Below are positions 1 through 64,000 of a DNA stretch of 64,000 nt, in pieces. The DNA comes from Ctena decussata (taxonomy: Eukaryota > Mollusca > Bivalvia > Lucinida > Lucinidae). Made by a program: the position numbers and the translations under genes. The stretch spans positions 27,735,899 to 27,799,898 of the forward strand of contig OZ022512.1 in NCBI GenBank assembly GCA_963989385.1, read 5' to 3'. The notes under the pieces were generated by a model. The model was not told the DNA's origin. It saw only the letters and a program-made list of their open reading frames with translations, and did not search any database. Positions within the stretch are counted from its first letter, which is position 1, and every line of letters starts with the position of its first letter.

Positions 1-41
1 TGTGTGCACATTGTCACAAATCCTTGTAAAACTTAAAAATA

Positions 42-258
42 CAGCTGACTTTTGTTATCTCAAATACTGATATCTCAAAGTACCTTCTTGTACCAAAGAA
101 TATAATTTGAACACATTTTCTATTTTCCTTTACATTTCAACTCCTGTTATCTCAAACTATTGGTACCTAAAAGTAAATTTTCTGGTTCCAAGAAAATTTA
201 CTTTGGGATGTCAGTTGTTTGAGATAAGCTTTGTCTTCGAGATATCCAGAGTTGACTG
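42..258. repeat. Pogo-like MITE copy near window start
   Basis: Same family as 7849-8053 (GATATCTCAAAGTACCTTCT, GATATCCAGAGTTGACTG), diverged ends. Confidence 0.6.
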
Positions 259-259
259 C

Positions 260-1190
260 GTCTAAACCATCGTTTTTTGCAATACATTCACGTTTGTCAA
301 TGTAAAAGAGTTACATTTTGTATAAATAAGTTTTGTAAATCTGAAAAGTTCTTTTCATTTTTCCGACAGGTAAAACATCAGCATTCAGATGGTAACTATG
401 CATTTAATACCGGACAGATTATATAGCCCTGATATTTATGGTTTCTTGTGCGATACACCGATCTAAAAGCATCAGCATCCAGACAGTTTTCCGTAAGTTT
501 GGACAGGAGGTTGAATTTATATTATTTTTTTCCATCTCTTATCTTCGGTATTATTTATTTGATCGTTTCCATTCCACGGTAGGTGATCTTAAAGCTGCCT
601 TCTGAACACCTGTCTAGGTAATACACAATCATAGATGTTTGTTTATTGAGGCAATGCGTGCGATTCGGTGATTACACAAACAAATTCCATGTCAGCACAC
701 TTTGTTGTCAGTTTTAGCATGACACTGCTTTATAATCAGCTAATCGTTCGCTTTGTATCTTTTGTAATAACGGTCTGAACATCTTCCATGATTTTCTTCC
801 TTTTCCTTATGTTTTGGAAGCTGTACTGGTGATAGATCTACACAGTAATTTTGGCCCGAAATTTTAGTCGGAAATCTTTTAATTTCATGTCAAATTCCAT
901 TATGCTATAAGTTATAAAGCATATTTTCTGACAAAGAAAGAGCTAAATATAGTTGGAACGAAATAGTTGTCTTAATCTAAACCACTGAATGTTAATTTTG
1001 AATATATGGAAAACCGGCATTTATTTGGTCAATAGCCTATCCTATAGATAACGTCATAGGCGTTGCAAGGGACAAAACTCGAACAGACTCTGAATTATAG
1101 GAAAGGTGTATATCTCCAGATAAGAGGGCACCAAACCCAATAATAAGCCGCAAGTCTCTGCTTTGGCAAAAAGCTTTGCAAAGAGTTATC
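260..1190. other. Intron after x22: no exon recognised
   Basis: AT-rich sequence. The next calf-2 exon was searched for on minus (RN-x-GPS, WP motifs) and not found. A motif AAAACATCAGCATTCAGATGG/AAGCATCAGCATCCAGACAG occurs twice (370, 468). Confidence 0.5.
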
Positions 1191-1196
1191 ACTTAC

Positions 1197-1293
1197 AAAA
1201 TATCTATGTGTTAAGACTGGTCCAACTTCTTCAGTTGTTCTGTATCTTTTAATGTCTGAATCAGAGTAACTGATCTGCTCGGGTTCTTTCTTC
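1197..1293 (-). CDS. Integrin alpha exon x22: start of calf-2, TTEEVGPVLTHRYF
   Basis: 97 bp, phase 2 in, 0 out, acceptor TAATTTCAG, donor GTAAGT. Encodes KKEPEQISYSDSDIKRYRTT then EEVGPVLTHRYF. EEVGPV-x-H-x-Y is the calf-2 entry motif (alphaV EEDVGPVVQHIYEL). The next exon should begin in phase 0 with an RNxGPS-like motif and was not found between 1 and 1196. Confidence 0.92.
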
Positions 1294-4200
1294 CTGAAAT
1301 TACATACAAGGACATAAATAGTTGAGGCAGAGTACTACAAAAGTTAAAAGACTACAAAGAAAGAAGAAACAGGTTTAAGTTTGAGCTATGACAATGTTAA
1401 AGGGAGCTTACTAAACATATGAATAGCTAAGATTGAAACCAGGCAGTGCATCTGCACAGTTTGATCTAACCTTTGTTCCTCGAAAGGACCATTTCTATGA
1501 GAATATGCATTTAACAGGGTTGCCACTTCTCCCCCATTTACAAGTTCCCTGACTTTTCCCTGATTTTTCCCTAAAATTTTACAGTTTTCCATACTCGTTT
1601 TACAGATCCAAAAGTTATTTTTACTCTTTACTGTAACCGTGCTAGCTATGACCTGGGGCCGTATTCATAAAGCCAGACTGTTCCTCCAGAGCAAATTTCA
1701 TAGTTGTAGGGAATCTCCGTCAAAGAAATTTAGCTTTAGCAACAGCATAGCAACCACTTAAGTTGGTTTATGAATACGGCCCCTGGAAATACACAGTTCC
1801 GAGAACAGCCGCTAAACTCCACCTACTTAGTTACTGTTACTGTGTCTCACAAGCTTTACACAAAGATGGCGGAAAACAAATAACAAATGAAAGTGTCTGC
1901 TAAATGTTGGCGATCTATGGCGAAGAATCAGCCTCCTCATCACCTACACATGGAAGTTGGCGCATCATGCATTTTCGATGCATTCTGTTCTTGCAAAGCA
2001 GGGTAAGTTTATTATAAGTGGAGTTATTTTGTTTTCTTTAAACAGGTATACATCCCTCCATGAACTGTAAGGAAAAATCACGGACTTCTGTAAAATATTG
2101 GCCACGTGCGATTTGTTTGTGAGACTGTGTCACGTGCTAAGTTGTTGTTGCATTGGCCAGGTATACGCTATCACATGATTCTAAGTGTCATTCTGGGTGT
2201 GGCTCAGAACTGTGTATTGGGGCTACTCTTAAAAGGAAGAATTTGCTTTCCTTTCAGAGTAGCCCCAAATGAGGAGGGAGATGTGCTTGGACTATCTGAG
2301 CCGCGGCACAAGAAAACCAACAATGTGGTTGTGCGCCCAGCGCAGACTCAGATCAGCCTGGGCATCCGTCAAGCTTGATCAGACTATTTGTTAAGTGCTC
2401 AGGGTCTAAGCTACCTACATGCGGACAGTGAAGACTCTGATCAGACTGGGCGGATGCCCAGGCTGATCTGAGTCTGTGCTGGCAGCACAGCCACATTGTT
2501 GGTTTTGTCGTGTCGCGGCTCATCTCTCTCTATAGAGTCTCTAGATAGTATATCCTTTTCTCATGAACAGAACAAGTATAATTTCTGAACACTGCCAAAG
2601 TCACTGACTTTCAAATTCCCTTAAATTTCCCAGACTATTCAAGTCCTTTCCATATTTCCCTGACCAACCACAAAATTCCCTGACTATTCCTTGACCTGGA
2701 AAAAAATCATTTTCCAGCTGTTTTTCCCTGACTGTGGCAACCCTGTGTAACAAGCATATGACAAAGACTCAAGCTAGTCTGGTTTAAGGTGGATGTATAC
2801 ACCTTCAGGGATGCAGGTCTGCAATTTTCATTTATTCTTTCATTCTCAATGGGAATCAATTCTTAGAGGAAAAGATTTCCTGATTTCAATTTAAGAGTAC
2901 ACCACCCCTTTCCAATGGGACCTATTTTTATAAACACTGGAATCTTGTCCAAATACTTTACCCTCTCCGTATCATGCCATATTTTTGGGTTCACAGGAAT
3001 GGACCTTGTTATGAGTTAATCATGTTATAAAGGGACAACCTACAAAGACGCTATAGGAGAATGACCATTCAATGGTCATTCTCCTGGAATTTCTTTGTAA
3101 ATGCTAAATTTTGGAAGCCAGGACATGACCTTGTTATACCCGAATCAGTGTTATAATGTGCTATAAACGGGGCTACTCTGTACAAGAATGGAAGAGTTAA
3201 TTTAGACATTTAGAAGTAAAAGACTTTATCTTTCTATACATTTCAAGAATAATAAACAGCTTACCCTCCTATAGTTAAATCAGCCCTTTGCTTGATAGGT
3301 ATTTTGACAAGGGCCTCGTTATTTCTCAGTTCTTCTGTAGTATTCTCTCTGTTGGAACTGTAAATATAATGAAAGAATAGAATTCTCCAAATTAGAACCA
3401 CAAAGAGGATATAAAGAATGTTAATATTCAACAAATTTAACACAGAAATTTCTTTGTTAGAACAATTTACTGTAAATCCTTATTAGAATAGAATACAGGA
3501 CTAACAATCAAGAATTCTACTCATTATAACAACTTAAAAATAGTATTTTAAAGGTCTCCTGATTAGAAATTATCTGACTATATTTCCTGATGTCACAAAC
3601 ACTGCAAACAAGTTGTAACATCACAAAAGCTGAACAGAGTGTCATACAGACAGGGGTACTGGAAAAATTTTTTTTCTGATTTCAATATGAAACACATATA
3701 TAATAGTCACTCATTAGAATGCACTCACCACAAGCTACCACAGTAATTCTGTTATAAAATAGGAGTTTATCCTTCGAAAATTACAGCAAATATGTAAATC
3801 AGCCTTGTGTAATTCAGCTAGAAAATGAGGTTTTCTCTTCCAAAACGATCCCAAAATCTAGATCCATCTTATAAGATGGATCTAAATTTTTGGGATTGTT
3901 TTGGAGGAGCAAACCCCCATCTCATAATCAAAGAAAAATGTTATGTTCCTATGTAGAATGACTAGAAATCATCTCCAAATCATCACCAATAGTCCCTAGA
4001 AAACAGACTAAACAACCTAAAGTCCCCTAGAGAACACTAAAGTGCCCAGAGAACAGACTAATAGACCCCCAAGAACAGACTAACAGCTACAGCCCTAGTA
4101 AATCTAAAGAAGCTTTCATACGAACCTCGAAACATTTAATGTAAATATCAGTTCTGAAATATCTCCTGTGACTTCTTTAGGGTTTACCCACAAGGTGAAA

Positions 4201-7200
4201 CTCGTCTGAAATAAATAGAGGTTATTTAATGACATTTTTCATATCATACCCCAATGAGACTCCCATATCAGCCCTGGTACTGATATGGCTGATATGGATT
4301 GTGAGCTAATATGGAGTATGATATTAAAAATGTAATACTATAATTATATTTTTACTATTTCCTAATTTAATAACTAAAAGTGCAATACAGGTTTTGAGGT
4401 GTGCTATGGGGTATAATACAGCATGAAAGTCATCTCCAGACAGAAGACTATTAAAATAAGAGAAAGTTTGCCTTCTGAACACATGACAAGTGTCATGGCT
4501 AATGAAAATACAGCCGAGCCACATTATAATAAACCACACATTATAATTCTATTTTGGATCTAATGCTGTCACTCCGATTAAGACTAAACAACGGAGGAAA
4601 AGAAGGCAAATGCTAAACTTCAAAGTAATAGAAGGCAAATGCTAAACTACAAAGGAATTTAAGGCAACTTCTAAACTACAAAGGAATATAAGGCAAAAGC
4701 TAAACTATGAAGGAATATAGGCAAATATTAACTACAAAGGAATTTAAGGCAAATACTAAACTACAAAGGAATTTAAGGCAAATACTAAACTACACAAATA
4801 TATGGCAAATACTAAACTACAAAGGAATGTAAGGCAAATACTAAAACTACAAAGGAATAAAAGGCAAAAACTAAATTAAAAGAATCACAAGGCAAATACT
4901 AAATTACAAAGTAATATAAGGCAAATGAGCAGTTGATGCTCAATTGCCCTATATTCTTCTGTAATTTAGTATCAATATAACTGTGTACATGAATAACAAT
5001 AAGCCCTTCTATAGATCCCAAATATAGCTTAATAAACCAACAGAGCTGTATATTTGTATGAAATGTAGCATTGTTTGGTACTTACCCTGGATTTCGCCGG
5101 CAGTGGATTTCCGAGATCAAAGATAATAGATGAGGAATTGTCTGGCTGTGAGTATGAAAAAGGAATATCCTGGAAAAAAATAACAAGAACAGGCCATGAG
5201 AAAATAATGCCTTATGACAAAGGAATGAGAAGATTCAGAGCACACCTCAATGTCAGGTGGTTTGCAGCAATGGTCAATATCACATGACTTGTATTTATTT
5301 GGTTATAAAATGGTGGTATTCCATCTCTAGAATGACTCCAAATATCTAAATCAGTCAAGAATTAGGGGATAACTGTACTCCAAATTGTCATTTGGGGAGG
5401 TAAATTGTCGGTGTTATGGTTGGAAATTTTGTTTTACGGCGACGCCCCAGCGGAGCCGTAAAACACAATTTGCGACCATAAAACCGACGATTTACCTCCC
5501 CAAATGACAATTTTCAATACACTTATCTCTATTCTAGTGCACTTTTCACATTTTCACCTTTAAAAGTGTGCTACTTTGCAACCATAGCAATCGCTTTCAG
5601 CATCATAAAACCATACTTCAGCCAATGAGAAGCGACGTTTCTTAATGATGTTGGGCTTGCGACAGTATATCGCAGAATATACTGCAAATTTTTGACGTTA
5701 TCCAATCAGACGGCGCGTTATATTTGTAAGTGCATTAGAATTTCTGTTATGAGATGGGTTTCCCTTCTAAAGCAATCCCGAAAATCTAGCCCCATCTATA
5801 AGATAATTTTCATGTAACTTTTACTTCAGAGTTATACATGAGAAGGTTTGTACTAGAGTCAGATATGATACTAGAGAGATACTGTGGCTAAAAGGCTTTG
5901 ACCAAACCAACTATCCTAAGATGATATTTTGGAAGGGATGAAAACTGTCTTATAGCCAAGGAAATACATTATGCAGTTTTGTTTATAGTCTCAAATATTC
6001 AAAATTTTTAACCTATTGGACGGACACACGGTGCCAAGTGTGTGCAACTATGGTTACGTACCGTTCAGCCACTTGGGTAACGTCGATAAGAGAATTGAAC
6101 TGAACTGAACTGAAATTTTTAACTTATTTGAAATTCTTTGTTTGCAGACCTGATCAGGCCCCAAGGTTATAAAACTTTTCCATGCTCAACTCAGCTGAGC
6201 ATGAAATTTTACCTGCTAATAAATGGCAAATTATTGATAAGAACATTTGTTTAATTGCTCAGTCTAGCTGAGTATGTTATTTTCTCTGCTTTTCTCTGGT
6301 TGAGGTGGCTCGGTGGGGGACGCCTGCGCCCGCGGATTAATACGTAGGCGTCTCTTACCTGATGTCTGCAGCTAATGTGTCCCGCGGAATGCGACAGTAA
6401 GTGTGGCTCGGAGAGGGATGCTCGTTGCCTGCCGAGACCTGCCATCATATCTTTTCTATCAAACTTTTGGGGTTTAGCGACACTGAAGAAGTTAAATACA
6501 GAAACGCGCGTCTGTCGCACTAAATTAGGTATGAATACGTTTATATTAGAACCACTGGGCCGATATCACTGCTGGTGGACAATTTGTCCCCGAGGATATC
6601 ATCAACCCAGTTAGTCAGTGTTTCAGTATTGATTCTGGTTCTCAGGCATTGGGGTCACTACTTAAATACTGATTTAAATTGTTGATTCATTTTGATATAT
6701 ATCTGGTAAAATTTCTAAATTATTCTAAAACTAAGACTGACTTGTCATAGCGACATGAATCTTAGCGGAGTTTGGCTTCCATTCTTTTGACTTGTTTTGG
6801 CTTTTTGCGGGTTCTTGCTGCATCGGACATCTCTTTCCTGATGCCCTTGTCTGTCGCCTTTCTCGAGACGCAAGGGTTGAGGTGGCTCGGTGGGGGACGC
6901 CTGCGCCCGCGGATTAATACGTAGGCGTCTCTTACCTGATGTCTGCAGCTAATGTGTCCCGCGGAATGCGACAGTAAGTGTGGCTCGGAGAGGGATGCTC
7001 GTTGCCTGCCGAGACCTGCAATCATATCTTTTCTATCAAACTTTTGGGGTTTAGCGACACTGAAGAAGTTAAATACAGAAACGCGCGTCTGTCGCACTAA
7101 ATTAGGTATGAATACGTTTATCTTATAAATATGAAAATGCCAACATTGGTTGGCATTTTCATATTTATCAGCAGAGAAACTTTCATGCTCAGCTGAGTTG

Positions 7201-10200
7201 AGCATGAAAAAAGTTTTATAACCTCTGGGCCTGACTAAGAAACTGCCTGATCAATCTTCACTAGTTACTCACTCAACTGGTTGCTGTTTATTCAATGATA
7301 ATGCTTTTAACAGTATGGATGGATGGATTGATGGATGGATGACTTGTGATTTTATCTCCTTTTCAACAGTATTTCAAACATATCAGGACAATAGGAGGGT
7401 GATACTGACAGGCTGTGTGCAATGGAGCCCTGTTTACAGTTAGAAAGATTTTGGCATGCCAGGCTCATACCTGGGACTACTAGCAGCCAGCACAAAAACC
7501 ATTGAGCTTTCTGGGCTCCTATGTTTACAGGACTGAATAAGAATAGCAACACTTACAAATTCTTTATCAGTTATTCTAAAGAAAGAAACACCAGAGGGTA
7601 GTGTTATGTTTAATGTGGCTTCATAAGCATCCTCTCGTCTGTTCTCGACCATGACCAAGACTTGCAGCATCCCTTCAGTCTTTCCTCGCTGAACTTTTTG
7701 GCCAAGAATATGACTGTCTGATAATCTGTAATGGTACAATATCAATAGCTAGCCTTGCAAAGATACTCTTAAAACCTGATTTAACATATTAAACCTAGTA
7801 CTGAAATTTCAAGAATTTTTCCATCTATTAAACTGAAAAACTGAAATACAGTCAACTCCCTATATCTCCAACACTGATATCTCGAAGTATCTTCTTATAT
7901 CAAAGAATATATTTCCTATTTTTACTTACATGTCAACTCCTGTTATCTCAAACTATTGATATCTCAATGTAAATTTTCTGGTACCAGAAAATTTACTTTG
8001 AGATATCAGCAGTTTGGGCTGAAACACGACTTCGAGATATCGAGAGTTGACTGTAGCTCTGTCCAATAATTTTAGCTTTGAAATCATGATATGAAATTAG
8101 CTGTTTTTATTTCTACATTTATTTGTTTATTCATTTTCTCACAATTTCTTTTCTCACAATGATGTTTCAAACTTCAATCAAAGTTCTGATGAATCATTTA
8201 AATGCATTTTGAAATTTTAAGTGCATTAGACTTTCAATATCTCAAATTTGAACTATTGATATCTCAAAGTAAATTTTCTGCTCCCAGAAAATTTACTCTG
8301 AGACATCAGTACAGCAGTTTGAGATAACAGGAGTTGAAATGTAAAGAAAAGTAGGAAATAAGTCCAAACTATATTCTTTGATATGAGAGCTCTAGATAAG
8401 AAGGGTATTTGATGATAATTGGGAGATAATTTTCTTTATTTCTCATTGAAACCATACGTTGTGACCCCTCATCTGAACCGTCTCGTCGAGACGGTTCAGA
8501 TGAGGGGGTCATAACATATGTTTTTATCCAGAATTAACAAAAATTATCCCTAATTATCACCAAATACTCCCTCTTATCTAGAGCTCTGGATATGAGAGGG
8601 TACTTTGAGAAATCAGTGTTTGAGATAACAAGAGTCAACTGTCCTAATGTAAAGGTAAGAACAATGTAAATTGTTCCACATTTTTTTGGTCAAGCTGTAG
8701 ATGGATGGATAACTTTGGATTTTACGTCTTTTCAACAGCATTTCAGTCATATCAGGACAATGGTAGGATGATAGTGAAAGGCTGTGCGCAATAACCCTGT
8801 TTACGGTTGAAACGATTTCCGCCTCCAGGAATCCAACTTGAGACTGCTAGATCAGCAGGCCAGTGTTTAACCCACTGAGCTGCTGGGGCTCCCAGGTCAA
8901 GGGGAATGAAGCCTGTAGCAAGACTGCATGGATTCACAGACTGGCGGAATTAGTTATAGTCTACAGATACAATAAACACCCTTTTTGCCTGACATGGCTC
9001 AAGCAGATTTGAAAAAAAAAAAAAAAAAAAAAACTTTTCAAGCAGAACTTTTAATAACAATCCTATAAGTGCAGTTCAGTAATAAAAATGTTACTTACGG
9101 AACAGCAGTAACAGCCAAGTTGGGATAACAAATGTTATCTCCACCACATTTCTTTGTTATATTAGCCTGTAACAAATAAATTCAAATTTATACATTGCAA
9201 ATATCCCAACTACTGAGAGACAAATAGACCAAAATCCTCAACAGACTGGTGCCCTGCTGATACAGGCAACCACTTTTTTTTTATCTGGAAGTGGTCTGAT
9301 ACTGTATTTTCTCACCCATTGGACAAGAATATCCCTTTCTAGAGGTGTCTGAGATTTTTCTATCTCGGCCTGCTATCTCAGCCTAGGATCAGAACGCTGT
9401 CTCAAAATGCCAATCATTGCTATATAGTACAGCTCAATTAATAACATACTTTAATTCAACAAATCAATTTACTACAGGTCATGTAAATTGCATGCAGAAT
9501 ATGAAATTGACACCCAATAATGAACAGGAAGTGTCACTAGATTTCTCATTAGCTGCCAATCATGAAAAATGCATGCACAAGGTGAAATTAACACACATGT
9601 CAAACTATTAATAGAAAATTAGCTGCAAGTTTATAGGAATGTCTTCAACAAGAAATTTAGGTATTCAATGAATATTCTGTTCTATAAAATATAATGGGTG
9701 AGAAAAATAATCAATGATGGGGTTGAGGCCTCAACAAGGAAATCTCAGGCTCGTTTTCAGATTATTTATGTCTTATGCTCGGCAAGCCTCGCATAAGACT
9801 AAATAATCTGAAAACAAGCCTGAGATTTCCTTGTCTCGGCCTCAACCCCATCATAGATTCTATTATTCCCTCCGTTTGCTAAGGAATAGCTAGCAATATT
9901 GTTACAATTTTCATATGAACATGTCACAGTCTGCAAAAGCTTATTCTCAAAGTTTATGCATAAATTCTATGGTTGGTTCATTGGTTGTTTTGCGTTTAAC
10001 GGCTCTTTGAGACAGTATTTCCATCTATACCAAGCTGTCTCCCAGAGAAAGGAACAAAGAAAAGGGAAAAGATAGTTTATAGGAAACCACCACCCAAACT
10101 AAATTTTATGGTACTTTCAAGGTATCTTATTATGAAGCAAGGAAAAAAAAAAATTATACACTGTTTTGATATAATACACTTGCCTGGTAGGTGCTTATAA

Positions 10201-13200
10201 AGCTAGAAGGTTACTGCATTAGGGTGAATAAATATCCTTCATGTTTTTCCACCAATTTTTGATGAATGAAAGAAAACTTTTGAGGTTTAGTATTGGTGTC
10301 TCTGTACAAAGAGTTGAATCCTCAAAAGTCAAACTTCAAAGTGGCTGTATCTGATATTGCTTTTCATAGCACAACTATGGAACAGGAAAACAGAGAGTGA
10401 TTGGATACTCTGCCATTTCCATCATGGAATGACTACCTCCTTGATGTGTGTCAACTCTTAAAGGAAAGAATTTGCTCTCCTTGGAGCAAATTCTTTCCTT
10501 GAAGAGCTGACATCTTTTGAGCAGCCCTGACTTGCCAATTTACCTCTGCACTGACAGTTGATTCTGTTCGTTGATTCAATATTGGACGGACTTCTCGCCT
10601 GTTTCTTCGGTTCTTTCTTTCCACCAAATCAAAGGTAAAATCAATAACTATGGGTGTCAGCTTATCTCTCACATCATTCTATAAAAAGTGAAGTAACATA
10701 CTGTCATATTAAATACCCAAATTACTCTAAATGAGCAATGACATGACAAAATCAACAAAAAGGCATGTAAGCCCAGCGGAGACTCAGATCAGCCTGGGCA
10801 TCCGCCCAGTCTGATCAGAGCCTTCGCTGTGCACTAAAAGGGTAGTAAAGGGTCCAAACTAGCTCCAAGCCAACAGTGAAGACTCTAATCAAGTCAGGTA
10901 ATTTGGGGCAGCGAGTAAATTCGGACATACCACTGCAAACAGTGAAAATCCAGATGATACGGCTCATAATGAGCCGTCTCAGCAGGATTTTCACTGTTTG
11001 CCCAAATAATTTTGTTTTAATCCCAAACAACTGATTTAAAAAGGAAACAATGTCACTGTCCGAATTTACCCTCTGTCCGAATTTACTCGACTTTACCCCA
11101 TAAAGCAAAAAAAAAAAATTTGTGTTTCATCCAGCTGTGGATGCTTGTGCAGTTCAATAACCAACTTCAACAAGCTTTATTTAGTTTATGCAGTACAAAT
11201 ATCAGCAAATGTATATGAGCTGCGACACGAGAAAACCATCAAAGTGGTTGTGCCCTCAGAGCAGACTCAGATCAGGCTTGCAGGGCTCAGCCTACAGGGC
11301 AATTTGGGAGAAATATGTCTCCCGAAGATGGCTGAATTCTCCCTATTTTGAGCTGAGGGAGAAGTGAAAATGTATAGAACATATAGGGGAAATCCAAAAT
11401 TTAGGCCAAAACTTCTCCACAAAGTCCTAAAAATGTTGCAAAACCTCTCTGTTTGAAAGCTCAAGGCTGACCCCTGGGCTTGGCATCCGCCCAGTCTGAT
11501 CAGAGTCTTCGCTGTCCGCATGGAGGTAGAATAGACCCTTACCTACCTTTTAAGCACTTAGCAAGGAGTCTGATCAGACTGGGCAGATGCCCAGGCTGAT
11601 CTGAGTCTGCGGTGGGTGCACAACAACTTTGTTGGTTTTGTTATGTCGTCGCTCCTATGAGCCATAACCTGCACAGTCTGGTCGAAGACTTCGATATTCC
11701 TGTGGGAATTCTTTTGCCTACCATGCACAAAATCAGTTTAAATTCTTGTCTCTATTCTGATGTGACATATTAACAGTATTGTTTAATAAACTATTTACAC
11801 CCCAGGTTTCCAAATATACTCCTCGCCAAAAGTTTAGCATAATGTCAAAGCAAAAATAAGAAGATTATTAGAGATAATAACATCTGAATTCTTACTTTCT
11901 GTGGAAGCAAATGTAATCTATCATCAACACCAATGATTCATCATCGTGGAATTGGCCAGTTTGATTTGGATTTGAGTAACAACTGCACAGGGCGCGCGCG
12001 TACGTACATGAAAAAAAAAAACATTTTGGGAAGAAAAAAAATATTCTTGTAATGCGTTGTGAGTGACTTTTCTTTTACACTAATTTAACGTTTAGTAATG
12101 CAAAATGCTTTTGGCGAATACGAAATTATTGCCTTTATAACCATTTAAATTAAGCATCATTTTTTTCTTGAAAACCTGAATTCTGGGGGCATTCATTTCT
12201 GTGCTCTCTTTTTGCAGTGCTAGCTCAAATCAAATTAAAAGTACAGTAATGTTTTTGCAATGCTTAAGCATTGGTGTTGATGAAAGAATATATTTATCTT
12301 AATACTGAAAATTGAAATTAAAGTATTATGATTTCCAATGACCTTGGTATATTTATCTTAAAAATATGCTAAACTTTTGGCAAGGAGTTTATAACAGAGA
12401 AATAACTTCATATTTTTGGAATTAATGAAAGCATAAACCACACTACAGGGGCATTGGAATGATTTTGACATTGGGAAGGCAGATTTTTTCTTTTTTAATC
12501 CTCTTCCTCGCTTCCCTCTCTCTTCCCGAAAAAAATTTATGAAAGTTTTTAAATTGCAAACAACGGCGAACGTCTATGTAAAGTTACGTCATCGCAATGA
12601 CATGATGCTGCTTTCAATATGAGACACTGTAGTGTTTTATGATGCAGTTGTTTGCAAACCAGAATGTGCCAAGTGGTAGAACAGCCACCCCATTTGGTAC
12701 CTCTTCCTCGCTTACCTCTCTCTTCCCGAAAAAAAATTATGAAAGTTTTTAAATTGCAAACAATGGCGAACGTCTATGTATAATTACGTCATCGCAATGA
12801 CATGATGCTGCTTTCAATATGAGACACTGTAGTGTTTTATGATGCAGTTGTTTGCAAACCAGAATGTGCCAAATGGTAGAACAGCCACCCCATTTGGTAA
12901 ACCATTGAAAATTAAGAAGAGCATTTGTTTATAAATGGTTTCCTATTGCCTAGAGGCTGTAGGGGCAGTCAGGGTTTGAGGCCCACTGTATCAGAGGCAC
13001 AGTATATGAAAGGCTGAGCCCATCTCTCTCCTTTCACTGCCTTATCCTGCCTTGATTCGAAAAAGGTACCCACGTTACTATTGGGTTGACTGAGAGGGTT
13101 TCCAGTCGGGAGTTGATCTAAGCAGGGATTCGAACATGCAACCTTTTGCGCCGTAACAGAGCATCCCTAGCTGCTCGACCTCAACCTCTCTCATGCCGTA

Positions 13201-16200
13201 CGTTTCAGTAATAGCTTAATGGGAGTCCTGTGAAAAGGTATCTTCCCATTTAAGTATTGTAAATATTAAAATCAATCTGTGTTTCAGTTCTGACTGATCA
13301 GAGCAATCAATTTTCGCATTTTAAATGCTCTAGGATTCATAAATGGTGAGAGTCTACTCAGACTGCACATACGCGCAGGCTGACCTGGAAGACTCCTATA
13401 ACTTGCCTTGCTCATAGATTGAATAATCTGCCAATAATTATGTGATGAATCAATCAGGTGCAAAAGTGTGTCTTCTTTAACACCCTTTACAGCTGAAATT
13501 GTTAATCCCTTATGCCCTTAGGCAATTAAGAGATGAACTAAGTTCAACTAACAAGACACTTTGGCAATACTGCGAGGTATGAATGTGTCCCTTTCTGTTT
13601 TTGTTCTCTATTTTTTCCATTTTTAAGCTAGGAAGAATCATATACTTGCCGAAAATATTGGGGTGGCGGTAGCCTCTCCTGCCGCCCCTTTTCTGCCGCC
13701 CATGAAAGTAAATGTGAAATTTTTGTGCACAGTGAATTGGATAGATCTGTTGCAAGACCTCCCTGTAGAAGTTAAATGAAAACTTACAACTAGATAACCA
13801 ACAGCCCTTTCACACTTCATCTTGTCTTTAAAGTAGGTCACAGTTAGTGTCTCTTCTCTCGCTGTCTCAGTATGAAGGAAATACACTCTAGAACTATCAT
13901 TCTTCCTCGCATCTAACTTCCATTTCAGCTCAAAATCTGAAATACAGAAAGTCAAATATGGGGTATGTTGGTTTTCTAGTGTCACACCTCAATTATTATG
14001 CTCGATAAAAAGTTGTCATGTCATGGTTCCCAGAGAGACTAAACAATGTATGCTCATTTGCATTATTTTTCTTTAGAGTTGCATTTCAGTATAACGCTTG
14101 CATTTATAGTACTATGCCTTTTTGTTGCTCCTAATCCAAGCATACTAAGGGATTGTAGTCTATAAACAGAGCTCTAGATAAGAGGGAGTATTTGATGATA
14201 ATTAGGGATAATTTTTGTTAATTCTGCATAAAACCATATGTTGTGACCCCTCATCTGAACCGTCTTATTTCGGTGAGAAATAAGAAAAATCATCCTTAAT
14301 TATCATCAAATACTCCCTCTTATCTAGAGCTCTGCTTAACTGTAAGCTTACCTAAAGTGTCAGGCACTCCTACCCCTGTGTAGCTGATGCAGGCATACCC
14401 TGTGACACTGAAATAAACAAAGATTCCCATGTAAAATCAGGCAAGACAATATACAATTATTGACTTTTGTTGCGGTGGCTATATAGAGGATCTTACACTC
14501 GTGGTCATTTCATATGAAATTTATGAAACGAGCCTTCGGCAAGTTTCATAAATTTTGTATGAAATGACCATGAGTGTAAGATTCTGTTTATCATATGACC
14601 CTTTAAAACGGGATTCTAACGCCCTCAAATTGAACATTATTTCAACAAGAAAAGCATTGTTGACCTGTGTGTTCATACGATTTTTATGAAACGACATTAT
14701 CCACTGAATAACAGCGACATCATATGATAAGAAGTGTTATTGAACACTAAACAACTTCATACTGACTGATGCAAAGCAGAGGTAGGTCAATATGAATTTA
14801 CTGTTCAATAACTCTTCATGGTCACCGAAGCAAAAGTCAACCATTTTTTTTATTAAATAATAATTATAAGTTCAATTGAACAGGCTGCCATTTCAGTTGA
14901 CATAAAATTTCAGTTGACATTACATCACAAACCGGTTGCCATTAAGAAGTTAAACCACCAACCATGCAACATTAAGACGTGATGCACAAACTATGTGACA
15001 TGAAGTATTGTCTACCGCACATAATCAGCCTCTGAACCAATGAAATGAGTCTAATAATAGATTATATGAAAATAATAGATATCAAATTCACAAAGACTGG
15101 GTATTTATGTGTCTGTTGTGCATTATTTTGCAACAGCAAATCTCGGTCAAAATAAACAAATATAAAGAGAGGAGGTAGTTTTACCTGCTGAAGATGAAAG
15201 ATGAAACATCGCAGGTTAAAAGTTAGGCTCAGTTGTACACTGCCAAGTAAAATCACATTGATGCTGTAGTGCTGCTGTTTAAGGGAAGAATTTTGCTAAA
15301 CTTATCTTCCTTGTTAAAATGGCCACCAAGCCATGCAATACTGGGGTAAAAGAGCCTTAGAACAAAATGTTGACCCCTCTTGAACAGTGAGTGACCTGAT
15401 CAGCATCTATAGTTATCCATTCTATTTCTTGCCTCATTTGCCATTTGGCATTTTGGGAGCTGAACAAGGCTATTGGTTATTCAATCGCAATATTTATGGA
15501 AATTACCGTAATGTGCATATACAGGCCAACTTCGTTGTGTCAAACTTGCTTATCTCGAAAACCCTGCTAGTGTCGAAGTGATCTCCCATTCCCGAACATT
15601 CCCCCCTGTATAATATTGCATTTTGACCTCCGTTGTGTCGAACTCCCTTATAACGAAAACACTGCTGTATCGAAGTGATTTTTGATTCCCCTCCGACACT
15701 TTCCATGTGTTTTACCACTGTTTGTGTTGAAGTCAAAATGTGTATTCAGAAAAAGATCGCCGAAACGACGGAAAGAAAATGACGGCCATTTTGTGTAGAT
15801 GCATATTTTTGTCTTTAAGCAAATTGGTACAAACATCGAACAATAACAATGAAAAAGAACGATTTACCAAACAATTGTCTTTAATTGATCCCAGTTCAAT
15901 CAATTATCCCAAATTATCCAATAATTATCCAATGATTGCGTGAAACAATGCAGACATTGTTTTGTTGATCAGCTGTTTTTGAGTGTAAGTTAATTGACCT
16001 TGAACCGCGTATACGTCACAGGTCAGGTGCGTTCGATTGGAAAGTTCGGTCAATTAGGCGCCTTTGAAATTTAATTGATTGAACAGTATTGAGCGGCGCT
16101 CTTTGATGCGGGCTATTAGTAACATTCTTTAAGCTGTCCCAAATGTCTTTATTTCAATCCCGTTTTCAGTAGAAACAGTTTTACTATGTTCGTGCTGCAC

Positions 16201-19200
16201 ACATTTTGTAGAAATACTGACTCTATGAAAGTTAAGATATTGACTCTATGAAAGTTAAGATATTGTACATGTATGGAACAAAAATTTTGGTGACGTCACA
16301 ATTTGCCTATCTCAAACTTCTGAAAACTCGAAGTGGGTTCTCCATTCCCTTGGAATTCGAGATATCGAAGTTGGCCTGTATATTGGGACACCTAAAAATA
16401 ATGAATTTTCCATTTGGGACAAATGGAAAATTTATTATTATAGGTGTTCCAATTGATAAGCACAGGGGTATGTTACATAATGTCAAGAGTGTGCAATGTT
16501 ATATTATACCATATGACTGGAGTGCTGTCCCTGAGTACACAGTGTTTGGTGTCCACTTCCAGAGTTATGTTGTCGGGGTCTATACTGATACTGGGTGTCA
16601 CTCGAACTACTGGACGACTCCTACAGACAGGAAAACAGTGACATTATTTGGTATAAACAATATTTTATTTAAATTCTAAAGAGATAAAAATACAAAACAT
16701 TACAAAGAGAATCTGTCCCACAGCATCAAGCATATACAGTTCATGTCCTCCTAACATTATTCAAAACTTAATTAAATATTCAGCAGGTCCTATGATTTTA
16801 TAACCAGTATAAAATCAGTCAAATAAAGTTAACAGGTGAAACAGATTGGTAGTTTTGACTGACCAAATAAGACAAGAAGTCCACAGAAGGCAAGCAGTCC
16901 GCCGAGGCTCATGCAGAGTAAGTAGACCACAAAAAAAGTAGGAGTAGATATCAGGCTAATAACTCTGTCATTTTTAAACATCTTCTCTATCCTGAATATT
17001 TGCAAGCGAAACTTGGTCAATGCATTCATGCACTCTACTTCTAGCCTTCATTCAGTATCCATAGATTCCATAGGATCCTCATCAAAGTGGAGAAAGTACC
17101 CCATGATTACATGCTGAACATGGTAAAAAGCTTGTGTTTCAAAAAAAAAAAAAATCTCAAAACAAGTAAAAAATCGGCAGAATCGTCTGACTTTTATGTT
17201 GTAGTGTGCACACTGTCCTTTGTCTATACCAAATGCTATCATTTTATGAAATGAAGCCATTTAGCAGGACACTTGAGAAAACTGACCATGAGGTCAGTCT
17301 TCTGTAGTGTCCTGGTAAAAGGCTTCATTTCGTAAACCAATGACAGTTCAGCTGCTTCGGGCAAATGACAATAATACCAGGTAACTGCTTTTTATCACAA
17401 TGACACCAGCCTTGCAAGACCTGAGATGTTACTTAACTGGTCTGAGATTATTATTTTTTTTTTTTTTTAAATGTAAGCTCATATGGTGTGTGGAAACAGC
17501 ATAACATCTAATAAAACTGAGCAGCTACCTTAAGCACCAACTTGTCACATGTAGGCCCATGTATTTCTGCTGAGTATTTTACAATACAATACCATACAAT
17601 ACAAACTTTATCTATAGTCAGAGGGTTACAAACATATAAAACATTAGCTATTTAAGGGGAGATCACTCTGATCTGGGACTTTTTATCTCCCTTTTCACAT
17701 CTGGCTAGTCTTAATGAAAAGAATTTGCTCTGAGAGAGCAAATTCTTTTCTTTCAGCACAGCTTCCAATGAAAAATGGACTCATTTACAAGGGAAGGAGA
17801 TTCTACTCTGTTCAAGCTTTCTGTCTAACAAAAATGCCAGCTGAACCACTGCATGGAAACTGCTTGCTGGATGTAGTGACTTACTTGAGAAATAATGCTT
17901 TGTTTGATTCCTGAGCTCCTACCAGAAGATCTGAAATAGTCATACAGAACTGCAGTACATACAGATATTACATATTAGCCGCAACACAACAAAACCAAGA
18001 CTCAGGTCAGCTAGGCTGGGCATCTGCCCAGTCTGACTGGAGTCTTCGCTGTGTGCTTAAACAGTAGCTAAGGGTCTAAGCTACCTGCATGCCGACAACT
18101 TAGACTTTGATCAGACTGGGCAGATGTCCAGGCTGACCTGAGTCTTTGTGTTAGAAAGCATGGCTCACATGCCACTTTGTTGGTTTTGTCGTGTTGCGGC
18201 TCATTTATACTACAGTCGAACTTCACTGGCTCGAACTTGGAAGGCTCGAACGCCATGCTTCGGTCGAACTGACTTTCCAGTCCCGGCAAAACTTCCATTC
18301 AATTTAACTTAACCTGCGACCTTTGGCTCGAACTATGATGGCTCGAACGCTCGAACCCCAAACCCGGTCCCTAGGGTACAGTTTCTATATAAAAACCCAC
18401 CGATTGCTCGCACTAATTGCATGTTTCCATTTCAATAAAGGTCACTCAGACGTTTGTTCATTGTCATAAGACGCTTTGATATTGACAAAGGATTTGCCGA
18501 AACCACAGGTGTACTTGATTGGCGCGAGTTCAATTAAAGCAGCCCTTTGATCAACTGGTCAATCGATTTATGCTGAGTGGTTGTCAATTTAAGCTGATTG
18601 TATAGCTTGGTCTATTTAAACCGTATAATCAACCTGGGCAAATGAGGCGGCATATGAAAATTAAAGATGGTAAAATATTTTTCTTCAATTAAAATTTAAC
18701 ACCGAAATTGAGTAAAACGTGCCAAAATTTACTTCTTTGCCTTTAAATACGTAACAAAATTAGGGTCCATCATTCACTCCTGTAGTCATGTCAGAGAGTA
18801 TGTCAGCTTCCGAGAAATCTGGTGAAAGACCTGCTGGCACCGAGTGGCTTAAATTATGACCGATCAATAAACAGGCAGTCACCTTGCTATGATAGAAAAG
18901 CATAATACATACGGATAGACCGTGTGAGTTGGTCTTCAATGGCTCGAACTACTGATCGCTCGAACTTTTTTGGGTGGTCCCGGCGAGTTCGAGCCATCGA
19001 AGTTCGAGTGTACTTGCTAATTTTCCACTCAATTCAGTTTTACATTATAAGGTGCATTGGTTAGGGGAAGCAACTCTGCCATGCTCATTTTTGCCACCCT
19101 TCTAAATGAGTGTCAACTCCTGAGGGAAAAAACACTCCCCTAAGAGCAATTCTTTTTCTTAAGAGTAGATCCAATTCTGAAAAGGTTTCTTGATTAAAGA

Positions 19201-22200
19201 AGCAAACAGGAAGTCACAAAAGTTATTTCCCATTGTAAAGCTGCTGGAAAAATATGGAGGTATACCCATATACCATAAGAAGAAACAAACAGGCACTTCA
19301 AATTGTTATTTTCATTTCTTTTCATATATACACAGAGCAAATGCCTTTCAGCTAGTTTTGATGAGCTTGGAAGAGATTTTTGTCACCATCTCACTTTATT
19401 TTATCAAATTTATGGGAAAATTCCTAACACTGGACCATTGGAAGTGGTATAATTTCGAAAATATGTCACTTGCTGATGACATAGGTTGTTAGGGGTGCCT
19501 CTAACTCACCTGGATATTCATTAAGGTCCATATCCAGTGCTCCTGACAATGACCAACCAAATGTCTCTATTCCCTCTAGAACGTCTTCTGCTTTAATTAT
19601 CTTTAAAATGACACAGAGAAAATATGCATATGAATTGCAGAGTTTAAACATAATATGTAAAGATATGAGGGTTGATCCAAAAGTTCGTAAACACCTTAAA
19701 TAACATTGAAATCTAAAAAGGCCCATAGATGAAACATTGCATGCTCAATATTCAAAGGTAGATTCAAAACCCAATATTCGTTGAATTTGCCTGATATTAT
19801 GAGAAAATATTGAGTCATATACAGAGAAGCATTGGTTATGTTTTATTTGTAATGAAAACATTACTATTAATTATTCTAGTAAGGAAACATATTGTTGGTT
19901 GGTTGGGTTGATTAGTCTCATTCAGTTTGGGTCACGTGTACCTTTTGACAAAAAGTATCTTTTGAGAAGTCATGCGTTTGCTTCATTGCATTTTGAGGTA
20001 TCACATGACTTTTACGATTGGTCCTTTTTAGTTTGTTCCTGGTGTGGCGCGAAAAATCGCGCACGGCTCAGTCATCGACAATTTTCAGTCGAAGTTACAT
20101 CGGCAACGTCAGCCGAGTGAGTTATCGACATATTCAGTCGTTCGTTATTTTCTTACAAAAATAAACCCAACCAACCCGCCCGTTATATTTTGTTTGTTGA
20201 AGTAGTGGGTTTTTAGATTCAAATTTAAGTATAAAACTTATGTTTATGGTTTTGTACAATAATCCAATGGATGTAATTGGTGGGCTTTCTAGTCCTGCAT
20301 TTTTACATATTTCTTATGATGATATCCATAAATTATCCGCCAATTATAAATAGTAATTCTTATTGCTGTTGTTTGCTTCTTTACTCTGTTATACGCACGT
20401 AAATAATTTGAAAGAAATAACTTATTGCATTTGGATTTTATGGACTGTGTCCACAAATTTCTGGATCATCCCTCGTACATGAAAAAAAACAAAAAAACAC
20501 AACAGCTTCTGGCATAACAAAGGCATGTTACAAGACTGAAAGATGGCAATAAGCCACAACTGTGCAAAAACGCATCACAGTGGCTTTCTTTCACAGTGAT
20601 CCTATCAAAACTTTCAAAATACAAGACTATTTCTCCATTCTCTAGAAACAAAAATTAATATACACTGAAGGACTTAAAAAACGCAAAAAATGAAAATTAA
20701 ATTTTTTGGAATGACGAATATTTTTAGTCTTCTTCAATCGGTAAAATCGATTGGTAACAGCACTCTGCTTCTATCTACATTTAATAACGGCGTTTTTTAG
20801 ACACTGGCCACCACGAGTTCCCTAATCGCTGTTTTACCATGTTTAGCACGTGGCACTCCCACGAATTTATGAAGCAAAATATTTTACCATTCCACGTGTA
20901 ACTTGTAGTCTCACATGTACAAAAGACAAGTGGGCTTTATTTCTATTACTTTATTAATCATGCCACGTTTGTCCGAACATGAACGATCTGGCGCCATTGG
21001 AATGCTACAAGCCGGGGTACGTGTTTCTGACGTCGCGCGACACTATAATTGCCATCCGTCAACTATTCTTCACCTCAGAGATCGTTACCAGGCTACTGGG
21101 ACAGTTAGAGATCGACGACGGCCTGGTCCAAGAAGAATAACAACCCGACGTCAAGACGCCAACTTACGTCGATTGCATCGAAGGTTTCCATTCCCACCGG
21201 CTACCGTCAGTGCCAGACGAACAATTGGACTCCGAGGGCAAGTTGTTTCATATTTGTTATAAACGATCTAATTGCAATTATTATAAATCATGGCCCCATT
21301 TCTAGACAAAATTTTTAAATTGTTTCATTGCAGACGCCCAATCCATGCTCGTACAGTTCGGCGGAGAATTCGAGAAGTTGGGCTCCATTGCCACAGACCT
21401 AAAAAGGGTTGCATTTTGACCAACAGACATAAGGCGGTGAGGTTAAACTGGGCTCGGGCTCACTTACGATGGAACCGCAGGCAGTGGGGATCAGTTTTAT
21501 TTACTGATGAATCCAAGTTTAATGTGCAAAACTGTGACGGCCGTACAAGAGTGTACCGTGAACGCGGTCAGCGGGTTTTGGAGAAATGTGTCCAAAAACG
21601 TAACCGTGGTGGTGGTGGCAGTGTTCATGTCTGGGCTGGTATAACCCAATTTAATAAAACTGATCTTGTTATTCTAAATGGAAATGTAAATGCTAGGCGT
21701 TACATTAACAACATTCTTCGTCCTGTGGCATTACCTTTTTTACAACAAAATTATAGGAGAGGTAACTTTATATACCAACATGACAATGCCCCAGCTCATA
21801 GTGCCCGCCTCACTGTCAATTTCCTGGCAACAAATAGGATTCCAGTGCTTGACTGGCCGTCTTTGTCTCCAGACATGTCTCCGACTGAGCATGTCTGGGA
21901 TGAGCTGGGCAAACGTATTAGCGCTCGACGTCAGAGGCCTAGGAACGTTAATGAACTAACCAACGCATTGATCAATGAATGGAATAACATTCCTCAGCAA
22001 GTGATAGCAAACCTTGTACTTTCGATGAGGCGGAGATGTACTGCATGCATAGCGGCAAATGGCAGTTACACTCGCTATTAGTTGCTACTTTTGAATGTAT
22101 GGGTATTGCTGTTTGATAGACTGTTACTCTCATATTATTCAATATTTTGGGATGAAGTTAAGAACAAGGTTTGCTTACATGTTGATGTTCTTGTTTTGCA

Positions 22201-25200
22201 TAAAATATTGATGAATAATAAATTAAATTATTTTATGAATTTCACTTTTTGCGTTTTCAAAGTCCTTCAGTGTATAACCATCTTGTTATGCAGTGACTTA
22301 ACATTGTAAGATAAATTTTGATATACTGTTAATCCTAATAAATGCCCCAGCCCTGCTCTAATAAAAGCCCCCTTGCTTCTTTTCCTAAAATAATGTTTTA
22401 ACTTTTAGGAATTCCTGTTTGCTTCTTTGGATGAGGTAGCTGTTTGAAATGGGGTCTACTCTTGAAGGAAAGAATTTGCTCCTAGATGAGCAAATTCTTT
22501 CCTTTAAGAGTTGACCCTCACCCCTACTGAGAAGGGAGGCAAAAATAGTAGAGCCACATACACATTCAACTTAATACTGTTTATTAGATGTATTCTGACA
22601 GTGGCTGATTTACTACACTTTATGCTCTAAATAATTTCCCTTTCGTAAAATGTAACACCCTGGGGTATTTTATAGGATTGATATGGTCATCATATATTAC
22701 ACATCATAAAGTTACAGCATGGAACAGTATGTCACAATTCATGACAACTCTACTAAATGTAGGACAACTTTCTGAATCTGAAAAAAATGTCTTAAGACTG
22801 GTCATATCATAAAAATTCTTAAACTTGTGCTCATCTAAGGCTAATTTAGTATCGTATCACAGGATCTAAGTAGAAATGTCTCATGAAGGAAAATGCAAAA
22901 TAGATAATGTCATCCCAATAGTTCAACTTATATGGAAATGATGGAAAAAAATGTAAGCTTGATTCTAGGCTGAATCTAAATGGAGACAGAGACAAACCTG
23001 TTGTACATCAGTTATTATTCCTCTCATAGACCCATGATAGATGTAGACAGCCCCGCGTCCATCTTCACCGCCATACGGAGCACCCACAGCCAGATCTAAA
23101 ACAGAAAGAAGCTTAATATGGGGACACAACAATTTTTGTCTTTTTCTATCTAAAATATTCACAAAGTAGCAATGTTCACTATATTTTTAAATTCAGCATT
23201 ATTTCATAAACTCTTACTATAGGCTGAATGGTCCTACTGTTGTAACAAAACTGAGAACATTAGCAAAACTTGTAGATCATGGCAAGCAAATTAAGACAAG
23301 ATTTGCTGTTACGCTGAATTAACTGTGGTCAGAATTGGGCATCAAATACTGTAGCAATGTTATAGAAGCATGATAAAGCTGAGAAAGTACACAAATCTTA
23401 CCATTATAGCCATCAAGATCTATATCACCCAGAGCACACAAAGCTAGACCAAATCGGGACCTTGAGTGATGCCCATCTAGGATATCTTTATTCTTCTTGG
23501 AAAACCGTCTCTACAGAAAAAGAAAATATAATGAAGAACATGAAGTTAAACATTTACGAATAGCTAACCTTTATTTAGTGTTACTGCCTTTATCCTAGCA
23601 GTAGTTTTAATGCCTTTAAAGAACAAGAATTCCGCGGAATGCTATGTCGCACCTGCATTGCATTTCCACAGTAGCAGAGATGATGTTGAGAAGAATTGAG
23701 AATAAAAAGAAAACAAAATAGTTTGGCATTATTCTAACATAAATTTTGTCAAAATCCACCCAATGGTTCTTAAGGTACTGCCATTTTCATGTTTGTGCTA
23801 TTTTTAGTAACGGTGGATGGAAGCCATCTTGGATGGCCAATTTGCCAAAAACCGAAAAAGCTATATGCAAGGATCATTCTGACACAAAATTGGTCCAAAT
23901 CCATTCTCAGGCTCCTGAAATATAGTCATTTTCATGTTTTTGCTACTTTTAGTAACGACAGTGGCGGCAATCTTGGATGATACATTCCCATAAATGTGAA
24001 AAAAAAAGAGAAAACTCCCTTCAAGATCATTCTGATCAAATCTGAGCAAAATCCACTCAGTGTTTAACGATTTATCGGCACTCAAGCAAATTTGAGACTC
24101 GTTAACTAAAAGTAGGTCACTGTGACCTAATTCCGCTACAGATTTTTTTCATTTCTGTAAGTTTCATATAGAAGGTCCTATTGATGTTCCATGCAAAGTT
24201 TCAGCCAAATATACCTAGTGGTTCTAGAGAAAATGTTAATTATGTTGTTTTGCTATTTTAAGTAACAAGCGGCCATCTTGAATTCTGGACCAGGCTGAAT
24301 TTGTGTAATCTGAAGCTCTGTAGTCTGATCATGCTCCATATGAAATTTGAGAACCATGGCTGCAGTAGTTTTGGAGAAATTGACTGAACAAATTTTTAAC
24401 GCCAGGGTTGACGTAAATGTGAACGGACTGACGGACGGACGGACGGACGGACTGAATGACAGAAAACAAAAACCGGACGCCTATATCGCACCTTGCTAAA
24501 GCAGGTGTGACAATGACAGACTTTTAGTCACCAGCACAGTGGGAAAGTGTCTTTTGAGAGATGTCTATCTTTTTTATCTATAAACTGCCAAGAATCAACA
24601 CAAAACTACCGTAATCGCCCCATTTACCGCACGGTGCGCTTAACTTGAATTCCAAGGGAATGGAGAACCCACTTCGAGTTTTCCGAAGTTCGAGATAGGC
24701 AAATTGTGACGTCACCAAAATTTTTGTTCTATACATGTACAATATCTTAACTTTCGTAGAGTCAGTATTTCTACAAAACGTGTGCAGCACGAACGTAGTA
24801 GAAAACGGGATTGTTACTAATAGCCCGCATCAAAGAGCGCCGCTCAATACTGTTCAATCAATTAAATTTCAAAGGTGCCTAATTGACCGAACTTTCCAAT
24901 CGAATGCACCTGACCTGTGACATATACAGGTTCAAGGTCAATTAGCTTACACACAAAAACAGCTGATCAACAAAACAATGTCTGCATTGTTTCACGCAAT
25001 CATTGGATAATTATTGGCTAATTTGGGATAATTGATTGAACTGCGATCAATAAAAGACAATTGTTCGGTAAATCGTTCTTTTTCATTGTTATTGTTCGAT
25101 GTTTGTACCAATTTGCTTAAAGACAAAAATATGCAGGTTTTTCATTACGCAAAACGTCTACACGAAATGGCCGTCATTTTCTTTCTGTCGTTTCGGCGAT

Positions 25201-28200
25201 CTTTTTCTGAATACACATTTTGACTTCGACACAAACAGTGGTAAAACACATGGAAAGTGTCGGAGGGGAATCAAAAATCACTTCGATACAGCAGTGTTTT
25301 CGTTATAAGCGAGTTCGACACAACGTAGGTCGAAATGCAATATTATATAGGGGGGAATGTTCGGGAATGGGAGATCACTTCGACACTAGCAGGGTTTTCG
25401 AGATAAGCAAGTTTGACACAACGAAGTTGGCCTGTATTTCATTCTCTTCATCCTTCTTCAATATTCCAAAGAAAGGAAAGTATTTCAACACATTTACGAT
25501 GACCTAATATGTGATTGTTTAAACACGTCAGGTGAGTTTGTCAGTGCTCTGGCTATTCATTCACAGCAAATGGTCTGCTTTAAATTCATGGGCTTCTATT
25601 AATAACACACACATTCTAATTCTGGAAGATGCAGTCCTTTTGATCTTCCCTATAGTTCTGTCTGTCCTATATTACGTCAAAGGGTGCAGAAATATTGGCA
25701 ACGTGTCATGAGAAAGGTACCGCATTACATGTGCAAACAGCAAAGCCTTAGACCAGTCTGCGCATCTTAAAACAATTATTTTGCAAACTATCGGCGAATC
25801 CTGGAGATTTGTTAGACTTGTCAATTCGCAAATGCACTGTATGATGCGGGTGTTTGCTGATCGGATGTGTCCTGAGGATCTTTTGAGGCCTAAGGGCTAG
25901 CTATGCCAATGATAAACCTATCCTATGGCTACCGCGAACTTTGTTCAAATGCACAGACCATGTGTATGCGCAGGCTGGTCGCTTCGTTCAGTTTGTGCAT
26001 GTATTCATACTGATTTTGTCAGGAAACAAGAGTTTGTCGTTATGACAATTTATTTCTTTTGCAACCCGGGTTTCTCATCTGTCGTTCATGTACCTTTCCC
26101 AAACACACTTTGGCGCACGTGCATATTATCGCTATATATGACAAGAATTGCTCTTGAAAAATGGCGCCTTTTTGCATATACGAAAGGCAAAGACTCAGTT
26201 CAGCCTGCGCGCCGCCGCAACCTCATAACTTCGTAAGCTCGATCCTTCTCGGATCAACATGTACATTCCCATAGTTGATGCAGATAGAGAAGACGCTAGT
26301 CAGACGGCGCAGATGTGTAAGATGATCGGAGTCCGCTGTTCGCACACGTACACATCATAACACTTCAGCCAACTTCGTAAATATCTGCGAGGATGCCCGA
26401 TTGACATTTAGACCGATAGAGTTGCTCACTTCGCACATTGCGTCGGGAAAACAAAACTGAAAACACTGTCGCTGCAGTGTGCGCTTTTGCATTTTTTTCC
26501 GGAAATGGCCTTGGTGTGCAGTTATAGGGGCATGTGCGGTAAATGGGGCGATTACGGTACTCCATTTACTTAAAATTGACGTACCTTCAATCATTTCCAA
26601 ATTTGGAAGAGTCCAATCCAGATATGTCTTTAAAACTGTTTGCAAACAGAATAGACCCTGATAAGAATAACATTAGTCTGATCTTGGTCTATCCTTGCTT
26701 GCTTAGGCACTTCTGGGTCCGAAGTTATAAAACTTGAGAATAATCTAAAACTCAAAATAAAGCACACTGATTGGCTGCTTCCGAGCACAAACTCAAAATA
26801 AAGCACGCTGATTGGTTGCTTCTGAGAACATGCTTGGAAGCAGCCAATCAGCGTGCTTTATTTTGAGTTTGAGAATGTACTCAAGTTTTATAACCTCCGA
26901 TCCTGATCAAATACTTTGAACACACACCCAGATGATAAATAGAGAATCTTTCACAAGTGGTCATTTCATATGAAAATTATGAAACCAGCCTTCGGCGAGT
27001 TTCATAAATTTCATATGTAATGATCACGAGTGTAAGATACTTTCATTCAATGCATACCTTACTGTTCTGATAGTAGATGTACACCCTGCCTGTCTCGTAC
27101 ATGTTATCAGTGCCGTAGTCCGAGAAAAGTGGTGCTCCAACAATAACATCATCAAGACCGTTGTTATCCAAATCTGAGACCTCAACAGCATAGCCAAAAT
27201 AAGAACCAAACTGTAAATAATAATGATAAATTTTTACGCCAAACTGAAGAAGAGTACGCCAAAATGACGTTACGTTGATTGCAATGTCGCCCTCAGGTGA
27301 CGCCATAATCAACAACGTCGGGACCTGGATAGTGGACTGAAAACAATGACAAGGAATGTAAACAGAGGATCTTACACGAGTGGTCATTTCATATGAAATT
27401 TATGAAACGAGCCTATGGCGAGTTTCATAAATTTCATATTAAATGACCACGATTTAAGATTGTTTATCATATGACCCTTTAAAATGGGATTTTAACGCCT
27501 TCAAACTGAACATTATTTCAATAAGAAAACGCATTGTCGACATGGACTTTGTCAATGACGTTACGTGTACGCGCCAAAGTGTTTTGAGTTATTACACGTG
27601 TGGTCATACGATTTTTATGACACAATGTTATCCACTGAATAACAGTGACGTCATATGATAAAGTTAATTTCTGCTTGCATTTTCACCTGAAGAAGGCCGG
27701 TACAGGCCGAAACGTCAGGAAATAAGGAGTGTTAACAACTAACAAACATGTAAATAATAGCAACAACAAAAAATTACCAATCTGTCTCATGTAACAGCAG
27801 AATGATCACTATCTTATATGCATTAAATACAGCTCTTACATGAGCAGTCTGATTGGGTTGATCATGATCTAACTATCTGTCATTGTGTCAGCATTATCTC
27901 CATATATTCAGATACAATCAACATTTTCAACAACAATCAAAGTGTACAAATTTTCGAAATGAAAATTGCTGAATTTGCAAACAGCGACCAGATGAGGCGG
28001 CCCATAATGAGCCACCTCATCTGTATCTACACTGTTTGCTGTATAATCTTTGAATTCTCAATATAATATAGCTTTGATAAACATCTTTTGAAATATTTCA
28101 GACCCAGTCCAATCCCTAAATTTTGTCATTTGCATTTTTGGCACTTTTTAAAAGAGTTAAGATCATACAGCTTACCTGTTCACCTTTTATTGTGTCAATT

Positions 28201-31200
28201 AACGTCAGATTCTGTGTGTATATAACCACCTGAAAATTTAGTGAAACTTTTCAGATGTACAGTGTAGCAAAATACAAGCTTGTAAAAATCTAGAAATAAA
28301 ATACCAAATCTACTTGTTCAAAATTTGTCCGTATAGTCAGATTTACTTGCTGAGAAAAACTGTATGACAATTATATGAATAAGAGCTGAGTAGAAAGGAT
28401 CCCCGGTAGCTCAGAAGGTTAAGCGTTGGCTCACTGATCTAGGGGTCCTGGGTTTGAGCCCTGCTTGAGGTGGAAATCTTTCTAACCATTAACAGGGTTC
28501 CATTGCAAAACAGCCTTTCATTATCACCCTCATATCATACTGTTAAAAAGGATGTAGAATCGCAAGTCATATATCCATGCTACTATAAGTGTATGTCTTC
28601 CAGAAATACTTTAAAACTTTATCCAAGCTGAATTTGCAGCAATCACCCATCTAATTTTCATGTCGCTGAGTATTCACTCTTCACATATGCTGTAAGATTC
28701 CTTTTTTCCAGGACATGTCTCGTATCCTGCAGAATCTCATTATGATACTATTTTAGATTATATTATAAAATACTGTTTAAACTATACTGTTTTAGATATA
28801 ACATTATCATCTTATGGCTCCCAATGAGACTTCTAAAACAACAAAGGAATATTATAAAGGCAGATAAGTATGTAAGTAAAGGCTTCATTTAATGACGGTT
28901 ACAACATTTAGCACATATATATGTAGACACTGATCTTCCATGAGGCCCTCAAGTTAAGATGAGCATAATATCCTCATTTGTCTATAATCCTTTGTAGACC
29001 CATCACAATATTAAGCTATTCATTTACAATGCTGAGCCTGTAACAAAGGGACTCCACTGTAATCTGCTTTAGCACTGCATAGTTAAAGTATTATACATGC
29101 AATTTTTTCAAAGAGCCAATAAACAGCCACATTTTGAGTATGGTCTAATATCCAATGTTGTGACTTTGCTAAACATCTGCAGGTGTAGGTGTATCTACAT
29201 CAATCCTTGGCTATTTTGTACTTACTTTTCCTTGAAGTTGTCTGCTCCTTGGCGCGCCCACAACATAATCTGTAAATGAAACACAGAGTAAGCCTTAGAA
29301 TTAGAATTCTACTAGTTTTCCTTACAAAAAAAATTTACTATCCTAATTGACAAAAACCAACGGCTAAACTTGTTTCCACCTTTCAAAAGTCATGACTATC
29401 ATACTAAAAGGAGTACCGTAGGATAATCAGAAGACAATAGTTGCAAAAAAAATTTTTCTAGTTTCTTTGTAACAGGAATGTATTGTTCACATATACATAC
29501 ATATATTATGCATTTTCACTCTACTTCAGTTTAAGGCACAAAACAAAATCTGGTCATATTAACATATGCAGTCAATGTGACTATACACATTGATAATATG
29601 TTACCACTTTCATTAGAATTTCATTATTTTTGCTCTTATTCAAACACAACAACAGCATAGTTCACCTAAACTTCAAAGTAATAAAGACACTTTAACCAAA
29701 ACATACAAATGAAACCGATGTTGTGGGTGACAAAATTTCGATACTTAAGTCTTTGTACTTGTGAGCTCTCTATACTAACCCTCAAGAAAAGAAGATTTAA
29801 TAGAAATAAATACCTTCCATAGTGTCTCCATCAAAATGTCCGATTGCACTGGCATATCCTGAAATTATACATATCAAATGAGCCGCGACATGAGAAAACC
29901 AACAAAGTGGTTGAGTGCCCAGCACAGACTCAGATCATCCAGGGCATCTACCCAGTCTGATCAGACTCTTTGCTAAGTGCTTAGGGTAGCTAAGGGTCTA
30001 AGCTACCTCCATGTGGACAGCAAAGACTCTGATCAGACTGGGCGGATGCCCAGGCTAATATGAGTCTGCGCTGGGCGCACAACCACTTTGTTGGTTTTGT
30101 CGTGTCGCGGCTCAAATTATTGTTGAAATTAACAAGAGGCCGAAGGGAGCTTGAAATGTTCTACTGGTTCAAGAAAATTTGACCAGGAATTATGTGTCAC
30201 ACTATGAGATCACTGTTGCATGCAAAGTATCAAGCATAAATTCAAAATTTAACATAATTTAAATAACCTTCTTCTTACAATTAATTACATTTTGCATTTT
30301 TGGCTCACCATGAGATGATCCTCCATGCAAAGCATCATGCTTTAGCTTGTAATTGTCTCCAAAATCAGAGTAGAGTGATAAAAGATATCCTCATCCAATC
30401 ACTCAGCCTACCCTACTCCCTTGAATCCCTGATTCATTAACTTACCCATATATGAGTAATCTCTGTCTTTCCTGCCCTCCGGAGTGGCCTCATACCGACC
30501 AGGACCATCTTCAAAGTTGAAGTTAAACAGCTGACCTGAAAAATTACAATAGAGCCTCATCACACAAAAACATTTTAGATATATTGCTGCCACATCATGG
30601 CTCGGTTTGAAAAAACACAAAAGGAATATAAGGTAAATGAACATATTTGAGCCGCGACACGAGAAAACAGACAAAGTGGCATGTGCAACAGCACAGACTC
30701 AAATCAGCCTGGGCATCAGCCCAATTTGTCTTCACTGTCAGCACAGAGGTAGTTGAGGCCTTTAGCTACCCTTAAAGTGCACAGCACAAACACTGATCAG
30801 ACTGGGCAGATGCCCAGGCTGATCTGAGTCTGCAATGGGCACATAACCACTTTGTTGGTTTTGTTGTGTCATGGCTCATTTAGATGTTCATCAGTTTTTT
30901 ATTTCTTTGCACCCATGGCCAAAAGTAATTCAACAAAAATAATTTCTTATTAAGACTTTATAAGAGTATTTTTATGTTTACAAGAAACTTAATTTTGTAA
31001 GTTTAACAACTAATATGGTAGCTAAATGAAAAATGCAGTTAATATTTTTTACAGAACTTACTTCTATCCTCTCAGAGTCAAGATACAGCTTGTCAAAATT
31101 AGCATGAATTAAAGAACACAATGATTTTACATGGATGTTAGTGGCAAAGTTGCAAAAACAAAAAGTGACTAAAGTTTTAAATGTAACAATTAAAATGATG

Positions 31201-34200
31201 CTGTTCAAGTATAGGATGAACAACTCAAATGAAATATACCTTTCTATCAGTACCAAAATAATGCAAAACTAGAAAATGTGTTTATGAAACACTATGCCCC
31301 CAACCATATGCTTGCCTCTAAAGAAGGTTCATCCAATAATGCTTGTACCTTTGTACCATAGGCTTCAGTGCACTAAGTCCAAAAAGGGGCTTAACTCAGT
31401 CAAAAATTTACGAATTGTTTTCAAAAGTTAATCAGGTCATCAACACCTTGGGCAATATCTTCCTGCAAAAAATCATGATCCTAGCATCAGGGGTTCTCCA
31501 GATATTTTGTTCACAAGGTTCCATAGGCAAATAATGCACTAAGTTGAAAAAGGGGCATACCTCGATCAAAAATTCATGAATATTTTTCAACAGTTAATCA
31601 GGTCATCTACACTACAGGCAGTATCTTCCTGCCAAAAATCATGATCCTAGCGTCGGGGGTTCTCCAGATATTTTGTTCACAAGTTTCCATAGGCTTACAA
31701 TGCAGTAAGTCGAAAAGGGGGCATAACTCGGTCAAAAATTCATGAACTTTTCTCAAAAGTTAATCAGGTCATCTACACCTTGGGCAATGTCATCCTGCAA
31801 AAGATCATGATCCTAGCATCAGGGATTCTCGAGATATTTTGTTCACAAGGTTCCATAGGCTTACAATGCTTTAAGTCAAAAAAGGAGCATAACTCAGTAA
31901 AAAATTCACGATTTTTTTTTTTTCAAAAGTTAATCAGGTCATCTATGCCATTGTCAATGTCTGCCTGCAAAAAATCATGATCCTAGCATCAGGGGTTCTC
32001 AAGATATATTGTTCACAAGGTTCCATGGCTTACAATGCACTAAGTCTAAAAAGGGGCATAACTCGGCCAAAAATTCACGATTTTTTTCCAAAAACTAATC
32101 AGGTCATCTACACCTTGGGCCATGTCATCCTGCAAAAGATCATGATCCTAACATCAAAGATTCTTGAGATATTTTGTTCACAAGGTTCCATAGGCTTACA
32201 ATGCACTAAGTCTAAAAAGGGGCATAACTCGGTCAAAAATTCACCATTTTTTTTCAAAAGTTAATCAGGTCATCTACACCTTGGGCAATGTCATCCTGCA
32301 AAAAATCATGATCCTAGCATCAGGGGTTCTCGAGATATTTTGTTCAAAGGTTCCATAGACTAAGTCGAAAAAGGGGCACAACTCTGAAAATACGTGACCG
32401 GCGGAAAAAAGAAAAAATACGGGTCCGCTTATTTTTCATGTACGTGCCACACATAAAATTTCAAGATCCTAGCATAAGCAGTTCTTGAGTTTCCCAGCTG
32501 CCAAAAAGCGTTACGGACGGATGGACGGATGGACAGACGGACGGACAGACGGACGGACGGACAGGCCCAAACCAATATGCCCCCTCAACTTCTCCGAAGT
32601 TGGGGGCATAAAACTAATTTCCAGTAAACATAAAAAATTTGAACTACTTTCGACCCACTAACCACAAAATTTACCAAGATATCAGTAAAATTTATCAAAA
32701 AATTTACTTTGAGATATCAGTTTGAACTAAATTTTTAACTTTGAGATATCAAGAGTTGACTGTACAGTGAAAATCATCTCCAAGAAGTGCAAAATTATAT
32801 GAGAAAACTTCTAACTTTGTGAGATTTTGCATGCAGAAATCAAATGTTTTCATTTATCATGTTATAAGATTGATGAATTAATCAAATGTTCCAGTGAGAT
32901 ATTTTTTATGAAGTATCTCCTGACAGTGATGACTGAAACTCTTGTACTGTACATTTTATCTGAATCAATAATAAATAAACGTCTTTTGAGTTCCAATTTT
33001 GATTTGTCATTTCAAATGGAATCTTCTAGTGATAATTAATTAGTTTGTAGAGTGCATGGTCATCAAGTTCAAAACATGATGTGTTGCCTTCTTTAAAAAT
33101 ATGTCAAAATGACCTTTTATATATTTAGAGATCTTGATCTTACCTTTGACAAGATACAGATGCGCCAGAAATGGTCTTATGTGGTTCTACTCAGGTAAAC
33201 ACATTTTCCCATCATTTTTCTCTAAAGGGAAACAACTATGTGATTTCCTGTTTGCTTTCCTGAAAGTTGTACCCCTTTCCAAAAAGGGGCTTCTCTTATA
33301 AAGGAAGGAGGAAAAGCGAATTCTTTACTTTACCAGAAGCCCCTATAGAAATGGAGACAAAGTCCTCAGTGCAAAATTCATCTCCCCATTCCCATCAGAG
33401 CCTTAGATAAGAGGGAGTATTTGGTGATAATTAGGGATAATTTTTGTTAATTCTGCATAAAAACATATGTTGTGACCCCTCATCTGAACCGTCTCGACGA
33501 GATGAGGGGTCACAACATATGGTTTCAATGAGAAATAAGAAAAATTATCCCAAATTATCATCAATGGAGACAAAGTCCTCAAGGCAAAATTTATCTCTCC
33601 ATTCCCATCAGCTATAGATAAGAGGGAGTATTTGGTGATAATTAGGGATAATTTTTGTTAATTCTGCATATAAACATATGTTGTGACCCCTCATCTGAAC
33701 CGTCTCGACGAGACGGTTCAGATGAGGGATCACAACATATAGTTCAAATGAGAAATAAGAAAAATTATCCTAAATTATCATCAAATACTCCCTCTTATCC
33801 ACAGCTCTGCCCATTTACATAAATATACAAAACTCACCTTGCCAGTACCAACTACCAACAGCTCCCACCAAGAGTTGTCTACCTTCCTACAGAAAAAGGT
33901 TGAATAGATCACATATATTGAACAAACATTTTATTGATGCATACAACATAACAAGACTTTAAATAAGATGTTCAATCAAAATTGTTATATCATCAGTAAA
34001 TTTTTCTGCCTAAAAACAGCATATTAATTCAGTGTATTTTATAAAGGACACCCAGACCAGATTGCACCTGTTTTCCATTATTTTAAGAAAAACATCCACC
34101 TGTTAGACAAATTAACTTATTCAAATTAAAAAATAAAAGCCCCAATAACAGAAATGGATGTTGTTTCTGAATATTTACCAGCACATACTAGTAAAACCAC

Positions 34201-37200
34201 AGGAGCTTGAAGTTCTAGCTTAGAAACCTTTCTAATAGAATATTTTTAAATGACATACGGTCTTTCCGTTTTTTGACGTTTTGAAGAGTATTGCGGTCTA
34301 AACTTCAGGCCCCTGTGGTAAAACCAACAAAGTGGCATGTGGGCCCAGCGAAGACTCAGATCAGATTGGGCATCTGCCCAAGCTGATCTGAGTCTTTACT
34401 GGGCACCCATGCCACTTTGTTGGTTTAAGCATGCCACGGCTCATACAGTACTGAAGACTCATGCATATTATGTCAGATGAAAATGCTAACTCAATGCTAA
34501 CTGTTTCTTTACAGGAAATAATTAATGCAATTTAATACCGAAATGTCAAGTTGCATCCTTTTATTAAAGGTTACTTTAAGACTTTTTTCCTGATTTATAT
34601 ATAAAAATATGATCATCCTACAATGACATAACTCGAGTTCCATAAAATAGCATGGGGATAAATGGAACATTTTTTTTGTCTTCACATACACAGTCATATT
34701 TTGTGGCTGCAACATTAACTTTTATACTTTTTATGAATAATTAACACTTTAAGCGCCAGTGACTAAAATAGCAGAATTTGCATCAGCATAGATCCTGATG
34801 AGGCGTCTCATCTAGATCTACACTGTGTGCCCTCTAGTTTTTCAATGCTCAATATGATACAGATTGGACTTTTTTTCTTTATTTATTTGCAGACGTAAAT
34901 TTGTTGTCTGCTTTTTTGTGCTTAAAGGGTTAAGTAACAATTGCGCCATGGTTTGCCCACCTGTACAAAGATAATCCACAAGCTTGTGGATTATCTCCTT
35001 GCATAGGTGGACAAACCGCAGTATAACTATTTAATACCACCCTCTTAGTGTAGCTCTAGAACATAATATCTTTTGTGCTAAAATTTGCTTTCAAGCAAGG
35101 GTGGTATAACAAAGAGTAACCATCATCCCCTATCCACCTTGGAAGTCTTCAACACTTTAAGCACGAAAATAGCAGAATTTGCAAACAGCGAAGATCCTGA
35201 TGAGGCCGCTCATAATGAGCTGCCTCATCTAGATCTACACTGTTTGCCCTCTAGTCTTTGAATTCTCAATATGAAATGTCTAGAAAGAGACATTTTTTAA
35301 TTTTTGCAGACATAAATTTTGTTGTCTGGTTTTTGGTGCTTGAAGAGAGAAAGAAATATGAAAATGTATATGAAATGTATGTGTTAGTAGCAACTCACAA
35401 CTCATTCAAACCAAATCATTCACACTTTTAACCATCTGCTGTTTCAGACATCAGAAAACAGAAAGTGGGTGGGGTAAGAAATAGTAACAGATTTATGCTT
35501 TTATAAATTATGGCTAATTGAAATTTTGAAAAATGATGATGATGATGATAATGAAAATAATGATAATGACGGTGAATTTGTGATCTCAAAGCACTACAAA
35601 ATCACTAAGAACAGCCATGTATATTCCAATAATTGATTTGCATAATTTATGCAAATTACAGTCAAACCTGTCTAAAGCAAGCACACAAGGGAAGGGCAAA
35701 AAAATGCTTGCTGAAAGCAGCTGCTTGCTTAGAACTGGCAACTGAAAATGGTACTTTAGAATATGAGATTGTGGCCTTTTAAGACAAAATTTTGCTTAAC
35801 AGAGGTACCCTTTCTGACAGGTTTGACTGTAAATAAAATTTATGATAATAACCTTCCTATTCTATAAATTTAGTCCACAGCAAATTCATCATACAGAAAG
35901 CTCAGAAAAAAAACAGCCATGATTCTATCTATGACTAACACAGTTCCTTGGCAGCAACCTAATGAGCAAAATGCCAAACAGCCTGTTTTATAAGCATTAA
36001 TAAGCAGGGCTTCCAAGTAACTCATTAAGACCTGCTACACAGAGAAAATTAAGAAACTTCAAAAAGCTCATCTTAATCTATTGTGATCACCCTCAGTATT
36101 TGAACATTTGTCATTCTGCTGGAAACAGTAAAATCAACTTGCTCATGTTTGACACTTTAAGCACCAGTGACAAAACTAGCATAATTTGCAAACAGCGTAG
36201 ATCCTGATGAGGCGGCTCATCATGAGCCACCTCATGCAGAGCTACACTGTTTGCCCTGTAGTCTTTGAATTCTGAATATGAAATATCTTGGACAAAGCAT
36301 TTTTTCAATTTTTGCAGATGTCAATTTTGTCGTCTGCTTTTTGGTGCTTAAAGAGTTAAGGATAATAGCAGTAGCTGATTGCAGTGTCAAACATTTAATG
36401 TAACTAGAAAATGTGTTTATGAAACACTATGCCCCCAACCTTATGCTTGCCTCTAAAGAAGGTTCATCCCATAATTTGTAAGTCAGAAAGGGGTATTAAC
36501 CGGTTCATCTACATCTTAGTCTTAGCAGTTCTTCTGATATTTTGTTCGCAAGCTCCGCTTGTTTTTCATGTACATAGAATTTCAAGTTCCTATCTCTAAC
36601 GGTTCTTGACTGTATGTAAAGCTACTTTTGTACCATAGGCTGAAATGCACCAAGTCGAAAAAGGGGCATAACTCGGTCAAAAATTCACTTTTTTTTTTTC
36701 AGAAGTTAATCAGGTCATCTACACCTTGGGCAATGTCTTCCTGCAAAAAATCAGGATCCGAGCATCAGGGATTCTTGAGATATTTTGCTAACAAGGTTCC
36801 ATAGGCTTACAATGCACTAAGTCGAAAAAGGGGCATACCTCGGTAAAAAATTCACGATTTTTTTCAAAAGTTAATCAGGTCATCTACTCCATAGGCAATG
36901 CCTTTTTGCAAAAAAACATGATCCTAGCATCAGGGGTTCTTGAGATATTTTGCTTACAAAGATCCACAGGCTTACAATACACTAAGTGGAAAAAGGGGCA
37001 TAACTCTAAAAATACATGACCAGCAGAAAAAATAAAAAATATTTGTCTGCTTATTTTTCATGTACATGCCACATATAAAATTTCAAGATCCTAGCATTAG
37101 CAGTTCTTGACTTTTCTCCTGGCTGCTTAAAAGCGTTACGGATGGACAGACAGACAGACAGATGGACAGACAGACTGACAGGCCCAAACCAATATGCCCC

Positions 37201-40200
37201 CTCAACTTCTCCGAAGTTTGGGGCATAATTAGACAAGAAGTTTGCTTCCATAACAGATGATCCACTGAAATGCAAGTATACTGTACTCTCATTTTTAAGT
37301 CTTCATGATGTACAGTTTGACAGAGAAGTTTGTTATCTCTGTGCAATCAATCTCAGCATGGTCCTAACTGTTCTCATACTGCTTCTTCAAAATTCATGAT
37401 AATGTCTGTGTGGATGCATTAGATAGTAATATATTCATCTGCTGCCAGCCATCTAATTTACCTCATGTCAAAGTCAAGCCATCTTATTTACCTCAAGTCG
37501 AAGTCAGGTCAATTTACCTCAACCTGACCCTCCATTAAGAATGATGCTCTGTCTTAAAGCAGGTTTGAGCCTCAACTTTATATTATTTGCTGTTTTGTCC
37601 CTGTGCTGCATCTGGAGCTGTTGCACAGGACATAATAGGCTATTTAAAATGGTCATTTCTCATAACTACTAACTGAGCTGTAATTTTACACCTGTTGTAT
37701 GTTAAACTTCCATGTGTGTCTATGTACATGTGAAATTCTTGGGGCATTAACAAAAATATCTTATCTCATCTTAAACAACATGGCCAAAAATATAATGATT
37801 AAATTACATATTATGATATCCTTTCCATGTGGAACTTTTCTCCATTTTCAATTTACCTGCACTGACACCATTTGCACATTTTTTTCTTTATATTTATTTT
37901 CTATTTCATTTTTCTTTCTCAAACTCAAATCAACAGATGTTAAAATTTATTGTAATCAGATTTCTTGCAGACCAATCGCAACACAATAAACACTTTTAAG
38001 TTTATTCATTTTTGAGCCAATCAATATAATATGAGCCTCGACGCGAGAAAACCAACAAAGTGGTTGCGCGCCCAGCGCATACTCAGATCAGCCTGGGCAT
38101 CCACCCAGTCTGATCAGAGTCTTCGCTGTCCGCATGAAGGTAGCTTAGACACTTAGCTACCTTTTAAGCACATAACAATGACTCAACTCAACTAGGCGGA
38201 TGCCCAGACTGATCTGAGTCTGGGCTGGGCACACATCCACATTGTTGGTTTTCTCGTGTCGCAGCTCATATGCTGTTAATTAAGTAGTATTAATATGAGA
38301 CAAAAAGCTACAGCTGTTGAAGCATTAATAGTAACAAATGCACACAGGTTGTAAATCAGTTAAGGTACAGCACACAGCTGTTGTAGCCTGTTGAACAGCT
38401 GTTATTTTCAGACAGACAGTAGTAGTTCTAATAAATGAACCCACTCTAATAAATGCCCCCTCATTTAAAAAAAACAAAAAAAAACTGAATATAGTCTTAA
38501 GAATTTGAATAAATACAGGAAAATATAGTGGCCCAGACATATATTCTAATCTCATGGCCAGTGAAATCTTAATTGGAATCAGCACTATTTTCCCGTAATG
38601 ACAAAACTGCAGCTCTTATTCATGCCTAGTAGAATTAACATAACATAACATTATTTTTATTCTTCAGGCTCAAATTAATGCTCCCCTTTAGTAAAACACA
38701 ATGCCTTGAATTACTTCTCATTCTTATTCTCTGAAACCATGGTAGTTTCTACTAACTATTTAAGATTTTAATTCTACTAACTACACAATCTGAAGTTATG
38801 TACACATACATATTTTTTATCAAGGCATGCCATGTGGAAACATATCATATTTAATAACAATAATGCCACATACAGATGGTATTAACAGGAAAAAAATCCT
38901 CAGAGAAACAACCTTTTTCCATTTCTTTTATCTTTTATTTCTGCCATACAAAATTTTCGTTTTAAATAGATGACAAGTTTTGGAGAGTCTGTCAAATATA
39001 AACATCCATTTACCATGTTTACCCTCTGAGAATTTTCCTTAAGTTGAAATGTGCAACAAATAATAAAGCAAATAAAAGCTAATAGGCAAAATAACAACAG
39101 AAATAAGCAAAGCATATCAAGCAAGAGTAAACTGAAGACTGAAAATTAGATCAAAGCCATTTCAAACTTGAAACCATGGACAAATCCCAAAAACATTGTA
39201 AATAGTAAATCTAGCTCATAACTAAACAACAGATATTTTGTTTTTAGTTAGGTGCTGGACTTATCATTCACAGTCAAACTGATATACAGAGGGATGTAAT
39301 GAAATTTCTGAAAAAATAATATTGTGTAGCTGAGATAAGAATCAATTTGTAGAATACCGCTGAAATTTGAACCAGTCAAAAAAATTGTAAAAAAATGTTT
39401 TGGGCAATTTTTGAGTAATATTGGCTTTGCTGTTGAGGACAAATGGCTTTGTATAATTCTAAACTTTATACCTATATCTTCTTTGCAGTGTTAGGAAACA
39501 AACCAAGACCAGGACAGCAGTGTTTTGTAAAGAAAGGCAGTCTTGTAGTATGGAATGCCTTTACTGCCTCCATGTGTCTGTTTTAGTGTTATTGTGAGAA
39601 CACTTCATTCTGCTCTGAGCTTTCATCATTATGTTGGATCCAGTTGATATTATGTAATGCATACATACCGTTATATCATGGGCAAACATCGTTGTATCCT
39701 GTAACTTCATGATGATGTCGGGTGCACATGATATTATGCTACGTATACAAACCATTATGCAATGGTCAGACATCATTGTATCCTATGATTTCATAATCAT
39801 TTTTGGTGAAGATGACAGTATATTATGTAAACATAGCATTATGTCATGGGCAAACGTCATTGTATCCTGTAATTTCACCATTATGTTGGGGGAACATACT
39901 ATGTTTTGTATATATATCATTATATCGTGGACAAATATCACCGTTTTCTATGATTTCTACATTATAATTGATGCATAAGATATTTTGTTGTAATTATACA
40001 GGGGCGTAACTAGAGGCAATTTCATAATACGCACAACCATAATTTATTCAGTACTTCTTGAAGGGAAAGCTAGTATTTCAGCCACTTTGGTAATTGGTAT
40101 TGAAATCTTGTCTTATTTATAAATTTTCACCATGCAAATATGCAGGTGCGTTTTGAAATTTTGTCAATTTTGACAAAATTTCAATACGCACTTGCGTATT

Positions 40201-43200
40201 TGCCGTATACGTAGCTACGCCCTTGTTATATACCATTATACCGCAGACAAACGCCATTGTATCATGTGATTTCACCATTATTGAATGCAGATATATATTA
40301 TGTTACGCGAACATACTATTATTTCAAGTGAAAACATATTTTTGTCGAATGCAAAGTCTATTATGTATGGTGTACAAATTCATTTTTATTCTGTGAGCAT
40401 ACAGATTTATAACTACTTTCATTGTCTATATTTTACGGATCGATATGCCTATCGCGTCTAAAGCACATAGTATTCTGCCACTTCGTCGTTGTATCCTAGG
40501 CGGACTTTTAATTCGATCGATTTTGACAGGTAACACCGGACAGTTAGAATGTTTAAACAAGGTGGCTATTTTTAAAAGAAGCCAAAGTGAGGGCCTCAGC
40601 TGTACTCTGAGTCGTATTTGACTTTCGTTGTTTTGGGTTTAACGGCTCTTTGAGACAGTATTTCAGTCTATATCGAGCTGTCTCCCAGAAAGAGGGGAAA
40701 ATAAAAGGGATAGGATAAAGGAGAAAAAAATCCAGACAGGCCACACCCACACCTTCGGATCTACCAGCACAGTTGGCCCTTGCCCTACTGCATAGGACGC
40801 CACGGCACTGAAAGTTACCCAGCACCATCGTCCGACCACAACCAACCCCAAGAGTCGAGTTTGAATTATGCTCGAATAAATCGAAATTATAAAGAAAACT
40901 GTCATTAATTAAGTAGTTTCATTTGACGTCTCATTAGAATCGCCTTAATGGAGTGGTTCTGTTGATATACAATTACACAGGTTATAGCATAATATATCTG
41001 CTAATCTATTCGGGACTCGCTCAGTCTGGAAAAGTGTCAATTTTCAATTTCTTGAGTCAAATAAGACTTAAAAGTAATACCTCTTTCTCCGGAATTTCTG
41101 AAGACATTGTGCCAGGTTGTATATGTAGTGTATTTGGGACAGGGGAGGGGGTGGGGCTGTTGTTTCCTTTGCAAAAAATGGACACTTCTCATGTTTATGG
41201 GCAAAAAGTATAGCTTCTGCTATATAGACTCATGAGATAAGGAAGGAATCCGAAGTTAATGACATAATTTTGTCTGCGCACTTATTCCAGTTCGCCACTG
41301 ACAATATGCCTATATGTTTCTGATATCGTTTAGAAAACATTATTGACCAGTGTAGCCACCATGGTGTGCTTTATAATGCCTAGCTGCCTTAATTTCCGAA
41401 CACTGCAAAAACAACAACTAAGAATAGCAGCCATGGAATTGTTCCCAGTAGCTGCCTAAAATTGATAAAAGTGAAAAAATAAAACCAATAGTTTTACACA
41501 TCAATGACTATTATTACACTGAAAATCAGCTTCCCGAGAAGTTGGAAAATGCCAAACACAAACAAGGGGCATAACAAACAATTTTAATGGAATATGCCCA
41601 AAAGTTAATCTATCTTTGTACATCTCACCCCAAAACTGTATTCAAAATATCATCACCCCAGCTCATACAGTTCCTGAGAGATCATAGTAAGATTTCGGTT
41701 TATTTTCGACACAGGGCAGATAGCTGTAATTTGAATCAGAAGTTGGAAGAATGCAAAATTCAAACAAGGACCCTGACTTATTTATTTTGGGATGGTATTT
41801 AAAAGTTTATCAATTCTGGAACGTTTTACATCCTACCTGTATACTAAATATCATCACCCTAGCTCATATACTTCTTGAGATATTGTGGAAGCAAGAATTG
41901 TTTTTAATTTTTGACAAAAAATCTCCGAAAGTTCGTTGGAGGAAATATATTTGCTCATTTTTATCTATTCTATATCCGAAATTTCAAAAGCCTACTTTCA
42001 GTGGTTCTGGAGCCCAGTAACCGCAAAATTATTGACTAAAAGGGGCTATAATTCTGTAACTATTGAATTCAGAGTTATCTGACCTTATAAAATATTTAAC
42101 ACATCACGGACCACTGCAAACACCAAAAAGTCTGCTTTCTATGTCAGAAGTTGGATAAATGCAAAATTCAAATAAGGGGCAAACAGACGAATGGACGAAC
42201 AGACAAGGCAAATTTAATATGCCTGTTCAACTTCTTCAAAATTGGGGGCATAAAAACAGCGGACATATATAATGGTATGTCTACATGCAATAATTATATA
42301 TGCGCCCACATAATGGTGTGTGTGTAATTTATAAAAAAACAAAACAATTGCAACCAACATAAAGACGCATGACCAGAATATAATGACGAAGCGACAGTAT
42401 GAAAAAAACATTTGTATACAACACAATGGCGTGTGAACACAACGTAAAGACGTAAGACCATAATATAATGGTGTGTGGACATAACCTTATGTCAATAGCA
42501 CTCACCAAAATGACGTATGGCTAGGATGTAATGACGAACCGACACAATGAAAAGAAATTTGTAGACAACACAATGGCGTGTGAACAAAACATAAAGGCAT
42601 AAGACCATAAGACAATGGTGTGTGTACATAGCATAATAACAACTGCACCCGACATAATGAAGTATGACCAGGATATAACGATTAACCGACACGGTGAAAA
42701 TACATTTGTACACAACACAATGACATGTGAACACAAGATAAAGGCATAAGACCATAATACAATGGTGCGTGTACATAACATAATAACAACTGCACCCAAC
42801 ATAAGGACGTATGACCAGGATATAATGACGACCCCACACAATGAAAAAAGATTTGTATAGAACACAATGACATCTGTGCCCCAACATCAAGGCATAAGAC
42901 CATAATACAATGGTGCGTGTACATAACATAATAACAACTGCACCCAACATAATGGCGTAAGGCCAGGATATAATGATATACTGACAAAATGAAAAGACAT
43001 TTGTATACAACACAATGACTTGTGTACCCAACATAAAGGCATAAGACCATAATACAATGGTGCGTGTACATAACATAATAACAACTGCACCCAACATAAT
43101 GACGTATGGCCAGGATATAATGATGAACCGACACAATAAAAATACTTCTGTATACAACATAATCACATGTGAACACAATATACAGTTGTATGCGCATGAT

Positions 43201-46200
43201 ATATTGGTATCTGCGGATATCATAATAACATTTGCACCCAACATAATAATACTTGGCCAGGATATAATGATGGGCTGACACTATAACACTAAAACAGACA
43301 CATGGAGGCAGTAAAGGCGTTCCATATTGTAGCAAAGGAAGCATTTTACTACCTTGCTTGGCAACAAATTAATTCTCCTTATCTATACTAGTTAAGAGAC
43401 ATATTCAAGTAGTGTCTCCCACAGGTTTTGTTTCATTGCTAAGAAGCTTTTAAAGAGATTTATTCTCTGCTACACTGAATGCACCCTGTGTTTCCCACTA
43501 ATGTACTAACCTTTCGTGTCATTAGGTATATGAGACAGGGTATATTTTTTTATGAAATACCAGTTTCACTGAACTCTTGCATAATAGGATTATAATGACA
43601 GAAAAAACAGGAATGTTTGTCTTTACAGATAAAAAAGGATCTGATTTTGTCCATGGCTTGCCCCGCTCCCACCCCAAATCAAGCTCTCATCTATCAATGA
43701 GAATTAGCTGTCACTCACTTCTGCTAGTGCAACACTGAATCCTGCTTGACAATAACCTTGTCTGTGATAGCCCCAATATCCTGGAAGGGAAGTCTCTTTT
43801 GTAACAACAAATTTTACATGACAACATAAAACAATATGCAAGTATCATCCTGCAGTTGTCACTTGACAGTCTTTTCCAAGAAAGTCAACTGTCTGAAGAG
43901 CTAATCTGCAAAAGGGCCATTAAGAGGTTTGGCGTACATTGCATTACATGACACCATACCAGGATATGGTGGATATTATTATGTTCAGAATAAATGGTAT
44001 TGGACAAAGTTATAAACAAAATCAAAATTTGCAGCATATTGCATGTGCAAATGTTTGAAATGTTTTGTTATCATGCTTATGGATTCTGGTTTATTCGTAT
44101 GAAAGGCTGAAAACTTCTAGTTTTCCAGAATACTTTGTTTTTAAACATCAGTCAATTATTTGTTTCTTCATAAAGAGTTCAACAGTGTTAAGGAACTCAT
44201 TTTTTTCTGAATTGTGTTAGAACTAAATTCAACTGCAACATCATACTTGCTGAAAAATATAATCTGTATCAGAAATGGCCACTACAAGTATTACAATCAA
44301 ACAGACCAACATATTTCTGAAGAAAATATTGCAGTATTCTTTCAAAGAATTCCGCATTTAAAACTTATCTTTATGTCACACATGATAAGTTGCTGATATA
44401 TCAAGACTGTGTTTGATTGAAGTCCTTTAGTTTCTTTGTAGTTCCAAAAGCAAAGTCCTAAGCCTTGACATTAAATGATACATACAATGCCATTTATGTA
44501 TTGTAATCTTTCTCAAAATTATTCCATTTATAAAATGCTCACAATGAGAAATATTTTGAACATTAAAATATCCATATTTCATATCTTCCATTGACACAAA
44601 ATTTCTAGTTCTTCTAAATGACATACACTACTAATTGTCATTTCATTGTAATTGGAAATCCTTTTTGGTTTCATCAGGAATTCATTTGTTTGGTTTAAGA
44701 GTCAATTTGATACAGACTATACCACAACAGCAAATTAATGAAATGACAACAATCAGGAATAAATAAACAACAAAACAAGAAATTATAGCTTATAAACTAT
44801 AAAAACTTGGACAACAAAAAACAAAACATTTACAAACAATATCAAAAGAACAAACTGACTATTAGCCCATTTCCATTTCCAGTTCCTCAGTTTAACAGAA
44901 TATAGAATTCGTAGTAAAAGTTATTGGATGTCTTTTCAAAATCAATGTTTAAAGTTTGAATGAATTTAAGATACCTATTCCTTTCCCTGACCACAGTAAA
45001 TTTCCAGCATTAGAGACAAATATGTGTATCAACACTGCTGCAATTATGCCAATACATGTATACCCTTTCATTATTCCACATGGGTGGTACAACAAACACA
45101 AATGCAGATTTGCTTAGCTGTAGCATAACTGCAGCGTATTCTAATCATACAACAAGTTGCTGAAAATCTAATGGAACTTGGGTGATTATGTCCTGAACAC
45201 TAGAAAAGACAGAGGTTTGAATTCTTTCTGATAACATACTGAAATGGGTGTCAGTGTGAATAGGAAAATAAACAACTTTAATAAACTAGTAAGAAAACAG
45301 AAGAGAAAATGTGGAGCTACACAATGCACAAACAAGAACAGACAACACTGTGACCATCTGTATCTTTATATAATCATACGATAAATGCATATAATTCATG
45401 TATGACCAATACAATATATAACATATGGACTGAATATACACATCAGTGAACAGTATATATATATGCATATGCTGCAATTCTCCCTGTAAACATTCACTTA
45501 AATTCCACTTCTCTATGAACACTTTAATGGGTTCGATAAAAGGAATACTGAACTATCAGACATCTACTGTGCTCAATGTCAGAACTTGAATTCATCAGCT
45601 ACCAAAAAGAAACAAACTTCAAGTGGAATTCAAACTACTGTATCTCACAGTGCATTTAGCACATTGTGCATGCTTTGCTAAATTACTGTTCCAGTTTGCA
45701 AAATGTTACAATTTACAATTATTTACTCCACAGGTGATTGGTTAAACCATCAAATTTTGCTTAATTTGTTTTAACCTTTCAAACAAATTGAGCAAAATAT
45801 TACAAACTGTCGGTTAGTATACTGATAACTTTGAAATTCTTTGCCCTTTCTTGAAAGCTGAGAGGACACAGCAACAGCTAAAAGAACCTCAGAAAACAAC
45901 CATAATGATGGCTTATTACAACATGAGCACAAGATACAGGGAACATAGCTATGAAATCCTAATTGCCACCTGTGACATATACTGTTAACTAACTTCTTTT
46001 TGTGAGAAAATACTGCTGAAAATTAAACTAGTAAGAAAACAGAATGGCCACCTAAAGGTAAATGGTAGTATTATAGGAGCAACCCTGCTATTTTAATTTT
46101 TGCCTTCTTTATAATAGATGTGACATGATATAATAGAGAAACATGATACTGTGTCTTGGGCAACAGAACCCTTCCAAAATAGGTAATTCTTAATGGGAAG

Positions 46201-49200
46201 GATTTGCTCCTAAAAAAAAATTCTCTAAGAGCTGAACCCTACTGAGGCAAAATGAAAATGGCAAAGCTGCTTTTCCTGAAAGTGCGTCAATTCACTTTAA
46301 AACATTGTTGGCTCAATTGAAAACCATAAGACTGTTCCAGACTGGGTTTCTACTTTTGTTTAATCATTCTGCCTGACAACACAAAGTATATACGTTGTTT
46401 ATTTATAACTGCAAACCACTCAAGAATCAACAAAAGGCATAATTTTCTAAACATAAAAAGAAAGTTTGTTTACAATAGAATTAAAGCTAGGGAACTTCTT
46501 GCAGCTGCTGCTAGAAATTTTTATTGCCTCTCCCTGTAAAGATTTTATCAATTAAATCCTGAATACATAAAAAGGACACAAGCACATAATAATTACAATT
46601 AAGAGGATTGTGGAACAAAATATGCACCAAGTACTTATATGATTTTTTCCAAAAACAAAAATTAAGTGAGACAATCACTGTTTATCATGGTATGTCACCG
46701 ATGCTATTTAGGTAATGTAGAAGAAGGCAACTGGACTTGTCCTAAAAGTGGAGCCTTAGTGCTTATTTAAAGGTAAATAATACTCATTATCAGATATTAT
46801 ACCTAAATGACAGCTGAAATAGATCATCATCATTCACACACACACTCTTGCTTTGGACGTCAAACAGACAACATCGCTTCTACCGAGATGGAAAACTACA
46901 AGATTCCAGCACTCGCAGTCCGATTCTTGAAGGGAGCCCGCCTCAGTGGCTTCCCTGTGTTTGATCTGCATCACGGATCAAACACTGTCCAGCTAACTTT
47001 GACATGGGCGATCAACCCAGAGGTTAGTCAAGTTAGCGAGAGGGCCGAAAGCAGGAGAGGGGGAGATCGTTGCAAGTCTGCCCCCTCTAAGCCTGCACCC
47101 TCAGCTGGCAAGCGCTCTTGCCAGCCTGGACAGAAGAAGGATAGGCCGGTCAAGCCTACTCCTTCGAGGGCAAAGGAGCAGTCTGCTCCTAAGCCTAAGC
47201 CTGCTGCCAAGAAGACTACACAGAAAGCAGCACAGAAGCCGAAACCAGCAGCTCCAGCGCCATCAACGCCAGCCAAGCCAGCTCCTGAGAAGACGGCCTC
47301 CACACCACCACCGCCACCGAAGACGCCACCAAAGGACGTGGAGATGACTTCACCACCAGCTCCGAAGCGAAGGTCACAGCCACAGCCGGCCGCAGACAAC
47401 GCCCAACTGCCAGAGACTCACCGACACATGTTCCACAACGAGTCCCTTTCCGAGGAGAAGCCGCTGTCCAAGTACAGTGTGGAAGCGGCAACATTCATGG
47501 AACACACTGACGTTACCATCATGAAGCTCCGAAGGAAGGGAAAACCAAAGGACTGTATCGGTGTGACAAGCAGGAGCTGGGAGAAAGTCAAAGTGACGAA
47601 GGGACCGGGCAGCAAAATCCATCATGCTGCCCACTGGGATTTCTGGCACGAAAAGTACAGGTCAGCACCAAAGCCGGAATGCCAGCTCACAGCCATCAGG
47701 GAAGCAGTAGAGATCGTCAGGGACAAGAAGCTGACGTACACCAGCCCGATGGATCCAGACAAGCCCTAGTCACAAGAAACTTCTTTGCTGCCACATCGCA
47801 GCAATCAACGCGGCCCTGGGAGAAAGCACCATCGACAGCCAGGGCCGCTTCCGACCTACTGACCTACTTCTTTGCCAACACCGACACGCGGCCCTAAAGG
47901 AAAGCAACGACACTACAGCGACATCACAGCCTCACAGACAGAACAAGAACACGCCAAGACAGAAAACATCACCAGCACCACATCAACGACAGACGCAAGA
48001 CCTGGACGGACTCCGGATGCCCCAGGGTGGATATGATGCTCTAGTGGCTGTTGGCCCTGGGGACCAACATCCGATACGACAAACCTGAAGAACAACAACG
48101 AAATAGATCAGGCTTAAACTGGCTGTCATCAAATTTAGAATGTTGCTCCCTGAATGAAGTAAATAGGTTGCAATGACAACAATCCCTTCACAAAACATAT
48201 AACTCCATAGATCCCCCAGTTAAACAAACTTGATAAATCTTTCCAAAATGTAATGCCTAAATTAGTCATTGACTTCATGATAGTGTATCATTGAATCGAA
48301 AACTGTCATTGGAAGGATGCTGGCTATTTCACTAGTAATATAAAATTGAATTTAAAAGCCATGAGTAATGTGATACAAAGTGCTAGTAAATATCAAACCT
48401 CTGCATGGTACCTTTTTGTTGCAGTGCAATGCTTCTTAGTTAGTGCAAACATGCCGTACATGTGGCAGTTTAGAGGCATTTAAGTCTCTGTTCTAGCAAT
48501 GTGCTCTCAAGAGTTGTACAAGCTCTAATTCTAGCCACATGCACAAGTAAATGACTGTCTATGAGACAGTATAAATTAACAGGGCTTTTTTAAACTCACA
48601 GACCTAGGTGTATATGGTAAATGAATTAAAAAAAATTCCAGCTCTTTAATGCTTATCATGGATAATTTTTACTATCAATCTATTACATTAGGACAAGAAT
48701 CCCACGTCTGACACCAATATTTTGTAACATTTTATATTGTTATTAATAATCTGTATTTGAAATGTATTTTTACGCTCAATGTATCTTTTTTTCTGTTCAC
48801 AGAGAGTAAGTCTCAACAAAGAAGATACACATTTTTATAATACCAATATAGTTTAAGTCCTGATGTAAAAACATTTATTGTGACATGTACCTGAAAATGC
48901 AACTGTAATTTTGATATTATCTTAACTGAGCCATGCTACAAGAACAAGTACCTTATAAAATATGCAAAAAAGATGACCTAGATCAGCTTCCATATATCTG
49001 CTCAGTTTGTTCAGTCTTCGTTTTTCACCACACAGGTTCTTAAAGAATCATACATGGTACTTTCCCTCTGTTATACTATGTCATGGGTCCATAGAAAGAC
49101 ACCACATACCGGTAGTAAGTGAACAGAACTGCACTGACACTAAACTACAAAGGAATACAAGACAAATGAACATTTAATGCCAATTTGTCTTGTATTGCTA

Positions 49201-50103
49201 TGCAGCTTAGCTATCACATGGAGCTACCTCATTGATGCAAAAAGGGTAGACTGATCAAACTGCATGAAGCTGTAAGCTGAAATGAATCTATACCCAGTTT
49301 AGTACATGCTACTGGATATCTCCTCCAGCAACAAAGTTCAGCTATCATGATTTTAGTCTAATCTACTTGCAAATTTCAAACTAAAATTATAGTATTTAAT
49401 GACTCTAGAAGTCAAATGAAATGAGGATATTCCCATGAAGCTACGCATTTTATGAAGCTTACATTGGATAAACATAAGCAAGGAAAGGTCACTATCCCTA
49501 TTTTGAATGAAAATGAAACAAAACAGAAAATATGCAGAATCTAGCTACCCAAAAGCTTTAAGCAGGAAGTCTTAAGTTAAAGCATTTTTTATAAAGATGT
49601 AACTATTGAAGCAGAGTAAAATTACTGCAATTCACATCAGGAATTTCCTTGTTTATTCCACAAAATAGAGCTAAGCAGTTTTCTCTTTTCATATCTAAGT
49701 AATGAAAAGAAATTTTTATTTTCTTTACACTTCATACTGCAGAAAATGACAAGTCAAAAAACAAACTGAAATCTTGACACCATAATGTTTGCCAGACAAA
49801 TAATAAAGACTGCTTTTTGGATTTACATTCCAAATGGCTTTGCAATTCATGATACTTGGCCAAGACAAGGCCCCATTTGGGCCAGTCTAATTTTTGTGTC
49901 ATAAGAAGGGTTATGAGTACTACTATATATATAGAGTGATATCCCGCTTCTGACACCAAATGTTACAGACAGTCTGAAGACCTCATTATCAATGACAAAG
50001 GCTCCTAAAGTGTATTACGAATCAAAATACATTTTTGGTTTATTTCTGTATATTCAAACAGCACAGACTCTTAAACAAAAGTGGGATAAAAAGACAACCA
50101 ACT

Positions 50104-50134
<31 letters not shown>

Positions 50135-53100
50135 GTCACACACACACACACAGAGCACACAGCACATAGCACACAGTTTAGATGTTAGTGGCATGTGTTA
50201 ATGAATCAAGAAAATACATTGTATAATTATTAGCATTTTAATACTTTCTAGCTGCATTTAGCAACTGTTGCACAATAAATGTAAATATCTAAAATTCCTA
50301 TGTAAATTCAATATTATTTCAGTTTGAAAAGATTTAATTAAGTAAAGCATCTATTTAGTCAGGGCTCTGGAAATATGACAGTTCAACATTCTTGAAAAAA
50401 AAAGCACAATTTTGTCCTCTTTTTAGAGCTGATTAAAAATATACTGCCATTGCTATGTCTGTGCATATGGTTTATGCCCATAGAATGAAATATGAAAGCA
50501 TTTAAGGTGAATGGATACACCTCCATGTTGTTTGTTTAGCAGTTTTCAACAAAGAATAGTAGCTTTTGTGACTTCTCGTTTGCTTCCCTAAATGATAAAA
50601 CCTTTACAAATGAGCTGCGGCACGAGAAAACCAACAATGTGGATGTGCGCCCAGCGCAGACTCAGATCAGCCTGGGCATCCGCCCAGTCTGATCAAAGTC
50701 TTCGCTATCTGCATGAAGGTAGCTTGGACCCTTAGCTACCCTTTAAGCGCTTAGCGAAGAGTCTGATCAGACTGGGCGGATGTCCAGGCTGATCTGAGTC
50801 TGCGCTTGGTGCACAACCACGTTGTTGGTTTTCTCGTGTGTCGGCTCAAATGAGGGCTACTCATACAGGCAAGCATTTTGCTCCTTGAGGCTGGGATCAA
50901 TTTTTTTCTTTAAGAGAAGCCCACAATCAAACAGGAGACATTTGCATCTTAGTGAGAATTACCTCCCCTGGAAATGTCCACATTCACCTTATGAAAACTT
51001 AACAATAAATGAACTAACAGAAGCTGGGATTTAAGACTGTGGCAGCCACAAGCAGTATGACATGAAGGTAACAAATGAAAAAGGGCATCTTGAGCATGCT
51101 ACTTCCAGGGCCCCGAGAAAGCAACTTACTGATGTTAGCGAGGCAGAAAAACCTGCCTGACAGTAGCCTTGCTGGTGGAACTGATCTGTTATAAGCGGCA
51201 ACCCATCCACTCCTGCATGCAAACATGCCAGAGATTAAAGAAATTAATGAAAAGATGGCTAGCCTTTCAGATTATCAAGTCTCTCAATTACAATTGGAAT
51301 CAACAGCTGTCCAATCAGACTTGCACCATTCTATCCTGGCAGATTAACCCTTAGGTGCCAAAAAAGCAGACGACAAAATTTAAGTCTGAAAAATTTCAAA
51401 AAAATATTTCTTCCAAATTACATGTATATATTATATTGAGAATTCAAAGACTAATTGGCAAACAGTGTAAGTCCAGATGTGGTGGCTCATTATGAGCTGA
51501 CTCACCTGGATCTACACTGTTAGCAAATTAAACTATTTTTGTTTTTTTGTTTTTTGTGCTGCAAGTATCAAAAAGGCACCTTTATCTTTTTTTTTTTTTT
51601 TGGCTAATTTTGCCTACATCAGTCATGTTCAGTCTTATTTGATACTCGTGCTAAGTCTATATCTAAAAGGATAAAACCAAACAGATTATAGACAAATATC
51701 TAGGAAATTCCATGGAAAAACCATTGAAAATCAATAAACAGCCATTATGTCAGAGCAGAACAGAGACCTGGATAATCCAAAAGACATTAGGTAATTAAAG
51801 AAAAGTTATTGTCAATGATAATTCTAGCTTAGGTACAAGTTAGGCAGGGAGCAGAGCTACAGATATGATAATTCTGAGATAATTTCTCTCATGAAAAAGA
51901 CACATTTTGATCCCTTATTAGGCGTTTCTAATGAGGGATAAGACAATATAGATATGAAATTATCTCAAAATTATCTCTAAAAGCCCCTTTTATCTGTAGC
52001 TCTGGTAGGGAGGAACTGCAAAAGCATTAAAATGTCAGCAAAAATTGTCAAAACACAATTTAGTTTGTTATATTTTTATACAAATACATGTAATATTATC
52101 TGTTGTGAAAATAAGCTGTCTTTCTTTACAGAGTAGAGCTGGTCTTGCACACTAGATACATTAAGCTAAAATGGCCCCTTTCTCACTGTCTATCATTATA
52201 TTCTGTCAAAGACTTGTAGAAGTATAAACTGCAGTGAAGCCCAACATGGAAGGGTTTTGATGACAGTTGGTAATTTTCTATTAACACTTTAAGCACCAGT
52301 GACAAAAATAGCATAATTTGCAAACAGCGTAGATCCTGATGAGGCGGCTCATAATGAGCCGCCTCATCTAGATCTACACTGTTTGCCCTCTGGTTTTTAA
52401 ATTCTCAATATGAAATGTCTTGGACAAGGCATGTTTTGAATTTTTGCAAATGTAAATTTTGTCATCTGCTTTTTGGTGCTTAAAGAGTTAAAACATTTTG
52501 TGGCCATCATAAGAACCATTTCACTGATGCCCACTGAATATCTTTTCTATTAAGAAATGAATAACTAATTCTCAAAAATGTCATCAAAACCCCAACTTAT
52601 CTGGGGCTCCTTTGCAAACACAAAATATTTGTCCTGAAAGAGAAGACTGTGATTAAATTCATTAACTGATGATAGACTTATGTTAATCTTCATGATGTTC
52701 TAAATCTGAATGCATATATACAGAAATGCAGTTACACCTATACTTGAACAAGTGATCATAAGAACACAGTGTAGCCATATTTAAGACTTGAACAATTTTA
52801 TATTATTTAATGATGTTTTCTTCTACCCTCAAATGATTTTCAGATATATACTCCTCAAAATAAGTTTTGTATCACCTTACTTTTTTCCATAGAGCTAATG
52901 CAAAACATTCATATTACACCTGTGTATATGTCATATGAAAAGAAATGAAACACACAATTGTTTTGTATGATTAACAGTCTTATGTTTAGGTATTATAAAT
53001 GTGAAACATTGGTCTTCAGATCCATCCGTCTTGGATGATTTTACAGAGTGTAGGATTAACAGCTAAAGTGTGTATGATTAACAGCCTTATGTTTCATTTT

Positions 53101-55003: not shown

Positions 55004-55076
55004 CTGCAAAGACAGAATTATGAAAAAAGTTACTTTTAGCCAAATATAAATCAAATCTGGTCTTTTATGCTGTATA

Positions 55077-55432
55077 AATCCTAATAAAAACCTCTGCTCT
55101 AAAAAACACCCCCTGTGCCTCTTTTGCAAAAATAATGTTAGATTATGTTGCATGAATTCCTCTTTTCTTCACAGGATAAGGTTGCTCTTTGAAATGGGGT
55201 CTACTCTTAAAGCAAATGATTTGCTCCTTGGGAGCAAATTCTTTCCTTTAATAGTTGACCCCAACTAAAAAGGGAGGCAAAAATAGTAGAATTACTCCCT
55301 TTGAAGTGACCTATCACCCTTATATTGCTTATTAGGGGTATTTTGGCAGTGTCTGATTTACTACACTTTAGGCTCTGAACAATGCTCCCTTTCCAAAATG
55401 CAACGCCCCTGGGGCATTTAACAGGACTAATA
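55077..55432. repeat. Dispersed repeat around a family-3 hairpin, copy 2
   Basis: Matches 22331-22682 along its length, including TTTGAAATGGGGTCTACTCTT and GAGGCAAAAATAGTAGA. It begins about 70 bp upstream of integrin exon x1. Confidence 0.65.
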
Positions 55433-55434
55433 TG

Positions 55435-56650
55435 GTATATGATTTCAGTCTAGATTCTGTCACAAGAAAACCTTGGCTTAGTTGAGTGGAGCGGAATGAA
55501 ATGGACTGGCAGAGACATTCATTCGACTGATTTGGGATGTACTGCTACAGGAACAAATTCGTTTCCTCATAGGAAGCAAATTGTTTCCAGTAAAAACACC
55601 AACAAGGGCTCTGGGATCAAGTTGTAGTTATTAGAATGACTATTATCTAATTTATTCCAACCCATTCTATAACCCAGTCCAGGTTCTAGAATGTAGAGCA
55701 AATCATTCATCCCTCATTTGCCTTATATCTGTTAGTAGTTTAGTGTAAATGGAAACCACTACAGAATGTTATTTGATAACAGTGGTCTAATATAATTGAG
55801 CAGCAATATTCCCTCAATAGTTTTAACAATGAAAGATAACTCTTGCTTTACCATATCACACCAGCTGCACCCAGCAAGTACTGTCAAATCAGCTACTATC
55901 AATTTCATCTTCAATAACAGCTGATTATGTCCAGGTGTTTCTTGGAAATATTATCACCTTAAATGAACCTTTTGATGTTAGCAGACCTGCACATCAGATT
56001 AGCTTGATACTGATGTAAAATAATACAGTACTGTGCCTTTATTACCATATGTTTGGGGTCTCTAGAAAGGCCCAACTTCTTAAACTAAGAATAAACTACC
56101 AAGGAATATAAGGCAAATTACCATGAAACTGTCCAGTTGTCTTCTACTCATTTGTGGGAGCCATGATAAGTGAAGCACCCATATGAAGTAGTAAGCTTTC
56201 ACCACCGTGGTCACATACATTAAAGATGCTGAAGTCTAAAATAATTGGAGCAAGTGAGCTGGGGCTCACAAATACCCACACTATCGGTGCCATCTATTGT
56301 GCCTTGGTTGATCAAGATGAACTAATACGGATATAAATCCGAGCAGCATTTATTTTCTCTAATCAACATTAAAGAATTCCAAAATAATTTATTATTACAC
56401 TAAGTCTTCCTCACCCACTTTAAATGACAATTGACAGTCCTGCCAATCAGTCAAAAGTAAAGTCAGTTAATAAGTAGCAGTTGTGTTTGCTATTAAATGA
56501 TGGTAGCTTGGAACTCTAGACCAAATGAACCCAATAATTCATTGACAGCTGAGCTGATGGATGACAAACCAAGGGGCAGAAACTGACATCGAGTTAATCA
56601 CATTCCCCTAGATCAATGATGTAAATAATCTCCAAATATTAGGGCAAAAG
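55435..56650. other. Region upstream of x1: no exon found
   Basis: AT-rich; contains a decayed GGAACAAATTCGTTTCCTCA hairpin near 55552 and single copies of the 29-bp word. The preceding integrin exon was expected in this direction but not recognised. Confidence 0.5.
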
Positions 56651-56654
56651 TGCT

Positions 56655-56740
56655 CAGAGCAAATAGTGTAGACCCTGATCAGACTGCTCCTCAAGGAGCA
56701 GTCTGATCAGGGTCTACACTGTTGGCAAAATCATTCCACG
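56655..56740. repeat. Perfect hairpin GTGTAGACCCTGATCAGACTG, copy 1
   Basis: GTGTAGACCCTGATCAGACT-GCTCCTCAAGGAGC-AGTCTGATCAGGGTCTACAC. A second copy is at 62222-62295. It resembles the centres of MITE families 1 and 2. Confidence 0.75.
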
Positions 56741-56942
56741 AGCAAGGCATTAAAGAACTGTATTTTCCTTTATTTTAGATTAAATACATTAATTGGTTTA
56801 AGGGGGTCCCAATATTTAGGTTACTTACGGTATTCCTGCTTCATTAGGAATCATACTGGAATTTATGCATGATATATCAGAAGGCTTGAAGGGGGCAAAT
56901 ACTGTGTTTGGAATTATTATTAGCTATGGTAATATCTTGTGA

Positions 56943-57165
56943 TGCACATGGCTGAGTGGATAGAAGCACTGGACTATGGTGTGGAAAGTCGGGGAGGGGG
57001 AGGGGAGGAGGGGGTTTGAACCCTCATTGGGCCATCAAACACTCATTGTTAACCCAGCAGTAAATAAATAACTTTTTCCAGATAAAATGACAAATGCAGC
57101 AAAAGGACAGGAATGGGCTCTGCCTTTTATATGCTGTGCCCAAGAAACAGTAGGTCTTTAACACC
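56943..57165 (+). repeat. tRNA-like SINE
   Basis: CACATGGCTGAGTGGATAGA (A box) and GGGGGTTTGAACCCTC (B box), separated by a G-rich insertion GGGGAGGGGGAGGGGAGGAG. The tail resembles the 12935-13195 SINE (GGGCTCTGCCTTTTATATGCTGTG). Confidence 0.6.
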
Positions 57166-57915
57166 CATTGCCCCTATGCTTTAATTTATTACATTTATAA
57201 CACAGCTTGGGCCTCTAGCCAGACTAGTTATATTATTAAAACTCTATTTTCTAGCCTCCTGCTACTGGTGTGAAGAATTTAGATGATCTCAGAATTCATA
57301 TCTATTATGATATGATGTGATGTGATTGATGCTAACAGATTACTTTACCAAGTAGCATTTCTTCATTGCCTATTTACCAGAACTACCACTGTGGGTCATT
57401 CAAGAAGTTTTCCCAACCCAAATCCACAACTTTCTTGCTTGTGTACTGCATACAGCAGAACTCCAATGGCTCAAACCCAGATGGCTTGTTAACCCTGCTT
57501 GGCTAGAACTCTTTCCTCGGTCCCTAGAGGTCACTTTATGTAGAAACTAACCCTGGATGGCTAGAACTATCCGTGGCTGGAACTAATTCTCATGGTCCCA
57601 AGCCTGTTCGAGCCAATGAAGTTCTACTTTATATGCGTTTGCTTGTTCATTGTAATATGGTTAAAAAATATGCAACATGGACTTCAAAAATGACTATTCT
57701 TTCCATTCAGTTATGAATAAAAATGGTTCACAGTTTTCATTTAAAGTCAGTGCTTGGTTTCTTTTTCAATGATCAGTGTTTCCTAATTTTCGCTTCACAA
57801 TATTAAAGCGTAACTCACTGAAGAATTTTAAACAAGTCTGACATTCTAAAATATTTTTTGTGAATTTCACATCACCTTTATAATAACAGCATTAACAGCA
57901 TTATGAAGTATATAA

Positions 57916-58315
57916 ATTAGGGGATAACTGTACTCAAAATTGTGATTTAGGGAGGTAAATCGTCGTTTTTGTGGTTGGAAATTTCGTTTTACGGCGACGC
58001 TCTAGCGGAGCTGTCAAACACAATTTGCGACCATAAAACCGACGATTTACCTCCCCAAATTACAATTTTAAATACAGTCATCCCAATTCTATTGCACATT
58101 TCAACTTAAAAAGTGTGCTATTTTTCACCCATAGAAAATGCTTTTAGCGACGTAAAACCTGACGTCAGCCAATGGGAAGCGACTTTACATAATGATGTCG
58201 GATTTCTGACAGTATATCGCAGGATATACTGTCGCAAATTTTGACGTTATCCAATCAGACGTCGCGTTACACACCTTAGTCAGACGTCGCGTTACACACC
58301 TTAGTACATTAGAAT
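57916..58315. repeat. 400-bp repeat with TTACGGCGACGC palindrome, copy 2
   Basis: Same order as copy 1, including CGACGATTTACCTCCCCAAA, CAATGGGAAGCGAC and AGTATATCGCAGGATATACTG. It ends with a short tandem duplication (CAGACGTCGCGTTACACACCTTAGT twice). Confidence 0.7.
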
Positions 58316-58461
58316 GAAGAATAGATGACAGCATCTAAGAAATTAATTCTTGAGTATGCTGTCATGATGGTTTATTTTAATCTATTGAACCTGAAGTGAA
58401 AAAATTACAATTAGAAAATAGGTAAATATCAAGATCCTGGCATTAACAATTTTTTGAATTA

Positions 58462-60137
58462 TAGGAGGTTTTTTCGTGACGCACTTCCGGTTCTATAAAT
58501 AGACTCGGGATAGCCCTGGCCGTCAACCTGGCCGAGAGTTACTACTGAAAACCAATGTTTCTATTCCATTTAATGTGGTAAAGTGATGCCGTTTTATAAT
58601 AAATGGTATAAATAAATAGTTTATATTAAAATTATGCATGATAAACTACTTTACTATGATTCTGATCTATATTAGCGTTTTTGAAATTTATTTATTTTAT
58701 TCTTTTTAGGATCTATATTAGCATTTTTGAAAATTATTTATTTCATCTTTTTCGATAAAGGTATTTGCTAATATACTAGAAAGCGTTTCTGTTCTTCTTT
58801 TAAATGTTATATGATAAATAATAATAATGATAATAATAATAATGATGAGAATAATAGTAATAATAATCCAGTGGCCAACGAGAAATATCGTCAATGTCAG
58901 AGAAGGCGACGAGCTGCCCGGAAATTTCTAAGGCGTGTGCAGGAAAATTCCTTCCAAAATATATTTTTAACCCAGCTCGTAATTAATATACATATCTTTT
59001 TTAAAAAAAATATTTTATTGTCATTTGTGCTTTTTTACATGTCTATTTGTAAAAGCTGATCGCCGGGAAAAAATAATGTGAAAAAGTTGGGTGTCATCGG
59101 ATTTGACCGCTCGGCGCTGATTTCCTCCACAATCCGAAAAAAAAACGTGATCACGTTTATGAAATAGAAGTAGTTTACTGGATTTAAATCATATATGGCC
59201 CAAAATCTGTGGAAAGTGGTGCCGATTTTGGGCCCTATCTAATTTAAATTGTATCAGATGTCTTTTAAACATCCAGTTGTGACTGATTGAATAGGCGGTT
59301 TCAAAGTGTCTAATTAGATAATCTTTAATTGTTAACTTAACTGATATAATCGTATAAGCTTTTAATATACGAGTAAGTAAAATTGTAAGTTTTTCACACT
59401 TCGTAGATGTATGTGTCCTGTCGGTGCTTTGATGTACATGTATGACACGGAAAAATCCGTCTCAGAATACTCGGCAATGAATTGCCAATGCGATTAATGA
59501 TCATCATGTGCTCTACTGTTCACAAAGTGATTTATTGTTCTTCTAATTTTAAAACAGTATGTTCTCAGTGGTTTACATTTAATGTAAGTTAATTTAGTTC
59601 TGTTCTCGCGTTTTCATTTTCTCAGCGACAAATTCTGTGAATTTAGCAAGTGGAGTCTGTCCTATCGGCAGTGCCGTGCCCATTTTACATTCCTCTCTGA
59701 ACGTGATTGAATTCTTTTTATAAAGTTTCATATTTATTTTACACTTTTGTTTCAAACGTATTAATAAATTTATGACAAGAAATAAATAAGCTATACAAAA
59801 CAGCATGTTTATTTCTCTAATTTAGAAAAATTCCGGCGTTTACCGAAAGAATTTCTACCTTGGATTATCATGCGCCGTGACAGAATCCCGTTTTAAATAG
59901 GATCAAATTCTGTGATTTTCTGTCGAAATATTTTAAAAATGAGCGAATACATATTAAAAGATAAGTCTCAATATTCTTTTAAAAATAATAAGGTTTACTA
60001 CCACAGAAAAACTGATATTTGCATGATGAAAATCTGCATTTTACACTGTGAAACATAGTAGTGGCCGATGAATTGACGGCCAGCTTTGTGCGCATGCGCC
60101 AGATTTACGTCATAATGGGAATCCCTAAAACCTCCTA
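58462..60137. mobile_element. 1.68-kb element with short TAGGAGGTTTT ends
   Basis: 11-bp inverted ends TAGGAGGTTTT with TA on both sides (58460-58461, 60138-60139), plus a shared subterminal GGCCGTCAA in inverted positions. Inside are an Asn-rich ORF on plus (58811-59059, with a basic RRRRAARKFLRR stretch) and a 70-codon ORF on minus (59594-59806, hydrophobic start, then MGTALPIGQTPLAKFTEF). Neither is recognised. An 88-bp duplication lies at 58670-58765. Confidence 0.55.
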
Positions 60138-60139
60138 TA

Positions 60140-60914
60140 GAAATGTTACATTCAGTATGGAAGAATGGCTGAACAAGCCTGGTCCCAAAACAAACTCCTT
60201 TTTGGACATAAATAATATTTGCAGCAACAGTCAAGGCATTCAAATATTTAATGCAATTAGGATACAAATACTAACAACAAAGTTTCCAAAACAGCTGAAC
60301 TGGGATCTACCAGTAAATATACAACATATTTTTTACTTTAACAATTTACTCCTGATCACTTTCTAGAATCTAGTAAAACCACGACGTAAAGAATAGTAAA
60401 GACTCTGCTCAATTCTAAAGAATATTGCGGAAAGTTGCTAGAGTACTTTTTTCATAGATTCTTCATGCAACACTTGTTTAACAACCCTCGTGCTGACCAC
60501 ATGATTGACATGCTATGTGGAAAGCAATAAACTGAAGTTGTTCCATCAAGAGAGGCTTTATCAACTTATCTTTCAGGAAGGATATAACAATCATACATAC
60601 ACCATAAACAATAAACACAATTATAGATGGACAGACTAAGAATTGGTTTGAACAGGCTCCAAATCTTCTAGCACTTTGGCAGAAAAGAAATCAATGAGCA
60701 TAAAACATTATTTCTCAGAATGATTGCTCTTTTCTTTATGACTAAATTGCATGTACACTGCAAATGAAACACTTTTCTGAAACACCTAGGGGTTTCATTT
60801 CTGTCATTACATATTCTATATAAATAGAATAGAAGCTACAGATATAAATGCCTTTTAAGCCAGACTGCAATCCTGTTTGAAAAAGTTAATAGTCCCAAAA
60901 AGCTTTGCTACAGT
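60140..60914. other. No feature seen
   Basis: AT-rich sequence between the 1.68-kb element and the 69-bp array. A short open frame at 60061-60366 overlaps the element end and has no recognisable domain. Confidence 0.5.
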
Positions 60915-61700
60915 AATTACTAACGATTAAAAGGGCCACTTTCAGAAAATATAGACAATAGTACCAATAAGCACTGCCACTGCAAACACTTAAGAATAAG
61001 ATGGTCATTGTCAGAAATGACTGACAATAGTGTCAATAAGCACTGCCACCCCAAACGCTTAAGAATAAGATAGTCATTGTCAGAAATGACTGACAATGGA
61101 GCCAATAAGCACTGCCACTGCAAACACTTAAGAATAAGATGGTCATTGTCAGAAATGACTGACAATAGTACCAATAAGCACTGCAACTGCAAACACTTAT
61201 AATAAGAATAAGACGGTCATAGTCAGAATTGACAATAGTGTCAATAAGTGCTGCCACTGCAAACGCTTACGGATAAGATGGTCATTGTTAGAAATGACTT
61301 ACAATGGTGCCAATAAGCACTGCCACCACAAACAATTAAGAATAAGCTTGCCATTGTCAGAACTGAAAGACAATACTACCGATAAGCAGTGCCACTACAA
61401 ACACTTAACATTACAATGGTCATTGAAAGAAATGAAAGACAATAGTATCAATAAGCACTGCTACTACAAACACTTAACATTACAGTGGGGATTGAAAGAG
61501 TACCAATTAGAACTGTCACTGCAAACACTCAATATTAAAATGGCCATTGTCAGAAATGACAGGCAATAGTACCGATAAGCTCTGTCACTGCAGACACTAA
61601 ATATTAAGATGGTCATTCTAAGAAATGAGTACCAATGCAACGGCAAACACTGGAGATTAGGATGAGCAGTTTCAGATCTGACAAGCAGAAAAACAGGATT
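60915..61700. repeat. Tandem array, 69-bp unit
   Basis: About eleven units of CCAATAAGCACTGCCACTGC, AAACACTTAAGAATAAGATG and GTCATTGTCAGAAATGACTGACAATAG. The spacing of TAAGAATAAG is 69 bp (60991, 61060, 61129). Because 69 is divisible by three, frames stay open over several units on both strands. Each unit contains a stem GTCATTGTCAGAAATGACTGACAAT. Later units are more diverged. Confidence 0.85.
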
Positions 61701-61704
61701 AGCG

Positions 61705-63300
61705 TTTGCCATGACTATAGTATATCCCCGATATAATAAAGGTGAGAAAGATGAAGGATAATGGGTGGGGAGTATGAAAGCCTAGTAATATCTTACACAT
61801 AAAGTACTGCATAAAAGAGTCATAATACACCAGAAGTTGTATATTTCCAGATGTCTAATGTAAATGGAGGATGAGTGTTTGAAGTGTTTATCAGTGAAAG
61901 TGTTTAAAGATCTACACTGCTTGAGCTGCACTATGAAAAACTGATCTTAAACACCATGCAAACTATGGATGTCAAAGCCAGTCTCTCACTATAGTTTGAT
62001 CAGGATAGACACTGTTTGCCATTCAAATTTACAACACAATTATAGTCTGCTTGAGGACTACACATGTTAGGATAGGACTGCACAATGTGCACAGGGTGGT
62101 CTAAGCATATGTACTTCTGATATGCCCTAAAAACAGTTTTTCTTACAATGTGGTTTGTTTATCTCAGAGATATACACACGTACAATACTCCCAGACTAAA
62201 TATTGGTATATGAGCGACAAAGCAAACAGTGTAGACCCTGATCAGACTGCTCTTACAGGAGCAGTCTGATCAGGGTCTGCACTATTTGCCATTCCATCAG
62301 CACTGTTTTGACACCTCGCCTGAAAAAATTATTGTATAAATAGTTCCAATTTTACATAAATATGGTAATTGTTTAAAATGTCCCAATATTTAGGGTAATT
62401 GTGGTATTTCTGAGTTCACCTTGCTTGATCTTTCTTTGTCTTCTCCTTCCTCTTACTAAGAGCTTTCCTCTGCTTCTTTGATATTAAAATACACAATGTT
62501 ATACTAACTTTAATTTTCCTCACTTTATCCAGACTGCAGTAAGTCAGCAGAGGCTCATTACACAGGGCTCAAGTTAAGATTTTCAAATTCTTTCCTTAAA
62601 GAGTGGACCTCATTTGAAGAGCTGTATCCTCTATAGTAGACTGGCTTCAGTCTAATAAATAATATATTGTCATGAAATAATGCAAAATATATAAAACTAC
62701 AGGAATGGATTTTCTGATAGCTGAATTTATTTCCAGCTATGCTTGAAGATTTTTCAGTTTTACTGACTGGAGTCTGGAGCCAGTCTACCTCTATAGAAGC
62801 ATTTTCTAAAACTGATGGAAAACATAGAGATTAGCAAGTCAGAATAACATATACACCTTAAAATAAAATTAGAGTGTGGGCAAATGTTTATGGTAAATTC
62901 ATAATATAATGAGTTTCTTGAATAAAAAGGTTTCCTGTGACTGCACTTCAGCAAAGTTGAACCATTAATGCAATATTAAAAATTGATTTGAATTATCAAT
63001 CAGTCGTTTTGATTTCTTGTGATCAGCACCCCAGTATTATTATTATACATTTTTTACTATAAAAAAGAAACAAGAATGACAAGCAATAATACTATTTTTA
63101 TATCTATTTCGTTGAAAAAAGGGCTCTTTTACAACATACCAAAATAGCTCTCAGCAAAAATGCTCAAAATAAAGTGTTACCCTCACAGGCACTTATGTTT
63201 TTATGTGTGGCCTAATTGTTCAATTACAGTTGAACATAGACATAAAAGGACAGCCAAGGTACACCACTGAGTTACATGAAAAGGTGCTTTACGCTATACC
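61705..63300. other. No gene seen; one hairpin
   Basis: AT-rich; holds the hairpin at 62222-62295 and a family-3 relic near 62585-62615 (ATTCTTTCCTTAAAGAGTGGACC). No exon of the integrin 5-prime end recognised. Confidence 0.5.
62222..62295. repeat. Hairpin GTGTAGACCCTGATCAGACTG, copy 2
   Basis: CAAACAGTGTAGACCCTGAT...GTCTGATCAGGGTCTGCACTATTTG with a loop TCTTACAGGA. Confidence 0.75.
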
Positions 63301-63303
63301 ATG

Positions 63304-63520
63304 TGAGCTACGACACGAGAAAACCAACAAAGTGGCATGTGTGCCCAGCGAAGACTCAGATCAACCTGGGCATTTGCTGATCACATGAAGCTAGCTTAGA
63401 CCCTTAACTACCTTTTAAGTGTAAAGCAAAGACTCTGATCAGACTGGTTGGATGCCCAGGCTGATCTGAGTCATTGCTGGGTGCACATGCCACTTTGTTG
63501 GTTTTCTCGTGACGTGGCTA
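63304..63520. repeat. Palindromic MITE family 1, copy 10
   Basis: Slightly shortened centre; arms TGAGCTACGACACGAGAAAA and TTTTCTCGTGACGTGGCTA. Confidence 0.8.
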
Positions 63521-63892
63521 ATTTATATGTCTCACATCATCCTGTGCATCCATGCAGACTGACCAGTCATTGTTTTCAGCACAAAATAATCACTGATAAA
63601 AAATCAAAGAAGACTGATCAGACTGCACAGATGTGGAGATTTCTCAGACTCTTCCTTGTTTTCAAAATGCCAGACGGCATATTTTCCCTAATCCTAGCCT
63701 TAAGTCATCACCAACTTCTGAATCATTAAATTAAGATACGTTTTCTCCATTTTTGGTATGTTTTGCCTTATGTCAAGAATGTGAATACTGCTTTTGATGT
63801 CATATGTGAAAACAACAGAATTTGAGAGTAAAATGGCCACTTCACCACCATACACCTACTGACTCTTTGCAGTGGCCCAGATATGCCAAAAA

Positions 63893-64000
63893 TGAGCCGC
63901 GACATGACAAAACCAACAAAGTGGCAAGTGCGCCACACGAAGACTCAGATCAGTCTGGGCATAGTCTTCGCTCTGTGCTTAAAGGGTAGCTAAGGGTCTG
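63893..64000. repeat. Palindromic MITE family 1, copy 11, cut by window end
   Basis: Left arm TGAGCCGCGACATGACAAAA and centre; continues past 64000. Confidence 0.75.

Follow-up and report, generated by a model that had tools for sequence, protein, structure and literature searches.

An RGD-clade integrin alpha gene of a bivalve very probably carries an ancient pair of mutually exclusive exons that swap the ligand-docking loop between blades II and III of the propeller. We read the pair as ancient and mutually exclusive because the two loop types, A and B, are scattered over a tree of relatives and because sister or near-sister species of opposite type differ much more within the cassette than in its flanks. 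The gene lies on the minus strand of a 64-kb stretch of DNA (the window), and cassettes A and B sit 7.35 kb apart between shared exons x1 and x3. A first-pass annotation had proposed mutually exclusive exons in an RGD-type bivalve integrin alpha propeller; relatives and one spliced contig support that proposal, and all of its exon coordinates and reading-frame logic proved right when rechecked on the sequence. The features are as follows.

54883..55003, minus strand: shared upstream exon x1, encoding ACAPRYVYFSTRLDKREPVGTCFVARSSSTDYEEYSPCRS and then the initial base of a split codon; phase 1 at its 3' end; placed by identity to P0121 residues 147-186 and by an integrin alpha-V alignment starting at residue 107.
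54778..54881, no strand: 21-bp tandem repeat, 4.9 copies, with abundant GTAAGT-like steps.
51130..51212, minus strand: cassette A, 83 nt, 1-in/0-out, (R)VDGLPLITDQFHQQGYCQAGFSASLTS; the longer, acid-bearing form of the blade II-III loop, most closely related to the A-type cassette of Mya arenaria.
43719..43780, minus strand: cassette B, 62 nt, 1-in/0-out, (R)YWGYHRQGYCQAGFSVALAE; the WGYHRQG form, also found in arthropods; its junction with x1 is present in contig protein P0121.
33838..33886, minus strand: shared downstream exon x3, EGRQLLVGAVGSWYWQ and the first base of G; phase 0 entry; carries the Tyr aligned with alpha-V Y178.
30446..30535, minus strand: next shared exon, QLFNFNFEDGPGRYEATPEGRKDRDYSYM and part of a codon; ends set by eye.
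1160..29859, minus strand: additional exons of this gene farther downstream, with approximate starts at 29859, 29270, 28229, 27213, 23480, 23096, 19600, 17931, 16622, 13937, 10678, 9169, 7667, 5157 and 1238, located by tblastn with an alpha-V query sequence.

No exon 5' of x1 was found within the window. The tandem repeat adjoins the x1 donor immediately on its intron side.

When all combinations of these exons were translated, only x1-A-x3 (...SPCRS RVDGLPLITDQFHQQGYCQAGFSASLTS EGRQLLVGAVGSWYWQ) and x1-B-x3 (...SPCRS RYWGYHRQGYCQAGFSVALAE EGRQ...) were open. As had been claimed, the 19th codon read within B is a stop in x1-A-B, and the direct x1-x3 join, with both cassettes skipped, reads AGA AGG TAG and stops. 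The cassettes are thus homologous neighbouring exons of equal phases between the same shared flanking exons, and judged on sequence both double inclusion and double skipping would be non-productive. The splice sites claimed for both cassettes were also borne out: all four junctions are GT-AG, x1 ends at 54883 as CTCAA/gtaagt, and the donors match MAG/GTRAGT at 8/9 positions for x1, 6/9 for A, 7/9 for B and 9/9 for x3, scores by which the cassette donors are weaker than those of x1 and x3. The annotation held further that exclusion is enforced by reading phase. The frames are as it described, but any duplicated 3n+2 exon with 1-in/0-out phases yields such a lock, which is therefore weak evidence when taken alone. 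Reading phase accounts for the wrong products being non-productive; it does not account for the choice made by the spliceosome.

Candidate mechanisms for that choice were considered. U12-type splice-site incompatibility was rejected, all four sites being U2-type GT-AG by eye, and so was crowding of the introns, given the distance between A and B. RNA docking or selector pairing offered nothing specific: 35 inverted-repeat pairs of at least 24 nt are present in the region (25 viewed; up to 212 nt, 91-92%), many of them copies of the same dispersed repeats. The QKI-type motif ACTAAY occurs 9 times in 20,996 nt, in no case 300 nt or less from either cassette; QKI regulates alpha7 X1, according to the excerpted literature.

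Within the window, the cassettes look like old duplicates. CQAGFS occurs twice in the six-frame translation, in A and B only, and not once in 200 base shuffles. The core QGYCQAGFS is identical in the two cassettes, yet 6 of its 9 codons differ, which fits an old duplication held by protein-level constraint. A scan from x1 to x3 for a third cassette (AG..GT frames of 41-128 nt, 3n+2 in length, built around Cys-Gly) returned 31 candidates. Apart from variants of A and B, these were unrelated frames rich in cysteine, at about 47.4 and 36.0 kb; no third cassette was found with these patterns.

The closest solved relatives of the encoded protein are alphaV, alpha5 and alphaIIb, with alphaV matching at E 1.3e-15 for the B form and 3.8e-13 for the A form. 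Alpha6 was unlisted with the A form and matched weakly with the B form (E 8.2e-4), x1-to-x3 aligning to alpha6 108-192. The fold of the A-type Mya relative likewise matches alphaV, alphaIIb and alpha5, and the exon at 10678 carries Pfam Integrin_A_Ig_1 (PF08441; 37.9 bits against a cut-off of 26), an Ig-like domain downstream of the propeller. By eye, RDYSY of the 30446..30535 exon appears to lie opposite alphaV Asp218 (RDYSYMG against FDDSYLG). At the alphaV Y178 position the clam protein has a Tyr (GSWYWQG against GSFYWQG), in keeping with the rule that Tyr or Phe there marks the clade, as given in the available portion of PMC8241838; the alpha6 alignment, which sets alpha6 N189 opposite alphaV Y178, agrees with the same text. 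We conclude that, by homology, the gene is a member of the RGD-binding clade (alphaV/alpha5/alpha8/PS2), with RGD binding itself predicted.

Each cassette would encode the same piece of this propeller, namely the loop between blades II and III and the next strand (QGYCQAGFS...). In AlphaFold models of Mya A and Mercenaria B, the cassette forms a loop and then a strand, the loop being of low confidence (pLDDT <50 at 199-215 in Mya A). The II-III loop is described in the excerpts of PMC8241838 as a general docking site, as at alpha5 D154 (the fibronectin synergy site), the alphaIIb cap and alpha6 D153/R155/R157. In alphaV simulations with cyclic RGD, Asp150 of this loop formed a salt bridge with the ligand Arg 0.2% of the time, against 93% for Asp218 (PMC8301328, in the part available). 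Since Asp150 barely holds the ligand Arg, any direct effect of the swap on the RGD pocket may be small.

To place the two forms among relatives, we drew on 160 proteins, made up of the best 120 of 1969 matches from a first search that scored 7987 candidates and 23 and 17 new ones from two further searches. The A motif was present in 20 of these retrieved proteins: 16 named molluscan records, one Lingula, one Lineus and two contig-derived proteins, so that its named carriers are molluscs, a brachiopod and a nemertean. The contig-derived proteins, P0017 and P0022, have 35 and 91 member sequences and group among oysters in the tree; two C. gigas records are A-type. The B form was present in other molluscs and in the retrieved arthropods, most of which fit the B pattern, a loose regular expression; no arthropod among the retrieved records had the A form. 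Neither pattern fit 37 of the 160, of which 18 hold the segment (alphas of fish or platypus in eight cases, otherwise divergent short loops like those of E. crispata, Biomphalaria, Tubulanus and some arthropods), whereas the other 19 have none recognised by the pattern used. Altogether 141 proteins have a recognisable segment, and none has two. Many retrieved records bear a label marking them as one isoform among several. Among the 160 we found no named species in which a single gene was represented by both an A and a B isoform; they come from a database clustered at 90%, where alternative isoforms of a gene merge into one entry. Both forms may already be present, uncommented, in RefSeq "isoform X#" records.

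We then built a tree of 48 rows, 47 of these proteins (19 A and 28 not-A, "B" here meaning "not A") and the window, unlabelled, with the cassette columns removed. It was a quick tree, without bootstrap, that by our choice left out 113 of the 160 proteins (fragments, most arthropods and vertebrates, and the second C. gigas record) and has long branches for Liolophura_2, Branchiostoma, Glandiceps, Argonauta, Priapulus, Lingula and Hetaerina. Among its 28 non-A rows WGYHRQG is exact in 11, and the loops of Elysia crispata, Biomphalaria, Bradybaena, Tubulanus and Ylistrum match it poorly. The best match of the window's A cassette is Mya A (0.81), and the window's own B ranks 16th of 48. The tree requires 14 changes between A and B, at least 12 of them forced by the starred branches, against a mean of 15.0 for shuffled labels; 174 of 500 shuffles were as low. 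Hence, the A and B labels are spread over the tree like random draws. We also compared seven A-versus-B sister or near-sister pairs with eight same-type controls, all hand-chosen. In the opposite-type pairs, identity was 21-48% in the cassette, 65-100% in the left flank and 48-97% in the right flank, and the cassette was the least identical part in all seven. In the controls, cassette identity was 55-96%, the low value coming from Mercenaria/Dreissena, where the flanks were 98 and 78%.

Transcript evidence comes from P0121, the protein of a 978-nt public "lgn" contig, which joins x1 directly to B. Its residues 147-186 are 100% identical to x1, residues 188-210 are identical to B and three intron codons, and its 146 upstream residues have no coding counterpart in the window. 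Because x1 runs into B and the upstream residues lie outside the window, we regard P0121 as spliced and A-skipping. It continues past B into the next intron, so the B-x3 junction is outside what it supports; there it reads VSDD where the window has VSDS, and given this difference the contig may come from a close relative instead of the window species. Protein searches directed at A, whose reach was restricted by length class and by the words shared, found no cassette-A transcript of the window species.

Is cassette A simply a dead or cryptic copy, with B alone in use? The x1-B contig and the weaker A donor would fit that idea, but A is open, has GT-AG sites with GTAAGT, keeps the common core despite the codon differences and most resembles another bivalve's A cassette; moreover, A-type is the database representative in all 20 retrieved A records, P0017 and P0022 with their many members included. 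We therefore consider a dead A highly improbable. It is just as hard to credit that the types elsewhere represent distinct paralogues, or differences fixed by species, with the window gene a one-off duplicate. Old paralogues predict two clades, and the A rows are ungrouped on the cassette-free tree, which gives paralogy no support as the source of the split; opposite-type sister or near-sister species are far more alike outside the cassette, isoform labels are common, and the window's A is closer to the A of other species than to the B beside it. The A record and the B record of Babylonia, like those of Liolophura, are different gene copies, which favors paralogy there, so some division between paralogues exists as well.

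The pair might also be real but serve as a dosage device, with transcript level tuned through the non-productive A+B and skip forms and the loop difference of secondary importance. Both mis-splice products contain stops, as in poison-exon systems. A pure dosage device would not need two loops that recur as proteins with distinct signatures, however, and we think this explanation unlikely. We favor instead a functional swap: the pre-mRNA would join x1 to A or B and then to x3, and inclusion of both or neither would shift the frame to an early stop. The swap would exchange a longer loop, in which two acidic positions are conserved (VD...DQ), for a short aromatic/basic one (WGYHRQ). This most likely alters which matrix proteins the receptor grips, because the swapped loop is on the surface where other integrin alphas dock large protein ligands. 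From the distribution of the forms, B would be the older, also found in arthropods, and A would have originated by duplication of the exon, early in lophotrochozoan history, and been retained beside B since. It is somewhat probable that the pair arose in the lophotrochozoan stem, before molluscs, nemerteans and brachiopods split, and was kept thereafter, so that one RGD-type alpha alternates two docking surfaces.

In the literature searched, which left most subscription journals outside its scope, there was no earlier report of this cassette pair. Oyster Cg-alpha2, a mollusc alpha of the RGD clade able to bind both RGD and laminin, is the sole RGD-branch member among eight alphas in an oyster survey (PMC7390872); the available part of that paper makes no mention of its splice forms, the sole "splic" match concerning fibronectin. 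Integrin alpha specificity is usually seen as gene choice, and here one gene appears to pick between two conserved docking loops, which is relevant to the sharing of few RGD-type alpha genes among mollusc tissues. Confirmation of both forms would make the contribution of the blade II-III loop to ligand choice directly testable, because nature would supply matched A/B pairs in many species.

Several known systems resemble the clam pair in part. In Drosophila alphaPS2, exon 8 is an optional cassette, not a swap, at another place. The forms with exon 8 in or out reportedly differ in RGD-ligand binding, a finding attributed to Graner in 1998; exon 8 can be skipped in frame, whereas skipping the clam cassettes gives a stop. 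PS2 is of the same clade as the clam gene, being grouped with alpha5/alpha8/alphaV/alphaIIb in the available text of PMC9218073, and PS2-named proteins are among the matches listed. The same text describes betaPS exons 4A/4B, alternative 29-residue exons of an integrin subunit, but these belong to a beta subunit and a different domain. Vertebrate alpha7 X1/X2 (Itga7 exons 5 and 6), mutually exclusive exons of an integrin alpha propeller, and alpha6 X1/X1X2 alter ligand preference (PMC12564407, PMC8860092 and PMC8241838, each as excerpted). The parallel with alpha7 drawn in the first-pass annotation holds for alternative exons in a propeller, but not for their site: the X1 region is alpha6 I193-L235 (PMC8241838, in part), after the WxG strand, and X1/X2 thus begins right after x3, whose aligned stretch ends at 192. 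The clam cassettes are not placed there and form the blade II-III loop, so the splice switch is at a site other than in the known vertebrate case; alpha7 and alpha6, moreover, are of the laminin-binding clade and the clam gene of the RGD clade. At the II-III loop itself, the alphaIIb cap, the loop with alpha5 D154 and the site of I-domain insertion also make ligand specificity (PMC8241838, as far as excerpted), but by sequence change or domain insertion fixed per gene, whereas the clam would do so by splicing within one gene. If the stem-Lophotrochozoa reading is true, splicing acts at the loop where vertebrates used I-domain insertion, the alphaIIb cap and alpha5 point changes.

The first-pass annotation had proposed, for a minus-strand integrin alpha gene, a pair of alternative exons that each encode the propeller's GYCQAGFS segment. 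On re-reading, all of its coordinates were exact:

55003-54883, minus strand: x1, the shared upstream exon (sequence reading)
51212-51130, minus strand: cassette A, 83 nt (sequence reading)
43780-43719, minus strand: cassette B, 62 nt (sequence reading)
33886-33838, minus strand: x3, the shared downstream exon (sequence reading)

Six-frame translation of the window yielded CQAGFS at two sites only, in A and in B, and the motif was absent from 200 base shuffles. The pattern used for the scan detected no third cassette between x1 and x3. Translation bore out the proposal that every productive mRNA carries one cassette: x1-A-x3 and x1-B-x3 are the open frames, while joining A to B makes codon 19 of B a stop, and double skipping gives an immediate stop at x3 (AGA AGG TAG). 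Does reading phase enforce this exclusivity? Both cassettes are 3n+2 in length, with entry phase 1 and exit phase 0, and single inclusion is indeed the sole productive outcome. It does not follow that the splicing machinery enforces the choice, because any 3n+2 exon with such phases yields the lock automatically when duplicated.

The splice sites of all four exons are GT-AG. Those of the cassettes are weaker, with donors matching MAG/GTRAGT at 6/9 and 7/9 positions (versus 8/9 for x1 and 9/9 for x3) and pyrimidine fractions of 0.61 and 0.56 (versus 0.72 and 0.78). Weaker splice sites are frequent among regulated exons. A 21-bp tandem repeat of 4.9 copies (54778-54881) begins immediately behind the x1 donor, and GTAAGT-like steps inside its units could serve as decoy donors. 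Other repeats and frames in the window were as follows:

52281-52491, 53849-54059 and 36149-36360: inverted repeats of ~211 nt with 91-92% complementarity, located in the intron between x1 and A and in that between B and x3
46807-47769, plus strand: 320-aa frame with no Pfam match, antisense to the gene in the intron separating A from B
42343-43272: 147-bp minisatellite of 6.3 copies with 82% matches, ~450 bases past cassette B on the downstream side
21287-22081 (element 20909-22081), plus strand: Tc3-like transposase frame, Pfam DDE_3 and HTH_Tnp_Tc3_2

Copies of the dispersed ~211-nt repeat could pair across the cassettes in pre-mRNA. The 320-aa frame is perhaps a mobile-element leftover, and part of the minisatellite reads open on the minus strand as a frame of 262 aa. 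The Tc3-like element, which also includes a plus-strand frame fragment at 20909-21262, is intronic and antisense to the integrin gene. Elsewhere on the minus strand, a stretch of nearly 90 codons is present twice, at 6251-6565 and 6762-7250 (INVFIPNLVRQTRVSVFNFFSVAKPQKFDRKD...).

Among solved structures, x1-to-x3 best matched integrin alphaV (E 1.3e-15 with B, 3.8e-13 with A), followed by alpha5 and alphaIIb; alpha6 was weak with B (E 8.2e-4) and absent from the A matches. A downstream exon matches Pfam Integrin_A_Ig_1. The closest proteins among the matches listed include Mercenaria 'integrin alpha-8-like' and Ruditapes 'alpha-V-like', and a starred branch of 7 rows unites the window with sequences from venerids, mactrids, Mya and Dreissena, so its source is most likely a heterodont clam. 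Matched exons extend to ~1.2 kb from the window start; none were found upstream of x1 within the window. Transcript evidence came from P0121, the translation of a 978-nt 'lgn' contig. It comprises a signal-peptide-like N-terminus, 146 residues without a coding counterpart in the window, x1 (40/40 identical), a split codon and, at residues 188-210, B followed by three codons read into the intron behind it, all identical to the window; the last residue differs. Hence, the upstream exons and x1-B are spliced, with A skipped. The contig ends before x3, and A-directed protein searches found no A-bearing contig of this species.

Of 160 retrieved proteins, 20 carried the A pattern, 103 a loose B pattern (including molluscs and most arthropods) and 37 neither. 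Sixteen A-pattern proteins are named molluscan records (bivalves, gastropods, a chiton); the others are from the brachiopod Lingula (1), the nemertean Lineus (1) and contigs placed among oysters (2). No named species outside the lophotrochozoans had the A form in this set. An annelid, a nemertean, a cephalopod, a priapulid and a hemichordate likewise have short loops of non-A type. A-type loops carry VD in 17/19 rows (exceptions: Physella, VAD; Pomacea, whose loop was truncated behind the V) and DQ in 18/19 (exception: Lineus, NQ). Non-A loops have exact WGYHRQG in 11/28 rows and otherwise vary. The Saccostrea echinata protein P0021 has ~11 extra residues within a B-like loop (NKFQDPDGISSVMLWGYHRVGF), which may reflect a third form of the cassette or else an annotation error. 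Two Mya arenaria gene models (P0033, P0117) lack both cassettes and x3; we interpret this as exon prediction having failed precisely in the cassette region.

Perhaps A and B simply mark two old paralogues? This would predict two clades. On a 48-row tree built with the cassette columns removed, A/B labels changed 14 times against a shuffled mean of 15.0, 174/500 shuffles were as low, and starred branches forced at least 12 changes. Six pairs were of opposite type (Lottia/Patella, two Elysia, Ylistrum/Argopecten, Dreissena/Mya, Tubulanus/Lineus, Biomphalaria/Lymnaea), as was a seventh, Saccostrea/Ostrea, near-sisters in an open fork. Their cassettes were 21-48% identical and their 40-residue flanks 65-100% (left) and 48-97% (right); eight same-type pairs had cassette identities of 55-96%. 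The lowest, Mercenaria/Dreissena at 55%, indicates that the short loop drifts within one type too. Babylonia and Liolophura each have two gene copies of different types, so there are paralogues of differing type, yet the label scatter is not accounted for by them. Such scatter would be expected from a single gene that carries both exons in every species, with one isoform per species represented in the database. A recognizable segment was present in 141/160 proteins and two segments in none; clustering of the database at 90% identity limits display of both isoforms from one named species and gene.

By alignment, the cassette, which spans residues 41-61 in the B query, replaces alphaV residues 145 to ~165. 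In alpha5, the matched stretch ends at 190, which puts D154 36 residues earlier, at the first cassette residues. As described in PMC8241838, the blade II-III loop carries D154, the fibronectin synergy site, and alpha6 D153, R155 and R157, required for laminin-511 binding in a charge-reversal test; it also forms the alphaIIb cap and is the I-domain insertion point. Our numbering is consistent with the N189/Tyr equivalence in that paper. The alignment and the agreeing numbering therefore indicate that the clam cassette adjoins, and does not coincide with, the known vertebrate site, X1/X2, which in alpha6 covers I193-L235 and so begins directly behind the stretch aligned to x3 (ending at alpha6 192). 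AlphaV Asp150, within the cassette-equivalent stretch, contacts the ligand Arg in a crystal structure; in a single cyclic-RGD simulation, the residue was salt-bridged 0.2% of the time versus 93% for Asp218 (PMC8301328). Given this rarity, we favor an effect of the swap on docking of large ligands rather than on the RGD pocket itself. AlphaFold models of the A-type protein from Mya (mean pLDDT 76.6) and the B-type protein from Mercenaria (78.4) place a loop at the cassette, followed by a strand. In Mya, the A loop is poorly defined (pLDDT < 50 at 199-215); near the B cassette in Mercenaria, such values occur at 199-202 only. The A-type model resembles alphaV, alphaIIb and alpha5.

The initial observation of mutually exclusive exons in an integrin alpha is thus confirmed and its interpretation supported. 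The pair has apparently been kept since early lophotrochozoan times. A literature search turned up neither a molluscan example of it nor any description of alternative II-III loop exons; this is weak evidence of absence, as most subscription journals lay outside its scope. The data support a new site for mutually exclusive integrin alpha head exons, in the RGD clade. The Drosophila PS2 splice forms are reportedly an analogue of the clam pair. BetaPS 4A/4B is another (PMC9218073). In vertebrate alpha7, X1/X2 are likewise mutually exclusive, alter laminin preference and are regulated by QKI, according to PMC12564407 and PMC8860092.
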